From Arcobacter sp. CECT 8986 (GTDB taxonomy: Bacteria > Campylobacterota > Campylobacteria > Campylobacterales > Arcobacteraceae): 64,000 nt of DNA. Every line of letters begins with the position of its first letter. Position 1 is the stretch's first letter. The DNA lies in assembly GCF_004116725.1 (NCBI RefSeq), contig NZ_PDKG01000002.1, forward strand, positions 186,001 to 250,000. Direction: 5' to 3'. Position numbers and translations under genes: made by a program. The notes below the pieces were generated by a model. That model searched no databases, was not told the DNA's origin, and saw only the letters and a program-made list of their open reading frames with translations. Of this stretch, positions 1 to 64,000 are shown piece after piece.

Positions 1-521
1 GATTTGATTTAGTTCAAAAATATCCTACATATGAGGATCAGACAAATAACTTTAGAGTTGATGTAAAATTTAAATCTGAACAAATGGAACAAGATTGGTC
101 AAAAGAGTTCCCAACTATGTTGGTTACAATGAGACTTGTAAACTTAAGTGGTGCTGGTATGATTGAAAGAACAAGTAAATATCTTTCTCATATAACACCT
201 GATATGTTTGCAAATATTAATCCTGAGTTAGCAGCCAAATATGGACTAAGAGATGGTGATGATATGTGGTTACATTCACCTCAAGGTACAAAAATTAAGG
301 TAAAAGCTCAATACAGTAATAGAGTTACTCCTGATAGAATTGCTCTACCATATAACTTTGCAGGTGTTATGCAAGGTGTTGATATGAGTGCAAATTATCC
401 TGAAGGAACAAAGCCATATGCAATAGGTGAGAGTTCAAACACGATAACGAACTATGGATTTGATGTAATAACACAAATACCTGAATTTAATGCAGGTCTT
501 TGCAGAATAGAAAGAGCGTAG
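1..521 (+). CDS. fdhA: Formate dehydrogenase catalytic subunit FdhA, 3' end only (partial at window edge)
   Basis: This is the C-terminal 172 residues of a molybdo/tungsto-bis-MGD formate dehydrogenase large subunit; the first whole codon is at base 3. It covers the C-terminal molydopterin-dinucleotide-binding domain, which has conserved stretches such as GDDMWLHSPQGTKIKV and ends GLCRIERA. It is identical to the end of the complete fdhA at 5010-7850. FdhB starts 12 bases after the stop codon, so the gene heads an fdhABC operon whose start lies left of the window. Whether this copy also has an in-frame TGA cannot be seen. Confidence 0.95.
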   Translation, partial: FDLVQKYPTYEDQTNNFRVDVKFKSEQMEQDWSKEFPTMLVTMRLVNLSGAGMIERTSKYLSHITPDMFANINPELAAKYGLRDGDDMWLHSPQGTKIKVKAQYSNRVTPDRIALPYNFAGVMQGVDMSANYPEGTKPYAIGESSNTITNYGFDVITQIPEFNAGLCRIERA

Positions 522-532
522 GAGTAGGGATT

Positions 533-1135
533 ATGAGTGAAATGGCAAGAATGAAATTTTATTGCGATGAAGATAGATGTATAGAGTGCTTTGCTTGTAC
601 AGTAGGTTGTTCAGAAGCTCACGAATTACCAACAGGAATAAGTAGAAGAAAAGTAATAACATTAAACGAAGGGATAGAAGGGTTAGAATACTCATTATCA
701 ATAGCTTGTATGCATTGTACAGACGCACCATGCGAACAAGTATGTCCAGTAGATTGTTTCTATATCAGAGAAGATGGGATTGTTCTTCATGATAAAGAGA
801 AATGTATAGGATGTGGATATTGTCTATACGCTTGCCCTTTTGGAGCACCACAATTTCCAAGAGATGGAGCATTTGGAATAAAAGGAGCGATGGATAAATG
901 TACAATGTGTGCAGGAGGACCATTAGAAACAAATAGTGAACACGAAAGAGAACTATATGGACAAAATAGAATAGCAGAAGGTAAAGTACCAATGTGCGCA
1001 GCAGTTTGTTCAACAAATGCATTACTAGTAGGAGATTCACAAAAAGTTTCAGAGATATACAGACAAAGAGTTCTATCAAGAGGACATAAACATAATGAGT
1101 CTCCAGTAGCATGGAGTTCGGCATATAAATCATAA
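533..1135 (+). CDS. fdhB: Formate dehydrogenase iron-sulfur subunit FdhB (copy in left repeat)
   Basis: A 200-residue ferredoxin-type subunit that passes electrons from FdhA to the membrane cytochrome b. Four Cys groups for [4Fe-4S] clusters are visible: CIECFACTVGC, CMHCTDAPCEQVC, CIGCGYCLYAC and CTMC...CAAVC. The chosen ATG at 533 follows AGGAG with good spacing. A start further upstream at 500 would lie inside the end of fdhA and has no reason to be used. The gene is identical to 7862-8464. Isoleucine codons are almost all ATA, unlike the diverged fdhB at 13746. Confidence 0.95.
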   Translation: MSEMARMKFYCDEDRCIECFACTVGCSEAHELPTGISRRKVITLNEGIEGLEYSLSIACMHCTDAPCEQVCPVDCFYIREDGIVLHDKEKCIGCGYCLYACPFGAPQFPRDGAFGIKGAMDKCTMCAGGPLETNSEHERELYGQNRIAEGKVPMCAAVCSTNALLVGDSQKVSEIYRQRVLSRGHKHNESPVAWSSAYKS

Positions 1136-1148
1136 AGAAAGTGTTGAT

Positions 1149-2048
1149 ATGAGAATTAAATATATATTAGTTTTATTTCTAACACTAGCATCAGCAGCAA
1201 TAGCTGCAGATGCAACAAGTGCAATATTTGGAAAAGATTTAATACCAAATATCTTGGCATATGATAAAGAGGGAACTTTACATTTAGGAAAATGGTTTAC
1301 TTTGCTACAAAGTACATATTTTAAACCTATATTTTTAGGCGTATTAATAGGAGTACCAACAGTCTTTTTTATACACTATAAAATAATAGGACCAATGATA
1401 TTTTCACATGATAGAAAAAAGATATTTGTTTTTTCAGTATTTAATAGAATAATACATACAATAGCAGCAATAGCATTTATATTAATAGTACCAACAGGAT
1501 TTATAATCGTATTTGGAACAACATTTGGTGGAGGAGAATTAGTAAGAATAAGTAAAGATATTCATGCAATAGCAACAATATTATTTGTAATATCAGTAAT
1601 ACCAATGTTAATAATGTGGTTTAAGGATATGCTACCAACAAGTGATGATATAAAATGGATGATGATATTAGGAGGATATTTAAATAAAAGAAAAGACCCC
1701 ATCCCAGCAGGAAGATTTAATGCAGGACAAAAGATGTGGTTTTATGTATGTACCTTCGGAGGGATAGTAATGATTCTAACAGGTGCAATAATGTTTTTCC
1801 AAGATTTTAAAATAGAATTCATAATATCATTAGGAATATCACAAATAGATTTATTAAGAGGAAGCGCAATAGTGCATAATGTATTAGGAATGGCAGTAGC
1901 AGCACTATTTATGACCCACGTATATATGTCAGTATTTGCAATAAAAGGAGCAATACATAGTATAATAACAGGATATAAAGAGGAAGAAGAAGTAGAGATT
2001 CTACATAGTACTTTTTATAAAAAGTTAAAAAATGACAATAAAATCTAA
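1149..2048 (+). CDS. fdhC: Formate dehydrogenase cytochrome b subunit FdhC (copy in left repeat)
   Basis: A 299-residue membrane protein with an N-terminal signal-like segment (residues 1-20, ending AAIAAD) and about four further membrane helices. It belongs to the cytochrome b556 subunit family, which anchors periplasmic FDH and reduces quinone. Candidate haem ligands include His in FNRIIH, DIHA, IVHNV and THVYM. The gene is identical to 8478-9377. The terminator that follows the other copy at 9387-9416 is missing here, because the repeat ends just after the stop codon. Transcription may therefore run on toward the polyferredoxin. Confidence 0.93.
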   Translation: MRIKYILVLFLTLASAAIAADATSAIFGKDLIPNILAYDKEGTLHLGKWFTLLQSTYFKPIFLGVLIGVPTVFFIHYKIIGPMIFSHDRKKIFVFSVFNRIIHTIAAIAFILIVPTGFIIVFGTTFGGGELVRISKDIHAIATILFVISVIPMLIMWFKDMLPTSDDIKWMMILGGYLNKRKDPIPAGRFNAGQKMWFYVCTFGGIVMILTGAIMFFQDFKIEFIISLGISQIDLLRGSAIVHNVLGMAVAALFMTHVYMSVFAIKGAIHSIITGYKEEEEVEILHSTFYKKLKNDNKI

Positions 2049-2153
2049 AATAGGTATTGATAATTTTTTTATGAGTAGTAAAGAAATATTAAAAGATTGG
2101 TAAAGAAATCTTTAACTATTAAGTGTAAGTTAAGATTTTAAGGAATAAAATTA

Positions 2154-2171
2154 GGTAAAAATAAATTTACC
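2154..2171. promoter_or_regulatory. Inverted repeat GGTAAA-N6-TTTACC upstream of polyferredoxin
   Basis: A 6-bp inverted repeat with a 6-base spacer, 22 bases before the ATG at 2193. The same element, in the same context (AATTAGGTAAA...TTTACCAAAA), occurs at 9733-9750 upstream of the second TorD-like gene. Two matched copies before FDH-linked genes suggest an operator. The regulator is unknown. Confidence 0.5.
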
Positions 2172-2192
2172 AAAAAACAAGAAAGGCTAAAT

Positions 2193-3872
2193 ATGCAAGA
2201 GTTTGTATATTATAACCCAGGTGGGTTGGATTTCCCTTTGGATGAAGCAATATTCGTTGCTAAGACTATTGAGGAAACAAAGGATGCTAACTTCTTAATT
2301 TCTAATACTTCAGAAGTTGATAGTGAAGTAAGTGCAGATGAAATAGACTTCTATATTAGAAATAGTAAAGACTCAATTTCAGATAAAATAAACAATGTTT
2401 ATAAACTTTATGAAATTGCTGCTATTAAGTTTGATAATGCTCAAGATATAACTTATACTCAAAAAGTGGGAAATAAACTTTTACTTGTTGCAAATAAAGA
2501 AGATGCAAAAAATTTCATCTCTTCTGTTGAACCAAAAGAGTTTGATATGTACCAAATCTCTGAAGATATTATAAAATCAATTAGTGGACATATTGGAAAT
2601 TTAAGTGTTGTTGTAGATGATGAAGGAAAAGATGTAACTTTAAAAGTTGACCAAATTGTTTGGTTTAATGTAAAAGAATTAGGTTTAAAACAAAGTGGTA
2701 GTTTTGATCCAACTACTTCATCAATAAATGAAGTTATACAAACGCTTAGAAAAAATATAGAAGAGTATGAGTACAAAAAAATAACAACATATGATGCAAA
2801 TATTTGTCAATACCATGAAAGAAGAGAAGAAGTTTGTGGTAGATGTGAAGATGTTTGTCCAACTACTGCAATTATAAAAATCGATGATAGAAAACATTTA
2901 GAATTCTCTCAAATAGATTGTCATGGTTGTGGAGGTTGTATCTCTATTTGTCCTTCAGGAGCATTAGAATATGCACCAATTACTAGAAATTCTATTTATG
3001 AGATGGCACAAGAATTTAGAAATAAAATTCCATTGATTGTTCCAGATAAAATGAATATCTCTGCATTGGATATTGAATTAGAAGAGAATGTTCTTCCTTT
3101 TAAAATTGATGGAGAGAAGTTTTTACATGAAACATCTTTTTTAACTATATTACAAGAGAGTGGCTCTCAAGTGATTTTCTATACTGACTTTTTATCAAAA
3201 GGAAGTAAAGATGCTATTAGAATTTTAAATGATATTTATGAAAAAAAATATGCTAAAAAAGCAATTTTTGTAGCAATGAATGAAGAAGAATTAAAAGAAG
3301 CAATGCAAAATGCTAATTTAATTGAAGGTTCACATTTTTCTTATAATCAAGAAGATGAAAGAAAAAGAGAAGCTTTTGCTGTTAGATTATCAGGTCTTGT
3401 AGGAAGTGATGATTTAGGTGTAGTAAAAACTGGTGAAAATGTTCATTATGCAAAAGTAAATATCAATCAAGATAACTGTACTTTATGTCTTTCATGTGTT
3501 GGAGCATGTAATGTAGATGCACTAAAAGCATATCCTGAAGATAATACTTTAAGATTAAATCCATCAATTTGTACAGGATGTGGATATTGTGAACTTTCTT
3601 GTCCTGAAAAAGATTGTCTTACAATTGAACAAGACATAATAGAATTAAATCCAAAATGGTTCTTAGAAAGAGTAGTAGCAAAAGATGAACTTTTTGCATG
3701 TGTAGAGTGTGGTAAAGAGTTTGCTACAAAAAAATCAATAGAAAAAATTGCAGGTATTATGGGACCAATTTTTGCAAATGACCCAATAAAACAAAGAACA
3801 CTTTATTGTTGTGAAAACTGTAAACCAAAAGTAATGTTTGCAAATGATGCAGTAAGGAACCAACGAGTATGA
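2193..3872 (+). CDS. Polyferredoxin-type 4Fe-4S protein linked to formate dehydrogenase
   Basis: A 559-residue cytoplasmic protein with no signal peptide. The N-terminal 200 residues have no motif I recognise. Then come two [4Fe-4S] motifs at about 205-250 (CGRCEDVCP, CHGCGGCISICP), a Cys-free stretch, two more at about 430-475 (CTLCLSCVGAC, CTGCGYCELSCP), and a C-terminal zinc-ribbon-like CVECG...CCENC. Similar multi-cluster proteins accompany fdh genes in campylobacteria. A role in electron transfer or in FDH assembly is inferred. The stop overlaps the ATG of the TorD-like chaperone by 4 bases, so the two are translationally coupled. Confidence 0.85.
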   Translation: MQEFVYYNPGGLDFPLDEAIFVAKTIEETKDANFLISNTSEVDSEVSADEIDFYIRNSKDSISDKINNVYKLYEIAAIKFDNAQDITYTQKVGNKLLLVANKEDAKNFISSVEPKEFDMYQISEDIIKSISGHIGNLSVVVDDEGKDVTLKVDQIVWFNVKELGLKQSGSFDPTTSSINEVIQTLRKNIEEYEYKKITTYDANICQYHERREEVCGRCEDVCPTTAIIKIDDRKHLEFSQIDCHGCGGCISICPSGALEYAPITRNSIYEMAQEFRNKIPLIVPDKMNISALDIELEENVLPFKIDGEKFLHETSFLTILQESGSQVIFYTDFLSKGSKDAIRILNDIYEKKYAKKAIFVAMNEEELKEAMQNANLIEGSHFSYNQEDERKREAFAVRLSGLVGSDDLGVVKTGENVHYAKVNINQDNCTLCLSCVGACNVDALKAYPEDNTLRLNPSICTGCGYCELSCPEKDCLTIEQDIIELNPKWFLERVVAKDELFACVECGKEFATKKSIEKIAGIMGPIFANDPIKQRTLYCCENCKPKVMFANDAVRNQRV

Positions 3873-4570
3873 ATAATATAGAATTAAACAAAGCAAGAGC
3901 AGTCTATTATGGACTGTTTAGCTCGCTATTTTCATATATAAATAGTGAAGATGAATTTAGTATAAAAAATTCAATAGAGCTTTTAAGTCAAGCTCCAATT
4001 GATGATAATTGTAAAATAGCTTTTGAAGAGTTAAACATTTTTTTACAAGAAAAAGCAATGAGTGGCTTAGTAGAAGAGAATAATCAAATTTTCTTTAGTC
4101 CAAGTACAACTTTTATTCCAGTAACAGCATCTTTTTATAATGAAGATAGAGATGATGGACAAAAAAGAGTTGAGATGACAAATATAGTTTTAAAATCAAC
4201 TTTTAGAAAAGATAGTATGAGTTTTAGAGAAGCTGAAGACCATGTATGTTTTATTTTTAGTTTTATCAAAAATATATTAGAGCAAGATTATTCAAAAATA
4301 AATAATGATTTAGTAGTGGAAACTTTTAGTGTTGTTCTTAATAGTTTCATTGATTCATTTATTCAAGATGTATATAATCATGAAGAGAGTGATTTTTATA
4401 AAAATATTGCAGTTATTTTAAAAGTATTTATTGAACTTGAAAGAGCTTTATTAAATATTGAAAGACCAACTGAACATAAAGTTAGAAAACAGCATGATAT
4501 TTTTCATAAAAAGAAAAAAGGTTTTACAAAAAAAGCAAAAAGAAATTTTGACGAAGTTACTAGTCTTTAG
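3869..4570 (+). CDS. TorD/DmsD-family chaperone for formate dehydrogenase (copy 1)
   Basis: A 233-residue helical protein of the TorD-like cytoplasmic chaperone family, which binds Tat signals or apo-molybdoenzymes during cofactor loading. Family-like features are NKARAVYYGLFSSLF at the start, the central FFSPSTTFIPVTASFYNEDRD segment, and a region near VYNHEESDFYKNIA. A lysine-rich tail (about 205-225) follows. It shares all these landmarks with 9838-10602. It overlaps the polyferredoxin stop and lies upstream of the small Tat gene and fdhA, which makes FdhA its likely client. Confidence 0.85.
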   Translation: MNNIELNKARAVYYGLFSSLFSYINSEDEFSIKNSIELLSQAPIDDNCKIAFEELNIFLQEKAMSGLVEENNQIFFSPSTTFIPVTASFYNEDRDDGQKRVEMTNIVLKSTFRKDSMSFREAEDHVCFIFSFIKNILEQDYSKINNDLVVETFSVVLNSFIDSFIQDVYNHEESDFYKNIAVILKVFIELERALLNIERPTEHKVRKQHDIFHKKKKGFTKKAKRNFDEVTSL

Positions 4571-4594
4571 TCATCTTCTTTTTTTTATTTTTAT

Positions 4595-4615
4595 AATATG
4601 CAAAAAAAGCATATT
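4595..4615. promoter_or_regulatory. ModE-like box 1 (AATATGC-N7-GCATATT)
   Basis: A perfect 7-bp inverted repeat with a 7-base A-tract spacer in the 216-base gap before the first complete FDH operon. It is one of six sites with this spacing, all within the Mo/W/FDH region. Binding by the ModE-like protein at 16544 is inferred. Confidence 0.6.
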
Positions 4616-4616
4616 T

Positions 4617-4658
4617 AAGTTAACTTTAAATTTATATTTTAGTATTTAAAGTTAACTT
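4617..4658. repeat. 15-bp perfect inverted repeat in the FDH leader
   Basis: The left arm at 4617-4631 and right arm at 4644-4658 are exact reverse complements, 12 bases apart. Each arm contains the palindrome AAGTTAACTT. It sits between two ModE-like boxes, so it could be an operator pair or an RNA hairpin that also ends torD transcription. Confidence 0.6.
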
Positions 4659-4680
4659 TTGAAGTTTTTTTCAATCTTTT

Positions 4681-4701
4681 AATATGCAAAATTTGCATAT
4701 T
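4681..4701. promoter_or_regulatory. ModE-like box 2, centre of a 29-base perfect palindrome
   Basis: AATATGC-N7-GCATATT, here with a spacer that is itself symmetric. The perfect 14-bp inverted repeat runs from 4677 to 4705 around a single central base. It is the best match among the six sites and lies 86 bases before the small Tat gene. Confidence 0.65.
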
Positions 4702-4706
4702 AAAAC

Positions 4707-4762
4707 AGATAAATGAGAAAAGTGGATAACTTTTTTGATTTATCTCTTTTGAAAAAAAGAGA
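4707..4762 (+). promoter_or_regulatory. Two hairpins in the leader of FDH operon 1, sharing bases
   Basis: Hairpin 1 pairs 4707-4723 with 4729-4745 (16 of 17 positions, with one G-T, loop GGATA). Hairpin 2 pairs 4743-4750 with 4755-4762 (8 bp, GAAA loop). They overlap by about three bases at 4743-4745. The Shine-Dalgarno GGAGG follows at about 4776. A role in mRNA stability or attenuation is inference. Confidence 0.5.
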
Positions 4763-4786
4763 GAAACAAACGCTTGGAGGAAAGAG

Positions 4787-4990
4787 ATGAAAGAGGAAAG
4801 AAGGAGTTTTATAAAAAGAACTCTGGAAGCAAGTGCAATAGTAGCTGCAGGAAGTACAGTTGCAATGGCAAGCAGTAAAAGTGAAAAAAGAACAAGTGGA
4901 AATGGTGTAGTTATAGGGAAATCTCCGAAAAAAGAGGTTTTATATAAACAAACAGCCCAATGGGAAGCTTTTTATAAAGCTAGTTATTAA
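4787..4990 (+). CDS. Small twin-arginine protein preceding FdhA (copy 1)
   Basis: A 67-residue protein made almost entirely of a Tat signal (RRSFIKR at 5-11, hydrophobic to about 32, MASS) and a short tail with GNGVVIGKSPKKE and a conserved WEAFYKASY end. Small Tat proteins of this kind sit just before fdhA in many campylobacterial fdh operons. An FDH assembly or subunit role is likely but unproven. GGAGG precedes the ATG. FdhA starts 19 bases after the stop. The paralogue at 10689 shares the layout. Confidence 0.85.
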   Translation: MKEERRSFIKRTLEASAIVAAGSTVAMASSKSEKRTSGNGVVIGKSPKKEVLYKQTAQWEAFYKASY

Positions 4991-5009
4991 AAAAGAGGAG
5001 TAAAAGAAT

Positions 5010-7850
5010 ATGGGTAAAAATATACTCAATGAGATGTCTTTGAAACTAGGAAGAAGAAATTTTCTAAAACTTGCTTCAATCGGTGCAGGGATTGGTGCAA
5101 CATCAATGTTTGCATCAACAAAAAGTGTAAGAGAAGCAACAGAAGAAGAGATAAGAAATCCTTTTCCAGGGTCAAAGAAAGTAAAAACAATATGTAGTAT
5201 ATGCTCAGCAGGATGCGGAGTAGTAGCAGAAGTACAAAATGGAGTATGGGTAAGACAAGATGTGGCACAAGACCATCCAATAAGTGAAGGTAGTCACTGT
5301 TGTAAAGGTATAGATCAAATAGATTTAGTAAAAAGTAAACAAAGAGTAAAACACCCATTAAAAAAAGTAGATGGGAAATGGCAAAGAATCTCATGGAAAC
5401 AAGCCATAGAAGAGATATCAGAGAAGATGCTAAAATTAAGAGCAGAGAATGGACCAGATGTAGCGATGTTCTTAGGCTCAGCAAAATTTAATCTACAACA
5501 AGCTTTTTATTTTAGAAAGTTTGCAGCAATGTGGGGAACAAACAATATAGATCACGTAGCTAGAATCTGACATAGTGCAACAGTTGCCGGTGTGGCAAAT
5601 ACATGGGGTTATGGCGCTATGACAAATCACTTTGGTGATGTTGTTGGAAACTCAAAAGCTATATTAATGATTGGAGCAAATTCAGCTGTAGCAAATCCAA
5701 TTGGATTTAAACATTTTCTTCAAGCAAAAGATAGAAATAATGCTAAATTAATTGTAGTTGACCCAGTTTATACAAAATCTGCAGCAAAAGCAGACCACTA
5801 CTTAAGAATTAGAACAGGAACAGATGTTGCTTTTATATATGGATTATTACATCTAATATTTAAAAACGGTTGGGAAGATAAAGAATTTATTGACAGTCGT
5901 GTTTATGGAATGGATGAAGTAAGACAAGAAGCAAAAAAATGGACACCAGAAGTAACAGCTGATGTTACAGGAATTCCTGCTGAAAAAATTATTCAGCTTG
6001 CAACTTTGCTAGCTAAAACAAAACCAACTACTGTCGTTTGGGCTTTAGGTATTACTCAACATAGTACAGGAACATCAAATACTAGAATTCTTCCAATACT
6101 TCAATTAGTATTAGGAAATATGGGTAAAAAAGGTGGAGGATGTAATATTATTAGAGGACATGATAATGTTCAAGGTTCTACTGATATGTGTTGTCTTTCT
6201 GATAGTTTACCAGGGTATTATGGTTTAAGTGAAGCTTCATGGAAATATTACTCAAAAGCATGGGGTGTTGATTATAAATGGTTACAAAATAGATTTCATT
6301 CTCCTAAATGGATGAACGAAAAAGGATTTTCACTAGCAAAATGGTGGCAAGGTGTTTTACAAGAGGAAAAAACTTACTCTTCAAGTCCAATTAGAGCTTT
6401 ATGGGTTCAAGGTACTGGTATCACATCAATGGCACAAACTGCTAAAGTAAAAGAGGCTTTAGACAAATTAGACCTTTTAGTAGTAGCAGAACCATTTGTA
6501 AATGAAGCTGCTGTAATTACAAATAAAACAGACAATATTTACGTACTTCCTGTTTGTACACAATTTGAAACAGAAGGAAGTGTAACAGCAACAAATAGAT
6601 CTTCACAATGGAGAAGTAAAGTTGTAGATCCATTATATGAAAGTAAAGAAGATCATCAAGTGATGTTTGAATTTGCTAAAAAATTTGGTTTTTATGATGA
6701 ATATGTAAAAGCAATGAAAATGGATATCGTGGACAATGAAATAAAAGTTGTAAAAGATGACTTTATATGGCCAGATGATGCAGCAAATGAATTAGCAAGA
6801 ACAGTAAAAACAATTGGTCTTGGTGGTTGGACTGTAAATAGATTAAGAGAGCATCAAGAAAATTGGCATCTATTTGATCCTATTACTTTAGAAGGTAGAG
6901 GAAAAATGAAAGGTCAATATTATGGATTGCCTTGGCCTAGTTGGGATAAAAAACACCCAGGAAGTCCAATACTTTATGATGTTGATACTCCTATGTTAAA
7001 AGGTGGTATGGGATTTAGAAATAGATTTGGACTTGAACACGATGGAATTAGTCAATTACCTGATGAAAGAGTAAGTGTAAAAGATTCAAAAGTAAAAGGT
7101 GGATATCCAGAAATCACAAAAGATAATATTGAAGAAGTATTAAATATTAAATTAACTGAAGATGAAAAAAGAAAAATGGGTGCAAACTGGAAAGTTGATT
7201 TAAGTGGAATCATCCAAGAAAAATGTAATGCTGCTGGAGTATGCGTTTATGGTAATGCAAAAGCAAGAGCAAAAGTATGGACATTCCCAGACCCAATTCC
7301 AAAACATAGAGAACCAATTCACTCACCAAGATTTGATTTAGTTCAAAAATATCCTACATATGAGGATCAGACAAATAACTTTAGAGTTGATGTAAAATTT
7401 AAATCTGAACAAATGGAACAAGATTGGTCAAAAGAGTTCCCAACTATGTTGGTTACAATGAGACTTGTAAACTTAAGTGGTGCTGGTATGATTGAAAGAA
7501 CAAGTAAATATCTTTCTCATATAACACCTGATATGTTTGCAAATATTAATCCTGAGTTAGCAGCCAAATATGGACTAAGAGATGGTGATGATATGTGGTT
7601 ACATTCACCTCAAGGTACAAAAATTAAGGTAAAAGCTCAATACAGTAATAGAGTTACTCCTGATAGAATTGCTCTACCATATAACTTTGCAGGTGTTATG
7701 CAAGGTGTTGATATGAGTGCAAATTATCCTGAAGGAACAAAGCCATATGCAATAGGTGAGAGTTCAAACACGATAACGAACTATGGATTTGATGTAATAA
7801 CACAAATACCTGAATTTAATGCAGGTCTTTGCAGAATAGAAAGAGCGTAG
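5010..7850 (+). CDS. fdhA: Selenocysteine formate dehydrogenase catalytic subunit FdhA1 (TGA at 5568-5570 read as Sec)
   Basis: A 946-residue periplasmic formate dehydrogenase that oxidises formate to CO2 at a bis-MGD Mo or W centre. A Tat signal (GRRNFLK, residues 11-17) leads into a [4Fe-4S] motif (CSICSAGC...CCKG). An in-frame TGA at codon 187 falls at ARI-U-HSATVAG, the exact place of the catalytic Sec-His in FDH. The reading frame is open on both sides and a SECIS-like structure follows at 5571-5621. Calling two separate genes here would be wrong. The part before the TGA is rich in ATA Ile codons and the part after it prefers ATT, which suggests a mosaic. TupABC downstream makes tungsten a plausible metal. 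Confidence 0.96.
5571..5621 (+). promoter_or_regulatory. SECIS-like element of fdhA1
   Basis: Directly after TGA 5568-5570, CATAGTGC (5571-5578) pairs with GCGCTATG (5614-5621), 8 bp with one G-T. Above it, TTGCC (5584-5588) pairs with GGCAA (5594-5598) under a GGTGT loop. A G-rich apical loop about 18 bases past UGA fits bacterial SelB-binding elements. The block 5558-5623 is identical in the second fdhA. Confidence 0.85.
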
Positions 7851-7861
7851 GAGTAGGGATT

Positions 7862-8464
7862 ATGAGTGAAATGGCAAGAATGAAATTTTATTGCGATGAA
7901 GATAGATGTATAGAGTGCTTTGCTTGTACAGTAGGTTGTTCAGAAGCTCACGAATTACCAACAGGAATAAGTAGAAGAAAAGTAATAACATTAAACGAAG
8001 GGATAGAAGGGTTAGAATACTCATTATCAATAGCTTGTATGCATTGTACAGACGCACCATGCGAACAAGTATGTCCAGTAGATTGTTTCTATATCAGAGA
8101 AGATGGGATTGTTCTTCATGATAAAGAGAAATGTATAGGATGTGGATATTGTCTATACGCTTGCCCTTTTGGAGCACCACAATTTCCAAGAGATGGAGCA
8201 TTTGGAATAAAAGGAGCGATGGATAAATGTACAATGTGTGCAGGAGGACCATTAGAAACAAATAGTGAACACGAAAGAGAACTATATGGACAAAATAGAA
8301 TAGCAGAAGGTAAAGTACCAATGTGCGCAGCAGTTTGTTCAACAAATGCATTACTAGTAGGAGATTCACAAAAAGTTTCAGAGATATACAGACAAAGAGT
8401 TCTATCAAGAGGACATAAACATAATGAGTCTCCAGTAGCATGGAGTTCGGCATATAAATCATAA
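7862..8464 (+). CDS. fdhB: Formate dehydrogenase iron-sulfur subunit FdhB1
   Basis: A 200-residue four-cluster ferredoxin subunit, identical to 533-1135. Cluster motifs are CIECFACTVGC, CMHCTDAPCEQVC, CIGCGYCLYAC and CTMC...CAAVC. The ATG at 7862 has AGGAG upstream and sits 11 bases after the fdhA stop. It likely travels to the periplasm as a complex with Tat-exported FdhA, since it has no signal of its own. Ile codons are nearly all ATA. Confidence 0.95.
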   Translation: MSEMARMKFYCDEDRCIECFACTVGCSEAHELPTGISRRKVITLNEGIEGLEYSLSIACMHCTDAPCEQVCPVDCFYIREDGIVLHDKEKCIGCGYCLYACPFGAPQFPRDGAFGIKGAMDKCTMCAGGPLETNSEHERELYGQNRIAEGKVPMCAAVCSTNALLVGDSQKVSEIYRQRVLSRGHKHNESPVAWSSAYKS

Positions 8465-8477
8465 AGAAAGTGTTGAT

Positions 8478-9377
8478 ATGAGAATTAAATATATATTAGT
8501 TTTATTTCTAACACTAGCATCAGCAGCAATAGCTGCAGATGCAACAAGTGCAATATTTGGAAAAGATTTAATACCAAATATCTTGGCATATGATAAAGAG
8601 GGAACTTTACATTTAGGAAAATGGTTTACTTTGCTACAAAGTACATATTTTAAACCTATATTTTTAGGCGTATTAATAGGAGTACCAACAGTCTTTTTTA
8701 TACACTATAAAATAATAGGACCAATGATATTTTCACATGATAGAAAAAAGATATTTGTTTTTTCAGTATTTAATAGAATAATACATACAATAGCAGCAAT
8801 AGCATTTATATTAATAGTACCAACAGGATTTATAATCGTATTTGGAACAACATTTGGTGGAGGAGAATTAGTAAGAATAAGTAAAGATATTCATGCAATA
8901 GCAACAATATTATTTGTAATATCAGTAATACCAATGTTAATAATGTGGTTTAAGGATATGCTACCAACAAGTGATGATATAAAATGGATGATGATATTAG
9001 GAGGATATTTAAATAAAAGAAAAGACCCCATCCCAGCAGGAAGATTTAATGCAGGACAAAAGATGTGGTTTTATGTATGTACCTTCGGAGGGATAGTAAT
9101 GATTCTAACAGGTGCAATAATGTTTTTCCAAGATTTTAAAATAGAATTCATAATATCATTAGGAATATCACAAATAGATTTATTAAGAGGAAGCGCAATA
9201 GTGCATAATGTATTAGGAATGGCAGTAGCAGCACTATTTATGACCCACGTATATATGTCAGTATTTGCAATAAAAGGAGCAATACATAGTATAATAACAG
9301 GATATAAAGAGGAAGAAGAAGTAGAGATTCTACATAGTACTTTTTATAAAAAGTTAAAAAATGACAATAAAATCTAA
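8478..9377 (+). CDS. fdhC: Formate dehydrogenase cytochrome b subunit FdhC1
   Basis: A 299-residue membrane anchor, identical to 1149-2048. It has a signal-like N-terminus and about four later helices (near 57-77, 100-122, 140-157, 203-222, 245-262). Compared with FdhC2 it reads FNRIIH where FdhC2 reads FHRFIHW, so one of the two His in that helix is absent. A strong terminator follows at 9387, closing the operon tatS-fdhABC. Confidence 0.93.
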   Translation: MRIKYILVLFLTLASAAIAADATSAIFGKDLIPNILAYDKEGTLHLGKWFTLLQSTYFKPIFLGVLIGVPTVFFIHYKIIGPMIFSHDRKKIFVFSVFNRIIHTIAAIAFILIVPTGFIIVFGTTFGGGELVRISKDIHAIATILFVISVIPMLIMWFKDMLPTSDDIKWMMILGGYLNKRKDPIPAGRFNAGQKMWFYVCTFGGIVMILTGAIMFFQDFKIEFIISLGISQIDLLRGSAIVHNVLGMAVAALFMTHVYMSVFAIKGAIHSIITGYKEEEEVEILHSTFYKKLKNDNKI

Positions 9378-9386
9378 AAATTCATA

Positions 9387-9416
9387 AAAAATCCTCTCTT
9401 TTTTGAGGGGATTTTT
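9387..9416 (+). terminator. Rho-independent terminator after fdhC1
   Basis: A 12-bp stem (9387-9398 with 9405-9416, one G-T) closed by a T6 loop, with A-rich and T-rich flanks. It lies 10 bases past the fdhC1 stop. Confidence 0.85.
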
Positions 9417-9462
9417 ATTTCAATTTTAAAAAATTTCAAAAAATTTCAAAATTTCTTTTTTA

Positions 9463-9476
9463 TTGATTTAAATCAA
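9463..9476. promoter_or_regulatory. FNR/CRP-type operator TTGAT-TTAA-ATCAA
   Basis: A perfect match to the TTGAT-N4-ATCAA box of CRP/FNR-family regulators, part of a 16-bp palindrome at 9462-9477. It lies 361 bases before the TorD-like gene, far for a classic activator site, so an unmarked promoter nearby or a chance match remains possible. Confidence 0.5.
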
Positions 9477-9519
9477 TATCAATTTACAAAAAAATTATCT
9501 TTTTTAAACTACTTTTTTT

Positions 9520-9540
9520 AATGTGCAAAATAGGCATATT
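9520..9540. promoter_or_regulatory. ModE-like box 3 (AATGTGC-N7-GCATATT)
   Basis: Same 7-7-7 layout as boxes 1 and 2, with one arm differing by a single base. It is upstream of the second FDH operon. Confidence 0.6.
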
Positions 9541-9732
9541 TTTTAAAATATGATAAAAAGGGTGCGCCCAAAATCGTGTCAAAATAGTAGAAAAGTTACA
9601 TAAAAATTAATAAATTATTTTTTATCAAAAAAAGTTGTATCTTTTTTACTATATATATGCTCTAAACATTGATTATGTAGGCTTTTAACATAAATAATTA
9701 AGTAAGCTTTAAAGTTTCTACATCTACAATTA

Positions 9733-9750
9733 GGTAAATAAAAATTTACC
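9733..9750. promoter_or_regulatory. Inverted repeat GGTAAA-N6-TTTACC upstream of the second TorD-like gene
   Basis: Second copy of the element at 2154-2171, with the same spacer length and nearly the same flanks. It lies 87 bases before the ATG at 9838. Confidence 0.5.
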
Positions 9751-9837
9751 AAAATAAAAAGATGTTCGATGAAATGGTAAAAATAAGACTACTTTTGTCC
9801 TGTTTTAAAGTATCACTTTTTATTTTTAGGATGTAAA

Positions 9838-10602
9838 ATGAAAGAAACAGAAATTAATAAAGCAAGAGCAATATACTATAAAATATTTAGCTCATTTTTT
9901 GTTTATTCAAAAGATATAAATAAATATGAAAATTTATTAGAATTAATTGAGGTTGTAAAAAATAATGGATTGGATAGTTCTAGTGGTGAAGCTTTTTTAA
10001 ATTTATCACAAAAATTACCAAAAGATTCAAATGAATTATTATTACAAGAGTTTGATAATATTTTTTATAATCCACAAACAACACAAATAAGAACAACAGC
10101 TTCATATTATGATGAAGGTGTAGAAAGTGGAAGAAAAAGAGTTCAAATGCTTGATTTTCTTGCAAAAACAAAAATAAGAAGAGATGAAAAGAAATTTAGT
10201 GAGTATGAAGATTCAATTGGATTTATTTTTACTGTTCTTTGTGAGCTTGCAAATTTAGTTTCAGAAGGTCAAGAACAATATAAAACAGTTCAACACTGTA
10301 TATTCAAAGATATTTTAAATGAATTTGTTGAAGATTTTTCTAAAATTGTTTATGAACATGAAAAATCAGATATTTATAAAGATGTAATTGCTGCGTTAGT
10401 ATCTTTTATGGAATTTGAAAGATTATATTTAGAAGTATCAAAAGCAAAAGCTAAAACAACAATAACTCAAGTAGAACAAAAAGAAGAAATTTCAGAAGAA
10501 GAAAAAGAAAGAAGAGCAAGAAATAAAGCTGCTAAAGCAGCAGGACCAAAAAAACAACAAGATGATGTTTTTGTTACATATGATGTAGAAAAAGACATCT
10601 AA
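9838..10602 (+). CDS. TorD/DmsD-family chaperone for formate dehydrogenase (copy 2)
   Basis: A 254-residue helical protein paralogous to 3869-4570 (shared NKARAIYYKIFSSFF, FYNPQTTQIRTTASYYDEG, VYEHEKSDIYKD). TorD-like chaperones keep molybdoenzyme precursors folded for cofactor insertion and Tat export. It has a long charged C-terminal tail (about 205-254, EEKERRARNKAAKAAGPKK) that copy 1 has only as a shorter basic tail. It leads operon 2. An 86-base gap with two overlapping hairpins separates it from the small Tat gene. Confidence 0.85.
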   Translation: MKETEINKARAIYYKIFSSFFVYSKDINKYENLLELIEVVKNNGLDSSSGEAFLNLSQKLPKDSNELLLQEFDNIFYNPQTTQIRTTASYYDEGVESGRKRVQMLDFLAKTKIRRDEKKFSEYEDSIGFIFTVLCELANLVSEGQEQYKTVQHCIFKDILNEFVEDFSKIVYEHEKSDIYKDVIAALVSFMEFERLYLEVSKAKAKTTITQVEQKEEISEEEKERRARNKAAKAAGPKKQQDDVFVTYDVEKDI

Positions 10603-10614
10603 TTAAGTTCTTTT

Positions 10615-10666
10615 AAGAGGCTAAGAAAGATTAATTTTATTAGTTTTTCTTAGTCTCTTAGAGACT
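10615..10666 (+). promoter_or_regulatory. Overlapping intercistronic hairpins between the chaperone and small Tat genes
   Basis: Hairpin A pairs 10615-10628 with 10646-10659 (14 bp, one G-T, 17-base loop). Hairpin B pairs 10652-10657 with 10661-10666 (6 bp, loop TTA). They share 10652-10659, so only one can form at a time. No T-run follows, so mRNA processing or unequal expression of operon genes is more likely than termination. Confidence 0.5.
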
Positions 10667-10688
10667 GAAAAAACAATAAGGATCAACT

Positions 10689-10892
10689 ATGCAAGAAGAT
10701 AGAAGACAATTTGTCAAAAAAAGTGCAATGGTTGTTGGTGCAAGTGTAGCTGTTGGTGCTACTACACTAGCTGCAAGTGGAAAAAGCCATGAGGCTGATT
10801 CTAATGGTGTTGTTGTAGGTAACTCAACTAAAAAAGAGATAACTTACAAAAAAACTAAAGCTTGGGAAGAGTATTACAAACAAGCAAAATAG
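10689..10892 (+). CDS. Small twin-arginine protein preceding FdhA (copy 2)
   Basis: A 67-residue Tat-signal protein (DRRQFVKK at 4-11, hydrophobic to about 30, LAAS) with a tail containing NGVVVGNSTKKE and WEEYYKQAK. Same length and layout as 4787-4990, with different signal residues. It starts after AAGGATCAACT and lies 12 bases before fdhA2. Each fdhA having its own partner suggests an obligate role in assembly or as a small subunit. The function is not established here. Confidence 0.85.
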   Translation: MQEDRRQFVKKSAMVVGASVAVGATTLAASGKSHEADSNGVVVGNSTKKEITYKKTKAWEEYYKQAK

Positions 10893-10904
10893 AAAGGTGT
10901 TAAT

Positions 10905-13736
10905 ATGTCTAATAGTACATATGATGCACTAAAAGCAAAAGTAGGTAGAAGATCATTTATTAAAATGGCTGCTGTGGCTACTGCTTCTGGTGCGATAAGC
11001 GCTTTTGCAAATACTAATGATGGTGTTACTAGAGAAGCAACAAGTGAAGAGATTAAAAATCCTTTTCCTGGTTCTAAAAAAGTAAAAACTATCTGTACAG
11101 CATGTTCTGTTGGTTGTGGTATTATTGCAGAAGTACATAACGGAGTTTGGGTAAGACAAGAAGTTGCACAAGATCATCCAGTTTCACTTGGAGGACATTG
11201 TTGTAAAGGTGCTGATATGATCGATATGGTTAGATCAGAAGTAAGACTTAAACATCCAATGGTTAAAGAAAAAGGTCAATGGAAAAGAATTTCTTGGGAT
11301 GATGCATACGATAGAATCTCTAAGAAACTTAAAGATTTAAGAGAGAAAGAAAGTCCAGACGCGACTATGTTTTTAGGCTCAGCAAAAATGAGTACAGAGC
11401 AAGCATATTATTTTAGAAAATTTGCTGCAATGTATGGAACTAATAACATAGATCACCAAGCTAGAATCTGACATAGTGCAACAGTTGCCGGTGTGGCAAA
11501 TACATGGGGTTATGGCGCTATGACTAACTCTTTAGGTGATATACAAAATGCGAAGTCTATAATTATTTTTGGTGCGAATCCTGCTGTGAATCACCCAGTT
11601 GGTTTTGGACATTTTCTTAAAGCAAAAGAGAGAAATAATGCAAAAATAATAGTAATAGACCCAATTTTTACTAAAACAGCTGCAAAAGCTGATTACTTTT
11701 GTCAAATTAGACCAGGAACAGATATTCCATTTATGTATGGGATGTTAAATATTATATTTAAAAATGGTTGGCATGATGATAATTTCATAGATGATAGAGT
11801 TTATGGAATGGATTTAATTAAAGAAGAAGCAAAAAAATGGACTCCTGAAAAAGTTGCAGACATTACAGGTGTACCAGCTGATAAATTAATTCAAATTACA
11901 ACAGTTTATGCTAAAAATTCTCCAGGTACATTAATTTGGGCAATGGGTTTAACTCAGCATACAATCGGAAGTTCAAATACAAGAATGGCTCCAATCGTAC
12001 AATTAGCTCTTGGAAATATGGGTAGAGCAGGTGGTGGAACTAATATCTTAAGAGGGCACGACAATGTTCAAGGTGCTACAGATATGTGTTGTTTATCACA
12101 TACATTACCAGGTTATTATGGATTAGCTGATGGTTCATGGAAATATTTTGCACAACAATGGAAAGTTGATTATAATTGGTTAAAAGGTCAATTCCAAGCT
12201 CCTGAGTGGATGAATAAAAAAGGATTCACACTTGCTAGATGGTGGGCTGGAGTATTAAATGGAAAAGACGGAAATGATAAATCACACAATGGTAAAACAA
12301 GCCTAAAAGCACTTTTTGTAATGGGTAATGGAGTTACATCTGTTGCACAACAAGCAAAAATAAAAGAAGGTTTAGACAACTTAGAATTATTAGTTTTATC
12401 TGACCCATTTGTAAATGAAGCTGCAATCTTAACTGATAAACAAGATGATGTATTTATCTTACCAGCAGCAACTCAATTTGAAACAAGTGGTTCTGTAACA
12501 GCAACTAATAGATCTGTTCAATGGAGAACACAAGTAGTTGAGCCATTATATGAATCAAAACCAGATCAAGAAGTTCTATTTGAATTAGCAAAAAGATTAG
12601 GTTTTTATGACCAATATGTTTCTGCTATGAAAGATGAAAAAGGTAACTTCTCTTGGCCAGAAGATGCAACAAGAGAAATTGCAAGAACAATTAAAACTAT
12701 TGGTTTAACAGGTTGGACACCAGAAAGATTGAAAAAACATACTGAAAATTGGCATATGTTTGATCAAGTAACTCTAAGAGGTTATGGTGAAATGAAAGGT
12801 GAATATTATGGATTGCCTTGGCCTTGTTGGACAGAAAAACATGGAGGAAGCCCACTTCTTTATAACACTAATTTAAGTGTAAAAGATGGAGGTATGGGAT
12901 TCAGAAATAGATTTGGATTAGAGCATGATGGTGTTTCTCAATTAGCGGGAACTGGTAGTGCACCAAAAGATTCAAAAGTAAATGGTGGATATCCTGAAAT
13001 TACAAGAGATAATATCGAAGCAGTTTTAGGAATTAAATTAACTGAAGATGAAAAAAGAAGAATTGGTAAAAACTGGAAAGTTGATACTTCAAATATTATT
13101 GCTGAAAAATGTATGGAAGCAGGTGTTGCACCTTATGGAAATGCAAGAGCAAGAGCAAATGTTTGGGAATTCCCAGATAAAATACCAATGCACAGAGAGC
13201 CATTACACTCTCCAAGATTTGATTTAGTTAAAAAATATCCAACATTTGAGAATAAACCAGACCATTATAGAGTTGACACACAATACATGAGTAAACAATC
13301 TGAAAAAGATTGGTCAAAAGAGTTCCCAATTAACTTGGTAACTGGAAGACTTGTAAACTTAAATGGTGCAGGTATGGAGAACAGAGCTTCTAAATATTTA
13401 GCAGCATTAACTCCTGAAATGTTCTGTGATATTAATCCAGAATTAGCAGGAAAATTAGGCGTAAGAGATGGCGATATGATATGGATTCATTCACCTGAAG
13501 GAACAAAAATTAAAGTTAAAGCAAAATATTCATATGCAGTTAGCCCAGACAGAGTTTGGCTACCATTCCATTTTGCTGGACATTTCCAAGGTGAAGATAT
13601 GACTCATAAATATCCTAAAGGAACTAAACCTTATGCGGTTGGTGAAAGTGCAAATACTGTTACAAACTACGGTTATGACATTATTACACAAATACCAGAA
13701 ACAAAAGGTGGATTATGCCGAGTAGAAAGAGCGTAG
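10905..13736 (+). CDS. fdhA: Selenocysteine formate dehydrogenase catalytic subunit FdhA2 (TGA at 11469-11471 read as Sec)
   Basis: A 943-residue Tat-exported FDH large subunit (GRRSFIK at 14-20) with a [4Fe-4S] motif (CTACSVGC...CCKG). The in-frame TGA is codon 189, in ARI-U-HSATVAG. The frame continues to 13736 without interruption. It differs from FdhA1 throughout, including an extra KDGNDKSHNG-type insertion near residue 455, and lacks the MDIVDNEIKVVKDD insertion seen in FdhA1. A SECIS-like structure identical to that of fdhA1 follows the TGA. It is the centre of operon torD-tatS-fdhABC. Confidence 0.96.
11472..11522 (+). promoter_or_regulatory. SECIS-like element of fdhA2
   Basis: Same two-part hairpin as 5571-5621: an outer 8-bp stem right after TGA (11472-11479 with 11515-11522), and an inner 5-bp stem (11485-11489 with 11495-11499) with a GGTGT loop. 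The 66-base block 11459-11524 is identical to 5558-5623 although the flanks differ, even at silent positions. Confidence 0.85.
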
Positions 13737-13745
13737 GAGTTTATT

Positions 13746-14357
13746 ATGAGTAATTCAGAATTATCAAGAATGAAATTTTATTGTGATGAAGGTAGATGTA
13801 TTGAATGTGATGGTTGTTCAGTAGCTTGTGCAGAAGCTCACGAACTTCCATCTGGAATCAATAGAAGAAAAGTAATCACAATTAATGAAGGTAAAGAAGG
13901 GTTAGAGTACTCTTTATCAATAGCTTGTATGCATTGTACTGATGCACCTTGTGAGCAAGTGTGTCCAGTAGATTGTTTCTATATCAGAGAAGATGGGATT
14001 GTTCTTCATGATAAAGATAAATGTATAGGTTGTGCTTATTGTTTATACGCTTGTCCTTTTGGGGCACCACAATTTCCAAGAGATGGTGCATTTGGTACAA
14101 AAGGAGCAATGGATAAATGTACAATGTGTGCAGGTGGTCCACTAGAAACAAATAGTGAACATGAAAGAGAGCTTTATGGACAAAATAGAATTGCAGAAGG
14201 TAAAGTTCCTGTATGTGCAGCTATGTGTTCAACAAAAGCATTATTAGTTGGTGAATCTCAAGAAATTAGTAAAATTTATAGAGAAAGAGTTTTGTCAAGA
14301 GGTCACGGTGTTCAAAAAGCACCTATGACATGGGGTACTGCCTACGGGGCAAAATGA
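13746..14357 (+). CDS. fdhB: Formate dehydrogenase iron-sulfur subunit FdhB2
   Basis: A 203-residue four-cluster ferredoxin subunit. The first motif reads CIECDGCSVAC where FdhB1 has CIECFACTVGC; the other clusters are conserved (CMHCTDAPCEQVC, CIGCAYCLYAC, CTMC...CAAMC). AGGAG precedes the ATG, 9 bases after the fdhA2 stop. Codon use is mixed ATA/ATT/ATC for Ile, like most of the window and unlike FdhB1. Confidence 0.95.
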   Translation: MSNSELSRMKFYCDEGRCIECDGCSVACAEAHELPSGINRRKVITINEGKEGLEYSLSIACMHCTDAPCEQVCPVDCFYIREDGIVLHDKDKCIGCAYCLYACPFGAPQFPRDGAFGTKGAMDKCTMCAGGPLETNSEHERELYGQNRIAEGKVPVCAAMCSTKALLVGESQEISKIYRERVLSRGHGVQKAPMTWGTAYGAK

Positions 14358-14362
14358 GGTAG

Positions 14363-15262
14363 ATGATGAAAAAATATATAATACTTCTACTTTTTGTACT
14401 AGCATCAGTAGCATTAGCTGCTGATGAATCAAGTGCTATATTTGGTAAAGATATTATTCCAAATATTTTAGCATATGATAAAGAGGGCTCTTTACATTTA
14501 GGAAAATGGTTTACTTTATTACAAGGTAAATATTTTTCAATTGCATTTTTAGCAATAGCTTTAGGAGTTCCAGCAGTTTTCTTGGTTCACTATTTAATTA
14601 TAGGACCAATGATTTTTTCACACGATAGAAAAAAAATACACGTATTTACAATATTTCATAGATTTATCCATTGGTTAGCAGGATTTTCATTTATTGTTTT
14701 AATACCAACAGGTTTTGTTATGGTATTTGGTACATTTTTTGGTGGAGGAGAATTTGTAAGAGTTTGTAAAGAACTTCATGCAATCTCAACTGTATTCTTT
14801 GCAATATCAGTTTTACCAATGCTATTTATGTGGCTTAAAGAGATGTTACCGACAAGTGATGATATCAAATGGATGATGATTTTAGGTGGATACCTAAATA
14901 AAAGAAAAGACCCTATCCCAGCAGGTAAGTTTAACGCAGGACAAAAAATGTGGTTCTGGACTTGTACTTTTGGTGGAATTATTATGATTATAACAGGTGC
15001 AATTATGTATTTTCAAGATTTTAAACTTGAAATTATTGCATCACTTGGGTTATCACAAATTGACTTATTAAGAGCAAGTGCGATAGTGCATAATGTTTTA
15101 GGAATGGCAGTAGCTGCACTATTTATGACACATGTTTATATGTCAGTATTTGCAATTAAAGGTGCAATACATAGTATGATAACAGGTTATAAAGAAGAAG
15201 AAGAAGTTGAGATTCTTCACAGTACTTATTATAAAAAGTTAAAAGAGAAAAAAGAGATATAA
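14363..15262 (+). CDS. fdhC: Formate dehydrogenase cytochrome b subunit FdhC2
   Basis: A 299-residue membrane cytochrome b subunit, colinear with FdhC1. It has a signal-like N-terminus ending VALAAD and about four following helices. The first haem-region helix keeps FHRFIHW, with both His. Other candidate ligands are in ELHA, IVHNV and THVYM. GAGG precedes tandem ATG codons at 14363 and 14366. A terminator follows at 15273. Confidence 0.93.
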   Translation: MMKKYIILLLFVLASVALAADESSAIFGKDIIPNILAYDKEGSLHLGKWFTLLQGKYFSIAFLAIALGVPAVFLVHYLIIGPMIFSHDRKKIHVFTIFHRFIHWLAGFSFIVLIPTGFVMVFGTFFGGGEFVRVCKELHAISTVFFAISVLPMLFMWLKEMLPTSDDIKWMMILGGYLNKRKDPIPAGKFNAGQKMWFWTCTFGGIIMIITGAIMYFQDFKLEIIASLGLSQIDLLRASAIVHNVLGMAVAALFMTHVYMSVFAIKGAIHSMITGYKEEEEVEILHSTYYKKLKEKKEI

Positions 15263-15272
15263 TAGTAAGTTA

Positions 15273-15304
15273 AAAACTGGTAAGATTAAGTTCTTACTAG
15301 TTTT
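15273..15304 (+). terminator. Terminator after fdhC2
   Basis: A 13-bp stem (15273-15285 with 15292-15304, one G-T) and a TTAAGT loop. Its right arm ends in TTTT and touches the -10 element of the fdhD promoter. Confidence 0.75.
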
Positions 15305-15309
15305 ATAAT
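15304..15309 (+). promoter_or_regulatory. -10 element TATAAT of the fdhD operon
   Basis: A consensus TATAAT directly upstream of ModE-like box 4. Transcription would begin near 15316-15318, inside the box, a layout that suits repression. Confidence 0.55.
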
Positions 15310-15317
15310 ATACTAGA

Positions 15318-15338
15318 AATATGCAAAAAAAACATATT
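15318..15338. promoter_or_regulatory. ModE-like box 4 (AATATGC-N7-ACATATT)
   Basis: 13 of 14 arm positions match, with the standard 7-base spacer. It covers the upstream candidate ATG at 15321, which argues that the true fdhD start is further on, at 15354. Confidence 0.6.
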
Positions 15339-15353
15339 ATAAAGAAGTTGGGA

Positions 15354-16142
15354 ATGGGAAACGATAAATATTTAAAAAAAGTAATAATAGAAAAAGTTTC
15401 AGGCGATGAATCAGTAGAGTTTGAAGATGTAACAATTGAAGAAGCAAGATTAAATCTCTATTTAAATGGTCAAAAAGCAATTTCTATGATGTGTATACCA
15501 ATTGATCAAGATGCACATGCAATTGGGTTTTTAATGAGTGAAAATGTTATATCAAGTGTAGATGATATAAAAGAGTTTTATATTAGTGAAGATGGTTTAA
15601 GAGTTGATATTACTGCAAGAATCAATGAAGAATCATTAGAAAATCTTTATAAAGAGAAGACTTTAGTAAGTGGTTGTGGTGGTGGAGTAACTGGAAATGT
15701 TGAAGGAAATGTTGAAGTTCCTTTTAATCAAATAGCATTTCAAGTAAAACCAGAAACAATATCAACTGAAGTAAAAAAGTTTTATGAAGAGAGTGAACTA
15801 TATAAATTAACAGGTTGTGTTCATAAAGCAATGATATATTTGCAAGATGGTACAACTGTAACATCAGAAGATATCGGAAGACATAATGCAATTGATAAAG
15901 TTGTAGGTAAGTGTAAAATAAAAGGTCTTGATACTTCTAAAGCTGTTTTATTTGTAAGTGGTAGATTATCATCAGAAATGGTAACAAAAGCAGTAATGCA
16001 CCGAATTCCTATTGTAGTTTCAAGAACAGCACCAACATATCTTGGAGTTCAAACAGCACATAAACATGGTGTTACATTAATAGGTTTTGCTAGAGGCAAA
16101 CGAATGAATATATATACTCATCAAGGAAGAATCGATGTCTAG
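15354..16142 (+). CDS. fdhD: Formate dehydrogenase accessory sulfurtransferase FdhD
   Basis: A 262-residue FdhD family protein, which moves sulfur from a cysteine desulfurase to the Mo/W cofactor of FDH. Family motifs seen are GCGGGVTG, TGCVHKA, EDIGRHNAIDKVVG and GFARGKRMNIYTH. An earlier in-frame ATG at 15321 lies inside the operator and lacks a Shine-Dalgarno, while ATG 15354 follows AAGAAG, so I prefer the latter. The Cys pair of E. coli FdhD (CxxC) is reduced here to a single Cys in SGCGGG. The stop overlaps the next gene by 8 bases. Confidence 0.92.
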   Translation: MGNDKYLKKVIIEKVSGDESVEFEDVTIEEARLNLYLNGQKAISMMCIPIDQDAHAIGFLMSENVISSVDDIKEFYISEDGLRVDITARINEESLENLYKEKTLVSGCGGGVTGNVEGNVEVPFNQIAFQVKPETISTEVKKFYEESELYKLTGCVHKAMIYLQDGTTVTSEDIGRHNAIDKVVGKCKIKGLDTSKAVLFVSGRLSSEMVTKAVMHRIPIVVSRTAPTYLGVQTAHKHGVTLIGFARGKRMNIYTHQGRIDV

Positions 16143-16560
16143 TATTGATGATAATGAAAAAATAGAACTTGATAATATTCAAAAAGAGTTAATTTTGACT
16201 AATTTAGATGCAGATGGTAAACTATCTTGTATTAAAGCTTTTAAAGTTGCAAGATTAATAGGTAAACATCCAAAAGAGATGTCTGCTATTACTAAAAGTT
16301 TAGGTATCAAAATTACAAATTGTGAATTAGGTGTTTTTGGAAAATTAAATTTTCATGACCCACATATATCAGTTTATAATAGATTACAACAAAATTATAT
16401 GGGCAACAAAGAATTAGAGTGTAAAGTGTTATGGGATGAGGCACAAAACTCTACTTTAAAAATGGTTGGTTCAACAGTAAAAAATTCAGATATAGAAGTT
16501 ACTCATTGTCAATTAGGATGTTTTAGGGAAAGGAAAGGCAAAAATGAAGGTAAAAGTTAA
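16135..16560 (+). CDS. Small Cys-motif protein of unknown function in the FdhD-ModE operon
   Basis: A 141-residue soluble protein I cannot name. Its N-terminal half has LTNLDADGKLSCIKAFKVA, then a helix-turn-helix-like KHPKEMSAITKSLGIKI and the motif TNCELGVFGKL. The C-terminal half repeats the idea with THCQLGCFRE near the end, so CxLGxF occurs twice. A shorter paralogue lies at 61009-61356. It overlaps fdhD at its start and modE at its end (17 bases), so it is part of the cofactor operon. Metal or sulfur binding, or DNA binding, are possible; none is shown. Confidence 0.75.
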   Translation: MSSIDDNEKIELDNIQKELILTNLDADGKLSCIKAFKVARLIGKHPKEMSAITKSLGIKITNCELGVFGKLNFHDPHISVYNRLQQNYMGNKELECKVLWDEAQNSTLKMVGSTVKNSDIEVTHCQLGCFRERKGKNEGKS

Positions 16561-16915
16561 AATTTGGATTGAAGATGACGAACAAAATTTAATATTTGGA
16601 AGTGGTAAAACTGAAGTTTTAGAAAATATAGATAGAACTGGTTCTATTGCAGAAGCTGCAAAAGAAGTGGGAATGAACTATAAAAAAGCTTGGAGTCACA
16701 TCAAAGTATTAGAGAAGTTTATTGAAGAAGATTTAGTAATGACTTTTAAAGGTAGAGGAGAAAATAGTGGAACTAGTTTAACTCCAAAAGCTAGAGAAGT
16801 TATTCAAACTTATAAAATTTTAGAGCATGATATAAAAAAATATGCAGAAAATAGATTTAAAGAGTTATTTCACAAAAATGGAGAAGAGATTCTTAATCCA
16901 AAGGAAGATAAGTAA
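16544..16915 (+). CDS. modE: ModE-type molybdate/tungstate regulator, DNA-binding domain only
   Basis: A 123-residue winged-helix protein of the ModE N-terminal/LysR-like type: GSIAEAAKEVGMNYKKAWSHI is the recognition region (about 33-53), followed by the wing GRGENSGTSLTPKARE. E. coli ModE is about 260 residues with two C-terminal Mop domains that bind molybdate; here they are absent. One-domain ModE proteins are known in campylobacteria. It sits amid six candidate operators and is the obvious candidate to bind them. Its stop overlaps the next ATG by one base. Confidence 0.88.
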   Translation: MKVKVKIWIEDDEQNLIFGSGKTEVLENIDRTGSIAEAAKEVGMNYKKAWSHIKVLEKFIEEDLVMTFKGRGENSGTSLTPKAREVIQTYKILEHDIKKYAENRFKELFHKNGEEILNPKEDK

Positions 16916-17895
16916 TGTATAAATTAAATTTTTTACTATATCCTAATGTGCAAAATTTTCATATTATGAATGATTATTCACTAAGTATTTTAGATAATAA
17001 TGAACCTTTTAATTCTTTAAAAAAAGAGTTTCTAAAAAAATATAATTTTAATGAACTAAAAACTATTGAGTTTAATAAGTTTGGAATATTAGGCTTAATG
17101 CTTGAGTTAAATGGAAAATTTGCTGTAAGTAAAGGTGAAAGTCAATCAATAATTGAGGGTGCAAAAAGATATGAAGAATTAGGTTTTGAAGTTTTATGGT
17201 TAGATTTAAATAAAGATGGAAGCGTAAATCTTGAAGTTTTAGAAAAAAATGAGATTGATTTTATCTTTATTTCTTCATATGTAATGGATACTTTTGTAAA
17301 AACAGATTTACAAAAAGTAAAAAGTTTAACTTCTGCAAAAGTTATATCAAATGCAAGTGCAAATTTTGATAAAAATTGTGATATTGCAATTTTTGATTGT
17401 TATAAACTTAGTGGATATACAAGTAATGCTATTGTTTTACATAATAATGAATTTGAAGAACAAAATCTTGCTAATATTGATGCTTTAAGTGTTTATTTGT
17501 GTTATGAATCTTTAAAAAATCAAACTTTTAATAGTTCAAATAAAAAACTATTTTTAGATAAATTAAAAGAGCAGTTTAAAGATGATATTTACTTTTTTGT
17601 AGAGCCAAGTTCTACTTTAGATTACTCTTTGCATTTTGCATTAAAAAATATTAAAGCAAGGGAACTTATAAGAACTTCTGCTTTATCTAATATTCTTATT
17701 ACAAATGGTGAGGGTTGTTCTTTAGGTTTATCAAAACCTTCAAGAATAATCCAAGAGATGCAATATGATGAAACAACAAGTAGAAATGCCATATCTTTAT
17801 CATTTTGTGAAGAGTATAATAAAGAACAAATAGAAAAAATTGTAGAACTATTACATAAAAAATATAGACAAATAAGGGTTCTAAATGAGCAATAA
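16915..17895 (+). CDS. NifS/IscS-like aminotransferase class V protein, shortened
   Basis: A 326-residue fold-type I PLP protein resembling cysteine desulfurases, which are usually near 390-400 residues. A likely Schiff-base Lys lies in FDCYKLSGYTSNAIVL (family SGHK region), and a catalytic-loop Cys in GEGCSLGLSKPSRII (family CSSGS...PSHVL), followed by the usual SLSFCEEYNKEQI C-terminus. The N-terminal PLP-binding part is short and divergent. FdhD needs a desulfurase as sulfur donor, so a dedicated partner is a reasonable inference. GGAAG precedes the ATG. ModE-like box 5 lies inside codons 11-17. Confidence 0.7.
   Translation: MYKLNFLLYPNVQNFHIMNDYSLSILDNNEPFNSLKKEFLKKYNFNELKTIEFNKFGILGLMLELNGKFAVSKGESQSIIEGAKRYEELGFEVLWLDLNKDGSVNLEVLEKNEIDFIFISSYVMDTFVKTDLQKVKSLTSAKVISNASANFDKNCDIAIFDCYKLSGYTSNAIVLHNNEFEEQNLANIDALSVYLCYESLKNQTFNSSNKKLFLDKLKEQFKDDIYFFVEPSSTLDYSLHFALKNIKARELIRTSALSNILITNGEGCSLGLSKPSRIIQEMQYDETTSRNAISLSFCEEYNKEQIEKIVELLHKKYRQIRVLNEQ
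16945..16965. promoter_or_regulatory. ModE-like box 5 inside the NifS-like gene (AATGTGC-N7-TCATATT)
   Basis: 12 of 14 arm positions match box 2, with the same spacer. It lies within the first 17 codons of the NifS-like gene. It may be an intragenic operator or mark a second start at ATG 16965, although no Shine-Dalgarno precedes that. Confidence 0.45.
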
Positions 17896-19132
17896 ATTAA
17901 CATATTTAGATTTTGAAGAAGCAGTAAGTAAAAGTTTAGAGTTAGCAACATCTACAACATTAACACAAAAAGTTTCATTATTAGATTCTTTGGGAAAAGT
18001 TCTAGCTCAAGATGTTATTTGTATAAAAAATTTACCATCATTTAATAACTCTGCAATGGACGGTTTTGCTATAAAATTTGAAGATGCAGGTAAAACTTTA
18101 AATATAAAAAGAGTTATTTATGCAGGTGATAAAGAAGATAAAGTAAAAGCTGATTTAAATGAGAATGAGTGCTATAAAATAATGACAGGAGCACAAGTTC
18201 CAAGTGATGCTGATACTATTATTCCTATTGAAAACTGCCTTGATGTTACAAACCAAAGCGTTACAATTCCATCTGAAATTAAAAAAGGAAGTAACCTAAG
18301 ATTAAAAGGTGAAGAGCAAACAAAAGGAAATGTTTTACTTAAAAAAGGTGAAACAATTACTTCTTCAACTATTACACTTTTAGCTTCTCAAGGAGTTGTA
18401 ATGGTTGAAGTATTTAAAGATATTTCAATTGCTGTTTTATCAACTGGTGATGAGTTAAAAGAGCCTTGGGAAAACTCAACTGAAGATGAAATATATAATT
18501 GTAACTCTTATGCTTTAGTATCACTTTTAAAAGAGAATGGATTCAATGCAACATATAGTGGAGTTATACCTGATGATTTAGAAAAATCAAAAGAGTTTAT
18601 TTCAAATTTGAAAAATTATGATGTTGTTATTACAAGTGGTGGTATTTCTATGGGTGATGCTGATTTTATGGCTCAAGCATTTTTATCAAATGGATTGCAA
18701 ACTGCTTTTCATGGTGTAAATATTAAACCAGGTCGTCCAATAATGATGGGAAAAATGCAAAAAACATTTGTGATTTCTTTACCTGGAAACCCACTAACAG
18801 CAATGGTAAATGCACATCTTTTTGTACTTCCTGTACTTAAGAAAATTCAAGGTAATAGTGGTTTTTACCATGATATTGAAAAAGTAGAGAATAAAAAAGA
18901 GTTTAAAACAAAACAAGGAAGAGTAAATGTGGTACTTGGATCTTGTGAAAATGGAGGTTTTATAGTTACAAGAGATAATAAATATGGTTCAGGAATGATA
19001 ACTGCTTTATATGAAAGTAACGCTTTATTAGTAACAAATGAAGCTACAAGTAGCATAAAACAGAATCAAGAAGTAGGTGTTATTAGATTTAATAACAAAT
19101 TTTTAACAAAACAAGTAAATATTTTAAACTAA
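17885..19132 (+). CDS. moeA: Molybdopterin molybdenumtransferase MoeA
   Basis: A 415-residue MoeA, which inserts molybdate (or tungstate) into adenylylated molybdopterin. Hallmarks are PSFNNSAMDGFAIK at about 51-64, MTGAQVP, the STGDEL region, TSGGISMGDADF and LPGNPLTAMV. The length is normal. It overlaps the NifS-like gene by 11 bases and is followed 15 bases later by tupA, tying cofactor insertion to metal uptake. Confidence 0.94.
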   Translation: MSNKLTYLDFEEAVSKSLELATSTTLTQKVSLLDSLGKVLAQDVICIKNLPSFNNSAMDGFAIKFEDAGKTLNIKRVIYAGDKEDKVKADLNENECYKIMTGAQVPSDADTIIPIENCLDVTNQSVTIPSEIKKGSNLRLKGEEQTKGNVLLKKGETITSSTITLLASQGVVMVEVFKDISIAVLSTGDELKEPWENSTEDEIYNCNSYALVSLLKENGFNATYSGVIPDDLEKSKEFISNLKNYDVVITSGGISMGDADFMAQAFLSNGLQTAFHGVNIKPGRPIMMGKMQKTFVISLPGNPLTAMVNAHLFVLPVLKKIQGNSGFYHDIEKVENKKEFKTKQGRVNVVLGSCENGGFIVTRDNKYGSGMITALYESNALLVTNEATSSIKQNQEVGVIRFNNKFLTKQVNILN

Positions 19133-19147
19133 AAAAAAGGAAAATAT

Positions 19148-19963
19148 ATGAAAAAAATTTTATTATCAACAGTATTAGCAGCAGCAGTTGCTACAACTTC
19201 TTTAATGGCAAAAGATTTAATGATGGCTACAACTACAAGTACTGATAATACTGGACTTTTAGATTATTTAGCACCAAAATTCCAAAAAGATACTGGAACT
19301 ACTTTAAAATGGGTTGCAACAGGAACTGGTAAAGCTCTTAAAATGGGAAGCAATTGTGATGTTGATATTCTTTTTGTTCATGCACCAGCAAGTGAGAAAA
19401 AGTTTGTAAATACAGGTTATGGAGTTGATAGAAGACAAGTTATGTATAATGACTTTGTTATTATTGGACCAAAACAAGATCCAGCTCATGTAACAGGACT
19501 TGCTCCAAGTAAAGCATTAGAAAAAATTAAAGAAAATAAATCTAATTTCTTTAGTAGAGGTGATAACTCAGGAACTAACAAAAAAGAGATTAGTTTATGG
19601 AAAAAAGCTATGGCTAAAGCACCAGAAAAAGCTGCATGGTATGTTCAAACTGGTCAAGGTATGTTAAGAACTATTAATATGGCTGCTGAAAAAAATGGAT
19701 ATACTATGACAGATAGAGGAACTTGGATTAAATATCAATCACAAAAAGGTGATAAAAACCCAATGAAAATCGTAGTTGAAGGTGATAAATCATTATTTAA
19801 TCAATATAGTGTAATTACAATAAATCAAGAAAAATGTTCAAAAGTTCAACCAAAATTAGCTAAACAATTCTCTGATTGGATTGTAAAAGATTCAACTCAA
19901 AAAGTAATTGCTGATTTTAGATTATTAGGAAAAGCATTATTTATTCCAAATGCAAATAAATAA
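19148..19963 (+). CDS. tupA: Tungstate ABC transporter substrate-binding protein TupA
   Basis: A 271-residue periplasmic binding protein with a Sec signal (residues 1-21, ending SLMAKD). The start of the mature part, TTTSTDNTGLLDYLAPKF, is the TupA signature, followed by FSRGDNSGTNKKE and QTGQGMLRTI. TupA selects tungstate over molybdate, which fits tungsten-type FDH. AAGG precedes the ATG. It is the first gene of tupABC at the end of the fdhD operon. Confidence 0.94.
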   Translation: MKKILLSTVLAAAVATTSLMAKDLMMATTTSTDNTGLLDYLAPKFQKDTGTTLKWVATGTGKALKMGSNCDVDILFVHAPASEKKFVNTGYGVDRRQVMYNDFVIIGPKQDPAHVTGLAPSKALEKIKENKSNFFSRGDNSGTNKKEISLWKKAMAKAPEKAAWYVQTGQGMLRTINMAAEKNGYTMTDRGTWIKYQSQKGDKNPMKIVVEGDKSLFNQYSVITINQEKCSKVQPKLAKQFSDWIVKDSTQKVIADFRLLGKALFIPNANK

Positions 19964-19991
19964 TTAGTTTTAAATTAAGGATAACTACAAA

Positions 19992-20684
19992 ATGAGTCTA
20001 TTTATTGATGGTTTTAATGAAGCTTTACAACTTTTAGCTTCTGGAAATGACAGTGTTTATTCTGCAATTGCAGTAACAATTACTGTTTCATCTTGGTCTT
20101 TATTAATTAGCTTATTAATAGGATTACCTTTAGGCTTTTTGCTAGGATATTATAATTTTCCTAGCAAACCTGTAGTTAGAACTATTGTTGATACTTTACT
20201 TGCTTTACCAACTGTTGTAATTGGGCTTATTGCATATACAATGCTATCAAGAAGTGGATTTTTCGGTTCATTTGATTTACTATTTAGTCAAAAAGCAATT
20301 ATTATTGGTCAAATTGTTTTAGGAACACCAATTGTAATAGCATTAACAGCAACTCAAGTTGAATCTATTGATAAAAGATTATATCTATCTTTAAAAGGAT
20401 TAGGTGCAAATAAATGGCAAATATTACTAACAACTTTAGTTGAAGCTAGATTTGGACTTATGACAGCAGCAATGACTGCTTATGGAAGAATAGTAACTGA
20501 AATTGGTATTTCTATGATGGTTGGTGGAAACATCAAATATCATACAAGAACTATCACAACTGCCATAGCACTAGAAACAGGAAAAGGTGAGTTTGTAACT
20601 GGAATTGCTTTAGGGTTAGTTCTTTTTATAATAGCATTGATGGTTAATATTATTTTATCTGTGTTAAAAAGGAAATGGGTATAA
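19992..20684 (+). CDS. tupB: Tungstate ABC transporter permease TupB
   Basis: A 230-residue inner-membrane permease with five to six hydrophobic segments. The EAA-type cytoplasmic loop is visible as LSLKGLGANKWQILLTTLVEARFG. It belongs to the TupB/ModB-like permease family. It starts 28 bases after tupA and its TAA overlaps the tupC ATG by one base (TAATG). Confidence 0.93.
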   Translation: MSLFIDGFNEALQLLASGNDSVYSAIAVTITVSSWSLLISLLIGLPLGFLLGYYNFPSKPVVRTIVDTLLALPTVVIGLIAYTMLSRSGFFGSFDLLFSQKAIIIGQIVLGTPIVIALTATQVESIDKRLYLSLKGLGANKWQILLTTLVEARFGLMTAAMTAYGRIVTEIGISMMVGGNIKYHTRTITTAIALETGKGEFVTGIALGLVLFIIALMVNIILSVLKRKWV

Positions 20685-21691
20685 TGAATCATCTTTATGA
20701 ACTACAAAATATCACATATTATCATGATGATAAAAAAGTTTTGAATATAGATAAACTAATACTAGATGAAAAGCAAATTATTGGAGTGTTTGGTCCTAAT
20801 GGAAGTGGAAAATCTACTCTTTTTTCTTTATTATCTTTTATTTCAAAACCAAATGGTGGAAATATATATTTTCAAGGAAAAGATAGTAAAAAGTTAGAAC
20901 ATAAAAATAAACAAGATGTAGTAATATTACCTCAAAATCCATATTTACTAAAAAAAAGTGTTTATGAAAATATTATATATGGACTAAAATTAAGAAAAGA
21001 TACAAATAATTTAGATGATAGAGTTGATGAAGCTTTAAGTCAAGTTGGATTATCAAACTCTTTTAAAAATAGAAAATATAATCAACTATCAGGTGGAGAA
21101 GCACAAAGAGTTGCACTTGCTGCTAGACTTATTTTAAAGCCTAAAGTTCTTATTTTAGATGAGCCAACATCAGGAGTTGATACAAACTCTGCACAGCTAA
21201 TAAAAGAAGCTATATTTTTAGCAAAACAAAAGTGGGATACAACACTTATTATCTCAAGCCATGACCATAATTGGCTAAACCATACTTGTGATAAAAAAAT
21301 AGCATTATTTCAAGGTAATTTAGTAGAAAGTGGATGTATTAATCTTATCTTTCCTCCTTGGCAAAAAGATGAAAATGCAAACTTAGTAAAAGAGTTTATT
21401 GATAATCAAAAGTTAATTTTTGAAAATAGTAGTTCAAAGAAAAAAGATTCTATTGTTATGATAAATGCAAAAGATATATCAATAAATTGTAATGATGAAA
21501 AAAACTGTTTAAATGCAGTAATTTCTTCAATTTATAAAGACCCTTTAGAAGATAAAATGCAAGTTGAGTTTGTAATTGGTGGAATAACTTTTAATATCAA
21601 ATTATCAAAAGATGAAATAAAAAATAACGAACTATTCCCAGGTAGTGAAATAAAAGTTAAAATTGATACATCAAAAGTTTGCTGGATATAA
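20684..21691 (+). CDS. tupC: Tungstate ABC transporter ATP-binding protein TupC with C-terminal TOBE/Mop-like domain
   Basis: A 335-residue ATPase: Walker A GPNGSGKST (about 35-43), signature LSGGEAQRVALAARL, Walker B VLILDEPTSGVD, and the switch His in SSHDHNW. Residues 265-335 look like a TOBE/Mop domain (NAVISSIYKDPLEDKMQVEF), which in relatives binds the oxyanion. ATG 20684 is preferred because it couples to the tupB stop. An in-frame ATG three codons earlier (20675) sits too close to the Shine-Dalgarno. Confidence 0.92.
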   Translation: MNHLYELQNITYYHDDKKVLNIDKLILDEKQIIGVFGPNGSGKSTLFSLLSFISKPNGGNIYFQGKDSKKLEHKNKQDVVILPQNPYLLKKSVYENIIYGLKLRKDTNNLDDRVDEALSQVGLSNSFKNRKYNQLSGGEAQRVALAARLILKPKVLILDEPTSGVDTNSAQLIKEAIFLAKQKWDTTLIISSHDHNWLNHTCDKKIALFQGNLVESGCINLIFPPWQKDENANLVKEFIDNQKLIFENSSSKKKDSIVMINAKDISINCNDEKNCLNAVISSIYKDPLEDKMQVEFVIGGITFNIKLSKDEIKNNELFPGSEIKVKIDTSKVCWI

Positions 21692-21761
21692 AATAATATT
21701 AATTAAAATTATTTAAAAGCTTGATAATTACATAACTTTGACACTATAATACAACCTAGGA

Positions 21762-21782
21762 ATTATGCAAAAAAAGAATATT
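21762..21782. promoter_or_regulatory. ModE-like box 6 (ATTATGC-N7-GAATATT), degenerate
   Basis: 12 of 14 arm positions match with the same spacer, in the 189-base gap after tupC and 99 bases before the next gene. It is the weakest of the six. Confidence 0.35.
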
Positions 21783-21880
21783 TTTCTTTTGTAACACTTA
21801 TTGAAAAATTATTCTTTTTAGTATAAAAAAACAACATAAAAATCTTCTTTTAATGTTAAAATAAAAAAAAAGGAGCAATT

Positions 21881-22072
21881 ATGTTTATTAAACTAAACGA
21901 GAGAGTGTATTTAAATATGGCAAAAATCACAAGAATGAAGATTGACCATGTGGAAGATGGGATTAGAGTTAGATTTTATGAAGGTCAAGAACAAGTGGCA
22001 AAATCTAAAAGATTTGAAAAAGTAGAAGATGCAGAAAATTGGCTAAATGAGATTATAGGGCAAGTACAGTAA
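21881..22072 (+). CDS. Small hypothetical protein
   Basis: A 63-residue soluble protein with no family that I recognise. It is highly charged, with KITRMKIDHVEDGIRVRFYEGQEQVAKSK-like beta strands followed by a helix (EDAENWLNEIIG). AGGAG five bases before the ATG supports the start; a second ATG at 21917 is possible. It is followed at once by a TTG-started hydrolase gene, so the two probably form one transcript. A degenerate ModE-like box lies upstream, so a link to Mo/W is possible but unproven. Confidence 0.65.
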   Translation: MFIKLNERVYLNMAKITRMKIDHVEDGIRVRFYEGQEQVAKSKRFEKVEDAENWLNEIIGQVQ

Positions 22073-22075
22073 CAA

Positions 22076-22756
22076 TTGAAAAAAAGAGTTTATTTAATAA
22101 CAGGTTTTATGTGTGATGAGAGGATTTGGAGTAAAGTTGAAGCTTTATTACAAGACTCTTATGAGTTTATACATATTCCTATACCAAATGAAAATAGTTT
22201 TGAAAAAATAGTAGAGAAAATTGATATTGATGATGAAAATATCAATTTAATAGGCTTCTCTTTAGGTGGATATATTGCTAGTTATTATGCACTAAATAAT
22301 TTTTCAAAAATTAATAAGGTACTTGTTATTTCTTCAACTCTTTGCTCTTTAAATAGTGATGAAATTAAACAACGTCAAAATGCTTTAAAACTTACAAAAG
22401 AGTATGGTTTTTCTATTTTAAATGATAAGAAAATAAAAACTCTAATAGAAAATAAAGATGATAAAAATTTAATAGCTTTAATAAAAGATATGTATAAAAA
22501 TAGTGGGAAAGAACTATTTTTAAATCTTTTAACTGCAACTACTTATAGAAAAGACTTATCCCAAAATTTAATAAATTCAAATATAAATTTTAATTTTTTA
22601 TATAGTAAAGATGATATTTTGCTAAATAAAAATTGGCTTATGAATATGAAAGAAAATAAAAAGTTTTTATTTGAATGTATTAAAAGTTCTTCTCATATGA
22701 TTCCTCTTGAAAAAGCTGATTACTTGAAAGATTATATAACTAGAATTATAAACTAA
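22076..22756 (+). CDS. Alpha/beta hydrolase family protein (TTG start)
   Basis: A 226-residue alpha/beta hydrolase. The first strand and oxyanion region is VYLITGFMCDERIW (about 4-17), the nucleophile elbow GFSLGG gives Ser near residue 64, the acid is near DD in YSKDDILL, and the His is in SSSHMIPLE. Starting at TTG 22076 keeps the first beta strand, and the gene lies 3 bases past the previous stop, so translation is probably coupled. The substrate is unknown. Confidence 0.75.
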   Translation: MKKRVYLITGFMCDERIWSKVEALLQDSYEFIHIPIPNENSFEKIVEKIDIDDENINLIGFSLGGYIASYYALNNFSKINKVLVISSTLCSLNSDEIKQRQNALKLTKEYGFSILNDKKIKTLIENKDDKNLIALIKDMYKNSGKELFLNLLTATTYRKDLSQNLINSNINFNFLYSKDDILLNKNWLMNMKENKKFLFECIKSSSHMIPLEKADYLKDYITRIIN

Positions 22757-22762
22757 AATTAT

Positions 22763-22786
22763 ATATAAAAAAGTGCTTTTTTATAT
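22763..22786 (+). terminator. Hairpin after the hydrolase gene
   Basis: An 11-bp A/T-rich stem ending in G-C (22763-22773 with 22776-22786) and rich in T, starting 6 bases past the stop. The remaining gap to 22887 has no further clear signal. Confidence 0.6.
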
Positions 22787-22886
22787 AATTAACTATACAA
22801 TATTTAATCAAATTTAGCTTCTAGTTAGAAGAGAAAGCTACTAAATAAAAAGCTTTTTTATGAACTTATAAAAAAAGGCGAAAGCT

Positions 22887-23234
22887 ATGCAAGAAAATAC
22901 ATTAAATAAAACAGTATTTATAAAATCAGATAAAATAGGTGAGGGTGAATTAGGCTCTATGCTTACAAAAGGTTTTTTAAATGCTATGAGTCAACAAGAA
23001 AATTTACCACAACAAATAATTTTAGTAAATAGTGCAATTTTATTAGCAACTGCTAAAGAAGATGATGAGGTTTTATCTATATTAAAACTCTTAGAACAAA
23101 AAGGTGTAGAGATTTATTCTTGTGGAACTTGCTTGGATTATTATGAAAAAAGAGATGATTTAAAAGTTGGAAAAGCAGGAAATGCAAACGATATAATTAA
23201 CGCACTTTTAAATACAAATACAGTTAGTTTATAA
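22887..23234 (+). CDS. YedF-like selenium-metabolism protein, DsrE-type domain only
   Basis: A 115-residue protein matching the C-terminal DsrE/DsrF-like domain of YedF: KSDKIGEGELGSMLTKGFLNAM, then LLEQKGVEIYSCGTCLDYY with a CGTC motif. YedF normally has an N-terminal TusA domain as well, missing here. YedF genes are often found in selenium-using bacteria. Here the gene lies 7 kb from the second of two selenoprotein FDH operons. Its biochemical role is not known, and no selA, selB or selD is in the window. Confidence 0.75.
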   Translation: MQENTLNKTVFIKSDKIGEGELGSMLTKGFLNAMSQQENLPQQIILVNSAILLATAKEDDEVLSILKLLEQKGVEIYSCGTCLDYYEKRDDLKVGKAGNANDIINALLNTNTVSL

Positions 23235-23239
23235 TAGAC

Positions 23240-23263
23240 AACTAAGAGCGAAAGCTCTTAGTT
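23240..23263. terminator. Bidirectional terminator with GAAA loop
   Basis: A perfect 10-bp stem AACTAAGAGC/GCTCTTAGTT with GAAA tetraloop. It serves the YedF-like gene and, from the other side, the EF-hand gene. Confidence 0.85.
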
Positions 23264-23288
23264 ATTTATTATTCATCATACCTTTACC

Positions 23289-23636
23289 TTACTGCATACC
23301 CATACCATTACCCATTCCTTGAGCTTTATTCTTCATATTGTTTTGCATTCGTTGAAGTCTAAACTCGTTGAACTCTTCTTTTGTAAGTTTTCCATCTTTG
23401 TTTTTATCCATAGATTCAAACATAGGAGCATTTGCAGCATTTCGCATAGGCATATTTTGTTTTGCCATTTGCGTCATCTTGTCATTTCTTACTTTATAAA
23501 ACTCCTCTGATGTTATAACTCCATCATTATTTACATCAAAAGAGTTAAAAGGAATCGGCCCTCTATTTGGAAGATTTTGGGCAACTAAAAACGAACAAAC
23601 CGCTACACTCATTGCAGCAATTCTTAATGTTTTCAT
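23289..23636 (-). CDS. Exported EF-hand calcium-binding protein
   Basis: A 115-residue periplasmic or secreted protein. A Sec signal (about 1-19, ending LVAQ) is followed by two EF-hand loops, DVNNDGVITSEEF and DKNKDGKLTKEEF, each with the expected Asp/Asn/Asp/Glu ligands. The C-terminus is rich in Met and Gly (QGMGNGMGMQ). Function beyond metal binding is unknown. It lies alone, with a shared terminator downstream. Confidence 0.85.
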   Translation of the reverse strand: MKTLRIAAMSVAVCSFLVAQNLPNRGPIPFNSFDVNNDGVITSEEFYKVRNDKMTQMAKQNMPMRNAANAPMFESMDKNKDGKLTKEEFNEFRLQRMQNNMKNKAQGMGNGMGMQ

Positions 23637-23700
23637 TGTTTTATCCTTTGAATTGTCTTTAAGTTAATTATATCACTTATATTTTAATGAATATTTAACA

Positions 23701-24219
23701 TTATGTTTTATAAATATAAATGGGAGTTTTTAAAATTGAGTTATCTTTTATAATCTCTTTTGCTTTTATATTTCTAAAAGCAAAGGTATTACTTATAATA
23801 GTAGTATTTATCTCTTCATCAAATAATTTATCTTCAAGTTTTTGCATTCCAATTGGAAATAAATAACATACTAAATCACAATTTTTTAAATCTTGATGTA
23901 AGAAGTCTTTTTTATAAAAATGAAGATTTTTTAGACCTAAAGTAAATTTTAGTATTTGTGAAATCAAAAATGCAAAAAGAGATAATTCATAACCTATTAC
24001 TTTTTTGTGAGGAAAGTTTACCGCTAAAAATATGGCTAAAGTTCCAAACCCTGAGCCTAAATCAATAATTGTACTATTTTGAGAATCTTGTAAAGTTGAT
24101 ACAATTATTTTTCTTGCTGATTTTGATGTTGGCATTGGAGAAATACCAATTTTTAAAGAACTAATAACAATAAATAAAACAATAATAAGTAGAGTTAAAA
24201 GCAAATAGTATTCGAACAT
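23701..24219 (-). CDS. Membrane-anchored class I SAM-dependent methyltransferase-like protein
   Basis: A 172-residue protein with one N-terminal membrane helix (about 5-25) and a Rossmann methyltransferase core: IIDLGSGFGTLAIFLA is motif I and VIGYELS the acidic loop. Motif IV (NCDLVCYLFP) is plausible, but the C-terminal half is short for the family. Its start abuts the KtrA stop (24219/24220), so it is the last gene of the potassium operon. The substrate is unknown. Confidence 0.7.
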   Translation of the reverse strand: MFEYYLLLTLLIIVLFIVISSLKIGISPMPTSKSARKIIVSTLQDSQNSTIIDLGSGFGTLAIFLAVNFPHKKVIGYELSLFAFLISQILKFTLGLKNLHFYKKDFLHQDLKNCDLVCYLFPIGMQKLEDKLFDEEINTTIISNTFAFRNIKAKEIIKDNSILKTPIYIYKT

Positions 24220-24879
24220 TTAGCTTTCACTACAAATTTTTTTGTATAACTCTTGCATAAATTCACCTTTTCCTAAAAGTACAATCAAATCATCTTTTTT
24301 TACAATATAATCTGGATTTGGGTTTATATTCCAAACTCCATCTGATTTATATGAAATTATTCTTATTTCATTGTAGTACTCTTCTATCTCTTTTATTGAA
24401 CGAGATATTACTTTTTTATTAGCTAGGAATTTTACCATTTTTACACTATTACTTAAATCAATCTCATCAACTGTAATATTTTGTACAAGTTTTTTTACAA
24501 GAAGTCTACCTGCAAGTTTTTCTGGGTATATTACTTTAAAAGCTCCAATTTTTGAAAGAATCTCTCCATGAACAGAAGTAATTGCTTTTGCGATAATATT
24601 TTTATTATTTAAATCTTTTAGTGCCATAACTGTAAGAATACTTGATTCTATATTCTCACCAATACTTACAATAACTGTATTTAAATTATAAATTCCAACT
24701 TCTTCAAGTGCTTGTTTATTTGTACTATCTATTACAAATGCATTATCTACATATTCACTTATCTCTTGAACTTTTGCTTCATCATTATCAACAGCAATTA
24801 CTGTATGTTTTAATCTTGAAAGTGATTTTGCCACATAAAATCCAAACTTTCCAAGTCCAATAATAGCAACTGTTTTCAT
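24220..24879 (-). CDS. ktrA: Potassium uptake regulatory subunit KtrA/TrkA (RCK domain)
   Basis: A 219-residue cytoplasmic RCK protein, which binds nucleotides and gates the membrane subunit. The N-terminal TrkA-N fold has GLGKFGFYVAKSL and AVDNDEAKVQE. The TrkA-C domain (about 140-219) ends VLLGKGEFMQELYKKI. The length suits KtrA rather than two-domain E. coli TrkA. It overlaps ktrB by four bases. Confidence 0.9.
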   Translation of the reverse strand: MKTVAIIGLGKFGFYVAKSLSRLKHTVIAVDNDEAKVQEISEYVDNAFVIDSTNKQALEEVGIYNLNTVIVSIGENIESSILTVMALKDLNNKNIIAKAITSVHGEILSKIGAFKVIYPEKLAGRLLVKKLVQNITVDEIDLSNSVKMVKFLANKKVISRSIKEIEEYYNEIRIISYKSDGVWNINPNPDYIVKKDDLIVLLGKGEFMQELYKKICSES

Positions 24880-26201
24880 ATAATTATCCTTCCTGTTGGG
24901 TATTTAAAATGTTTTGTTTTTGCTTTTCCTACAAGTGCTAAACCAAAGGCAAACACTCCTAATCTTCCTGCAAGCATTAGTATAATAATTATTGCTTTTC
25001 CAAATGTATCAAATTGTTGAGAAAAACTTAAAATTCCACCATTTCCTGTTGAAACTCCAACTGTGCCAAATGCAGAAACAACTTCAAAAAGTGTTTTTAA
25101 TAATGGTAGTTTTTGTGTTTCTATTAAAATTAGTGCAGTAAAAAGTACAAAAAATGAAGAACACATAATTATTGCTAAAGCCTTGTTTATAAGCTTCTGG
25201 TCAATTGTTCTTCTAAATATATTTGGTTGTTGATTACTCTCTTTTAAAATATATATTACTGTGATTATTAAAACTGCAACAGTTGTTATTTTCATTCCGC
25301 CTGCTGTACTTCCTTGTCCTCCTCCAATCATCATAAATAAAGAGGAGAAAAACAGTGAAGAGTCTTTTAATGCTCCAATATCAATACTATTAAATCCACT
25401 TGTTCTAAAGTTTATCGATAGAAAAAATGAGTTTAATAGTTTTTGATAAAAAGACATATTTCCAAAAGTATCTTTGTTATTCCATTCAATTGATAAGAAT
25501 AGAATCATTCCAAATATGATTAGAAATATAGTTCCATAAATCATAATTCTTGTATGAATTGAAAATCTTTTAGATATTTTTCTATTTTCATATATTTCTA
25601 TTAAAACAAAATATCCTAAACCACCAGATATAACTAAGCATGAGATAATAGTAAGTACAAGTGTATTGTTTTGAAAATCCATTAAACTATTTGGAAATAG
25701 TGAAAATCCAGCATTATTAAAAGCACTAATACTGTGAAAAATACCATACCAAATTGAGTCTGTTAATGGATACTTTTCATAAAAACCAATTGATAGAAAA
25801 ATTGCACCAATTAACTCAATTACTAAAACAATTAATAAAATCTTTCTTACAAATGAACTAACGTGTAAATCTGGTAAATCCAAAGACTCTTTCATCGCTC
25901 TTTTTTCATTTATCGTAAGTCTATTTCTAATAAAAATATAAAAAATAATTACCAATGTCATATATCCAATTCCACCACATTGAATAAGTAAAAGAATAGT
26001 AATTTCACCTAAAAGTGTAAAATTATCAGAAGTACTTGTAACAATAAGGCCTGTTACACAAGTAGCACTAGCAGAAGTAAAAATTGCATCTATAAATGGT
26101 AACTCACCTTTATGACATATTGGTAAACTCAAAAATAGTCCACCAAATATAATTATGATGACATAACCAAAAAAGATGTTTCTTACGTATTTATAACCCA
26201 T
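24876..26201 (-). CDS. ktrB: Potassium transporter membrane subunit KtrB/TrkH
   Basis: A 441-residue Trk/Ktr channel subunit with about 8-10 membrane segments and four P-loop-like filters, seen as SASATCVTGL, SAFNNAGFS, NFRTSGFNS and AFGTVGVSTG. It moves K+ together with the RCK subunit next door. It overlaps the response-regulator gene by one base, placing K+ uptake under a KdpDE-like two-component pair. Confidence 0.92.
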   Translation of the reverse strand: MGYKYVRNIFFGYVIIIIFGGLFLSLPICHKGELPFIDAIFTSASATCVTGLIVTSTSDNFTLLGEITILLLIQCGGIGYMTLVIIFYIFIRNRLTINEKRAMKESLDLPDLHVSSFVRKILLIVLVIELIGAIFLSIGFYEKYPLTDSIWYGIFHSISAFNNAGFSLFPNSLMDFQNNTLVLTIISCLVISGGLGYFVLIEIYENRKISKRFSIHTRIMIYGTIFLIIFGMILFLSIEWNNKDTFGNMSFYQKLLNSFFLSINFRTSGFNSIDIGALKDSSLFFSSLFMMIGGGQGSTAGGMKITTVAVLIITVIYILKESNQQPNIFRRTIDQKLINKALAIIMCSSFFVLFTALILIETQKLPLLKTLFEVVSAFGTVGVSTGNGGILSFSQQFDTFGKAIIIILMLAGRLGVFAFGLALVGKAKTKHFKYPTGRIII

Positions 26202-26893
26202 TAATCTTCTTTGTCGCTACAAAACCTATAACCAACACCCGAAATAGTTTTTATATATTTAGGTCTTGTGCTATCCTCTTCTATTTTTTTTCTTAAGATA
26301 TTTACATATGTTCTTAAATATTGCATCTCATTTTGATAACCTGTTCCCCAAACTTCATTTAAAGTCTGTTTGTGAGTTAAAGTTTTGTTTGCATTTAAAA
26401 TAAAATATTTAAGTAAATCATACTCAATTGGAGTTAGTTTTAATTTTTCATTTTTTAAACTGATATCTCTTGTTGAGATATTTAGTTCCAAATCTTTACA
26501 AGTATAAACATCACTAATATTTTCATTTTGGATATTTCTTCTTAAATTTGCTCTAATTCTTGCAAGTAACTCTTTTACTGAAAAAGGTTTGGTAATATAA
26601 TCATCAGCACCTGCATCTAAAGTTGAAATAATCTCTTTTTCATCATCTCTTGCTGTTAATACAACAATTGGAACCTTTGATATCTCTCTAACACTTCTAA
26701 TGAACTCTTTTCCATCTCCATCAGGAAGACCTAAATCTACAATTAACAAATCTGGATTATGACTTAGAAACATAACCATAGCATTTTTTTTACTTTCACT
26801 TGAAATGAAATTAAAATCATACTCTTTAAATGTCTCTTCTAATAGTTTTTTTACTGAAGAATCATCTTCAATTATGTGTATTAGTTCTTTCAT
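26201..26893 (-). CDS. KdpE-like OmpR-family response regulator
   Basis: A 230-residue regulator. The receiver domain has acidic EDDS at the start, phospho-Asp in VDLGLPDGDG (about residue 53) and TKPF. The OmpR winged helix ends SGVGYRFCSDKED. It most resembles KdpE. The gene lies directly between the sensor kinase (shared base 26893) and ktrB, so ktrBA is its likely target; no kdpFABC genes are present in the window. Confidence 0.88.
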   Translation of the reverse strand: MKELIHIIEDDSSVKKLLEETFKEYDFNFISSESKKNAMVMFLSHNPDLLIVDLGLPDGDGKEFIRSVREISKVPIVVLTARDDEKEIISTLDAGADDYITKPFSVKELLARIRANLRRNIQNENISDVYTCKDLELNISTRDISLKNEKLKLTPIEYDLLKYFILNANKTLTHKQTLNEVWGTGYQNEMQYLRTYVNILRKKIEEDSTRPKYIKTISGVGYRFCSDKED

Positions 26894-27918
26894 TATAGTT
26901 TCGCTTTTTTATTTACGGGTAAATCAACTTCTATTAAAATACCTCTATTTTTATGAGATGCTTTTATCTCTCCACCATGTAGTTTTACAATATTTTTACA
27001 AATTGCCAATCCTATACCACTTCCTGAAATATCATTTGTATCTTCTAATCTATAAAATTTATCAAATATATTTCTCAATTTCTTTTTATCTATAAATTCA
27101 CTTTTATTAAATACTGTAATTTTTATATACTCATCAAAGTTCTCAATTTGAAAATCTATTTTTGTATTTGCTTTTGAGTATTTAAATGAATTATCTAATA
27201 GGTTAGTAACTAATTGAGTTAATAAAGTATTATCTCCCCAATATAAACCTAACTCATCAAGTTCAATATTTAAGCACTCTTCACTTTGTTTTTGTGAAAA
27301 GTTTTCAATTGCAACTCCTACAATATCTTCAAAATCGCACCATTCATATTTTAATTTTATTTGACCTGATAATCTTGTACTATCAAGTAAATTTGTAATT
27401 AATCTTTTCATTCTTAATGAAGCGTAGTTTATATCTTCTAGTAAGTCAGTTTTTTTTGATTCGGATAAATCATCATTTGATAATAAAAGATTAGTCGTTC
27501 CATGGATTGTTGCAAGTGGAGTTCTTAAATCATGAGATATTATATTTAAAAGACTCTCTCTTAATTGATTTTGTTTTTTTTGACTATCAAGTTTCTTTGC
27601 TTGAAAAGTGATAATTCCTCCAACAATAGCAAAAATAGCAAATGTGATAAGATATAGTTCATTATGTACATTAAAGCTATATAAAGGTGGAATATACAAG
27701 AAGTTTATGCAAACTACACAAAGAAGTGTAATAAAAAAAGTAGCATTAAATTTTCCATGAATAGCCACATATATTACAGGTATCATATGAATTAATGCTA
27801 TGTTTATTATATCAAGGTGTTCTCTAAAAACATGACTAACAACTGTGATGATTATCAAGATGATAATCGCTTGTACAAAATAGTTAAATTTTGTATATTT
27901 ACTAATGATATTTTTCAT
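26893..27918 (-). CDS. KdpD-like sensor histidine kinase lacking the N-terminal KdpD and Usp domains
   Basis: A 341-residue kinase. Four membrane helices of the DUF4118 type (about 13-105) are followed by HisKA (NIISHDLRTPLATIH) and HATPase (LVTNLLDNSFKYS, GSGIGLAICKN). Full KdpD is near 890 residues and has a large cytoplasmic N-terminal region, absent here. A K+ or turgor sensing role is inferred from neighbours. A 26-codon KdpF-like gene lies 6 bases upstream. Confidence 0.88.
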   Translation of the reverse strand: MKNIISKYTKFNYFVQAIIILIIITVVSHVFREHLDIINIALIHMIPVIYVAIHGKFNATFFITLLCVVCINFLYIPPLYSFNVHNELYLITFAIFAIVGGIITFQAKKLDSQKKQNQLRESLLNIISHDLRTPLATIHGTTNLLLSNDDLSESKKTDLLEDINYASLRMKRLITNLLDSTRLSGQIKLKYEWCDFEDIVGVAIENFSQKQSEECLNIELDELGLYWGDNTLLTQLVTNLLDNSFKYSKANTKIDFQIENFDEYIKITVFNKSEFIDKKKLRNIFDKFYRLEDTNDISGSGIGLAICKNIVKLHGGEIKASHKNRGILIEVDLPVNKKAKL

Positions 27919-27924
27919 ATATTT

Positions 27925-28005
27925 TTATGCTTTTATTAATTTTATTAACATAATAAATGTCAATAACGATAAAACACCCAACATAAAATAGTTTTCTATT
28001 GACAT
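27925..28005 (-). CDS. KdpF-like 26-residue membrane micropeptide
   Basis: A 27-codon frame including the stop codon, starting at ATG 28005 after AAAGGAATAAT and ending 6 bases before the kinase gene. The peptide begins MSIENYFM and ends KLIKA. It is a single hydrophobic helix with a basic C-terminus, similar in size and pattern to KdpF (29 residues in E. coli), which stabilises the KdpFABC pump. Here it precedes a KdpD-like kinase rather than kdpA. Being so short, it could be missed by annotation, and chance cannot be fully excluded, but the ribosome site and location support it. Confidence 0.6.
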   Translation of the reverse strand: MSIENYFMLGVLSLLTFIMLIKLIKA

Positions 28006-28170
28006 ATTATTCCTTTTGTATTTTATTAAATTATAATCTAATAATTTTAAAGAGGTTATCAAAAAAATAAAGAAAATATAAAAATTTTATAAAAAAGAAT
28101 TTATATAAATTATTAAAAAAATAGCAATTTTGTTCTATTTATATATTTGCTTTTTAGATATACTTTATAA

Positions 28171-28971
28171 ATGAAAATACAAACACTTAATAATATTCGG
28201 TTTGAAAATATAATAAAAACAGACAATACTTTTTCTAAACACTTCCATAATACTTATACTGTGGGGTTAACACATGATGGTATATTCAAATCAATAAATA
28301 GAAATAGTGCTTCTCTTTCATATAAAAACTCAACGAGAGTTATAAATCCAGGCGAAGTACATAGTGGAAATTCTAATTCATGGAAATATACTAACTTTTA
28401 TCCAACAATAGAGTTAATGAGTGAAATATATGAGCAAATCTATTTTGAAAAAAAGATTCCTGAATTCTCTTCCCATATTATCAATGATATAACTTTATAT
28501 TCTTTTTTGTCTAAATTTTTTGTTAGTGTTTACTCTAATTCTAATAAGATGCAAATTGAGATTACATTAATAGAAGCCTTATCTTATCTAATAAAAAACT
28601 ATATGAGTAAAAACAAAGATTATGAGCCTATTTTTAACAATATGAAAACTATCAAGAATAGTATAGATTTTATTATGGACAATCTTGATACAAATATTAC
28701 TTTAGATGAACTAGCAATGAGTGTTAATTTAAGTAAATATCATTTTTTAAGAGTTTTTAAAAATAGTATTGGATTAACTCCTCATCAATTTATTCTTTCA
28801 CAAAGATTAGAGAAGGCAAAAGATTTTATAGCTAAAGGTATAAGTTTGAATGAAACTGCTTTTTATGTTGGATTTAGTGACCAATCTCACTTTATTAGAA
28901 ACTTTAAAAAAATTTATGGATATGTTCCTAGTAAATTAAAGAATAGTAGCAATTATATTCTATACAAATAA
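28171..28971 (+). CDS. AraC-family transcription regulator
   Basis: A 266-residue regulator with an N-terminal cupin-like AraC ligand domain (HFHNTYTVGLTHDG, NPGEVHSG) and two C-terminal helix-turn-helix units (LDELAMSVNLSKYHFLRVFK; LNETAFYVGFSDQSHFIRNFKK). The next gene encodes an EamA exporter, a common pairing where the regulator controls amino-acid or drug export. TATACT at 28159-28164 ends six bases before the ATG and no Shine-Dalgarno is present, so the mRNA may be leaderless. Confidence 0.88.
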   Translation: MKIQTLNNIRFENIIKTDNTFSKHFHNTYTVGLTHDGIFKSINRNSASLSYKNSTRVINPGEVHSGNSNSWKYTNFYPTIELMSEIYEQIYFEKKIPEFSSHIINDITLYSFLSKFFVSVYSNSNKMQIEITLIEALSYLIKNYMSKNKDYEPIFNNMKTIKNSIDFIMDNLDTNITLDELAMSVNLSKYHFLRVFKNSIGLTPHQFILSQRLEKAKDFIAKGISLNETAFYVGFSDQSHFIRNFKKIYGYVPSKLKNSSNYILYK

Positions 28972-29001
28972 CTTTTTTATGGATAAGCTTCCATAAAAAA
29001 G
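28972..29001 (+). promoter_or_regulatory. Hairpin covering the ribosome site of the EamA gene
   Basis: A perfect 12-bp stem CTTTTTTATGGA/TCCATAAAAAAG with a TAAGCT loop, starting right after the regulator stop. The right arm includes most of the AAAAAAGGA Shine-Dalgarno before ATG 29009. It could reduce translation of the exporter or act as a partial terminator. Confidence 0.5.
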
Positions 29002-29008
29002 GATTGTT

Positions 29009-29905
29009 ATGATAAAAACAGATAAAAATATATTTTATGTATTGTTGTTTTTTGCAATGTTTGCTTGGGGAGCTTCTTGGGTAAATGTAAAGGTATTAAG
29101 TTTATATATAAATGAGTTTGAAACTATGTTTTTTAGATTTTTTATTACAGCTTTAACTATGATTCCTATAATTATAATATTGAAAAAATCATTTAAAATA
29201 GACTTTAAGACTTTTTGTTTGGTTGTTATTACTTCTATTGCTTTAATATTTTATATGAAATATTTTTTCTTAGGAACAAAATATGGTACTGCAAGTTTAG
29301 GTGGTGCATTTGTTACTACTCTTGTTCCTATAAATACTTTTTTGATAATGGCATTTTTAGGAAAAAGAAAAATTATAAAAAAAGATGCAATTGCTCTAAT
29401 TATTGGAGCTTTAGGTGTTTTAATAATGCTTAACATTTTTACTTTTGATTCATCAGCAATATTTACTATACATAATTTATATTTTATTTTGGCTTCTTTA
29501 TTTTGGCCTATTGTTACGATATTAAGCTCAAAATCAACAAAAATATCTCCTATTGTTTTTACTTTTTATTTATATGTTGTAATTTCAATTATAAATATTT
29601 TATTTTTTATTGATATAAGAACTATTTCTTTTAGTGAGTTTGATCTCAAATTTTGGATAAATATTTTTAGTCTTTCAATCTTAGCTTCTACTTTTGCAAA
29701 TACAATTTATTTTTTAGGTATTTCTAAATTAGGAGCAAGAGAAGTTAGTTCTTTTATATTTTTTGTTCCTATGTCTGCAATTATATTAAGTGCAGTTTTT
29801 TTAAAAGAGAATATAAATTTTTCAATTGTAGGGGGAACTATATTAACTCTAATGTCAATATCAATTTTAAATAATATAAAAATAAGAAAAAAGAAAAGAT
29901 TATAG
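29009..29905 (+). CDS. EamA/DMT-family exporter
   Basis: A 298-residue inner-membrane protein with ten predicted helices in two EamA repeats. The first opens LFFAMFAWGASWVNVK, and the second contains GISKLGAREVSSFIFFVPMSAI. The family exports amino acids, purines or drugs; the substrate cannot be told. It follows an AraC regulator on the same strand. A basic tail (KIRKKKRL) marks the cytoplasmic C-terminus. Confidence 0.85.
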   Translation: MIKTDKNIFYVLLFFAMFAWGASWVNVKVLSLYINEFETMFFRFFITALTMIPIIIILKKSFKIDFKTFCLVVITSIALIFYMKYFFLGTKYGTASLGGAFVTTLVPINTFLIMAFLGKRKIIKKDAIALIIGALGVLIMLNIFTFDSSAIFTIHNLYFILASLFWPIVTILSSKSTKISPIVFTFYLYVVISIINILFFIDIRTISFSEFDLKFWINIFSLSILASTFANTIYFLGISKLGAREVSSFIFFVPMSAIILSAVFLKENINFSIVGGTILTLMSISILNNIKIRKKKRL

Positions 29906-29972
29906 AATTAAGCAATATCTGGCTTGTTAATAAAATAGAACTTTGATATGATTTAGGTAATAAAGGATGAAT

Positions 29973-31208
29973 ATGGTTCATAAAAATAAGAAACTATGTA
30001 AAGTAAGAACAGTAACAACATTTTTATCTTTGAATAAAGATAAATCTTTATGGGAAGAAGAGATTAAAAAAGCTTGCAATTTTTGTATAGATTTAAGTAA
30101 AAAATTTAATCAAATAGATTATGAAGTACAATCAATCAGAATTGTTACAAATGCTTTTGGAGAATATTTAGATACAACGAATTCTGAAAATACAAAAAAA
30201 GAGTTTGAACTTATCTACTCTTACTTAGATAAATACTCAAGTGAAAATTTAAGAATGAGATTTGCAATAGGTGAGGCAAAAACAAAAGAAGAGATTGAAA
30301 TGTTGCCTAAACTTATTAGCCAATTTGGTGATTTATCAAATGCTTGTGTAAATATTAAAAAAGATGAATTTGATATATTAGATAATGAAACTATATTACA
30401 ATGTGCAAAAGTTGTAAAAAAAATAAGTGAGATAACACCAAGAGGTGAGGGTAATTTTAACTTCACTGTAAATTTTAATTGTAAACCTTTTATACCTTAT
30501 TTCCCTGCATCATTTTATGATAGTAGTTTAGAAAACTCATATGTTGTAGGTCTTGAAACACCAGATTTACTTGTTGAGGTTTTAAAGCAATACAATTCAA
30601 AAAATAACAACCAAAAAATTACACATCAAAAATTATTTAAAGATTATTATGATGTATTATCAAATGCTTTGCAATATCATGTTGATAATATAAAAGAGGT
30701 GATTGATAACTATTCAAATAGTGACTTTAAATTTGTTGGTATTGATAGTTCAGCAGCACCTTCTAAAAACTGCTCATCTATGGTAAGTGTATATAATGAA
30801 CTTGGAGTTGAGTTTTTTGGAGCAGCTGGAAGTGTTGAAGCCTCTTCTTTACTAACAAAAGTATTTAAAAGTGTAAAAAATGTACCACTTGTAGGATTTT
30901 CAGGACTTATGTTAGCTGTAATTGAAGATTTAGGTTTAGCAAAAGGTACTATAAATAGTGATTTTGATATTAGAACTTTACTTACAAATAGTGCAGTTTG
31001 TGGAATTGGACTTGATACTGTTCCAATAGAAGGTGATACTTCAATTGAAAAAATTGCTTCAATTATGAGAGATACTGGAACTATGGCTTTTAGATTAAAT
31101 AAACCTCTAACAGTTAGACTTTTCCCTTATCCTAATTTAAAGCAGGGTGATATAACAGCTTATGAAAGTGATGATTTGTGTAATAGTGCAGTTTTAAGAA
31201 TTAAGTAG
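29973..31208 (+). CDS. DUF711 family protein
   Basis: A 411-residue protein resembling the DUF711/UPF0210 family, a soluble fold related to glycyl-radical enzymes but of unsettled function. Recognisable parts are KVRTVTTFLSL near the start, GEGNFNFTVNFNCKPF, FVGIDSSAAP, GFSGLMLAVIEDLGLAKG and GIGLDTVPIEGD. ATG 29973 has AAAGG at good spacing. An in-frame ATG at 29967 overlaps that site and is less likely. Confidence 0.75.
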   Translation: MVHKNKKLCKVRTVTTFLSLNKDKSLWEEEIKKACNFCIDLSKKFNQIDYEVQSIRIVTNAFGEYLDTTNSENTKKEFELIYSYLDKYSSENLRMRFAIGEAKTKEEIEMLPKLISQFGDLSNACVNIKKDEFDILDNETILQCAKVVKKISEITPRGEGNFNFTVNFNCKPFIPYFPASFYDSSLENSYVVGLETPDLLVEVLKQYNSKNNNQKITHQKLFKDYYDVLSNALQYHVDNIKEVIDNYSNSDFKFVGIDSSAAPSKNCSSMVSVYNELGVEFFGAAGSVEASSLLTKVFKSVKNVPLVGFSGLMLAVIEDLGLAKGTINSDFDIRTLLTNSAVCGIGLDTVPIEGDTSIEKIASIMRDTGTMAFRLNKPLTVRLFPYPNLKQGDITAYESDDLCNSAVLRIK

Positions 31209-31233
31209 ATTAAAAGTTTTTCTTAATCTACTT
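31203..31233. terminator. Bidirectional terminator between convergent genes
   Basis: An 11-bp perfect stem (31203-31213 with 31223-31233) and 9-base loop. It contains the stop codons of both flanking genes. Confidence 0.75.
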
Positions 31234-31621
31234 CTAAATAGAATTTATGTTCTGAGTTATTTTGACATTGAATATATTCTGTATTGAATTTTTTTACAAT
31301 TTTTAATTGTCCATCACAAGTAGGGCATCTTCCTTTTAATTTTGTAAGATACAAATCTCCTGCGTTTGAACACTCTATACTATAATCTCCAAAATATATT
31401 ATTCTATTTTGATAAATTACTATTGCAATAATAAGAAGTATTGCTGGAATAATTCCAATAATTAAAGGTGTTAATGTTTTTATCTCAATATATAAACTAA
31501 CAAAATATACTACCCCTACGATTAATATCAATAAAAGTCTAGTTAGTTTTAACTGTTTTCCAAATACTGTTATTGGTTTTTCTATCTCTCTTTGTAATTT
31601 AACTTTTTTGTTTTTCTTCAT
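31223..31621 (-). CDS. Two-helix membrane protein with zinc-ribbon-like C-terminus
   Basis: A 132-residue protein of unknown function. A basic N-terminus (about 1-25) precedes two adjacent membrane helices (27-47 and 51-70). The cytoplasmic C-terminal part has CPTC (about 99-102) and a later Cys in QCQNN, forming three of four zinc ligands; a further Cys lies at ECSNAG. I recognise no family. Confidence 0.65.
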   Translation of the reverse strand: MKKNKKVKLQREIEKPITVFGKQLKLTRLLLILIVGVVYFVSLYIEIKTLTPLIIGIIPAILLIIAIVIYQNRIIYFGDYSIECSNAGDLYLTKLKGRCPTCDGQLKIVKKFNTEYIQCQNNSEHKFYLEVD

Positions 31622-31742
31622 GTACTTTCTTTTTTGATTTTTATAATAATACAGAATTAGTTTTTAACTATTGATTATTCTACACACAATCTACACATCA
31701 AAAATGTAAAATAAGTATATTTTAAAATAATCGGGAGAAGAT

Positions 31743-32381
31743 ATGAAAAATAAGAAGATAGTTTTAGGTTCTATTCTTACTTTATTAGTTGCATTTATTG
31801 CTGTTACTTACTTTTATAAAAATAAACAATCACAAGAGTACAATGCACTTTTAGCAAAAAAAGCACAGTTTTTGCAAAGAGATTATTCAACAGTTGAAGG
31901 AAACAAAGATGCAAAAGTTCAATTAGTTGAATTTTTTGACCCAGCTTGTGGTACTTGTGCACAATTTTATCCATATGTAAAAGAGCTTATGAAGAAAAAT
32001 GAAGGTGATATAAAACTTGTATTAAGATATGCTCCATTTCACCAAAACTCAGATTTTGCAGTAAGAGTTTTAGAATCAGCAAAAAAACAAGATAAATTTT
32101 TTGAAGTATTAGAGTTTATGTTTGCAACTCAACAATATTGGATTGACCACCATGTAGTAAATCCAAAAAAATTAATTGCAATTTTACCAAAATCAGGAGT
32201 TGATATGGAAAAATTAGCTGAACATATAAATGATGAGAATACAACAAAAATTATACAACAAGATATAGCAGATGCAAAAGAATTAAAAGTTACTCAAACT
32301 CCTGAGTATTTTGTAAATGGAAAACCATTAGAGAAATTTGGTTTACAAGAGTTAATTGATTTAGTTAACAAAGAATTATAA
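31743..32381 (+). CDS. DsbA-family thiol:disulfide protein (copy 1)
   Basis: A 212-residue periplasmic thioredoxin-fold protein with an N-terminal membrane anchor (about 5-24). The active site is CGTC in FFDPACGTCAQFYPY (about 75-78), and the cis-Pro loop is TQTPEYFVNG. It is close in layout to the protein at 41289 but stands alone, without a DsbB partner. GGGAG precedes the ATG. Disulfide formation or isomerisation in exported proteins is likely. Confidence 0.87.
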   Translation: MKNKKIVLGSILTLLVAFIAVTYFYKNKQSQEYNALLAKKAQFLQRDYSTVEGNKDAKVQLVEFFDPACGTCAQFYPYVKELMKKNEGDIKLVLRYAPFHQNSDFAVRVLESAKKQDKFFEVLEFMFATQQYWIDHHVVNPKKLIAILPKSGVDMEKLAEHINDENTTKIIQQDIADAKELKVTQTPEYFVNGKPLEKFGLQELIDLVNKEL

Positions 32382-32382
32382 T

Positions 32383-32402
32383 AGGAACTACTTTTTGTTC
32401 CT
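32383..32402. terminator. Short hairpin between convergent genes
   Basis: AGGAAC/GTTCCT, 6 bp with an 8-base loop, followed by TTTTAT on the plus strand and TATTATA on the minus strand. It is a weak signal. Confidence 0.45.
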
Positions 32403-33056
32403 TTTATAAAATAGATTTTTTATTTTATTTATCAAAAGACCTAACACAACTACTAAAAGAATTATCCAAATTATTTTTTTGTCAAAACTTGTCATTATTG
32501 AAATAATCTCATTTAAAAATATTCCCCAAAGAGTAATTGCAAGACAAGTTGCGATAAATACTATAAATATAGTTACATAATGTCTTAATCCTATTAAATA
32601 GCCAATTATTGCACCAACAATTGGTCCAGTCATCCAAAAAGGAATAAAAACAAACAGAAACAATCCAATCTTTCCATACTTTTTAAAAGTTTGTTGGTGC
32701 TGCTGTTTTTTAGCATTTATTTTTGCAAAGAAATCTTCTAATATTTTTATTTTCAATATTCCTTTAAAACTGAAAACAAAAAGAGGATAAAGTAGTGTAA
32801 CTAATATGAGTTCTGTAATTATATTTACAGGAATTACTATATTATTTGGCAGATTATATGCATACCCTAAAGATAAAGAAGGAACTCTTCCTACAAAGAT
32901 ATTTGATATAACTAATGAAGTGATTTTATTTGCTAGTTTTGCATCAAATGTATAAGTTATTAAAACTGCACAAATTAATATCAATGTGAGAATTAGACAT
33001 AAGATTAAAATAGTACCTACTTGCTCTTTTAAAAGTAGTTTAAAAATATTTTTCAT
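32388..33056 (-). CDS. Small multidrug export family membrane protein
   Basis: A 222-residue protein with about five membrane helices. The segment KIGLFLFVFIPFWMTGPIVG and GYLIGLRHY is typical of the small multi-drug export (Sm_multidrug_ex) family, whose transport role is only predicted. A basic C-terminal tail (KIKNLFYKRNKK) is cytoplasmic. It is a single gene, convergent with the DsbA-like gene. Confidence 0.7.
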   Translation of the reverse strand: MKNIFKLLLKEQVGTILILCLILTLILICAVLITYTFDAKLANKITSLVISNIFVGRVPSLSLGYAYNLPNNIVIPVNIITELILVTLLYPLFVFSFKGILKIKILEDFFAKINAKKQQHQQTFKKYGKIGLFLFVFIPFWMTGPIVGAIIGYLIGLRHYVTIFIVFIATCLAITLWGIFLNEIISIMTSFDKKIIWIILLVVVLGLLINKIKNLFYKRNKK

Positions 33057-33165
33057 CTAAAAACCTTTAATGTTTGATTTTAACATAGAAAAATAAAATC
33101 TTTCATTTTGTCATAAAAAAACAAATAAAGAAAAAATTTTTATATAATTTAAAAAAAGGAAAAAT

Positions 33166-33582
33166 ATGAACATTTGTGGAATAGAATTAAAATCAAATTA
33201 TGCAGTTTTGAGTGTTGTAAAAAATAGTTTAATAGATGATATTGTTGATTATGTTGATTTGAAAATAAAAAAAATCACATTAGAAGATGATGAAAATAAA
33301 CAGAGTATTGAACAATTTTTTACTCAAATAAATGAGTTTTTAAAAACTAATAGTATTGAAAAAGTAGTAATAAAAAAAAGAGCAAAAAAAGGAAATTTTG
33401 CTGGAGGGGCAGTAACTTTTAAAATGGAAGCTTTAATTCAACTAACTTCTTTATGTGAAGTTGACCTTATCTCATCTCAATCATTGAGCTCTTTTGAAAA
33501 GAAAAATAGTATAACTTTTCCTTCAAATCTTAAAAAATATCAAGAACAAAGCTATATTTGTGCATTAAGCTCTTTTAGTTAA
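33166..33582 (+). CDS. DUF3010-like protein
   Basis: A 138-residue soluble protein resembling DUF3010, with the opening MNICGIELKSNYAVLSVV and a central VVIKKRAKKGNFAGGAVTFKMEALIQL. The fold looks RNase H-like in pattern (ordered strands from the N-terminus), but this is a guess. It is monocistronic with a good AAAGGAAAA ribosome site. The function is unknown. Confidence 0.6.
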   Translation: MNICGIELKSNYAVLSVVKNSLIDDIVDYVDLKIKKITLEDDENKQSIEQFFTQINEFLKTNSIEKVVIKKRAKKGNFAGGAVTFKMEALIQLTSLCEVDLISSQSLSSFEKKNSITFPSNLKKYQEQSYICALSSFS

Positions 33583-33585
33583 TAA

Positions 33586-33611
33586 AAAAATTATTAAAAA
33601 AGATAATTTTT
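33586..33611 (+). terminator. A/T-rich hairpin after the DUF3010-like gene
   Basis: A 9-bp stem of A and T only (33586-33594 with 33603-33611) ending in T5. Its low stability makes it uncertain. Confidence 0.4.
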
Positions 33612-33681
33612 ATGTCATTTTTCATCTAAAATAATACATATAATTGATATAATTAAGACTTAATTTAACAGAGGCATTTTT

Positions 33682-35274
33682 ATGCAAAATATTTTATTTA
33701 CACTATTTTTAACAATCGCAATTTCCACTGTACTTAATATAATTTTAAAAAGATTTGGTATTTCACATATCATTGGATATATAGCAACTGGTACAATTAT
33801 TAGTTATCTTTTTAATTTTAATGGAATAGATATTCACTCTTTAGAACTTATTGCTGAGTTTGGTATTGTTTTTCTAATGTTTACTATCGGTTTAGAAATG
33901 AGTTTTGAACGAATCAAAAAGATGAAAGAGATACTTTTACTTAATGGTTTTTTACAAGTGAGTTTAAGTGCTATTATTATCTTTTTATTTTCACATTTTA
34001 TTATAAATGTAGGAATTATACCCTCAATAATAATATCTTTGGCTTTTTCCTTATCTTCAACAGCTATTGTATTAAGTTATTTAAAACAATCAAAAGATAT
34101 TTATACACCTTTTGGTGAAAAATCTACTGCAATTTTGATATTTCAAGATTTAGCAGTAATTCCTATTTTATTACTTATCTCTTTTTTAGCAAATGATACT
34201 TTATCTATAAGTGAAGTAATAATAAATACCTTTGTATCTGCAATAATTGTAATAGCATTTTTATTTACAATTGGAAAAAAACTTATGAATTGGCTACTTA
34301 AATTTGCATCAAATACTCATGTTGAGGAGTTGTTTTTAGGTTCAATTTTTTCTATTGTTATGGGTGCATCAATTTTAGCACATGAGATGGGTTTTACATA
34401 CTCTTTGGGAGCTTTTATTGCTGGTATGATTATTTCTGAAACTGGCTTTAGAATAAAAATTGAATCAGATATTGCAACATATAAAGATTTTTTATTGGGA
34501 ACTTTCTTTTTTAGTGTTGGAACTAAAATCGATATATTTTACTTTTTACACAATATACACTATATTTTTGCAATTTTTGTAGGAATTCTTTTTATAAAAT
34601 CTATTGTAGTTTATTTTATAATAAGAAGAAAATCTAATAAAAGTACAGCTATAAAAACTGCAATTTCACTTTGTCAAGTTGGTGAGTTTTCATTTGCAAT
34701 TTTTGCACTAGCTACAAATGATGCTTTATTATCAAAACAGTTATCAAGTTTTTTAATATTAGTGACTGTTTTATCAATGATTTTAACTCCTTTTATTATT
34801 AGTAATGTATATAAAATTGCTTCATATTTTGAAGTTGAGTTTTATGAGTCAGATAAAATTACACCTATTGAAAAGAAAAATCATATTATTATTTGTGGAT
34901 TTACAACTTTAGGTAGAATTATCGCAAAAAAATTAACCGAAGAGAACAAACCTTTTGTAATCATTTCAGATGATTTAAGACACGTTCTTTTAGCAAGAAA
35001 GCAAGGTTATATGGCTTATTTTGGGCACTTAGATAAAAAGCCTGTTTTAGAGTCTTTAAAAGTTGATGACTCTTCAAGTATTATTATCACTTTGTCAAAT
35101 ACAAAAAGAAAAAGATTAATTTGTGAGGCAATATTGGCATTTTATAAAGATGCAAATATAGTATTAAAAATTAATTCAACAGAAGAGAGAAAAAATCTAA
35201 AAGATTTAGATATTAGAAGTTATGTTCATGCTTATAATGAAGTTGCAAATTTACTAATAAAAAAAGCAATATAA
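33682..35274 (+). CDS. CPA2-family cation:proton antiporter (KefB-like) with TrkA-N domain
   Basis: A 530-residue antiporter. Residues 1-375 hold about 12 helices with family motifs GLEMSFERIKKM, LSSTAIVLSYL and FQDLAVIPILL. Residues 390-500 form a TrkA-N Rossmann domain (IIICGFTTLGRIIAKKL). Kef-type proteins exchange K+ or Na+ for protons. The full glutathione-gated KefC regulatory tail is not obvious, so the ion and control are unclear. Confidence 0.87.
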   Translation: MQNILFTLFLTIAISTVLNIILKRFGISHIIGYIATGTIISYLFNFNGIDIHSLELIAEFGIVFLMFTIGLEMSFERIKKMKEILLLNGFLQVSLSAIIIFLFSHFIINVGIIPSIIISLAFSLSSTAIVLSYLKQSKDIYTPFGEKSTAILIFQDLAVIPILLLISFLANDTLSISEVIINTFVSAIIVIAFLFTIGKKLMNWLLKFASNTHVEELFLGSIFSIVMGASILAHEMGFTYSLGAFIAGMIISETGFRIKIESDIATYKDFLLGTFFFSVGTKIDIFYFLHNIHYIFAIFVGILFIKSIVVYFIIRRKSNKSTAIKTAISLCQVGEFSFAIFALATNDALLSKQLSSFLILVTVLSMILTPFIISNVYKIASYFEVEFYESDKITPIEKKNHIIICGFTTLGRIIAKKLTEENKPFVIISDDLRHVLLARKQGYMAYFGHLDKKPVLESLKVDDSSSIIITLSNTKRKRLICEAILAFYKDANIVLKINSTEERKNLKDLDIRSYVHAYNEVANLLIKKAI

Positions 35275-35297
35275 TTTTTATTTTTATCTTTTTTTTG

Positions 35298-35303
35298 TAT
35301 AAT
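35298..35303 (+). promoter_or_regulatory. -10 element TATAAT of the diguanylate cyclase gene
   Basis: A consensus hexamer after a T-rich stretch, 32 bases before ATG 35336; AAGGAT is the ribosome site. Confidence 0.55.
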
Positions 35304-35335
35304 AGAATATTTTATATTAAGGATACACCTTTATA

Positions 35336-37186
35336 ATGCGTAAAAAGTCAACTCTACTCTTTATAGTTATAGGCCTAATGGTAACAGCTCTTGTTACTGC
35401 ATTATGTTTATATAATTTAAGAGATGCTAACTTAAAATCTTCAGTAAAAAATGCACAAGTTATTTCTAATGTTGTTAAAAATGGTCTATTATCTCATATG
35501 ATTAATGGAAACACAGAGCAAATTAATACATTTGTTGATTCAGTTGCTTCTATGAAGAATATTGAAGAGTTATGGGTTATTAGAAGTGATTTTATAAGAA
35601 AGCAGTATGGAAAAGATAAGTTAAGAGCACCAAAAGATGATATAGATGAAGACGTATTAAGAACTGGTAAACTAAAATATTCCCTTGATGAACACTTTAC
35701 AAAAACTATAATGAGAATCACAGTTCCTTACAAAGCAACTTCTTCAAATGGAGTAGATTGTGTAAGTTGTCATAATGTAAATTATGGTGAAACTTTAGGT
35801 GCAGTCTCTTTAAAAATTGATATAAGTGATATTAAACAAAATGGTTTAGAAATCGCATATCTAGTACCACTTATATTAATAATTACACTTTTCGTGATGA
35901 TTCAAATATCAAGAAGAGAAAACAATTACTATTTGGATATTTTAGAGCAACTTGGCAAAAGTATAAAACTTGCAATTTCTGGTAAATTTAAAAGAGTTCA
36001 TAATTATGAAGAAACGAGAAATGATAAAGTAACTAATTTGATTAATGACTATAATACAATGATAGTTACTTTTAAAGATACTTCATATGATATTGAGAGA
36101 AAATTACAAGGATTTATTGGACAAAAAGTAAATAGTTCAAATGTAAATCCTTTAGAAAAATCAAAAGATATTATAAAAAACTTATCAAATCTATATCAAT
36201 TTAAAAAAGAGATAGAACTTGATAACACAAAAGATGAGATTTACACAAGATTAGCACAAGTATTTATAAATCAATACGGTGTAAATAATTTTACTTTCTT
36301 AGAAATTGATACTCAAAAAAATAAGATGGAAATAGTAAAACAAATTGGTGATGTTGAATTATATTGTAAAGAGAATATAGTAAATGACCCAGAGTTATGT
36401 AGATGTGCAAGAACTAGAAATGATGTAGTATCTGTTGATTTTCATCAAAGCTGTCCATACTTTAAACAAAAAGATAAATTTCACTATTGTATTGATGTGG
36501 AAATTAGTAAAAATATATGTTTAATTATCAATTTTGTTAGTTATTCAAGAGATGAGTTAGAAAACCTAAAAGACAAAATATCGTTTGTTAAAAGTTATAT
36601 AAATGAAGCTGCACCTTCTATTGAAGTGAAATTACTTATGAACGCACTTCAAGAATCAGCTTTTCAAGATGCTTTAACTGGTCTATATAATAGAAAATTC
36701 TTAGAAGAACATAGTAAAAAACTTGTACCTCAAGTAAAAAGAGAAAATATCAGTGTTGGTGTTCTTTTACTTGATATGGATCACTTCAAAGCTGTAAATG
36801 ATGAGTATGGTCATGATATAGGTGATAAAGTATTAAAAGAGTTAGCTAGAATTTTAAATGAAACAGTAAGAGAATCAGACTTAATTGTAAGATATGGTGG
36901 TGAAGAGTTTGTTGTCTTATTAGTTGGTGTAAATTCAGAAGCTGATGCAATTAGTGTTGCAAATAAAATTAGACAAAGAGTTAGAGAAAATGAGATTGAT
37001 GTTTATGCAGGTAATAAACTTAAAAAGACTGTAAGTATAGGTCTATCAATGTTCCCTCAAGATTCTAATAATTTAGATAGTGTTATTAAAAATGCAGATA
37101 TCGCACTTTATGAAGCTAAAAATGGCGGTAGAGATAGAGTTGTTAGATTCCAAGAGAGTCAAGTTTCAAGTGTAGATTTATTTTAA
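35336..37186 (+). CDS. Membrane diguanylate cyclase with periplasmic CXXCH haem-binding motif
   Basis: A 616-residue sensor enzyme that should make c-di-GMP. A helix (about 7-27) is followed by a periplasmic domain with CVSCH at residues 142-146, the c-type haem attachment motif, then a second helix (about 174-190). A cytoplasmic linker (about 290-430) is Cys-rich (YCKENIVNDPELCRCARTR, FHQSCPYF, FHYCID). The C-terminal GGDEF domain has an intact RYGGEEF (GGEEF at 521-525). Sensing redox state or gas through haem is inferred. It is monocistronic with a strong terminator. Confidence 0.9.
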   Translation: MRKKSTLLFIVIGLMVTALVTALCLYNLRDANLKSSVKNAQVISNVVKNGLLSHMINGNTEQINTFVDSVASMKNIEELWVIRSDFIRKQYGKDKLRAPKDDIDEDVLRTGKLKYSLDEHFTKTIMRITVPYKATSSNGVDCVSCHNVNYGETLGAVSLKIDISDIKQNGLEIAYLVPLILIITLFVMIQISRRENNYYLDILEQLGKSIKLAISGKFKRVHNYEETRNDKVTNLINDYNTMIVTFKDTSYDIERKLQGFIGQKVNSSNVNPLEKSKDIIKNLSNLYQFKKEIELDNTKDEIYTRLAQVFINQYGVNNFTFLEIDTQKNKMEIVKQIGDVELYCKENIVNDPELCRCARTRNDVVSVDFHQSCPYFKQKDKFHYCIDVEISKNICLIINFVSYSRDELENLKDKISFVKSYINEAAPSIEVKLLMNALQESAFQDALTGLYNRKFLEEHSKKLVPQVKRENISVGVLLLDMDHFKAVNDEYGHDIGDKVLKELARILNETVRESDLIVRYGGEEFVVLLVGVNSEADAISVANKIRQRVRENEIDVYAGNKLKKTVSIGLSMFPQDSNNLDSVIKNADIALYEAKNGGRDRVVRFQESQVSSVDLF

Positions 37187-37219
37187 TATAATTACAAGTT
37201 TTATACTTGTAATTATATT
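37185..37219. terminator. Strong terminator after the diguanylate cyclase
   Basis: A perfect 14-bp stem (37185-37198 with 37206-37219), loop TTTTATA, then TTTTTCTTT. It also lies just beyond the stop of the minus-strand gene at 37226. Confidence 0.9.
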
Positions 37220-37225
37220 TTTTCT

Positions 37226-37789
37226 TTATACTAATAGTTTATTAAATTCTGCTAACCATTTTGGATGTGCTGGCCAAGCTGCTGCTGTAACTAGATTTTT
37301 ATCAACATAAGCATCTTCAAAACCTATATCTTTCCAAGTACCACCATTTATATTTACATCTGGTGCACAAGCTGGATAACAAGAGCAAGTTCTATCTTTT
37401 ATTATTCCTGCTGCAACTAATACTTGAACTCCATGACAAATTGAAGCAATCGGTTTATTTACAGAATCAAAGTATTTTACAATATCTAGTACTCTTTGAT
37501 TTAATCTTATATATTCAGGAGCTCTTCCTCCTGGTACAACTAAGGCATCATATGTTGTCTCATCAATTTCATCAAATGAAGCATTTAATGTGAAGTTATG
37601 TCCAGGTTTTTCTGTATATGTTTGGTCACCTTCAAAATCATGAATGGCAGTTTTTACAATATCACCTGCTTTTTTATCAGGGCAAATAACATCTACTTGA
37701 TGACCAAGCATCAATAAGCATTGAAAAGGAACCATTAATTCGTAGTCTTCTACAAAATCACCAGCTAAAACTAATATTTTTTTTGACAT
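37226..37789 (-). CDS. DJ-1/PfpI-family protein
   Basis: A 187-residue cytoplasmic protein of the DJ-1/PfpI superfamily. The nucleophile Cys is in [10 protein letters not shown] (about 117), with the supporting Glu in EDYELMVP near the N-terminus and a [10 protein letters not shown] turn. Members act as glyoxalases/deglycases or stress proteins; the activity here is not known. AGGAG precedes the ATG. Confidence 0.85.
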
Positions 37790-37828
37790 TTTATTCTCCT
37801 TTTAAGTTTAGAATATCACAATATAGAC

Positions 37829-38050
37829 TTACTTAATTACTCTTACTTCTCTTATAAATTTATCCATTCCATAGCTATCTGTTACGATAAAAATGATTTC
37901 ATTATTACTTATAACAGCTTTTCCTTTAGCTATTTCAATTCTAATATCTGCATTAAAATAGTCTCTTTCTTGATATTGAATTGTATATATTTCATCTTCT
38001 TTTATTTCCATACTTTTCAATTCTTCTTGTGAATGAGGGATAAATTCCAT
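37829..38050 (-). CDS. Small hypothetical protein
   Basis: A 73-residue acidic protein without cysteines, signal or membrane segment, and no family that I recognise. The sequence looks like an all-beta domain (YTIQYQERDYFNADIRIEI, KAVISNNEIIFIV). AGGAG lies before the ATG. It lies between the PfpI-family gene and the phosphatase-family gene on the same strand, with gaps of 39 and 66 bases. Confidence 0.55.
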   Translation of the reverse strand: MEFIPHSQEELKSMEIKEDEIYTIQYQERDYFNADIRIEIAKGKAVISNNEIIFIVTDSYGMDKFIREVRVIK

Positions 38051-38116
38051 AATACTCCTTTTGCGTAAAAGAATATTATGGTGAAATAAAGATTATACTT
38101 TTCTTATAAAAAGAAC

Positions 38117-39091
38117 TTACTTGATAGATAGTTGTGCGACAATTTGTGCATGGTCTGATTGTAAAATTGAACCATTTTGATTATCTCTTAAGTGCAAGTC
38201 ATGTTGTTTGAAATTAACTACATTTATATCTTTTGATACAAAAATATAGTCTAAAATATTTCCTACTGTTTTATAGTATGAGGTTGGTTTTCTTTGAGGT
38301 TTTTCACTAGCTTTGTTATAACTATCATACATATATAAATCTTCTTTTAAATCTATTGATTCATACTCTTTAAATGTTTTAATATTATGGCATTTTTTAT
38401 TTGTAAGTATATCTATACAAAGACTATTTTGTCTATCATTTAAATCACCAAGAACACAAATAAATCTATTTTTTTCTTCTGTTTTTAAAATATCTGATGA
38501 TAAATTAAAGCTTTCAATTAACCTTTGTGTTAATGCAGGAGAATTTCCTCTATTTATAGATGGAATTACTTTTTTTAACTTTTCATCTATTGTATTATTT
38601 TCATTAAATTTGTATTCATACTCATTTAATCTATTTGATTTTAGATGAATGACATAAGCTATTAGCTCATAATTATCTATTTTTATTGTTGCTTTTATTG
38701 GTAATCTTGCAAAATTAAATTCATCTTTGTAGTCAAATTTTTCTAAAGTATCACTATTTATATCTACTGTTTGTGTTTTTGTTATTGGATATTTTGAAGC
38801 TAATGCAACTGTTGTTGAGATAAATACTTTGTCATTGTCTTTGTCAACTTTTGCTAAATCTACATAAGTAAAATAGTTGTAACCAAGCTCTAAAGTTAAC
38901 TCTTTTAGTGCTTCAACTGAAAAAACTTCTTGAAATCCAACAATATCACAATCCATTAAAATTAACTGTTCTTTTATCCAAGTTGTCTTTTTTTTCCATT
39001 GTATATCATCAAATTTATCTTTCTTAATATACCAAGAGTAGGGAGGTTTTACAAATTGAAAAAGATTAAATGTTCCTATTTTTATATTCAT
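38117..39091 (-). CDS. Endonuclease/exonuclease/phosphatase family protein
   Basis: A 324-residue metal-dependent phosphoesterase. The motifs in order are GTFNLFQF at the start, the catalytic Glu in IVGFQEVF (about 56), VIHLKSNR, GDLNDRQNS (about 215) and SDHAQIVA at the end. DNase, phosphodiesterase or sphingomyelinase-like activity cannot be separated. No signal peptide is present, so it is probably cytoplasmic. Confidence 0.85.
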   Translation of the reverse strand: MNIKIGTFNLFQFVKPPYSWYIKKDKFDDIQWKKKTTWIKEQLILMDCDIVGFQEVFSVEALKELTLELGYNYFTYVDLAKVDKDNDKVFISTTVALASKYPITKTQTVDINSDTLEKFDYKDEFNFARLPIKATIKIDNYELIAYVIHLKSNRLNEYEYKFNENNTIDEKLKKVIPSINRGNSPALTQRLIESFNLSSDILKTEEKNRFICVLGDLNDRQNSLCIDILTNKKCHNIKTFKEYESIDLKEDLYMYDSYNKASEKPQRKPTSYYKTVGNILDYIFVSKDINVVNFKQHDLHLRDNQNGSILQSDHAQIVAQLSIK

Positions 39092-39146
39092 AAATTTATT
39101 TTACAATATTAACTTTAAAGTAAAAAACTTTAGCTATACTTTTTGT

Positions 39147-39521
39147 ATGAATAATATAATAACTCTTGAATATGTAGATGTTTTTGATGAAAATAGACAA
39201 AAAACAGTAAGTTTTTCAAAAGATTTAATTAGTGAGACTACAAATATTAAATCTCTATTTGCAATACTTGTTGATGGAAAGTCAATGCAGCCAAAAATAA
39301 ATGATAAATCAATTGTAATTGCTGATTTATCATCAAAACAGATTGAAGATGATTCAATTTATATAGTTTACTATGATAATAAAATGTGGGTAAAAAAAGC
39401 TATATTTAAAGATAATGATTTTTTGTTTGTATCAATAAATGAAGATTTTAAACATCTGGTTTATAAAAAAGAAGAGGTTTATGTTGTTGCAAAAGCTATA
39501 TTAACATTTACAAAACTTTGA
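39147..39521 (+). CDS. LexA-like S24 peptidase-domain protein without a DNA-binding domain
   Basis: A 124-residue protein. The catalytic Ser is in VDGKSMQPKI (about 51) and the Lys in MWVKKAIFK, both as in the self-cleaving domain of LexA/UmuD/phage repressors. The N-terminal 40 residues (NIITLEYVDVFDENRQ) are too short for the usual helix-turn-helix. It may be an orphan partner or UmuD-like relic. It is divergent from the phosphatase gene and convergent with the EAL gene. Confidence 0.72.
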   Translation: MNNIITLEYVDVFDENRQKTVSFSKDLISETTNIKSLFAILVDGKSMQPKINDKSIVIADLSSKQIEDDSIYIVYYDNKMWVKKAIFKDNDFLFVSINEDFKHLVYKKEEVYVVAKAILTFTKL

Positions 39522-39522
39522 T

Positions 39523-40710
39523 TTATTCTGCAAATATATCAAAACAGATAATAAAACTATCACTATTTATATTTATTACTTTTGCATAAGTTCGGCACAT
39601 ACTTCCTGATGCTTTTGATATATATTTTGGACTTAAAAACTCTTTTGATTTTGCTTCTTTTGTGATGTAAAAGTACTCTTTTAAACTATGGTCATCATTG
39701 TGTTTTGAAGCATGATATAATCCACTTGAGATTGATTTTATTACAGTATCGTTTATTTGATTTCCTGTTTCGAAGTCGATTAGATAAATAGCCTCAATAT
39801 GTGGATTTACTTCGATAAATGAATTGATTTTTTCAAAGTGAAACTCTTCTTCAACTGATATAATATTTACAATATCTTTAGTTAAATGTTTCATTCTTTT
39901 AAATAGATTTTTTTTGATTTTTATATGAGATTGTACTGCTTTTTTGTACTCTGAACCTATATAATTTATCTTTTGTTTTATTTGTTCTTTGTCATCTTCT
40001 TTGATTTCTTCTATTGCTTTTTCAAAATAGAAACCTTGATAAATATCTATATGTTTTTTCATACAAGATAATATCTCTTCTTTTCTTTCTACACCTTCTG
40101 CTAGAGTTAAAGCACCTATTTTATTACAAATATCAACAATTGATTTTAAAATAGAAGCATTTATATAATTTGAGTCAATATTATCAATTAAACTTCTATC
40201 TACTTTTACAATATCAGGTTTAACAATAGCAAGTCTATCAAAGCTTGAATACCCTGTACCAAAATCATCAATAGCAATAGTAAATCCAAGTTCTCTATGA
40301 ATTTGGCAAAACTTCTCTAATAAAATACTATCTTTAATAGTATCCTCTTTTATTTCTAAAACAATATTACTTTGTTTGATATTTAACTCTTCTACTTGTT
40401 TTACAAAATCAAAATTAAGATTGTTTTTCATATGCTCTTCAATAACTGAAGATTCAAAGTTCAAAAAAAGAAGTATATTATTGTCTTTTTCATAATATTT
40501 TTTAAATTTAGTAATAGCTTTTTGTCTTACTAGATTATCTAAAAAACTTATTTCATTTTGTTTTTTAGCTTCATTAAATAGTTTAAGTGGAGAGATAAAA
40601 TTATCATTTTCATCAAATGCTCTAGTTAATGCTTCAAATGCAAAAATCTTTTTTTCTTTTATTGAAATTATTGGTTGAAAATAAACTTCAATTCTATTAT
40701 CTAAAAACAT
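39523..40710 (-). CDS. EAL-domain cyclic-di-GMP phosphodiesterase
   Basis: A 395-residue cytoplasmic enzyme predicted to cleave c-di-GMP. The EAL domain (1-240) keeps EALTR, LNFE, LEIKE, IDDFGTGYSS, KVD, AEGVE and QGFYFE, so it looks active. The C-terminal part (about 260-395) resembles the PDC-like domain that follows EAL in YkuI-type proteins, with YISKASGSMCRTYAKV. It could oppose the haem diguanylate cyclase 3 kb away. Confidence 0.88.
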   Translation of the reverse strand: MFLDNRIEVYFQPIISIKEKKIFAFEALTRAFDENDNFISPLKLFNEAKKQNEISFLDNLVRQKAITKFKKYYEKDNNILLFLNFESSVIEEHMKNNLNFDFVKQVEELNIKQSNIVLEIKEDTIKDSILLEKFCQIHRELGFTIAIDDFGTGYSSFDRLAIVKPDIVKVDRSLIDNIDSNYINASILKSIVDICNKIGALTLAEGVERKEEILSCMKKHIDIYQGFYFEKAIEEIKEDDKEQIKQKINYIGSEYKKAVQSHIKIKKNLFKRMKHLTKDIVNIISVEEEFHFEKINSFIEVNPHIEAIYLIDFETGNQINDTVIKSISSGLYHASKHNDDHSLKEYFYITKEAKSKEFLSPKYISKASGSMCRTYAKVININSDSFIICFDIFAE

Positions 40711-40870
40711 TGTTCTCCTCTTAAAATTGTATAAATATTATATCAAAGGCTTTTAATTATATATTTTTTATACTGTTTATTTTTTATATACTTTCAAAAA
40801 TAATTTTTTAAGTTAAATACACATATACTACACAGAAATTTGTTAGAATATATTAAAAATAGGAAATAAA

Positions 40871-41299
40871 GTGAATAAAATTAGTTCAAAGATTGTTTTT
40901 CTCTCATTTTTGATTTCATTAATTGCAACATTTGGTAGTTTGTTTTTTAGTGAAGTTATGCAATTTATACCTTGTACTATGTGTTGGTATCAAAGAATAT
41001 TTATGTATCCATTAGTTATTATTTTTTTAGTTGGGTTATTATATCCAGATGATAAAACATTTAAATATTCAATTGGTTTAGTTATTGTTGGTTGGTTTTT
41101 CTCTGTTTATCATAATTTATTGATGTTTAAAATAATACCAGAAGATGTAGTTCCTTGTGTTCAAGGTATTCCTTGTAGTACAGAGTATATTAATTGGTTA
41201 GGGTTTATTACAATACCTTTTTTATCATTTATTGCATATACATTAATTTTAATACTATTATTTTTAGGAAAAAAAGGATTTTTAAAAGATGAAGAATAA
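40871..41299 (+). CDS. Disulfide oxidoreductase DsbB/BdbC family (GTG start)
   Basis: A 142-residue inner-membrane protein with four helices. Two periplasmic Cys pairs are seen: CTMC in IPCTMCWYQRIFMYP (about 37-40) and CVQGIPC (about 97-103). Such proteins reoxidise a DsbA partner and pass electrons to quinone. GTG 40871 follows AGGAAATAAA. The gene overlaps the DsbA-like gene by 11 bases, so the pair is a BdbC-BdbD-like unit. Confidence 0.88.
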   Translation: MNKISSKIVFLSFLISLIATFGSLFFSEVMQFIPCTMCWYQRIFMYPLVIIFLVGLLYPDDKTFKYSIGLVIVGWFFSVYHNLLMFKIIPEDVVPCVQGIPCSTEYINWLGFITIPFLSFIAYTLILILLFLGKKGFLKDEE

Positions 41300-41945
41300 G
41301 AGTTTAGTAGTTTTATCTTTAGGTGTAATTGTTGTTTTGTTTATTGTTGCTGCATATTTTTTCAAGCAAAATCAATCAAGTAAATTAGAAAACTTTAATA
41401 ATACAAATAAAGCGCCTTTTGTTAGAGATGATTCAATATCTTTTGGTAAAGATGATGCAAAAATTACAATTGTTGAGTTTATGGACCCTCAATGTGGTTC
41501 TTGTGCTGCATTTCATCCAATCGTTGAAGCAGTATTTAAAGAGTATTTTCAAGATACAAAAGTAGTTTATAGATATTTAGCAAATCATCAATACTCAAAA
41601 TATGCTATAAAAATCATAGAAGCTGCAAGATTACAAGGTAAATATAAAGAGGCTTTAGAGATAATCTTTAAAACACAAAGAGCTTGGGCTAATATAAACA
41701 ATCCTAAACCAGAGTTAATCTGGGAATATTTAGCAACTTCAAGCATAAATATGGAAAAACTAAAAAAAGATTTCTCTACAATTAATATAGATGATATGCT
41801 TAAAACTGCAAGAGAAGATGCAAAAACTTTAAATGTGCAAGGAACTCCAACAATCTTTGTAAACACAAAAGAGTTAGACGAGTTAAGTTATAAAGCATTA
41901 CTTAAATTAGTTGAAGATGAAATTATGAAAGAAGGAACAAAATGA
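41289..41945 (+). CDS. DsbA-family thiol:disulfide protein (copy 2, partner of the DsbB-like protein)
   Basis: A 218-residue membrane-anchored periplasmic thioredoxin-fold protein (helix about 5-25). The active site is CGSC in MDPQCGSCAAFHPI and the cis-Pro loop GTPTIFVN. Translation is coupled to the DsbB-like gene before it and to the TlpA-like gene after it (4-base overlap). It resembles the lone DsbA-like protein at 31743. Confidence 0.88.
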   Translation: MKNKSLVVLSLGVIVVLFIVAAYFFKQNQSSKLENFNNTNKAPFVRDDSISFGKDDAKITIVEFMDPQCGSCAAFHPIVEAVFKEYFQDTKVVYRYLANHQYSKYAIKIIEAARLQGKYKEALEIIFKTQRAWANINNPKPELIWEYLATSSINMEKLKKDFSTINIDDMLKTAREDAKTLNVQGTPTIFVNTKELDELSYKALLKLVEDEIMKEGTK

Positions 41946-42517
41946 GAAAATTATATTTAATATTTTTAATACCAATTGTTTTACTATTTTCAGGATGTAA
42001 TAACGAAGATGAATCAGCAGCAATTGTAATCAAAGATTCTCAAAGTTTTAAAGACTTAAAACAACAAAGTAATACTGAATATAAACTAAAAACTATTCAA
42101 GGTAAAGATATTACATTAACAGTTGATAATGGTGTATTAAAATCAAACGATGCAGAACTAAAAAATAAAATGGTACTTATTAACTTTTGGGCAACTTGGT
42201 GTCCACCTTGTGTAAAAGAAATACCAGTACTAAATAGATTATATGATGATTATAAAAATGATTTTGTAGTTATTGGTGTATTATATGAAAAAGATAAAAA
42301 TTTAGATGAATTAAGAGCTTTTATGCAAGAGCATAATATGAAATTCCCTGTTTCAATTAATGGTGATGAGAATTTTAGAATGGCAAAAAATATTAATAAT
42401 GTTAAAAAAATTCCAGAATCATATCTTTATGGAAAAGATGGAAAAATAGTTGAAAAATATATTGGTTTAGTAGACGAAGAGAGTTTAGAAAACCATATAA
42501 AAAGTAGTATTAAATAG
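41942..42517 (+). CDS. TlpA-family thioredoxin-like lipoprotein
   Basis: A 191-residue lipoprotein with the lipobox LFSGC (Cys about 19) and a thioredoxin fold with WCPPC in NFWATWCPPCVKEI and cis-Pro KKIPESYLYG. TlpA/ResA-like proteins reduce disulfides, for instance on apocytochromes. Placing a reductant next to an oxidising DsbB-DsbA pair gives a three-gene periplasmic thiol operon. It ends in a shared terminator. Confidence 0.88.
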   Translation: MRKLYLIFLIPIVLLFSGCNNEDESAAIVIKDSQSFKDLKQQSNTEYKLKTIQGKDITLTVDNGVLKSNDAELKNKMVLINFWATWCPPCVKEIPVLNRLYDDYKNDFVVIGVLYEKDKNLDELRAFMQEHNMKFPVSINGDENFRMAKNINNVKKIPESYLYGKDGKIVEKYIGLVDEESLENHIKSSIK

Positions 42518-42536
42518 AACAGTTTGTTCTATTTAA
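42510..42536. terminator. Bidirectional terminator overlapping two stop codons
   Basis: A perfect 12-bp stem (42510-42521 with 42525-42536) and GTT loop between the convergent tlpA-like and AraC-type genes. Confidence 0.8.
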
Positions 42537-43408
42537 TATCTTATTGATACATAAAAACTCATTTTAAATCTATTATCATCACTTAAAAAATTGTTTTTAT
42601 AATATACTGCGTATGAAGGCTTTGTTGTTGTCTCATACTCACTATTTACTAACCATTCGTGATAAACCCAGTGAATAAACTTTAGCATATCTCCATGTAC
42701 ACCTTCTAAATCAAACTTAGCATAAACACCATCAGAAATTTTAAAATTAGGTAATCTATCACTTTTCACGTCATCTTTATTTTCAGGTACGATACAAGCT
42801 ATATATTGGCACTCATTAAGTGGTGTAATTGTAGGATTGTCATGAAGTAGGGCGATTTGTTTGTAGTTTTTCAAATCATTATTTAAAATCAAAGTGTGTA
42901 GCTTTTGCCATGTCTCTTTTACATTTACATTGTAACCTCTATTTCTTATATAAAAACTATCTAATGTTGGCATTTTTACTATTTTGGGCGTTTGTTTTGA
43001 AAAGTCTGCATTTGATTTTAGTGCACTTTTTGATTGTTGTAAAATCTTAGTAGAGTACTCTTTATATCCATGGTTTTTCCACTGTTTAGGTGACATTTCA
43101 AATCTTTGTTTAAAGGCTTTAATAAAAGATGATTGAGAACTATATCCACATAAATTAGCAATATTTGATATTGTTGAATATTTATTTGTCAGAAGCAAAT
43201 TTGCAGCTTTTTGAAGTCTTATTGATTTTATACTTTCATAAATATTTTTTCCAAACTCTTCTTTAAATATTCTTTGCATATGAAATTTACTTATTTGTAA
43301 ATCATAACTTAACTCCTCAATATCGATGTGAGTATCGATATGAGTGTAAATATAAAACATTATATCATTTGCTATTTTTGTTCTTTTTTGTAATGTTTCT
43401 TTTTTCAT
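42533..43408 (-). CDS. AraC-family regulator with GyrI-like effector domain
   Basis: A 291-residue regulator. The N-terminal helix-turn-helix pair is DIEELSYDLQISKFHMQRIFK and STISNIANLCGYSSQSSFIKAFK, followed by a GyrI-like small-molecule domain (about 140-290). ATG 43417 overlaps a TATAAT at 43421-43416, so I take the next in-frame ATG, 43408, seven bases after that -10 element; the mRNA may be leaderless. It is divergent from the biotin carboxylase gene. Confidence 0.87.
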   Translation of the reverse strand: MKKETLQKRTKIANDIMFYIYTHIDTHIDIEELSYDLQISKFHMQRIFKEEFGKNIYESIKSIRLQKAANLLLTNKYSTISNIANLCGYSSQSSFIKAFKQRFEMSPKQWKNHGYKEYSTKILQQSKSALKSNADFSKQTPKIVKMPTLDSFYIRNRGYNVNVKETWQKLHTLILNNDLKNYKQIALLHDNPTITPLNECQYIACIVPENKDDVKSDRLPNFKISDGVYAKFDLEGVHGDMLKFIHWVYHEWLVNSEYETTTKPSYAVYYKNNFLSDDNRFKMSFYVSIRY

Positions 43409-43556
43409 AAAATACATTATAGCACATATTTATCATAAAATTATTATAAATAAACAAAATTTAAAGCATAAATGAACAATAAAACTAGCATAAAAGAAGA
43501 AGAAATATTTTTTTTATAAGTTTACAATAAGGAGTAAATTTTTAATAGGAAGAATC

Positions 43557-45008
43557 ATGGGAAAAATATCAAAAGTTTTAATAGCAAATAGAGGAGAAAT
43601 TGCACTAAGAATTATAAGAGCATGTAAAGAATTAGATATTACTAGTGTTGCAATTTTTTCAGAAGTGGATGTTGAAGGTGTTTGGGTTAGAAAAGCAGAT
43701 GAATGCTATCCAATTATGGGTGATGTTATGAAAGCATATTTAGATTATGATGTAATCATTTCTATTGCAAAAAAAGCAAATTGTGATGCAATTCACCCTG
43801 GATATGGATTTTTAAGTGAAAATGCAGATTTTGCTAAAGCTTGTGAAGATAATGGAATAATCTTCATAGGACCAAAACCAGAACATATTGCACTATTTGG
43901 TGATAAAATGGCATCAAAAGTTGCTATGAAAGAAGTGGGTGTTCCTGTACTGGAAGGGACAGATGAACCAATTGATAATGTAAATGAAGCACAAAAAATA
44001 GCAGAAGACATTGGATTTCCTGTAATTATCAAAGCTGCCTTTGGTGGTGGAGGTAGAGGAATGAGAATTGTAAGAAATAAAAAAGAATTCAAAGAGATGT
44101 TTGAGAGTGCAACAAATGAATCAATCAAATATTTTGGTAGAGGTGAAGTTTTTATTGAAAAATTCGTTGAAAATCCAAGACATATTGAAGTTCAAGTTAT
44201 TGCAGATAAATTTGGAAATGTTTTACATTTAGGTGAAAGAGATTGTTCTATTCAAAGAAGACATCAAAAAGTAGTAGAAATTGCACCATCTCCTAGATTA
44301 AATCCATCTGCCAGAAAAGAACTTTATAGAATTGCAACAAAAGCAATGTTCAAACTTGGATATGAAAGTGTTGGTACAGTTGAGTTCTTACTTGATGCTG
44401 ATGATAATATATATTTTATAGAAATGAATACGAGAGTTCAAGTAGAACACCCAGTTACAGAGATAACTTCTGGTGTAGATATTATTCAAAGAATGATTCA
44501 AATAGCAGAGGGTGATAAACTTCAAATGTTACAAGAAGATATAAAATTTAGAGGTTATGCAATAGAATTTAGAATAAATGCAGAGAATCCTCAAAAGAAC
44601 TTTATGCCATCTGTTGGTACAATAACAAAATATTTAACTCCAGGTGGTCCTGGTGTAAGACTTGATACTGCAATTTATTCAGGATATAAAGTTCCTGCAA
44701 ACTATGATTCTATGGTTGGTAAGTTGATTGTATGGTCTTTAGACTGGGAAGGTGCTGTTAAAAAAGCAAGAAGAGCACTTGATGAGTTTTATATTGAAGG
44801 TTTTCCTACAAATATCTCTTTACATAGAGAAATTGTACGAGATGAAGATTTTAAAAATGGAAAATTTACGACAAGTTATTTAGATGAAAAACTAGAGACT
44901 TTTACTTTAAGTGGTGAACAACATATTAAAGAAGAAGAGGAAAAAGTTGCTAGAATTGTATCTTTTATTTCAAAATTAAAAGAGAAAAATATAAAAACGA
45001 AACAATAA
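43557..45008 (+). CDS. Biotin carboxylase subunit (AccC / pyruvate carboxylase subunit A type)
   Basis: A 483-residue ATP-grasp enzyme that carboxylates biotin using bicarbonate. It shows ANRGEIALRIIRAC, the GGGGRGMR glycine loop, EKFVENPRHIEVQ, and EMNTRVQVEHPVTE. It is longer than E. coli AccC (449), closer to separate PycA subunits, so pyruvate carboxylase is a real alternative; the partner subunit is not nearby. The next gene, 13 bases on, is a beta-carbonic anhydrase that would supply bicarbonate. Confidence 0.9.
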   Translation: MGKISKVLIANRGEIALRIIRACKELDITSVAIFSEVDVEGVWVRKADECYPIMGDVMKAYLDYDVIISIAKKANCDAIHPGYGFLSENADFAKACEDNGIIFIGPKPEHIALFGDKMASKVAMKEVGVPVLEGTDEPIDNVNEAQKIAEDIGFPVIIKAAFGGGGRGMRIVRNKKEFKEMFESATNESIKYFGRGEVFIEKFVENPRHIEVQVIADKFGNVLHLGERDCSIQRRHQKVVEIAPSPRLNPSARKELYRIATKAMFKLGYESVGTVEFLLDADDNIYFIEMNTRVQVEHPVTEITSGVDIIQRMIQIAEGDKLQMLQEDIKFRGYAIEFRINAENPQKNFMPSVGTITKYLTPGGPGVRLDTAIYSGYKVPANYDSMVGKLIVWSLDWEGAVKKARRALDEFYIEGFPTNISLHREIVRDEDFKNGKFTTSYLDEKLETFTLSGEQHIKEEEEKVARIVSFISKLKEKNIKTKQ

Positions 45009-45021
45009 ATAAGGTTTAAAA

Positions 45022-45672
45022 ATGGGGTTTGAACAATTAATACAGGGGAATTTAACTTTTAAAAATTCAAGATTTAAAGACTATAAAGATGATTTTAATA
45101 CATTAGTAGAAAAAGGACAAAATCCTGATGTATTATTTATAGGATGTAGTGATAGTAGAGTTGTACCTGATTTAATAATGGATTCTAAGCCAGGTGATAT
45201 GTTTATTTTAAGAAATGTGGGAAATTTTGTTCCACCTTTTGAAGCTGATTATGACTTTCACGGAAGTTCAGCAGCAATTGAATTTGCAGTAAGCGTATTA
45301 AATGTAAAACATATTATCGTGTGTGGGCACTCTTTTTGTGGTGCTTGTAGAACACTTTATAAAAGTATAGATGAAAATGATATTGGATTAGTTCACGTAA
45401 AAAAATGGTTAGAGTTAGGTCAAAAAGCAAAAAATTATGTATTAACTAACTATTTAGATTTATCAGCAGAAGAGATTTATACAAAAACAGAAAAAACTTC
45501 AGTTGTATATCAATTACAAAATCTTTTATCTTATCCAGAAATTAAAAAAAGAGTAGAAGAAAAAACTCTTGAAATTCATGGTTGGTATTATCGAATTCAA
45601 GATGGTACAATTTTATATTATGATACTTCAGATGAGAAGTTTAAAGAATTAGAAGAAAAAAAGACTCTTTAA
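45022..45672 (+). CDS. Beta-class carbonic anhydrase
   Basis: A 216-residue cytoplasmic zinc enzyme interconverting CO2 and bicarbonate. Zinc ligands and the catalytic pair are visible: Cys and Asp-Arg in GCSDSRVVPD, then His and Cys in VCGHSFCGACR. The length is normal. It is paired with the biotin carboxylase gene, suggesting a role in feeding carboxylation. AAGG precedes the ATG. Confidence 0.93.
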   Translation: MGFEQLIQGNLTFKNSRFKDYKDDFNTLVEKGQNPDVLFIGCSDSRVVPDLIMDSKPGDMFILRNVGNFVPPFEADYDFHGSSAAIEFAVSVLNVKHIIVCGHSFCGACRTLYKSIDENDIGLVHVKKWLELGQKAKNYVLTNYLDLSAEEIYTKTEKTSVVYQLQNLLSYPEIKKRVEEKTLEIHGWYYRIQDGTILYYDTSDEKFKELEEKKTL

Positions 45673-45686
45673 TAGAGTCTTTTTTT
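45657..45686. terminator. Terminator after the beta-carbonic anhydrase gene
   Basis: An 11-bp stem (AAAAAAGACTC/GAGTCTTTTTT) with the TAA stop in its 7-base loop. Its symmetry lets it serve the minus-strand gene as well. Confidence 0.88.
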
Positions 45687-46170
45687 ATACAAGTTTTTCT
45701 TCAGTGATAATTACACCGTCATAATCAGCATAAATATAATCACCGCTATTAACTTTAATACCTTCAAAGTTTAATTCAACATCTCTTGCAGAATCAGTTT
45801 TTTCAAAGTTTCTTTGAGGACAAGTTCCAATTGCATATAATCCAACATCAATATTTACTGTTTCATTTGTATCTCTTACATATCCATTGATGATGATTGC
45901 TTCATAATTGTTATTTTTTGCAAATGCCATTAATCTATCACCAACAATTCCATAATATGCTTGGTCAACATCCACAACAACTACTTTCCCATCACCTCTT
46001 TCATCTTTTAACATTGAAAGTAGTAGCCAATTGCTTTTGTCTAATTTTACAGTAATTACTTCACCTTGAAAACTTGTTTTTCCTCCATATGATTTAAACT
46101 TTGGAGAAAGTACTTGTATTTTAGCTTTATCTCTAAAGTCATCGCATATATCTGCAGTACTAAAACTCAT
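45685..46170 (-). CDS. RraA-family protein
   Basis: A 161-residue protein of the RraA family (regulator of RNase E / HMG aldolase-like fold), with STADICDDF at the start, GDGKVVVVDVDQAYYGIVGDRL and INGYVRDT. RraA binds and inhibits RNase E in E. coli. Campylobacterota generally use RNase J/Y rather than RNase E, so the role here may differ. It is convergent with the carbonic anhydrase gene. Confidence 0.87.
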   Translation of the reverse strand: MSFSTADICDDFRDKAKIQVLSPKFKSYGGKTSFQGEVITVKLDKSNWLLLSMLKDERGDGKVVVVDVDQAYYGIVGDRLMAFAKNNNYEAIIINGYVRDTNETVNIDVGLYAIGTCPQRNFEKTDSARDVELNFEGIKVNSGDYIYADYDGVIITEEKLV

Positions 46171-46370
46171 TATAATCCTTTTTGTTTATCTAGCCACCAA
46201 GATTATATAAAAATCATGTGTATATATAGTGTTGAATTTGGTAAAATATAGAATAAAATTTAAGCTTAATTTTATTTATTAAAATTAATTAAAGTTAAAA
46301 AAATGGCACTTTTATAGAAAAAAGAACAAAAAATTGTTACAATGAAAAAATCTTACAAAAAAGAGTTTTT

Positions 46371-46679
46371 ATGAATGAATTATTAAATATTGTGTTGATA
46401 CTTTTGATTATTTTGGCTTTTTATTTATTACTAAAAAAGTACTTTTTAGTTCAAAAAAAACCTAAAAATGCCGAAGAAAAAAAAGAAGAAATAGTAAAAT
46501 CTTATGAAAATGAGATGACTAAAATACTGTATGAAAACAAAGATAATAACGAACTTTTACTAAAAAAGAAAAAAGAGTTTTTGATAAAAGTAAATCAAGA
46601 ATTATCAATGAATATATATTTTGACAAAGCAGAAATACAAATAATAGTACAACATCTAATAAATATGAAAATTGACTAA
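46371..46679 (+). CDS. Small single-pass membrane protein
   Basis: A 102-residue protein of unknown family. One N-terminal helix (about 5-23, LNIVLILLIILAFYLLL) is followed by a charged, helical cytoplasmic part rich in Lys and Glu (KKPKNAEEKKEEIVKSY). No ribosome site is strong. The next gene begins 53 bases later on the same strand. Confidence 0.55.
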   Translation: MNELLNIVLILLIILAFYLLLKKYFLVQKKPKNAEEKKEEIVKSYENEMTKILYENKDNNELLLKKKKEFLIKVNQELSMNIYFDKAEIQIIVQHLINMKID

Positions 46680-46731
46680 AAGTACTTTTTCTATGATATA
46701 ATTTATTTAAGATTATTATAAGGAGGATGCT

Positions 46732-47082
46732 ATGCAACTAAAAGGTATAACAATCGACTTTGATGATAAAAAAAACTGTGGGCTATTGCCTGACTTGTGT
46801 TTAGAGTGGGATGAAAAATTTGATGAATTAGAAGATAATCAAAATCTAGTTGATTATTGGGAAAATAATGTCAAAAAAGTATTGTCTCAAACTAAAAATA
46901 TAGTAAATGGCAATATTGGTTCTAAAGCTGTTATTTACTCAGCAGATGAAGAATCAATCAAAATTATAAAAGATGTATTCAGTGAATTAGAACTCTCAAT
47001 CTTATCTTATGAAGAGTTGACAAGCTGTGAAAGTTGTCTTTTATATAACTATCTTGACAAAGATTTTAATAAAGAAAAGTAG
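46732..47082 (+). CDS. Hypothetical soluble protein
   Basis: A 116-residue acidic protein without membrane segments and of no family I recognise. It has a Cys near LLPDLCLEWDE... and a CESC pair near the C-terminus (about 103-106), which could bind a metal or form a disulfide. AAGGAGG precedes the ATG, a strong ribosome site. It ends inside a strong hairpin. Confidence 0.6.
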   Translation: MQLKGITIDFDDKKNCGLLPDLCLEWDEKFDELEDNQNLVDYWENNVKKVLSQTKNIVNGNIGSKAVIYSADEESIKIIKDVFSELELSILSYEELTSCESCLLYNYLDKDFNKEK

Positions 47083-47104
47083 ATATTTATATCTATTTTT
47101 CTTT
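47071..47104 (+). terminator. Long-stem terminator after the hypothetical gene
   Basis: A 15-bp stem (47071-47085 with 47090-47104, one G-T) and TTTA loop, T-rich on its right arm, overlapping the TAG stop. Confidence 0.8.
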
Positions 47105-47213
47105 GTCGTATCGTTACAAATTCTACTTTAAGACTCTCTTTTCCTTTTTGTACAAGCCACCTCTTAATTAAATATAATATAATGATTTAAAATTAATTGT
47201 TAAGGAATAGTAT

Positions 47214-47972
47214 ATGAAGAAGACTATGATATACATATGTATAGTTGCAATTATTGCACTGTTTTTATCAGATGGTGATAAAAAACATGAAAAGCTAGCT
47301 CATTGGGGTTATGCAGGTGAAGAAGCTCCAGCAAATTGGGCTAATCTTGACACTAGATATAATATGTGTAAAGATGGTAAACATCAATCACCTATCAATC
47401 TTACAAGTGATAATGTAATTGATGCAAATTTAGGTGATATTACATTTTATGATGATTCATTTGCAAGTACTTTTGAAAATAATGGCCATACATTAAAAGT
47501 GAACTTTAAAAGTGGAAATATGATTGAGTATGGTTCAAAAGAGTACTCACTATTACAAATGCACTTTCATACACCAAGTGAAAATCAAATTGATGGAAAA
47601 AGTTTCCCAATGGAAGCACACTTAGTTCATAAAGATGCAAATGGAAATTTACTTGTAATTGCTGTTATGTTTGAACAATCTGATGAATCAAATGTAATTT
47701 TAAATAAACTTATTAAAAAACTTCCTTCAAAAGTAGGTGATAAAAGAGAGTTAGAATCTGATATTTACGGTTATGATATATTACCAGAAGATAGAGAGTT
47801 TTATAGCTTTGATGGTTCTTTAACAACACCACCTTGTAGTGAAGGTGTAAAATGGATAGTATTAAAAAATCCAGTTGGAATATCTGATAGTCAATTAGAA
47901 GATTTTAAAAATATTATGCAAGAGAATAATAGACCAATTCAAGAAAAAAATAATAGATATATTTTAGAATAG
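47214..47972 (+). CDS. Alpha-class carbonic anhydrase, exported
   Basis: A 252-residue periplasmic zinc enzyme. The N-terminal signal or anchor (about 1-18) precedes HWGYAGEEAPANW. Zinc His residues are in LLQMHFHTPSE and EAHLVH, and the family block GSLTTPPCSEGVKW is intact. It is a different class from the beta enzyme at 45022, in a different compartment. Confidence 0.94.
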   Translation: MKKTMIYICIVAIIALFLSDGDKKHEKLAHWGYAGEEAPANWANLDTRYNMCKDGKHQSPINLTSDNVIDANLGDITFYDDSFASTFENNGHTLKVNFKSGNMIEYGSKEYSLLQMHFHTPSENQIDGKSFPMEAHLVHKDANGNLLVIAVMFEQSDESNVILNKLIKKLPSKVGDKRELESDIYGYDILPEDREFYSFDGSLTTPPCSEGVKWIVLKNPVGISDSQLEDFKNIMQENNRPIQEKNNRYILE

Positions 47973-47998
47973 AGATAACTACTTGTTATCTTTATTCT
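47966..47998. terminator. Bidirectional terminator between convergent genes
   Basis: A 14-bp stem (47966-47979 with 47985-47998, one G-T) and TACTT loop, holding both stop codons. Confidence 0.85.
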
Positions 47999-48737
47999 CT
48001 TTTTCTTCTATCACATCAATCTTTTTTATCTCACTTTGATTTTCAATAGAGTTATTTATATTATTACTTTTCGTACTATTTGTACCATTTAGTGATGCTA
48101 TTAGTTTAGCTTCTGTTTCTGGCTTTAAATCACCTTTTGCAATAGTATCTAAGATTTTGTTTGCAATTTGAAGTTTAGCTTCTGTCTCTTTTGATCTAAA
48201 GTATTTTTCCATATTATCTTCATATGCTCTTAGTTTATCTTTTCTTTTGTTATTTAAGTAGAAGAAAAGTATCGCTCCTAAGATTAATAGTACAAATCCT
48301 GCTAATAATATAAGATATGAATCTATCTCTTTTTGTTGCTCCTTTTCAAGCTTTTGAAGTTCAAACTCCAATCTTTTCTCTTTATTTATAGCTTTTACTT
48401 TCTCTTTTTCTATTTTTATTTTTTCTTTTTCAATTTGAGATTTTATTTTTTCAATTTCTATATCTTTTTTGTTATCCAATTCAGCTTTTTTTTCTTCAAG
48501 TTTTACTTCTGCTTCTTTGGCTTTTATCTCTTTGTTTTGATTTAGTTCTTTCTCTTTTAAGTCTAGCTCTTTTTGTTTTAGAGCTATTTGTGCATCAAGT
48601 TCTTTTTGTTTTAACACTCTTGCTTGTTGTAACTCTTTTTGTTTTAAAGCAATCTCTTCATCACTTGGTCCAAGCATATCACAACCGCTAAAAAGTAGGG
48701 CAATTAAAAAAATTGGTAATATAAAAAACTTTTTCAA
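47979..48737 (-). CDS. Coiled-coil lipoprotein with internal membrane helix
   Basis: A 252-residue protein of unknown family. It has lipobox LLFSGC (Cys about 19), then about 110 residues of Lys/Glu coiled coil with repeated KQKEL units, a membrane helix at about 144-164 (LILLAGFVLLILGAILFFYL), and a charged C-terminal region with SKETEAKLQIANKIL and an Asn/Ser-rich tail. A lipid anchor plus a later membrane span is unusual and suggests a bridge between membranes or a looped periplasmic coil. Confidence 0.7.
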   Translation of the reverse strand: MKKFFILPIFLIALLFSGCDMLGPSDEEIALKQKELQQARVLKQKELDAQIALKQKELDLKEKELNQNKEIKAKEAEVKLEEKKAELDNKKDIEIEKIKSQIEKEKIKIEKEKVKAINKEKRLEFELQKLEKEQQKEIDSYLILLAGFVLLILGAILFFYLNNKRKDKLRAYEDNMEKYFRSKETEAKLQIANKILDTIAKGDLKPETEAKLIASLNGTNSTKSNNINNSIENQSEIKKIDVIEEKENKDNK

Positions 48738-48824
48738 ATTCTAATCCTTAATATTGACACTTAGAATATAACATAATTGTGGTAATGTTTTATTAAAAAA
48801 GTTGGTTATAAAATTGTAACAAAA

Positions 48825-49334
48825 CTAAAACTTAAGTATATAAACATCTCTTTGTTTTCTTGAATCTGATGTTTTTATATTTTTTAGATAGTCAAATCCA
48901 AGTGATTTTATCGTATTTATTGAAGCATTGTTATTTGTATCTACTAGTGCAAGTGCTCTTTTTGCTTTAAATTCATCTTTTATGAAATCAATTTGTGCTT
49001 GACCTATCTCTTTTGCAAAGCCTTGTTTCCAAAACTTTTTACTAAGAATAAATCCTATTTCATAATCAACATCATCTAAATAATTACACTGTAAAACTCC
49101 ACCAAGTCCTATTATTTCACTTGTATCTTTTTTTTCAATAATACTAAGGCCAATTTTGTCCTTGAAATTGCAATTTTTATTTATAAAGTCTTTTGTTTGT
49201 TCGTATGTGAAGTTTTCATTGCCAAATGTATATTTTACAACATCACTGCAATTAAATATATCTTTATATAAAGTATCAATGTCTGTGTTTTTAAATGTTC
49301 TTAAAATAAGTCTGTTTGTAGTTAAGATAGTCAA
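48825..49334 (-). CDS. GNAT-family N-acetyltransferase
   Basis: A 169-residue acetyltransferase of the RimJ/RimL-like type: TNRLILRTF at the start, GLGGVLQCNYLDDVDYEIGFILSKKFWKQGFAKEI as the acetyl-CoA site, and NASINTIKSLGFDYL near the end. Targets may be small molecules or protein N-termini. It is downstream of the flavin reductase gene on the same strand, separated by a hairpin. Confidence 0.85.
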   Translation of the reverse strand: MTILTTNRLILRTFKNTDIDTLYKDIFNCSDVVKYTFGNENFTYEQTKDFINKNCNFKDKIGLSIIEKKDTSEIIGLGGVLQCNYLDDVDYEIGFILSKKFWKQGFAKEIGQAQIDFIKDEFKAKRALALVDTNNNASINTIKSLGFDYLKNIKTSDSRKQRDVYILKF

Positions 49335-49343
49335 GGTATTTCC

Positions 49344-49369
49344 TAATATATGGGATTTCCCATATATTA
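49344..49369 (-). terminator. Hairpin after the flavin reductase gene
   Basis: A perfect 12-bp stem TAATATATGGGA/TCCCATATATTA with a 2-base loop, overlapping the stop of the gene at 49367. No T-run follows on the minus strand, so it may be an operator or a processing site for the acetyltransferase gene. Confidence 0.5.
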
Positions 49370-49870
49370 AGATAATTTAGCTAATTGTTCAATTATATTT
49401 TTTGCTGTATCTTCGTTTAGTGGTTTGTCATAAGAAGTTAAAATCTCTCTTGCTAAAATATTTGCTCCTAAGTGTTGGAACATAATTCTCATAGCTTGAA
49501 GCCCTTTTGCTCCACCACCACCACTGTGTGTTGCAAGTGCTAGAATTTTTTCATTAAATGCATCTCTCCAATCTTTTGTACTTCTTGAAGTCCATGCCAT
49601 TGCATTATTTAATACAGGAGGCATAACTCCATTGTATTCAGGTGCAACAACAATAAATGCTTTTAAATCAAGGATTTTATTTGCTAAGTCTAAAGCTTCA
49701 GAAGGTAAACCATTTCTCTCTTCTTCAACTGTTGAGTATAAAGGTAAGTTTAAAGCAACTAAATCAATAAACTCTACTTCATGTCCTAATTCATGTGCTA
49801 ATTCTTCTAATTTTCTACCTAATTTTATATTACTTACAGCACTAGCTACTAAAATTCCAATTTTCGCCAT
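49367..49870 (-). CDS. NADPH-dependent FMN reductase family protein
   Basis: A 167-residue flavodoxin-like reductase. The FMN phosphate loop region is VASAVSNIKLGRKLEEL, with PEYNGVMPPVLNNAMAW (the classic PEYN motif) and THSGGGGAKGLQAMR. It would use NAD(P)H to reduce FMN, quinones or azo compounds. GGAG lies before the ATG. Confidence 0.88.
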   Translation of the reverse strand: MAKIGILVASAVSNIKLGRKLEELAHELGHEVEFIDLVALNLPLYSTVEEERNGLPSEALDLANKILDLKAFIVVAPEYNGVMPPVLNNAMAWTSRSTKDWRDAFNEKILALATHSGGGGAKGLQAMRIMFQHLGANILAREILTSYDKPLNEDTAKNIIEQLAKLS

Positions 49871-50086
49871 AAAATCTCCTAATATTTTTTAAATTGCAAG
49901 ATTATACTCTTAAAAATTTAAAGATTCTTTGTAGTCAATAATTAATATCAAAAATAAGGTTATAAGTAAAATAGAAAATAATTAAATAAAAATATATATA
50001 GAAAACTAGATAAATAGAAAATAATAAATGTTTTGTAAAGTTTGATTTGATTGTGAAAATAGTTTTGGAAGTTTGATTATTATAAG

Positions 50087-50174
50087 TGGTGCGAATGGTG
50101 AGAATCGAACTCACACTCCCAAAACGGGAACGGGATTTTAAGTCCCGCGCGTCTACCAGTTCCGCCACACTCGC
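50087..50174 (-). tRNA. tRNA-Leu (anticodon TAA)
   Basis: An 88-base gene with encoded CCA. Read on the minus strand it begins GCGAGTG, pairing with CATTCGC (one G-T), then GGCGG...TGGTAGA, anticodon stem CGGGA-CTTAAAA-TCCCG, a long variable arm and TTCGATT. The long variable arm confirms Leu. Confidence 0.95.
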
Positions 50175-50195
50175 ACAAATAATAAATAAAAAAAG

Positions 50196-50271
50196 TGGTG
50201 GCGCGGGGCAGAATCGAACTGCCGACACAAGGATTTTCAGTCCTTTGCTCTACCGACTGAGCTACCGAGCC
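50196..50271 (-). tRNA. tRNA-Phe (anticodon GAA)
   Basis: A 76-base gene with encoded CCA. The anticodon arm is AGGAC-TGAAAAT-CCTT, D arm GCTCAGTCGGTAGAGC and T loop TTCGATT. The acceptor stem has a U4-C69 mismatch (5' GGCTCGG against 3' CCGCGCC). Confidence 0.94.
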
Positions 50272-50285
50272 ACTGTTAACTTAAG

Positions 50286-50370
50286 TGGTGGTGAGAGAAG
50301 GATTTGAACCTTCGAAGCCATAGGCGGGAGATTTACAGTCTCCTGGATTTGACCACTCTCCAACCTCACC
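50286..50370 (-). tRNA. tRNA-Tyr (anticodon GTA)
   Basis: An 85-base gene with encoded CCA and a long variable arm. Acceptor GGTGAGG pairs with TCTCACC (one G-T). The anticodon region reads GGAGACTGTAAATCTCC. It is first in the order Tyr-Phe-Leu of what looks like one transcript. Confidence 0.95.
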
Positions 50371-50411
50371 GATTGTTAAGTTTTATGTCGCTTTTTTGTT
50401 AAGCGGGTGGA

Positions 50412-50417
50412 ATTATA
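50412..50417 (-). promoter_or_regulatory. -10 element TATAAT of the tRNA cluster
   Basis: On the minus strand TATAAT lies 42 bases before tRNA-Tyr, followed by TCCACCCGC. A -35 box is not clear, as is usual in campylobacteria. Confidence 0.6.
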
Positions 50418-50477
50418 ATAGTATCTACATTAAACTAAGCTGAAATTATTTAAAAGTTTAGAAAAAAGTTATAAATT

Positions 50478-52097
50478 TCAATATTGTTTAATATTGTTAG
50501 ATTTTAGCCACTCATCTTGAAGCTGTTTTAATTTTCTCATAGGAAGCTTTTTTTTGCTTTTTTTTGGATAAGTTGTCTTGCTTGTATGCTCTGTATGTTC
50601 ACTTGAATAATCCAAGTGTAATTCTGCCATATTCAGTGCATCTATTGTTCTTGTAGCAGCTACATAGTATATATTTAATTCTTCATTTACTTTAAGATTA
50701 TTAAATTTGTTCTTTTTATTTAATATCTCTTTATTTGATATAAAGTCATCATCACACATTACAACTTGTGAGTATTGCATACCTTTTGATTTATGTGCAG
50801 TTGTAAAGATGATATCAGCACTATTTTTATCTAGTGTTAGGTTTTCTTTGATTTGTTTGTTTATTTCAAATATATTATCGTTGTAAGTATTTATAAACTT
50901 GATGATATTTAGATACTCTTGATTTTTTGTATCTTTGGCGTACTCTTCAAGCTCTTCAATAGAAACAAACTCTTTAATCTCTTCAACTGTTACTTTGTCA
51001 TACTTTTTTTGTTTTAGATAAAAAATAGAGTAAACTGTTTGATTCATAAAAGAATATGAGTTATATCCACCTTCAAAATATATTTTGTACTCTTTTTTTT
51101 GTTTTAAAAATTTTATTACTTCTTTTATCAGTGCAAAACTGGTTCTACTTATTACACAAAACTGTTTATCATAATCAACTACATTTTTTCCAACTTTAGA
51201 TACTTTATCTTCAAGTCCAAATATTTTTAGCTTTTTTAGTTCGTTTTTTTCGTATATTTCATTTAGATTTGTTTCTATTGTTTTTGCTAATTGATTAGAA
51301 AATCTAAAGCTTTTACTTAAGTTATATATTGGTAGTTTTATCTTATCTAAGGCATTTATTGCAAATCTAAAAGAGTATATTTGTTGAAAACTATCTCCCA
51401 CATAGACTCTTTTACAGTTTTGGTTTTCAACTATTGCTATCATAACATCTGAGATATCTTGTGCTTCATCTACTAAAATTAGGTCATACCCTAAGTTTGA
51501 AGAGATTCTTTTATTTAAATAGAAAAATTTTAAGTAAAAATCATGAGTTGATTCTATTTTATTGTTTTTCATAGAAGTTAATATATGTTTTGTATGATTT
51601 AAAATATTATCTTCTCTTAATTTTAGAAGTTTTAGTATTTTTGCATCTAAATTTGAATACTTTTTATAACTTTGCAGAAGTTTAGAATCTATGTTTATTA
51701 TTGAACTATTACAGTAAAAATTAACAATATCTTTTATCAAAGCAAGATAATTAGGTGTTGGTTCATATCCTCTTGTTCTTTCAAACTCTTTTACACAAGA
51801 TGCAATTGTTTGCATTTTCAAATCGTGTGTTAGTCTAAAGTTCCAAGCTTGCATTTTGTTATAAGCAAGTGAATGAATAGTTTTTACTTGCATATTTGAA
51901 ATTCTTAGTTTATGCAGTTTTTGTTCAAGTGATGTTTGCAAAGATTTATTATATGCAAGATATAAGATTCTAAGAGTAGGAAATTGTCTTGCATATTCCA
52001 GTAAAGTGGTAGTTTTACCACTTCCTGCTACTGCATTTATTTTAAATGAGTGTTCTTTTGAGTTTATTATCTCAAGTTGTTCGTCTGTAAAATTCAT
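50478..52097 (-). CDS. UvrD/Rep-like superfamily 1 helicase
   Basis: A 539-residue DNA helicase, smaller than UvrD (about 700). Walker A is AVAGSGKTTTLLEYA (about 20-34), motif Ia LAYNKSLQ, motif II LILVDEAQDISDVM, motif III VYVGDSFQQIYSFR, motif IV-V TTAHKSKGMQYSQVVM, and motif VI YYVAATRTIDALNMAEL. The overall pattern is like the FBH1-type UvrD helicases. It is coupled to the unknown gene at 52101 with only a 3-base gap. DNA repair or defence are both possible. Confidence 0.88.
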   Translation of the reverse strand: MNFTDEQLEIINSKEHSFKINAVAGSGKTTTLLEYARQFPTLRILYLAYNKSLQTSLEQKLHKLRISNMQVKTIHSLAYNKMQAWNFRLTHDLKMQTIASCVKEFERTRGYEPTPNYLALIKDIVNFYCNSSIINIDSKLLQSYKKYSNLDAKILKLLKLREDNILNHTKHILTSMKNNKIESTHDFYLKFFYLNKRISSNLGYDLILVDEAQDISDVMIAIVENQNCKRVYVGDSFQQIYSFRFAINALDKIKLPIYNLSKSFRFSNQLAKTIETNLNEIYEKNELKKLKIFGLEDKVSKVGKNVVDYDKQFCVISRTSFALIKEVIKFLKQKKEYKIYFEGGYNSYSFMNQTVYSIFYLKQKKYDKVTVEEIKEFVSIEELEEYAKDTKNQEYLNIIKFINTYNDNIFEINKQIKENLTLDKNSADIIFTTAHKSKGMQYSQVVMCDDDFISNKEILNKKNKFNNLKVNEELNIYYVAATRTIDALNMAELHLDYSSEHTEHTSKTTYPKKSKKKLPMRKLKQLQDEWLKSNNIKQY

Positions 52098-52100
52098 AAA

Positions 52101-52850
52101 TTAAAATGATGCTATTTTTGGAGGAAATTCTTCAAATGATTTAAATATAGCTTTTGTTATCTCTTGTTTGTATTTTATATTTTGCATTGGTGTTGCAAAT
52201 TGGATTAAATCTTTTGCAAACTCTAAAGATTTCTCTTCTTTGTAAACAAAAGCAATTTTCTTACCAAGTTTCTCGCAATTATTAAATATCATTCTTGCAT
52301 AATCATCAATATAAACAAACTCTTTAGAGCTTATTTTTTCACCCCAAGCAAAGAATACGAATTTTCCACTAGGAATTAAGTTTTGTGCATCAAGATACAT
52401 AATATCTCTATCAAACTCTGTATTTTGAGAAGAGTAGTACTTTTCTAAATCTGAGTTAAATTTCATTAATAGTGATGATGCATCAATATTTTTTTCATTT
52501 AAGTTAAATAGATTTCTAATTTGAACAACTTTACCTCTATATTCATCTTGTTTCATTGCATTTTTAAATATAGTTACATAAGTCTCTATTTTTAACTCTA
52601 CAAGTTCTCCAAAATCTTCAAATTCTTGGTCTAATAAGAATTTATTAGAATCAAATCCAAGTGGAGTTACAACTGGATTGTATATAAAAATTGTTCCAAT
52701 TATGTTTTTCTTTTTTAGCTTGTTGTTTTTTATTTTTTCTCTTAACTGTTTTGGTGTGATGATATCTTCATCATCATGGCTAATATATAAATAGCTTTCA
52801 GTTAAAAAAACCTCTTCATACTTAGTTTCAAAAGTACCAAAATATTGCAT
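52101..52850 (-). CDS. Unknown protein paired with a UvrD-like helicase (weakly DUF1643-like)
   Basis: A 249-residue soluble protein. Three blocks vaguely recall DUF1643: GTIFIYNPVVTPLGFDSN, VVQIRNLFNLNEKNI and FVFFAWGEKIS. That is a weak by-eye resemblance. The N-terminal 45 residues look like a strand-rich lead-in (FGTFETKYEEVFLTESYLYIS). It is the first gene of a two-gene unit with the helicase, next to the tRNA cluster. The function is unknown. Confidence 0.6.
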   Translation of the reverse strand: MQYFGTFETKYEEVFLTESYLYISHDDEDIITPKQLREKIKNNKLKKKNIIGTIFIYNPVVTPLGFDSNKFLLDQEFEDFGELVELKIETYVTIFKNAMKQDEYRGKVVQIRNLFNLNEKNIDASSLLMKFNSDLEKYYSSQNTEFDRDIMYLDAQNLIPSGKFVFFAWGEKISSKEFVYIDDYARMIFNNCEKLGKKIAFVYKEEKSLEFAKDLIQFATPMQNIKYKQEITKAIFKSFEEFPPKIASF

Positions 52851-53080
52851 ATTAATCCTCTTATTTTATTAAGTGTAATATTATCTAAACTAAATAGTTA
52901 AAAAGCTTATTCTTTTTTGTTAATAATTTACAAAAAATATTAAATTAATCATAAAAATTATTATTAAACTGGGATAATTAAGGCTAATTTTTGATACTAT
53001 TATAATACACTTTATAAATAAAATAGTTATATATAGATAGTTGTAGTTAATTGTTGTGTATAAAAAGAAAGGAGTTTACA

Positions 53081-54142
53081 ATGAGTATCAATATTAAATA
53101 TTATTCTAGTTTAGATACTTTTGTAAAAGATTGTAAAGAAGATAACAACAAATATTTATTATTAGTATCTCAACAATGCAAATTTTATATCTCATTATTG
53201 AGAAATTCAAAAATCCAAGCTTACGGAGCAGTTTTCCCTGAAATCATATTTGAAGGTGAGAGTTATGCAAATGGCTTATTAGCTTACAAATTAGATAAAG
53301 ATGAAAATATCTTTATTCAAAAAGATATATCTAATCTTACTTTGACTCAAAATGATTTTGAAGGAGTAAAATCTGTTATTACTTTTGTTGATGCGTTAAG
53401 TTCTCATAAGCATACTTATTTAGATAATCTGTTTGAGTTATTGCCTGTTGATACTCAAGTTATGGGTGGAGGTTCTGGTGAACTTCCATACAATAGAAAA
53501 GAAGTAATATTTTCAAATGAAGGTATTTTTAAAGATGCTGCAATAATTTTATGTAAAAAGCAAAATCTTAAAGTTGGTATTGAACATGGATGGAAAGTAC
53601 TAAAAGATGGACTTATTGCAACAATGAGCAAAGAAAATAGTTTAACTCAGATTGATTATGAAAATGCTTTAAATGTATATAAAGATATAATAAAAGAGGA
53701 TTTAAAAGAGGATGTGACTAATATATCTTCACACTTATTAAAATACCCAATTGGTTTAGTTAAATATGGAAATAAAGTACGTGTTAGAGAAGTTATAAGT
53801 GTTGATGAAAAAAATGGTTTTAAACTTGGATTACCAATTCCTCAAAACTCTGTAATTTGTGTACTAAAAGGAAAAAAAGACAATCTAATAAAAGCTGCTT
53901 ATAATGCAACAAAAAAAGCAGTTGATGGGTGTAATAATAACCAAAATTTAGTATTTTTATTTGAGTGCATAAATAGAAGATTATTTCTAAAAGATAAGTA
54001 TAATAGTGAATTAGAAATAATAAGAAGAACGATAGACAATAGACCTTTAATAGGTGCATTAACTTTAGGTGAAATATTAAAAGAAGATAATATTAGTCTA
54101 AATTTTTATAATAAAACTTGTATAGCAGGTGCAGTATGTTAG
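53081..54142 (+). CDS. FIST-domain sensor protein
   Basis: A 353-residue soluble protein with FIST_N (about 30-190; QVMGGGSGELPY and GIEHGWKVL) and FIST_C (about 200-340; HLLKYPIGLVKYG, VFLFECINRRLFL, GALTLGEI) domains, thought to bind small ligands such as amino acids and to act with kinases. ATG 53081 follows AAAGGAG; an upstream TTG frame extension has no ribosome site. Its stop overlaps the next kinase gene, so both act together. It ends in an unusual Cys-containing tail (KTCIAGAVC). Confidence 0.87.
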   Translation: MSINIKYYSSLDTFVKDCKEDNNKYLLLVSQQCKFYISLLRNSKIQAYGAVFPEIIFEGESYANGLLAYKLDKDENIFIQKDISNLTLTQNDFEGVKSVITFVDALSSHKHTYLDNLFELLPVDTQVMGGGSGELPYNRKEVIFSNEGIFKDAAIILCKKQNLKVGIEHGWKVLKDGLIATMSKENSLTQIDYENALNVYKDIIKEDLKEDVTNISSHLLKYPIGLVKYGNKVRVREVISVDEKNGFKLGLPIPQNSVICVLKGKKDNLIKAAYNATKKAVDGCNNNQNLVFLFECINRRLFLKDKYNSELEIIRRTIDNRPLIGALTLGEILKEDNISLNFYNKTCIAGAVC

Positions 54143-55782
54143 TAGAACAATTAGCTTTAACTTATAAATGTCACAGTGCAATTGGAAATAGTTTAGATTT
54201 AAAAGAGATGTTAAAAGAGGTTTTAAAGACTTTTTTAAATGAAACTTTTGCTTTATATGGAAGCTTTTATTTGTATGATGAAAATAAAAAGATTTTAAAT
54301 AAAGTAATTAGTATAGGAAAAGTAAAAGACTTTGATATAGAAGAGTATAGTGATGTTTATGATAGTTTTAATATCTTAGATAATAGAAAAGATAGAACTC
54401 AAAGGGTTTTAATACTTCCTTTAGATAGAGGCTTGATGTTTTTTGTTTATAGTAAAAAAAGTATGAATATGAGTTTTTTGGGTTCTATGTTTCAAGGCTT
54501 AGCACATAAACTAAATATTAGTATTGATTCATGTCTAAATGTAAAGATTATGAAAAAAAGAAATGAGAAGTTAAAAGCTCTTGCTATTGAACTTGAAAGA
54601 CAAAGAAAAGAACTAGTAGAAGCAAATAAATATAAAAATGACTTCTTAGCAAATATGAGTCACGAACTAAAAACTCCACTAAATTCTATTATTGTAATCT
54701 CATCTGTAATGAAAAAAAACAAAAAAGGTAAACTTGATGATGAGCAAGTAAAAAATATGAACATAATAAACAATTGTGGAAATGATTTACTTGTTTTGAT
54801 AAATGATATTTTAGATATTTCTAAAATTGAAGCTGGGGAATTATCTTTAAATCTAAAAAGATTAAATGTTGAAGAGATTATAGATATTTTATATGATTCG
54901 ATGAAGCCTTTAGCCGATGATAAAAATATCAATTTTATTAAAAATTTCAATATCGATAATTATGAGATATTAAGTGATGAATCAAGAATAAAACAGATTG
55001 TAAAAAATCTACTTAGTAATGCTTTTAAATTTACAGAAGATGGAAAAGTTGAGATAAAAGTAGAAGAGAGCAAAGAAGATATCTTTATATCTGTAATAGA
55101 TGAAGGTATTGGAATAGGTGAGGATAAATTAAAAAATATTTTTGATAGATTTAAGCAAGCTGATGGAAGTACTACTAGAAAATATGGTGGAACTGGATTG
55201 GGGCTTGCAATTTCTAAAGAGTTGTCACATCTTTTAGGTGGAGATATCTCAGTAACTAGTAAAGTTGGTAAAGGAAGTACATTTAAAGTTACTTTACCTA
55301 AAAAAGTTGTAATCAAAAATGTTTCAGATGATAAAGTTGATATTTCAAGTGGAAATGATTCAAAAGTAAAAACAGATGAAATTGTATTTTTTGATATGGA
55401 TGATAGTGATAAAATGGTTGAAGAAGAACAATCAAATTTTGAAAACTTACTAATAGTAAAAGGCGACCACGCAACGCTATTTTCTGTTATTGTTGCATTT
55501 AAAAAAGATGGTGTTGTAGTTGAACATAGTAATTCCATAGAAAGTGCACAAAAAATGCTTCAAAATAATACTTTTGATGCAGTGATATTTGATGAAGAAA
55601 ATTGCAAAGGTATTGATATAGAAGGTTTTATCAAAACTGCAAATGAAAATAATATAGTATTAGTTTCTATTTCAAATGAGTGTATTATTGCTTCAGATAT
55701 TTGTATTAAACGAGAAGAAGTTGATAATACTTTAGTAAAAAAAGTTACAAATTTAGTAAGAGAAAAAAAGAAAAATAGCTAA
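54136..55782 (+). CDS. Cytoplasmic hybrid-like histidine kinase coupled to the FIST protein
   Basis: A 548-residue soluble kinase: a GAF-like domain (about 10-135), a coiled coil, HisKA with His176 (FLANMSHELKTPLN), HATPase (LLSNAFKFTEDG, DEGIGIGEDKL, GGTGLGLAISKEL), and a C-terminal receiver-like domain (about 435-545). In that receiver the acidic pair is lost (LLIVKGDHA) although an Asp in AVIFDEEN and Lys in CIKREE remain. It overlaps the FIST gene by seven bases, so FIST is its likely input. Confidence 0.87.
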   Translation: MLVEQLALTYKCHSAIGNSLDLKEMLKEVLKTFLNETFALYGSFYLYDENKKILNKVISIGKVKDFDIEEYSDVYDSFNILDNRKDRTQRVLILPLDRGLMFFVYSKKSMNMSFLGSMFQGLAHKLNISIDSCLNVKIMKKRNEKLKALAIELERQRKELVEANKYKNDFLANMSHELKTPLNSIIVISSVMKKNKKGKLDDEQVKNMNIINNCGNDLLVLINDILDISKIEAGELSLNLKRLNVEEIIDILYDSMKPLADDKNINFIKNFNIDNYEILSDESRIKQIVKNLLSNAFKFTEDGKVEIKVEESKEDIFISVIDEGIGIGEDKLKNIFDRFKQADGSTTRKYGGTGLGLAISKELSHLLGGDISVTSKVGKGSTFKVTLPKKVVIKNVSDDKVDISSGNDSKVKTDEIVFFDMDDSDKMVEEEQSNFENLLIVKGDHATLFSVIVAFKKDGVVVEHSNSIESAQKMLQNNTFDAVIFDEENCKGIDIEGFIKTANENNIVLVSISNECIIASDICIKREEVDNTLVKKVTNLVREKKKNS

Positions 55783-55799
55783 AAAAAGATGAGGTTTTT

Positions 55800-57680
55800 A
55801 TGAACTCGCTGACAAGTTTTTTGGGAATATTATTATTTAAAAAAATATTTTTTATATATATTATTTTTGCTTTTATTATCACAGGTTTAGAGATAAACTC
55901 AAAATATAATTTGACAAAAGATAATCTAATTAGAGAGTTTTCAATAATTGAAAAGACTTCTTCAAAAGAGCTATCAAGAGGTGTTTTTAATTTTGATAGA
56001 ACAAGAGTATCGAATATTGTAAATGAAATAGTAAATACAAATAATATAGTTGGAGTATCTATAAAACTTTTAGATAATGAAGTTGTATATCAAAAAGGAT
56101 TATTATCAACAAAAGAAAAATCTTTTAAATCTTCATCTTTTGATGTGAAAAATAAAGTATTGTATGATGATGAATTGAACTCATATAACTATTTTTTGCA
56201 ATCAAATAGTAAAAAAATTGCCAAAGTATCTTTATACTATGAAAAAAATATTGTTTTTAATCTTATCAAAAATGATTTAATAATAATAGGTGTTGCAACA
56301 CTTGCAAAATTTATTGTGTTATTTTTCTTATTTATATATTTTATTTATCATATTATTACTTCACCTTTGAAAAAAATAATTGAAGCAACAAGACAGATGG
56401 ATAACAAAAACAAGGCTTATGTTAATTTAGACAATACAAAAGATTATACAGAACTAAATGAATTAGCCGATAGTTTTAACTATATGTCAAAAAGAATATT
56501 TGAAGAGTTTACTAAAGTTAGTAAACTAAATGCAAAACTAAAAAAACAAAAAACTGATTTAGTAGAAGCAAATGAATACAAAAACTTTTTTTTAGCAAAT
56601 ATTAGTCATGAATTAAAAACACCACTTAATCCAATAGTTTTGATATCTTCTGTGATGTTAAAAAACAAAAACTCAGAATTTAGTGATAAAACAATTGAAG
56701 ATTTAAAAATTATAAATAAATCATCAAAAGAGTTAAAAATACTTATTGATGATATTTTGGATTTAACTAAAATTGAAGCTGGAGATATTACTTTAAATTA
56801 TGAGAATGTAAATATAAAAGAACTTTTTATCTCTTTAACTAATATTTTTAAACAATCAGCACAAAAAAAGAGTTTGGATTATGAAATAAGTCTAAACCTA
56901 AAAGATGATTATCAGATTTTAGATGCACGACGATTTAATCAAATATGTAGAAACTTGATAAATAATGCAATCAAATTCACAAATGAAGGCTTTGTTAAAG
57001 TAGAACTAATCGAAACACAAACACAATTAAAAGTAAATGTTATTGATTCTGGAATAGGAATAAAAAAAGAAAATATTAAAAAGATATTTACAAGTTTTAA
57101 ACAACTAGATGCCTCAACAACTAGAAAATATGGTGGAACAGGATTAGGTCTTGCAATCTCTAAAGAATTAGCAAAATTACATGATGGTGATATTTTAGTA
57201 GAGAGTGTGGAAAATGAGGGAAGTTGCTTTAGTTTTATTTTTGATAAAAAAGATAAAAGCAATATTAGTTGTGTATTAAAAAAGCAAAAAAAAGATGATG
57301 TCAAAAATAAAGAAAATTTACAGATAAATAGTTCAGATAAAAAGGAAAATTATTGTAATATAAATACTATTATTATAAATAATGACCCATTGCTATTTTT
57401 TAAATTAGGTGTATTTCTAAAAAAAGATGAAGAGATAAAGTTAACTCAACTTGATACTTTGATAAAAGCAGAAGAGTTGATAAAAAAAGATACTTCAAGT
57501 AAATATATTTTGATTATAGAAGTAATGCCACAAAATAAAGAGTATTTAGAAAAGTTAAAATCTAATTATAGTATTAGCTTAATAGGAATAGGGCAAAGTA
57601 GTGATGATGTTTATGATTATATTATGAATAAACCAATTGAAAATGAGAATTTATTAACATTTATAAAAAAGAATTCATAA
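55800..57680 (+). CDS. Membrane hybrid-like histidine kinase with an Asp-to-Glu receiver
   Basis: A 626-residue kinase with two membrane helices (about 12-30 and 160-185) around a periplasmic domain, a HAMP-like linker, HisKA with His270 (FLANISHELKTPLN), HATPase (LINNAIKFTNEG, GGTGLGLAISKEL), and a C-terminal receiver-like domain. There the expected phospho-Asp is Glu574 (ILIIEVMPQNKEY), the acidic pair is NND, and Lys is kept (MNKPIE). Residues around the His match the previous kinase, indicating a paralogue. It starts 17 bases after that gene. Confidence 0.87.
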   Translation: MNSLTSFLGILLFKKIFFIYIIFAFIITGLEINSKYNLTKDNLIREFSIIEKTSSKELSRGVFNFDRTRVSNIVNEIVNTNNIVGVSIKLLDNEVVYQKGLLSTKEKSFKSSSFDVKNKVLYDDELNSYNYFLQSNSKKIAKVSLYYEKNIVFNLIKNDLIIIGVATLAKFIVLFFLFIYFIYHIITSPLKKIIEATRQMDNKNKAYVNLDNTKDYTELNELADSFNYMSKRIFEEFTKVSKLNAKLKKQKTDLVEANEYKNFFLANISHELKTPLNPIVLISSVMLKNKNSEFSDKTIEDLKIINKSSKELKILIDDILDLTKIEAGDITLNYENVNIKELFISLTNIFKQSAQKKSLDYEISLNLKDDYQILDARRFNQICRNLINNAIKFTNEGFVKVELIETQTQLKVNVIDSGIGIKKENIKKIFTSFKQLDASTTRKYGGTGLGLAISKELAKLHDGDILVESVENEGSCFSFIFDKKDKSNISCVLKKQKKDDVKNKENLQINSSDKKENYCNINTIIINNDPLLFFKLGVFLKKDEEIKLTQLDTLIKAEELIKKDTSSKYILIIEVMPQNKEYLEKLKSNYSISLIGIGQSSDDVYDYIMNKPIENENLLTFIKKNS

Positions 57681-57766
57681 AGTAAATTATTAATTTGAAT
57701 TTTTTAAATAACTAAAATGATATTTAAAGTTAAATAAACAATATATATCATCTAAAAGGATTGAAC

Positions 57767-58888
57767 ATGGAAAAATTTAGTATATTATTAGTAGATGATG
57801 TAGCCGAGAATATACACTCTTTAAAAATGATGATAGAAGATAGTTTTGATGTTAGAATTTTTAGTGCCTTAAGTGCTCAAGAGGGTATGGAAATTTTAAT
57901 GAAAAATGAAATAAATCTTATTCTTACTGATGTTCAGATGCCAGAAATTGATGGTTTTGAGTTTGCTGAATATTTAAAAGGTATAGAAAAAACCAAAAAT
58001 ATTCCTTTGATTTTTATTACTGGTATTTATGATAAAGATGAGTATAAAAGAAAAGGTTATGATATTGGGGCAATTGAATATATTACAAAACCAATTGATG
58101 ATGTATTACTTGATGCAAAACTAAAAGTTTATATTGATATATTTGAAAGAAGTAAAGAAAGACAAGATGAAATAGAACAAAAAAATGAGATTTTAATTCA
58201 TCAAGCAAAAATGGCAACAATGGGTGAGATGATTGGTGTAATCGCTCATCAATTAAAACAACCACTAAATATCTTATCTTTATACTGTAATGATGTAAAA
58301 GATACATATAAACTTGGGGAAATTGATGATGCTTTTATAGATGATTTCTCAAAAAATACAAAAGAGAATATTGAGTTTATGAGTAAGACAATTGATGGCT
58401 TTAGAGATTTTTTCAATCCTAAAAAATCTAAGAAAATCTTTCAAATAAAAAAAGTTATTGATAACTCAGTAAAACTTTTACATAAGCAATTAGAATCAAA
58501 TAAAGTTGAGTTAACAATAGATGTAAATGATGAGCAAGTTTATGGAGTTGATTCTGAGTTAGAACAAGTTGTTTTAAATCTTATCACAAATGCACAAGAT
58601 GCATTTATTGAAAGAAAAGTAGAAGATAGAAAGATAAACATAAGTTCAGGTTCTCATAAAAACTATACTATTTTAGTTGTTGAAGATAGTGCAGGGGGAA
58701 TTAAAGAAGATAACTTAGATAAAATCTTTGACCCTTATTTTACTACAAAAGAGACAGGAACAGGAACAGGTCTTTATATGGTAAAACTAGTTGTAAGAAC
58801 TAGTTTTGGAGGAGAATTGAAACTTGAAAATAGTTCTATTGGGGCAAAATTTATACTAATTTTACCTAACCAATCACTAACTAAGTAG
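57767..58888 (+). CDS. Receiver-histidine kinase
   Basis: A 373-residue cytoplasmic protein. The N-terminal receiver is intact (LLVDDVAENIH, phospho-Asp in ILTDVQMPEIDG, TKPID), then a coiled coil, HisKA of the HQLKQPLN type (VIAHQLKQPLNIL) and HATPase (LNLITNAQDAF, TGTGTGLYMVKL). ATG 57767 has AAAGG at proper spacing; a TTG two codons earlier is less likely. It could be the phosphotransfer hub for the two upstream kinases. Its 3' end overlaps the convergent gene by 12 bases. Confidence 0.87.
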   Translation: MEKFSILLVDDVAENIHSLKMMIEDSFDVRIFSALSAQEGMEILMKNEINLILTDVQMPEIDGFEFAEYLKGIEKTKNIPLIFITGIYDKDEYKRKGYDIGAIEYITKPIDDVLLDAKLKVYIDIFERSKERQDEIEQKNEILIHQAKMATMGEMIGVIAHQLKQPLNILSLYCNDVKDTYKLGEIDDAFIDDFSKNTKENIEFMSKTIDGFRDFFNPKKSKKIFQIKKVIDNSVKLLHKQLESNKVELTIDVNDEQVYGVDSELEQVVLNLITNAQDAFIERKVEDRKINISSGSHKNYTILVVEDSAGGIKEDNLDKIFDPYFTTKETGTGTGLYMVKLVVRTSFGGELKLENSSIGAKFILILPNQSLTK

Positions 58889-60139
58889 GGCTTTTGGGTC
58901 AAACTCTCTTAGTTGAGATTCTCTATGTTTTATCACATCATTTAAATCTTCAATTCTTTTATTTTTAACTTCAATTGTTTCTTGTTTTTTCTCAATATCT
59001 ACTTTTTTAGAAAGAATATCTTCTTCTAAATGGTGTATTTTTTCCAAAAGAAGTTCTTTTTCTTTTTTTGTTTTATTCATAGCTTCTTTATAATCTTCAA
59101 TCTGTTTATTTTTGATTTTTAAGATGCCTTCTTGTTTTTCGTCAAGATTTAATTTTTCATTTTCATAATGTTTTATTTGTTGAAGTTTAGCTTGATTTCT
59201 TTTCTTTTCAAGTTCTAACTCATTTTTCAACATTGGAAGTATGTTTTCATATTTAGAAAGTTTTAGTCTTGTCTCTTCTAACTCTTTTTTAGTTTTTGCA
59301 AGAAGTTCTTTATGCTCTTGAATATTTTTAATAACTTTCTTTTTAAACTCTCTTTTTTCAATATTTTCATCAGTTGATAAAAATCCAATATTAATAAATA
59401 AGTTTTGTTCGTTTTCTATAATTTCAAAGATATTATTATTTGTATAAAAAGGTTCATTTTTACTATTTGAAAATTTTAATTCTCCTTTGAACTCTTTTTT
59501 CTCACTTATTGATTTAAATATATTTTCAATCATCTCTTTTGAAATATCTTTATGAATTAAATCTTTTATATTTGTATTTAATATCTCTTCTTCTTGTTTA
59601 TCTAATGCCTCAATCATTGCAGAGTTTACAAACTTGATATTACCTTCTGCATCAAATTTTGATACAACTGCTATATTATCAATAGCTTTTAAATATTGTT
59701 CTAACTCTTGATTTTTTAGAGTTAGCATTCTTTCATAATATTTTTTTTGACAAACCTCTTGAGATTTTAAAATCACATCTTCTGTATCAATAGGTTTTAA
59801 AATATAGTGATTAGCTTTTAATTCAATTGCTCTTAATAAGTTTTCAGATTCAGATCTTGCAGTTGTAAAGATAAAAGGAACTTCCTCATCAAGCTCTCTT
59901 ATTTGTTCTAACATCTCAATACCACTCATCTTTGGCATGTTGATATCACTTAAAACTAAATCTACTGGAGTCTTTGCCAAGTGTAGTTTTTGAAATTGTA
60001 AATAACCTTCCATTCCATTTGGTGCAAGATAAACCGTTTTAAAAAGTCTAGTTAAAGTTTTAGCTAGTTTTTCCCTTGCTAAGTCTTCATCTTCAACGTA
60101 TAAAATTGTCAATTTTTTCAAAAACTCTTTATTTATCAT
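58877..60139 (-). CDS. Receiver-PAS-coiled-coil protein
   Basis: A 420-residue cytoplasmic protein with no enzymatic output. The receiver (1-125) keeps ILYVEDED, LVLSDINMPKMSG and LKPID. A PAS domain (about 150-265) has AVVSKFDAEGNIKFVNSAMIEAL. A long coiled coil (270-415) is rich in Glu, Lys and Leu. The output is probably protein-protein contact, such as clustering of the signalling proteins. It is convergent with the receiver-kinase. Confidence 0.85.
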   Translation of the reverse strand: MINKEFLKKLTILYVEDEDLAREKLAKTLTRLFKTVYLAPNGMEGYLQFQKLHLAKTPVDLVLSDINMPKMSGIEMLEQIRELDEEVPFIFTTARSESENLLRAIELKANHYILKPIDTEDVILKSQEVCQKKYYERMLTLKNQELEQYLKAIDNIAVVSKFDAEGNIKFVNSAMIEALDKQEEEILNTNIKDLIHKDISKEMIENIFKSISEKKEFKGELKFSNSKNEPFYTNNNIFEIIENEQNLFINIGFLSTDENIEKREFKKKVIKNIQEHKELLAKTKKELEETRLKLSKYENILPMLKNELELEKKRNQAKLQQIKHYENEKLNLDEKQEGILKIKNKQIEDYKEAMNKTKKEKELLLEKIHHLEEDILSKKVDIEKKQETIEVKNKRIEDLNDVIKHRESQLREFDPKALLS

Positions 60140-60180
60140 ATGAACTCTTTTTATTAATGTACTAAAATTTTATCATAAAA

Positions 60181-60810
60181 CTACAAAAGTTCTTTTAAAT
60201 CTTCAAATTTATTTATAAAATGTTTTGCTTTGTCAAAATTGTGAGATTTTGTAAACTCATTTTTTACAATAATACAATCAATATTAGCTCTAAATGCAGA
60301 ATCTAAACCTCTTTGACTATCTTCAACTACAACTGCTTCACTAGGTTTTGCATTGAATTTTTTTAGTCCAGCTAAGTATGGGTCTGGATATGGTTTCGCT
60401 CTTTCATAATCTTCAACACACAATACAAACTCCATAAAATCAACTATTCCTCTATTTTTATGGATTAACTCAAAATCAACTCTTCGTGCAGTTGTTATTA
60501 TTCCCATCTTATATTTTTTACTTAACTCTTTTAGTGTATTTTTGACACCGTTTATTTCAATGTCTTTTGTTTGTAAAAAGTGTTGATATAGTTCATCTCT
60601 TTTCTCTCTTAACTTATCAACTTCTTCTATACTATAACCTTTATTTAAAGCAAGTTCCCAAGCTGTTCCACCTCTTATCATAATCTTTTGATAAACATCA
60701 AATTCTAAATCTATATTTATAGTTTTTAATATGTCTTTATTTGCTTGGTAATACCATAACTCAGTTTCAACTAAAACACCGTCATTATCAAATAGTATAT
60801 ATTTTTTCAT
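60181..60810 (-). CDS. HAD-superfamily phosphatase (beta-phosphoglucomutase-like)
   Basis: A 209-residue HAD hydrolase: motif I FDNDGVLVETE (Asp nucleophile about residue 8), motif II MGIITTARR (Thr), Lys in YERAKPYPDP and motif IV VVEDSQRGLDSA. The cap domain (about 15-85) is helical, of the C1 type. Substrates in this subfamily are sugar phosphates or phosphoglycolate; the specific one is unknown. Confidence 0.87.
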   Translation of the reverse strand: MKKYILFDNDGVLVETELWYYQANKDILKTINIDLEFDVYQKIMIRGGTAWELALNKGYSIEEVDKLREKRDELYQHFLQTKDIEINGVKNTLKELSKKYKMGIITTARRVDFELIHKNRGIVDFMEFVLCVEDYERAKPYPDPYLAGLKKFNAKPSEAVVVEDSQRGLDSAFRANIDCIIVKNEFTKSHNFDKAKHFINKFEDLKELL

Positions 60811-60858
60811 TATTATTAGCTCTTATTTATTAATTTATTAAGTTAATTTATATCAAGT

Positions 60859-60887
60859 ATTAACTTTACAAATAATTTAAAGTTAAT
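60859..60887. repeat. Inverted repeat ATTAACTTTA-N9-TAAAGTTAAT
   Basis: A perfect 10-bp inverted repeat in the 198-base gap before the HAD gene and after the small Cys-protein gene. Its AACTTTA/TAAAGTT halves also occur in the inverted repeat at 4617-4658. In so AT-rich a gap the likeness may be chance. Confidence 0.4.
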
Positions 60888-61008
60888 TGTATTTATTAGA
60901 ATTAAAAAAATGTTTTATTTTATTTATGATTTTTTTTGCAGCAGAAATTATTTTATAACTATTTCAAGTTATATGTTAAATAGAAAAAATATGTTTTAAA
61001 TAGCTATA

Positions 61009-61356
61009 TTAGAAACAATCTGTTTTGCAAACAATAGGGCTTAGATTTGCTGTATGAATTGTCATGTCTTTTTCCAAAGCTTTTTTCAAAGAGAAGTTTC
61101 CATTTTCTTCTTTATCTATATTTTTAATAAGAGCATTATAAATATCATCATTTATATCTAAAAATGATAATTTATTTGAAACATCAAGTTCACAATTTGT
61201 GATAGTTATGTTCATATTCTTTATTATTTCTTGCATATCTTTAGGGTTCATTCCTATAAGTTTTGCAACTCTAAAAGCTTTCAAACAAGATAATTTTCCA
61301 TCTTCGTCTAAATTTGTCATTAATAATTCAGTTTGAATATTATCTAATCTCTTCAT
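61009..61356 (-). CDS. Paralogue of the small Cys-motif protein of the FdhD operon
   Basis: A 115-residue protein sharing its N-terminal half with 16135-16560: LLMTNLDEDGKLSCLKAFRVAKLIGMNPKDM and ITNCELDV compared with LILTNLDADGKLSCIKAFKVARLIG and ITNCELGV. The C-terminal half is different and ends SPIVCKTDCF. No FDH gene is nearby. It shows the family is not restricted to the fdh operon. The function is unknown. Confidence 0.72.
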   Translation of the reverse strand: MKRLDNIQTELLMTNLDEDGKLSCLKAFRVAKLIGMNPKDMQEIIKNMNITITNCELDVSNKLSFLDINDDIYNALIKNIDKEENGNFSLKKALEKDMTIHTANLSPIVCKTDCF

Positions 61357-61668
61357 TATTTAATCCTTAGTAATTATGAATAATCATTCACCTAATTATA
61401 TACAAAAAAGTATTATTTTTTATATATTTTTATTATTTTTGATAAAAATTATTAAAAATGTTTACTTTCTTAACATTCCTATAATTTTTAAAATTAATAT
61501 TCTTATTTTTGTTAAAATAAAAGGAGAAGAAAAGATTCTTCTCCAAAAAAGACATTTTTTTATTTAACAAGGAGAGAATATACTAAAAAATAATAGTATA
61601 TGTGAGATTTAATTATATAAGTTAATAGTTAATAGAATTATAACGGGATATTAATATTTTATTAATAT
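61357..61668. other. 312-base noncoding gap
   Basis: It contains a terminator for the LOG-family gene (61523-61544), an 8-bp inverted repeat ATATACTA/TAGTATAT (61578-61601), and a GGAGAG run at 61571 with no good start after it. A 63-codon plus-strand frame at 61376 is rich in Ile and Lys and looks random. Confidence 0.55.
61523..61544 (-). terminator. Terminator downstream of the LOG-family gene
   Basis: A perfect 9-bp stem GGAGAAGAA/TTCTTCTCC with AAGA loop; on the minus strand it is followed by TTTTATTTTAAC. It lies about 125 bases past the stop. Confidence 0.7.
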
Positions 61669-62229
61669 TTATTCCCACTTAGCTTTTACAGGTTTATAAT
61701 TAAGAATTCGTTTACATATTTCATCTGGGTCATCTGAAATAATAAGCATATCGATAAATCGCTTATCAATAAAGTTTTCATTTACGCATGTATTTAAAAA
61801 ATTTACCAAATTATCATAATATCCATTTACATTATAAAATGCACATGGTTTTTTATGGTATCCAATTTGGGCATTTGATATTACTTCGAATATCTCTTCA
61901 AAAGTTCCATAACCACCAGGCATTGCAATAAAAGCATCACTTAGCTCTTCCATTAAAGCTTTTCTTTCTCTTATTGTATTTACTTTGTAAAGTTCATTTA
62001 GCTTTTCGTTTGCAAGCTCTTTTTTTATTAAATCATATGTGATTACGCCAGTAACTTGAAGATTGTTTTCAATAGCTTGATTTGATATTGTTCCCATAAG
62101 ACCAGAGACACTTCCTCCATAAACTAAGGAGAAAGAGTACTGTTTAAAAGTATTTATTAATTGTAATGCTTTTTGTTCGTATATTTCATTTGAACCTTTT
62201 TTTGAACCACAATAAATAGCAACTTTCAA
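61669..62229 (-). CDS. LOG-family protein (cytokinin riboside phosphoribohydrolase-like)
   Basis: A 186-residue Rossmann protein of the LOG/lysine-decarboxylase-like family, with family motifs VYGGSVSGLMG, RERKALMEE and MPGGYGTFEEIFE. LOG enzymes release bases from nucleoside 5'-monophosphates; a lysine decarboxylase activity is not expected despite the older name. It is 11 bases from the RND-type gene stop, so the two may be cotranscribed. Confidence 0.88.
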   Translation of the reverse strand: MKVAIYCGSKKGSNEIYEQKALQLINTFKQYSFSLVYGGSVSGLMGTISNQAIENNLQVTGVITYDLIKKELANEKLNELYKVNTIRERKALMEELSDAFIAMPGGYGTFEEIFEVISNAQIGYHKKPCAFYNVNGYYDNLVNFLNTCVNENFIDKRFIDMLIISDDPDEICKRILNYKPVKAKWE

Positions 62230-62240
62230 TTTTTGTCCTT

Positions 62241-64000
62241 TTATATTTTTGAAAATGGTCTAAATAAAATTAATAATCTTGGCAATAATAAAATTGCAGA
62301 TAATAAAATAGTAGCCATAACTACAACTGTTAATAGACCAAAATAGATAGTTGGAATTAAATTAGATAATACTAATATTGAAAAACCAACCATTACTGCA
62401 ACAGATGTATAAACCATAGCAAAACCAATTGTTCTGTGAGATCTTATCATTGCATTTTCATAGTTGTGGTCTTTTTTGAACTCTTCTTTAAATCTATGAA
62501 TATAGTGAATTGTATCATCAACTCCAATACCAATAGAAATAGCCGCAATTGTAATAGTCATAATATCAAGAGGAATTCCTGACCATCCCATTATTCCAAA
62601 AACAATAGAGATAGGTACAATATTTGCTAAAATTGCAATCGTTGCTAAAATAAATGATCTAAAAAGAATTAAGAACATAATAAATAAAGATAATATAACA
62701 AATCCTAAAGTTCTTACTTGTGAATCAAATAATGATTGAAGCATATTGTTATATAAAACCATAAGATTTGATAATCTAATTTCAACATTATCATCACCTA
62801 CAATTTTTGTTAAATCACTTTTTATTTTTTTTAGTAATTCATCTCTTCTTAGGTTTTTATCTGAATCCACAATTCTCATAGTGATTCTTGCTTGATTTTT
62901 ATCTATATCAATATATGGGTCAAGTATTATTCTTTTATACTCTTGCGGAAGTTTTTTATAAAGTAGGGCAAGTTTAAATGAGTCTAAATCTTTTCCTTCA
63001 TTTAGTATCTTTCCAACTTTTAACATTGTTGCTAATGATTGAACTTTACCAATAGAGTTAGTATTTTCTAAATAGTTATGAACTTTACTAATTATATTCA
63101 TTTTGTAGCTAGTAAACCAATATTGTGCATCGTTACTACTTGTATTAAACTCATCTTCAAAAGATGAGAACATATCATCAGAATTGTTAGTTTCAACTTT
63201 TTTAGTTTTATTATCTTTATCTTTTACATCGAAGTTAATAATCACATCTAAAGGAGTTGTTCCACCTAATTTTTGGTCAATTATTTTCATACTTTTATAA
63301 ATCTCAGTATTCTCTTTAAAGTATGAGATAAAACTATTTTCAACTAAAAGTTTTGAAGCTCCAGTAAGTGAAAAAACAATTAAAATAACACTACCAATTA
63401 ATATTAAGTTACCTTTGTTTTTTACTATATTTATAGCTGCTTCAATAAAGTGAAGATTGTTTTCAAAACTTTTGTTTGGTTTTGATTTTTTTAATAAAAT
63501 CAAAATAGCAGGAAACACTAAAAATGAAATAATTAGTGATATTGCAATACCTGTACTCATCATCCAACCAAGATTTATAACAGGTTGAATATTAGATAAT
63601 AGTAATGAACCAAATCCAGCAATTGTAGTTATAATTGCAAAAAATGATGGATTTAATTTTGATAACATAGTATTTAGTACAAGTCTACTTTGAGAAGAGT
63701 TTGTATATCTTGCACTTAGTTCTCTATACCTTACTATTAAGTGTAATACAATAGATATAGTTATTATTAGTTGTAGCGATATAAAGTTTGAAGATATAAC
63801 TGTAACTTCCCAGTTGAAAAATCCAAGTAATCCACTTGTTGCAATTACAGATAATGTACAGATTAAAACAGATAATAAAACCCATTTTGCTTCTCTGAAG
63901 ATTATCCATAAAATTGCTATCAAAAGAAGTATCAGTGTTGAACCATAAATAACTAAATCATTTTTTACAAAAGAGATAATATCAGTTGCAATCATATTAA
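62241..64000 (-). CDS. RND/MMPL-family transporter, C-terminal part (truncated by window)
   Basis: At least 585 residues, open at the right edge. The first visible Met codon at 63995 is probably internal, because the first 160 residues already hold the mid-protein helix bundle of an RND protein, and a periplasmic domain (about 215-420) and second helix bundle follow (ITIAAISIGIGVDDTIHYIHRFKEEF). Such exporters move lipids, hopanoids or other hydrophobic compounds. Whole proteins are usually above 750 residues, so a large N-terminal part lies outside. Confidence 0.85.
   Translation of the reverse strand, partial: NMIATDIISFVKNDLVIYGSTLILLLIAILWIIFREAKWVLLSVLICTLSVIATSGLLGFFNWEVTVISSNFISLQLIITISIVLHLIVRYRELSARYTNSSQSRLVLNTMLSKLNPSFFAIITTIAGFGSLLLSNIQPVINLGWMMSTGIAISLIISFLVFPAILILLKKSKPNKSFENNLHFIEAAINIVKNKGNLILIGSVILIVFSLTGASKLLVENSFISYFKENTEIYKSMKIIDQKLGGTTPLDVIINFDVKDKDNKTKKVETNNSDDMFSSFEDEFNTSSNDAQYWFTSYKMNIISKVHNYLENTNSIGKVQSLATMLKVGKILNEGKDLDSFKLALLYKKLPQEYKRIILDPYIDIDKNQARITMRIVDSDKNLRRDELLKKIKSDLTKIVGDDNVEIRLSNLMVLYNNMLQSLFDSQVRTLGFVILSLFIMFLILFRSFILATIAILANIVPISIVFGIMGWSGIPLDIMTITIAAISIGIGVDDTIHYIHRFKEEFKKDHNYENAMIRSHRTIGFAMVYTSVAVMVGFSILVLSNLIPTIYFGLLTVVVMATILLSAILLLPRLLILFRPFSKI

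What the first reader, a model, noticed from the sequence alone, without database searches (positions are those of the whole stretch)
16135..16560. Undescribed small Cys protein fused by overlap into the FdhD-ModE operon, with a second copy at 61 kb
The 141-residue protein overlaps both neighbours and carries CxLGxF twice (CELGVF, CQLGCF). A 115-residue paralogue at 61009-61356 shares LTNLDxDGKLSCxKAFxVA and ITNCEL. Position suggests a role in sulfur or metal handling for the FDH cofactor, perhaps as a carrier between the NifS-like protein and FdhD. The paralogue outside the operon argues for a wider family.
Basis: partly seen in the sequence, partly recalled or inferred. Interest (0 to 1): 0.7.

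Follow-up and report, generated by a model that had tools for sequence, protein, structure and literature searches.

The report
Split-off cysteine half of ModE regulator
The small cysteine protein beside the formate dehydrogenase genes is the detached front half of a known Campylobacter regulator (ModE), and some relatives keep it without the DNA-binding half, which may explain why Campylobacter jejuni needs ModE to make active formate dehydrogenase.

Summary
The ORF is real and conserved. It is not an isolated novelty: it is the N-terminal half of the Campylobacterota ModE protein (C. jejuni Cj1507c type), encoded as a separate gene in Arcobacteraceae. In Campylobacter and other families the two halves are one ~245-aa protein. 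The half is two tandem copies of one module, each with two invariant cysteines (C32/C63 and C96/C125 in all 57 aligned sequences). No Pfam or NCBIfam model covers it. AlphaFold predicts two HTH/winged-helix-like units. It lies directly behind fdhD in all 89 fetched loci that hold both genes. It occurs with its own-type ModE HTH in 106 of 111 genomes. Several Arcobacteraceae keep it between fdhD and the NifS-like gene without that HTH, and there its tree conflicts with the FdhD tree. Published work (PMC11237541) shows that deleting C. jejuni modE abolishes FDH activity, beyond its known repressor role. The specific claim of a carrier from the NifS-like protein to FdhD is not: the domain also occurs without either one. 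Best reading: a cysteine-based partner/sensor domain of a Mo/W-FDH regulator, probably with a second, HTH-independent role in FDH maturation. The cysteine chemistry is unknown.

The parts
16135..16560 (+). Small cysteine protein X (141 aa): free-standing N-terminal half of the Campylobacterota ModE protein
   Evidence: invariant C32, C63, C96, C125 in 57 sequences
16174..16356 (+). Module 1 of X (residues 14-74): C32...C63-ELGVFG
   Evidence: module 1 vs 2 hhalign prob 98, E 1.8e-13; secondary structure
16366..16533 (+). Module 2 of X (about residues 78-133): C96...C125-QLGCF
16544..16915 (+). ModE-type winged HTH protein (123 aa), homologous to the C-terminal half of the fused ModE; no mop domain
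   Evidence: TIGR00637, E 1.3e-21, below the curated cut-off
15321..16142 (+). FdhD, FDH accessory sulfurtransferase
   Evidence: PF02634 E 1.5e-78; NF001943 over cut-off
16915..17895 (+). NifS/IscS-like protein, truncated; PLP Lys and catalytic Cys kept, PLP-site Asp and His lost
   Evidence: E ~1e-9; 45 relatives
17885..19132 (+). MoeA-like molybdenum cofactor gene, downstream in the same direction
   Evidence: ORF; assignment by inspection of the translation; neighbourhood
19148..21691 (+). TupA, TupB, TupC tungstate uptake genes
   Evidence: ORFs; assignment by inspection of the translation; neighbourhood
10905..13736 (+). FdhA read through an in-frame TGA (probable selenocysteine: ...DHQARI-U-HSATVAGV...)
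61009..61356 (-). Paralogue of X (115 aa), outside the FDH locus between HAD-like and LOG-like genes; lost C96, G66, F68, G69 and G128 of the family invariants

Best explanation
X is the partner/sensor half of the Campylobacterota ModE regulator, encoded as its own protein in Arcobacteraceae. Shown: homology and gene-fusion relation to the N-terminal half of Cj1507c-type ModE; two tandem modules with four invariant cysteines; fixed position behind fdhD. Inferred: X and the 123-aa HTH protein, made from overlapping genes, form a complex that does the job of the fused ModE at Mo/W uptake and FDH genes, with the cysteine pairs (metal, cluster or persulfide) in place of the molybdate-binding mop domains of E. 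coli ModE. Inferred with lower confidence: X also acts on FDH maturation directly, since it persists in FDH operons that have no HTH gene.
For: Fused in non-Arcobacteraceae, split and overlapping in Arcobacteraceae, with the same junction. Published Cj1507c primers match the fused gene of genome G102 exactly, 200 bp apart, the forward one inside the X-coding part, so Cj1507c carries X. X co-occurs with the own-type HTH in 106 of 111 genomes. Taveirne 2009, as cited in PMC7011364: C. jejuni ModE represses modABC and the tungstate transporter genes, lacks a metal-binding domain and has a protein-protein binding site instead. Deleting modE abolishes FDH activity and complementation restores it (PMC11237541). 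Tandem module. Invariant Cys. Predicted HTH-like modules, pLDDT mostly above 90.
Against: No experiment shows that X binds the HTH protein, a metal or sulfur. The overlap suggests co-translation at most. X without its HTH (G122, G203, G290 and the operons of L003, L004, L005, L008, L010) and HTH without X (G166, G167, G190, G147, G215, G222, G258, G279) show that each half can exist alone. The tool releases no model coordinates, so the cysteine geometry was not measured.
Confidence: 0.6

Rival explanations
1. X is first of all an FDH maturation factor (sulfur, metal or cofactor handling through its four cysteines). The ModE HTH is an added regulatory half, and the regulator role is secondary.
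For: In Arcobacter caeni and relatives, and in G122 and G290, X sits between fdhD and the NifS-like gene without the own-type HTH; for G122, G203 and G290 the whole genome was searched and the only full ModE is the ordinary 260-278 aa kind. All four Cys stay invariant in these. The X tree conflicts with the FdhD tree: FdhD of these operons is one clade (100/100), X of the same operons being one clade is rejected at p-AU 0.02, and FdhD rejects the X grouping at p 3e-7. So X was paired with a second FDH operon type without the HTH. In C. jejuni, loss of ModE abolishes FDH.
Against: 57 of 150 FdhD-bearing genomes lack X, so FDH can be matured without it. Most X carriers have the HTH. Lost FDH activity could also be loss of activation of fdh genes.
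Confidence: 0.35
2. X is a sulfur carrier between the NifS-like protein and FdhD.
For: Gene order fdhD-X-NifS-like in HTH-less operons; invariant cysteines.
Against: X without the NifS-like gene in Campylobacter and others. X without FdhD in about 17 Campylobacter-group genomes, five of them checked at E up to 10. FdhD next to the NifS-like gene without X in G030, G106, G237, G296, G133, G254. No match to rhodanese, TusA or other carriers in Pfam.
Confidence: 0.08
3. X is itself a DNA-binding protein (tandem HTH modules) that works without a separate HTH partner.
For: Predicted three-helix modules; weak best fold matches are tandem homeodomains (DUX4, Foldseek E 0.3-0.9, VIA Z up to 3.7).
Against: Matches are far below significance. 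Net charge is near neutral (21 K+R against 19 D+E), unusual for a DNA binder.
Confidence: 0.1

Closest known systems
Campylobacter jejuni ModE-like protein Cj1507c
   Same: Its N-terminal half is homologous to X and its C-terminal half to the downstream 123-aa HTH protein; both lie behind fdhD.
   Different: One fused chain there, two overlapping genes here. In some Arcobacteraceae the HTH half is missing altogether.
Escherichia coli ModE (PDB 1b9m, 1o7l)
   Same: The HTH half matches in sequence (TIGR00637) and fold (Foldseek E 2e-6).
   Different: E. coli ModE carries C-terminal mop domains that bind molybdate. X lies on the N-terminal side, has no TOBE/mop match and has four invariant cysteines.
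FdhD / IscS sulfur pathway to formate dehydrogenase
   Same: Same operon, cysteine-bearing, and the fused homologue is needed for FDH activity (PMC11237541).
   Different: No sequence relation to FdhD or IscS. X is not obligatory for FDH in the phylum.

Membership tests
ModE regulator | ModE-type winged HTH (TIGR00637) | tested here: met
   In the partner gene (E 1.3e-21) and in 30 of 30 fused homologues, but below the curated 98.5-bit cut-off in the scores shown; absent from X itself
ModE regulator | C-terminal mop/TOBE molybdate-binding domains | tested here: not met
   No TOBE/mop hit in X or in the partner HTH protein; literature says C. jejuni ModE lacks a metal-binding domain
Campylobacterota X-ModE (Cj1507c type) | Homology to the N-terminal half with CxLGxF twice and four invariant Cys | tested here: met
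Campylobacterota X-ModE (Cj1507c type) | Mo/W-dependent repression of uptake genes | not testable with these tools
   Reported for Cj1507c (Taveirne 2009, cited in PMC7011364); not tested for the split form
FdhD family | PF02634 match | tested here: not met
   No hit for X
Sulfur carrier proteins (rhodanese, TusA and the like) | Sequence match to a carrier family | tested here: not met
Sulfur carrier proteins (rhodanese, TusA and the like) | Persulfide formation on cysteine | not testable with these tools
   needs protein chemistry
Homeodomain/HTH fold | Significant structural match | tested here: inconclusive
   Foldseek best E 0.3; VIA Z up to 3.7

The most novel reading that the evidence does not exclude
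X is a previously unrecognised, HTH-independent formate dehydrogenase maturation factor with two cysteine-pair modules. It is fused into ModE in most Campylobacterota and was joined to a second FDH operon type without ModE, so that ModE of C. jejuni is a regulator and a maturation factor in one chain.
Probability: 0.33. Interest if true: 0.75.

Novelty: new variant of a known kind. Interest (0 to 1): 0.5.

Why it matters
C. jejuni ModE has a front half with no assigned family, and its loss abolishes formate dehydrogenase activity for reasons its repressor role does not explain (PMC11237541). Arcobacteraceae have separated the two halves naturally, and some lineages keep only the front half beside FDH. 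The two roles can therefore be taken apart by single-gene deletions in non-pathogenic strains.

Tried and rejected
Pfam, NCBIfam, PHROGs and PDB sequence searches gave nothing consistent for X. Selenocysteine versus cysteine in FdhA does not separate X-bearing from X-lacking operons. Viral contigs: no relative. Plasmids: none. Viral structure library: no significant fold match. A claim that X is limited to Campylobacterales is therefore not made. I recall similar 'CQLGxFG' proteins in other phyla, but this is memory and untested. Taveirne 2009 itself is not held. Cysteine-cysteine distances in the model could not be measured because no coordinates are released.

Full report
What is there. The ORF at 16135-16560 (+) encodes 141 residues and overlaps fdhD by 8 bp and a 123-aa ModE-type HTH gene by 17 bp. 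The order is FDH subunits, fdhD, X, ModE HTH, a NifS-like gene, moeA-like, tupA, tupB, tupC. The paralogue at 61009-61356 is on the minus strand, 46% identical. It has lost several family invariants (C96, G66, F68, G69, G128), while its counterparts at the same locus in L052 and L054, and the outside-FDH copy in L016, keep them.

What it is. No Pfam, NCBIfam, PHROG or PDB sequence family covers X. A search of 298 Campylobacterota genomes found relatives in 111. In Arcobacteraceae X is a free ORF. In Campylobacter and four other families the same sequence is the N-terminal half of one protein of about 240-265 aa whose C-terminal half is the ModE HTH. The junction '...CxLGCFxEKKGKKM-VKTKTWIEN...' in fused proteins corresponds to the X end and HTH start in the split pair. 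Published primers for C. jejuni Cj1507c (PMC7011364) match the fused gene of genome G102 exactly and 200 bp apart. The studied ModE of C. jejuni therefore contains X.

Anatomy. X is a tandem repeat of one module (hhalign of the two halves: probability 98, E 1.8e-13). Each module has two cysteines that are invariant in 57 sequences: C32 and C63, C96 and C125, with L/G/F around the second (CxLGxF). C129 is not invariant. AlphaFold2 gives a confident model (pLDDT mostly above 90 in the modules) with helix, short strand, helix, helix, strand in each module, which I read as an HTH or winged-helix unit. The cysteines sit at the start of the second helix and just after the last strand. Fold searches found no significant match; the best, weak ones are tandem homeodomains. 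For the fused protein only the HTH half matches E. coli ModE.

Context. X follows fdhD on the same strand in all 89 fetched loci that hold both, within -25 to 80 bp; some of these loci are overlapping fetches of the same genome. X co-occurs with its own-type HTH in 106 of 111 genomes and with FdhD in 93 of 111. The halves are separable both ways. X without the HTH: Arcobacter caeni, Aliarcobacter MAGs, G122, G203, G290; in the three genomes searched whole the only full-length ModE is an ordinary 260-278 aa one. HTH without X: G166, G167 and G190 beside fdhD, and G147, G215, G222, G258, G279. About 17 Campylobacter-group genomes have X-ModE but no FdhD; in the operons examined an FdhA with an in-frame TGA is still next to it.

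A history that separates X from the HTH. The HTH-less X operons carry a different FDH type, whose FdhD forms one clade (support 100/100). X from the same operons does not follow: being one clade is rejected at p-AU 0.02, and the FdhD data reject the X grouping at p 3e-7. Relatives with this FDH type but without X have fdhD directly beside the NifS-like gene. X was therefore joined to that operon type without its HTH, and its four cysteines stayed invariant there. This argues for a function that does not need the HTH. It does not say which.

Literature. C. jejuni ModE represses the molybdate and tungstate transporter genes, and is said to lack a metal-binding domain and to have a protein-protein binding site instead (PMC7011364 citing Taveirne 2009). 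Deleting it abolishes FDH activity; complementation restores it; the authors infer a function in FDH biogenesis beyond repression (PMC11237541). X is the obvious candidate for that function, but I found no experiment that separates the halves.

Mechanism. Most likely, X and the HTH protein form the split equivalent of the fused regulator, with the four cysteines as the site that reads metal, sulfur or cofactor state. A second, direct role in FDH maturation is plausible.

Limits. The wider phyla were not searched with a profile, the cysteine geometry was not measured, and the chemical role is unknown.

Noticed in passing
window 1-2050 and 7330-9379: Two stretches of 2050 bp, 100% identical, covering the end of an FdhA and FdhB/FdhC; a very recent FDH duplication or an assembly repeat.
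   Followed up: partly
window 16915-17895: The NifS-like protein lacks the IscS PLP-site Asp180 and His104 in 45 relatives but keeps Lys206 and catalytic Cys328 (E. coli IscS reference written from memory).
   Followed up: partly
L124, L125, L084, L085: Campylobacter-group genomes with an FdhA bearing an in-frame TGA and X-ModE but no FdhD anywhere: how FDH is sulfurated there is open.
   Followed up: partly
L110, L111, L107: Some genomes of family f2 have fdhD followed by the ModE HTH alone, without X.
   Followed up: no
window 60181-63995: The paralogue of X lies in a locus (RND-like, LOG-like, X paralogue, HAD-like) conserved in G000, G207, G241, G272 and G291; no link to FDH is evident.
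   Followed up: no
window 5010-7850 and 10905-13736: Two FDH catalytic genes interrupted by a stop at the selenocysteine position (TGA confirmed for the second).
   Followed up: partly
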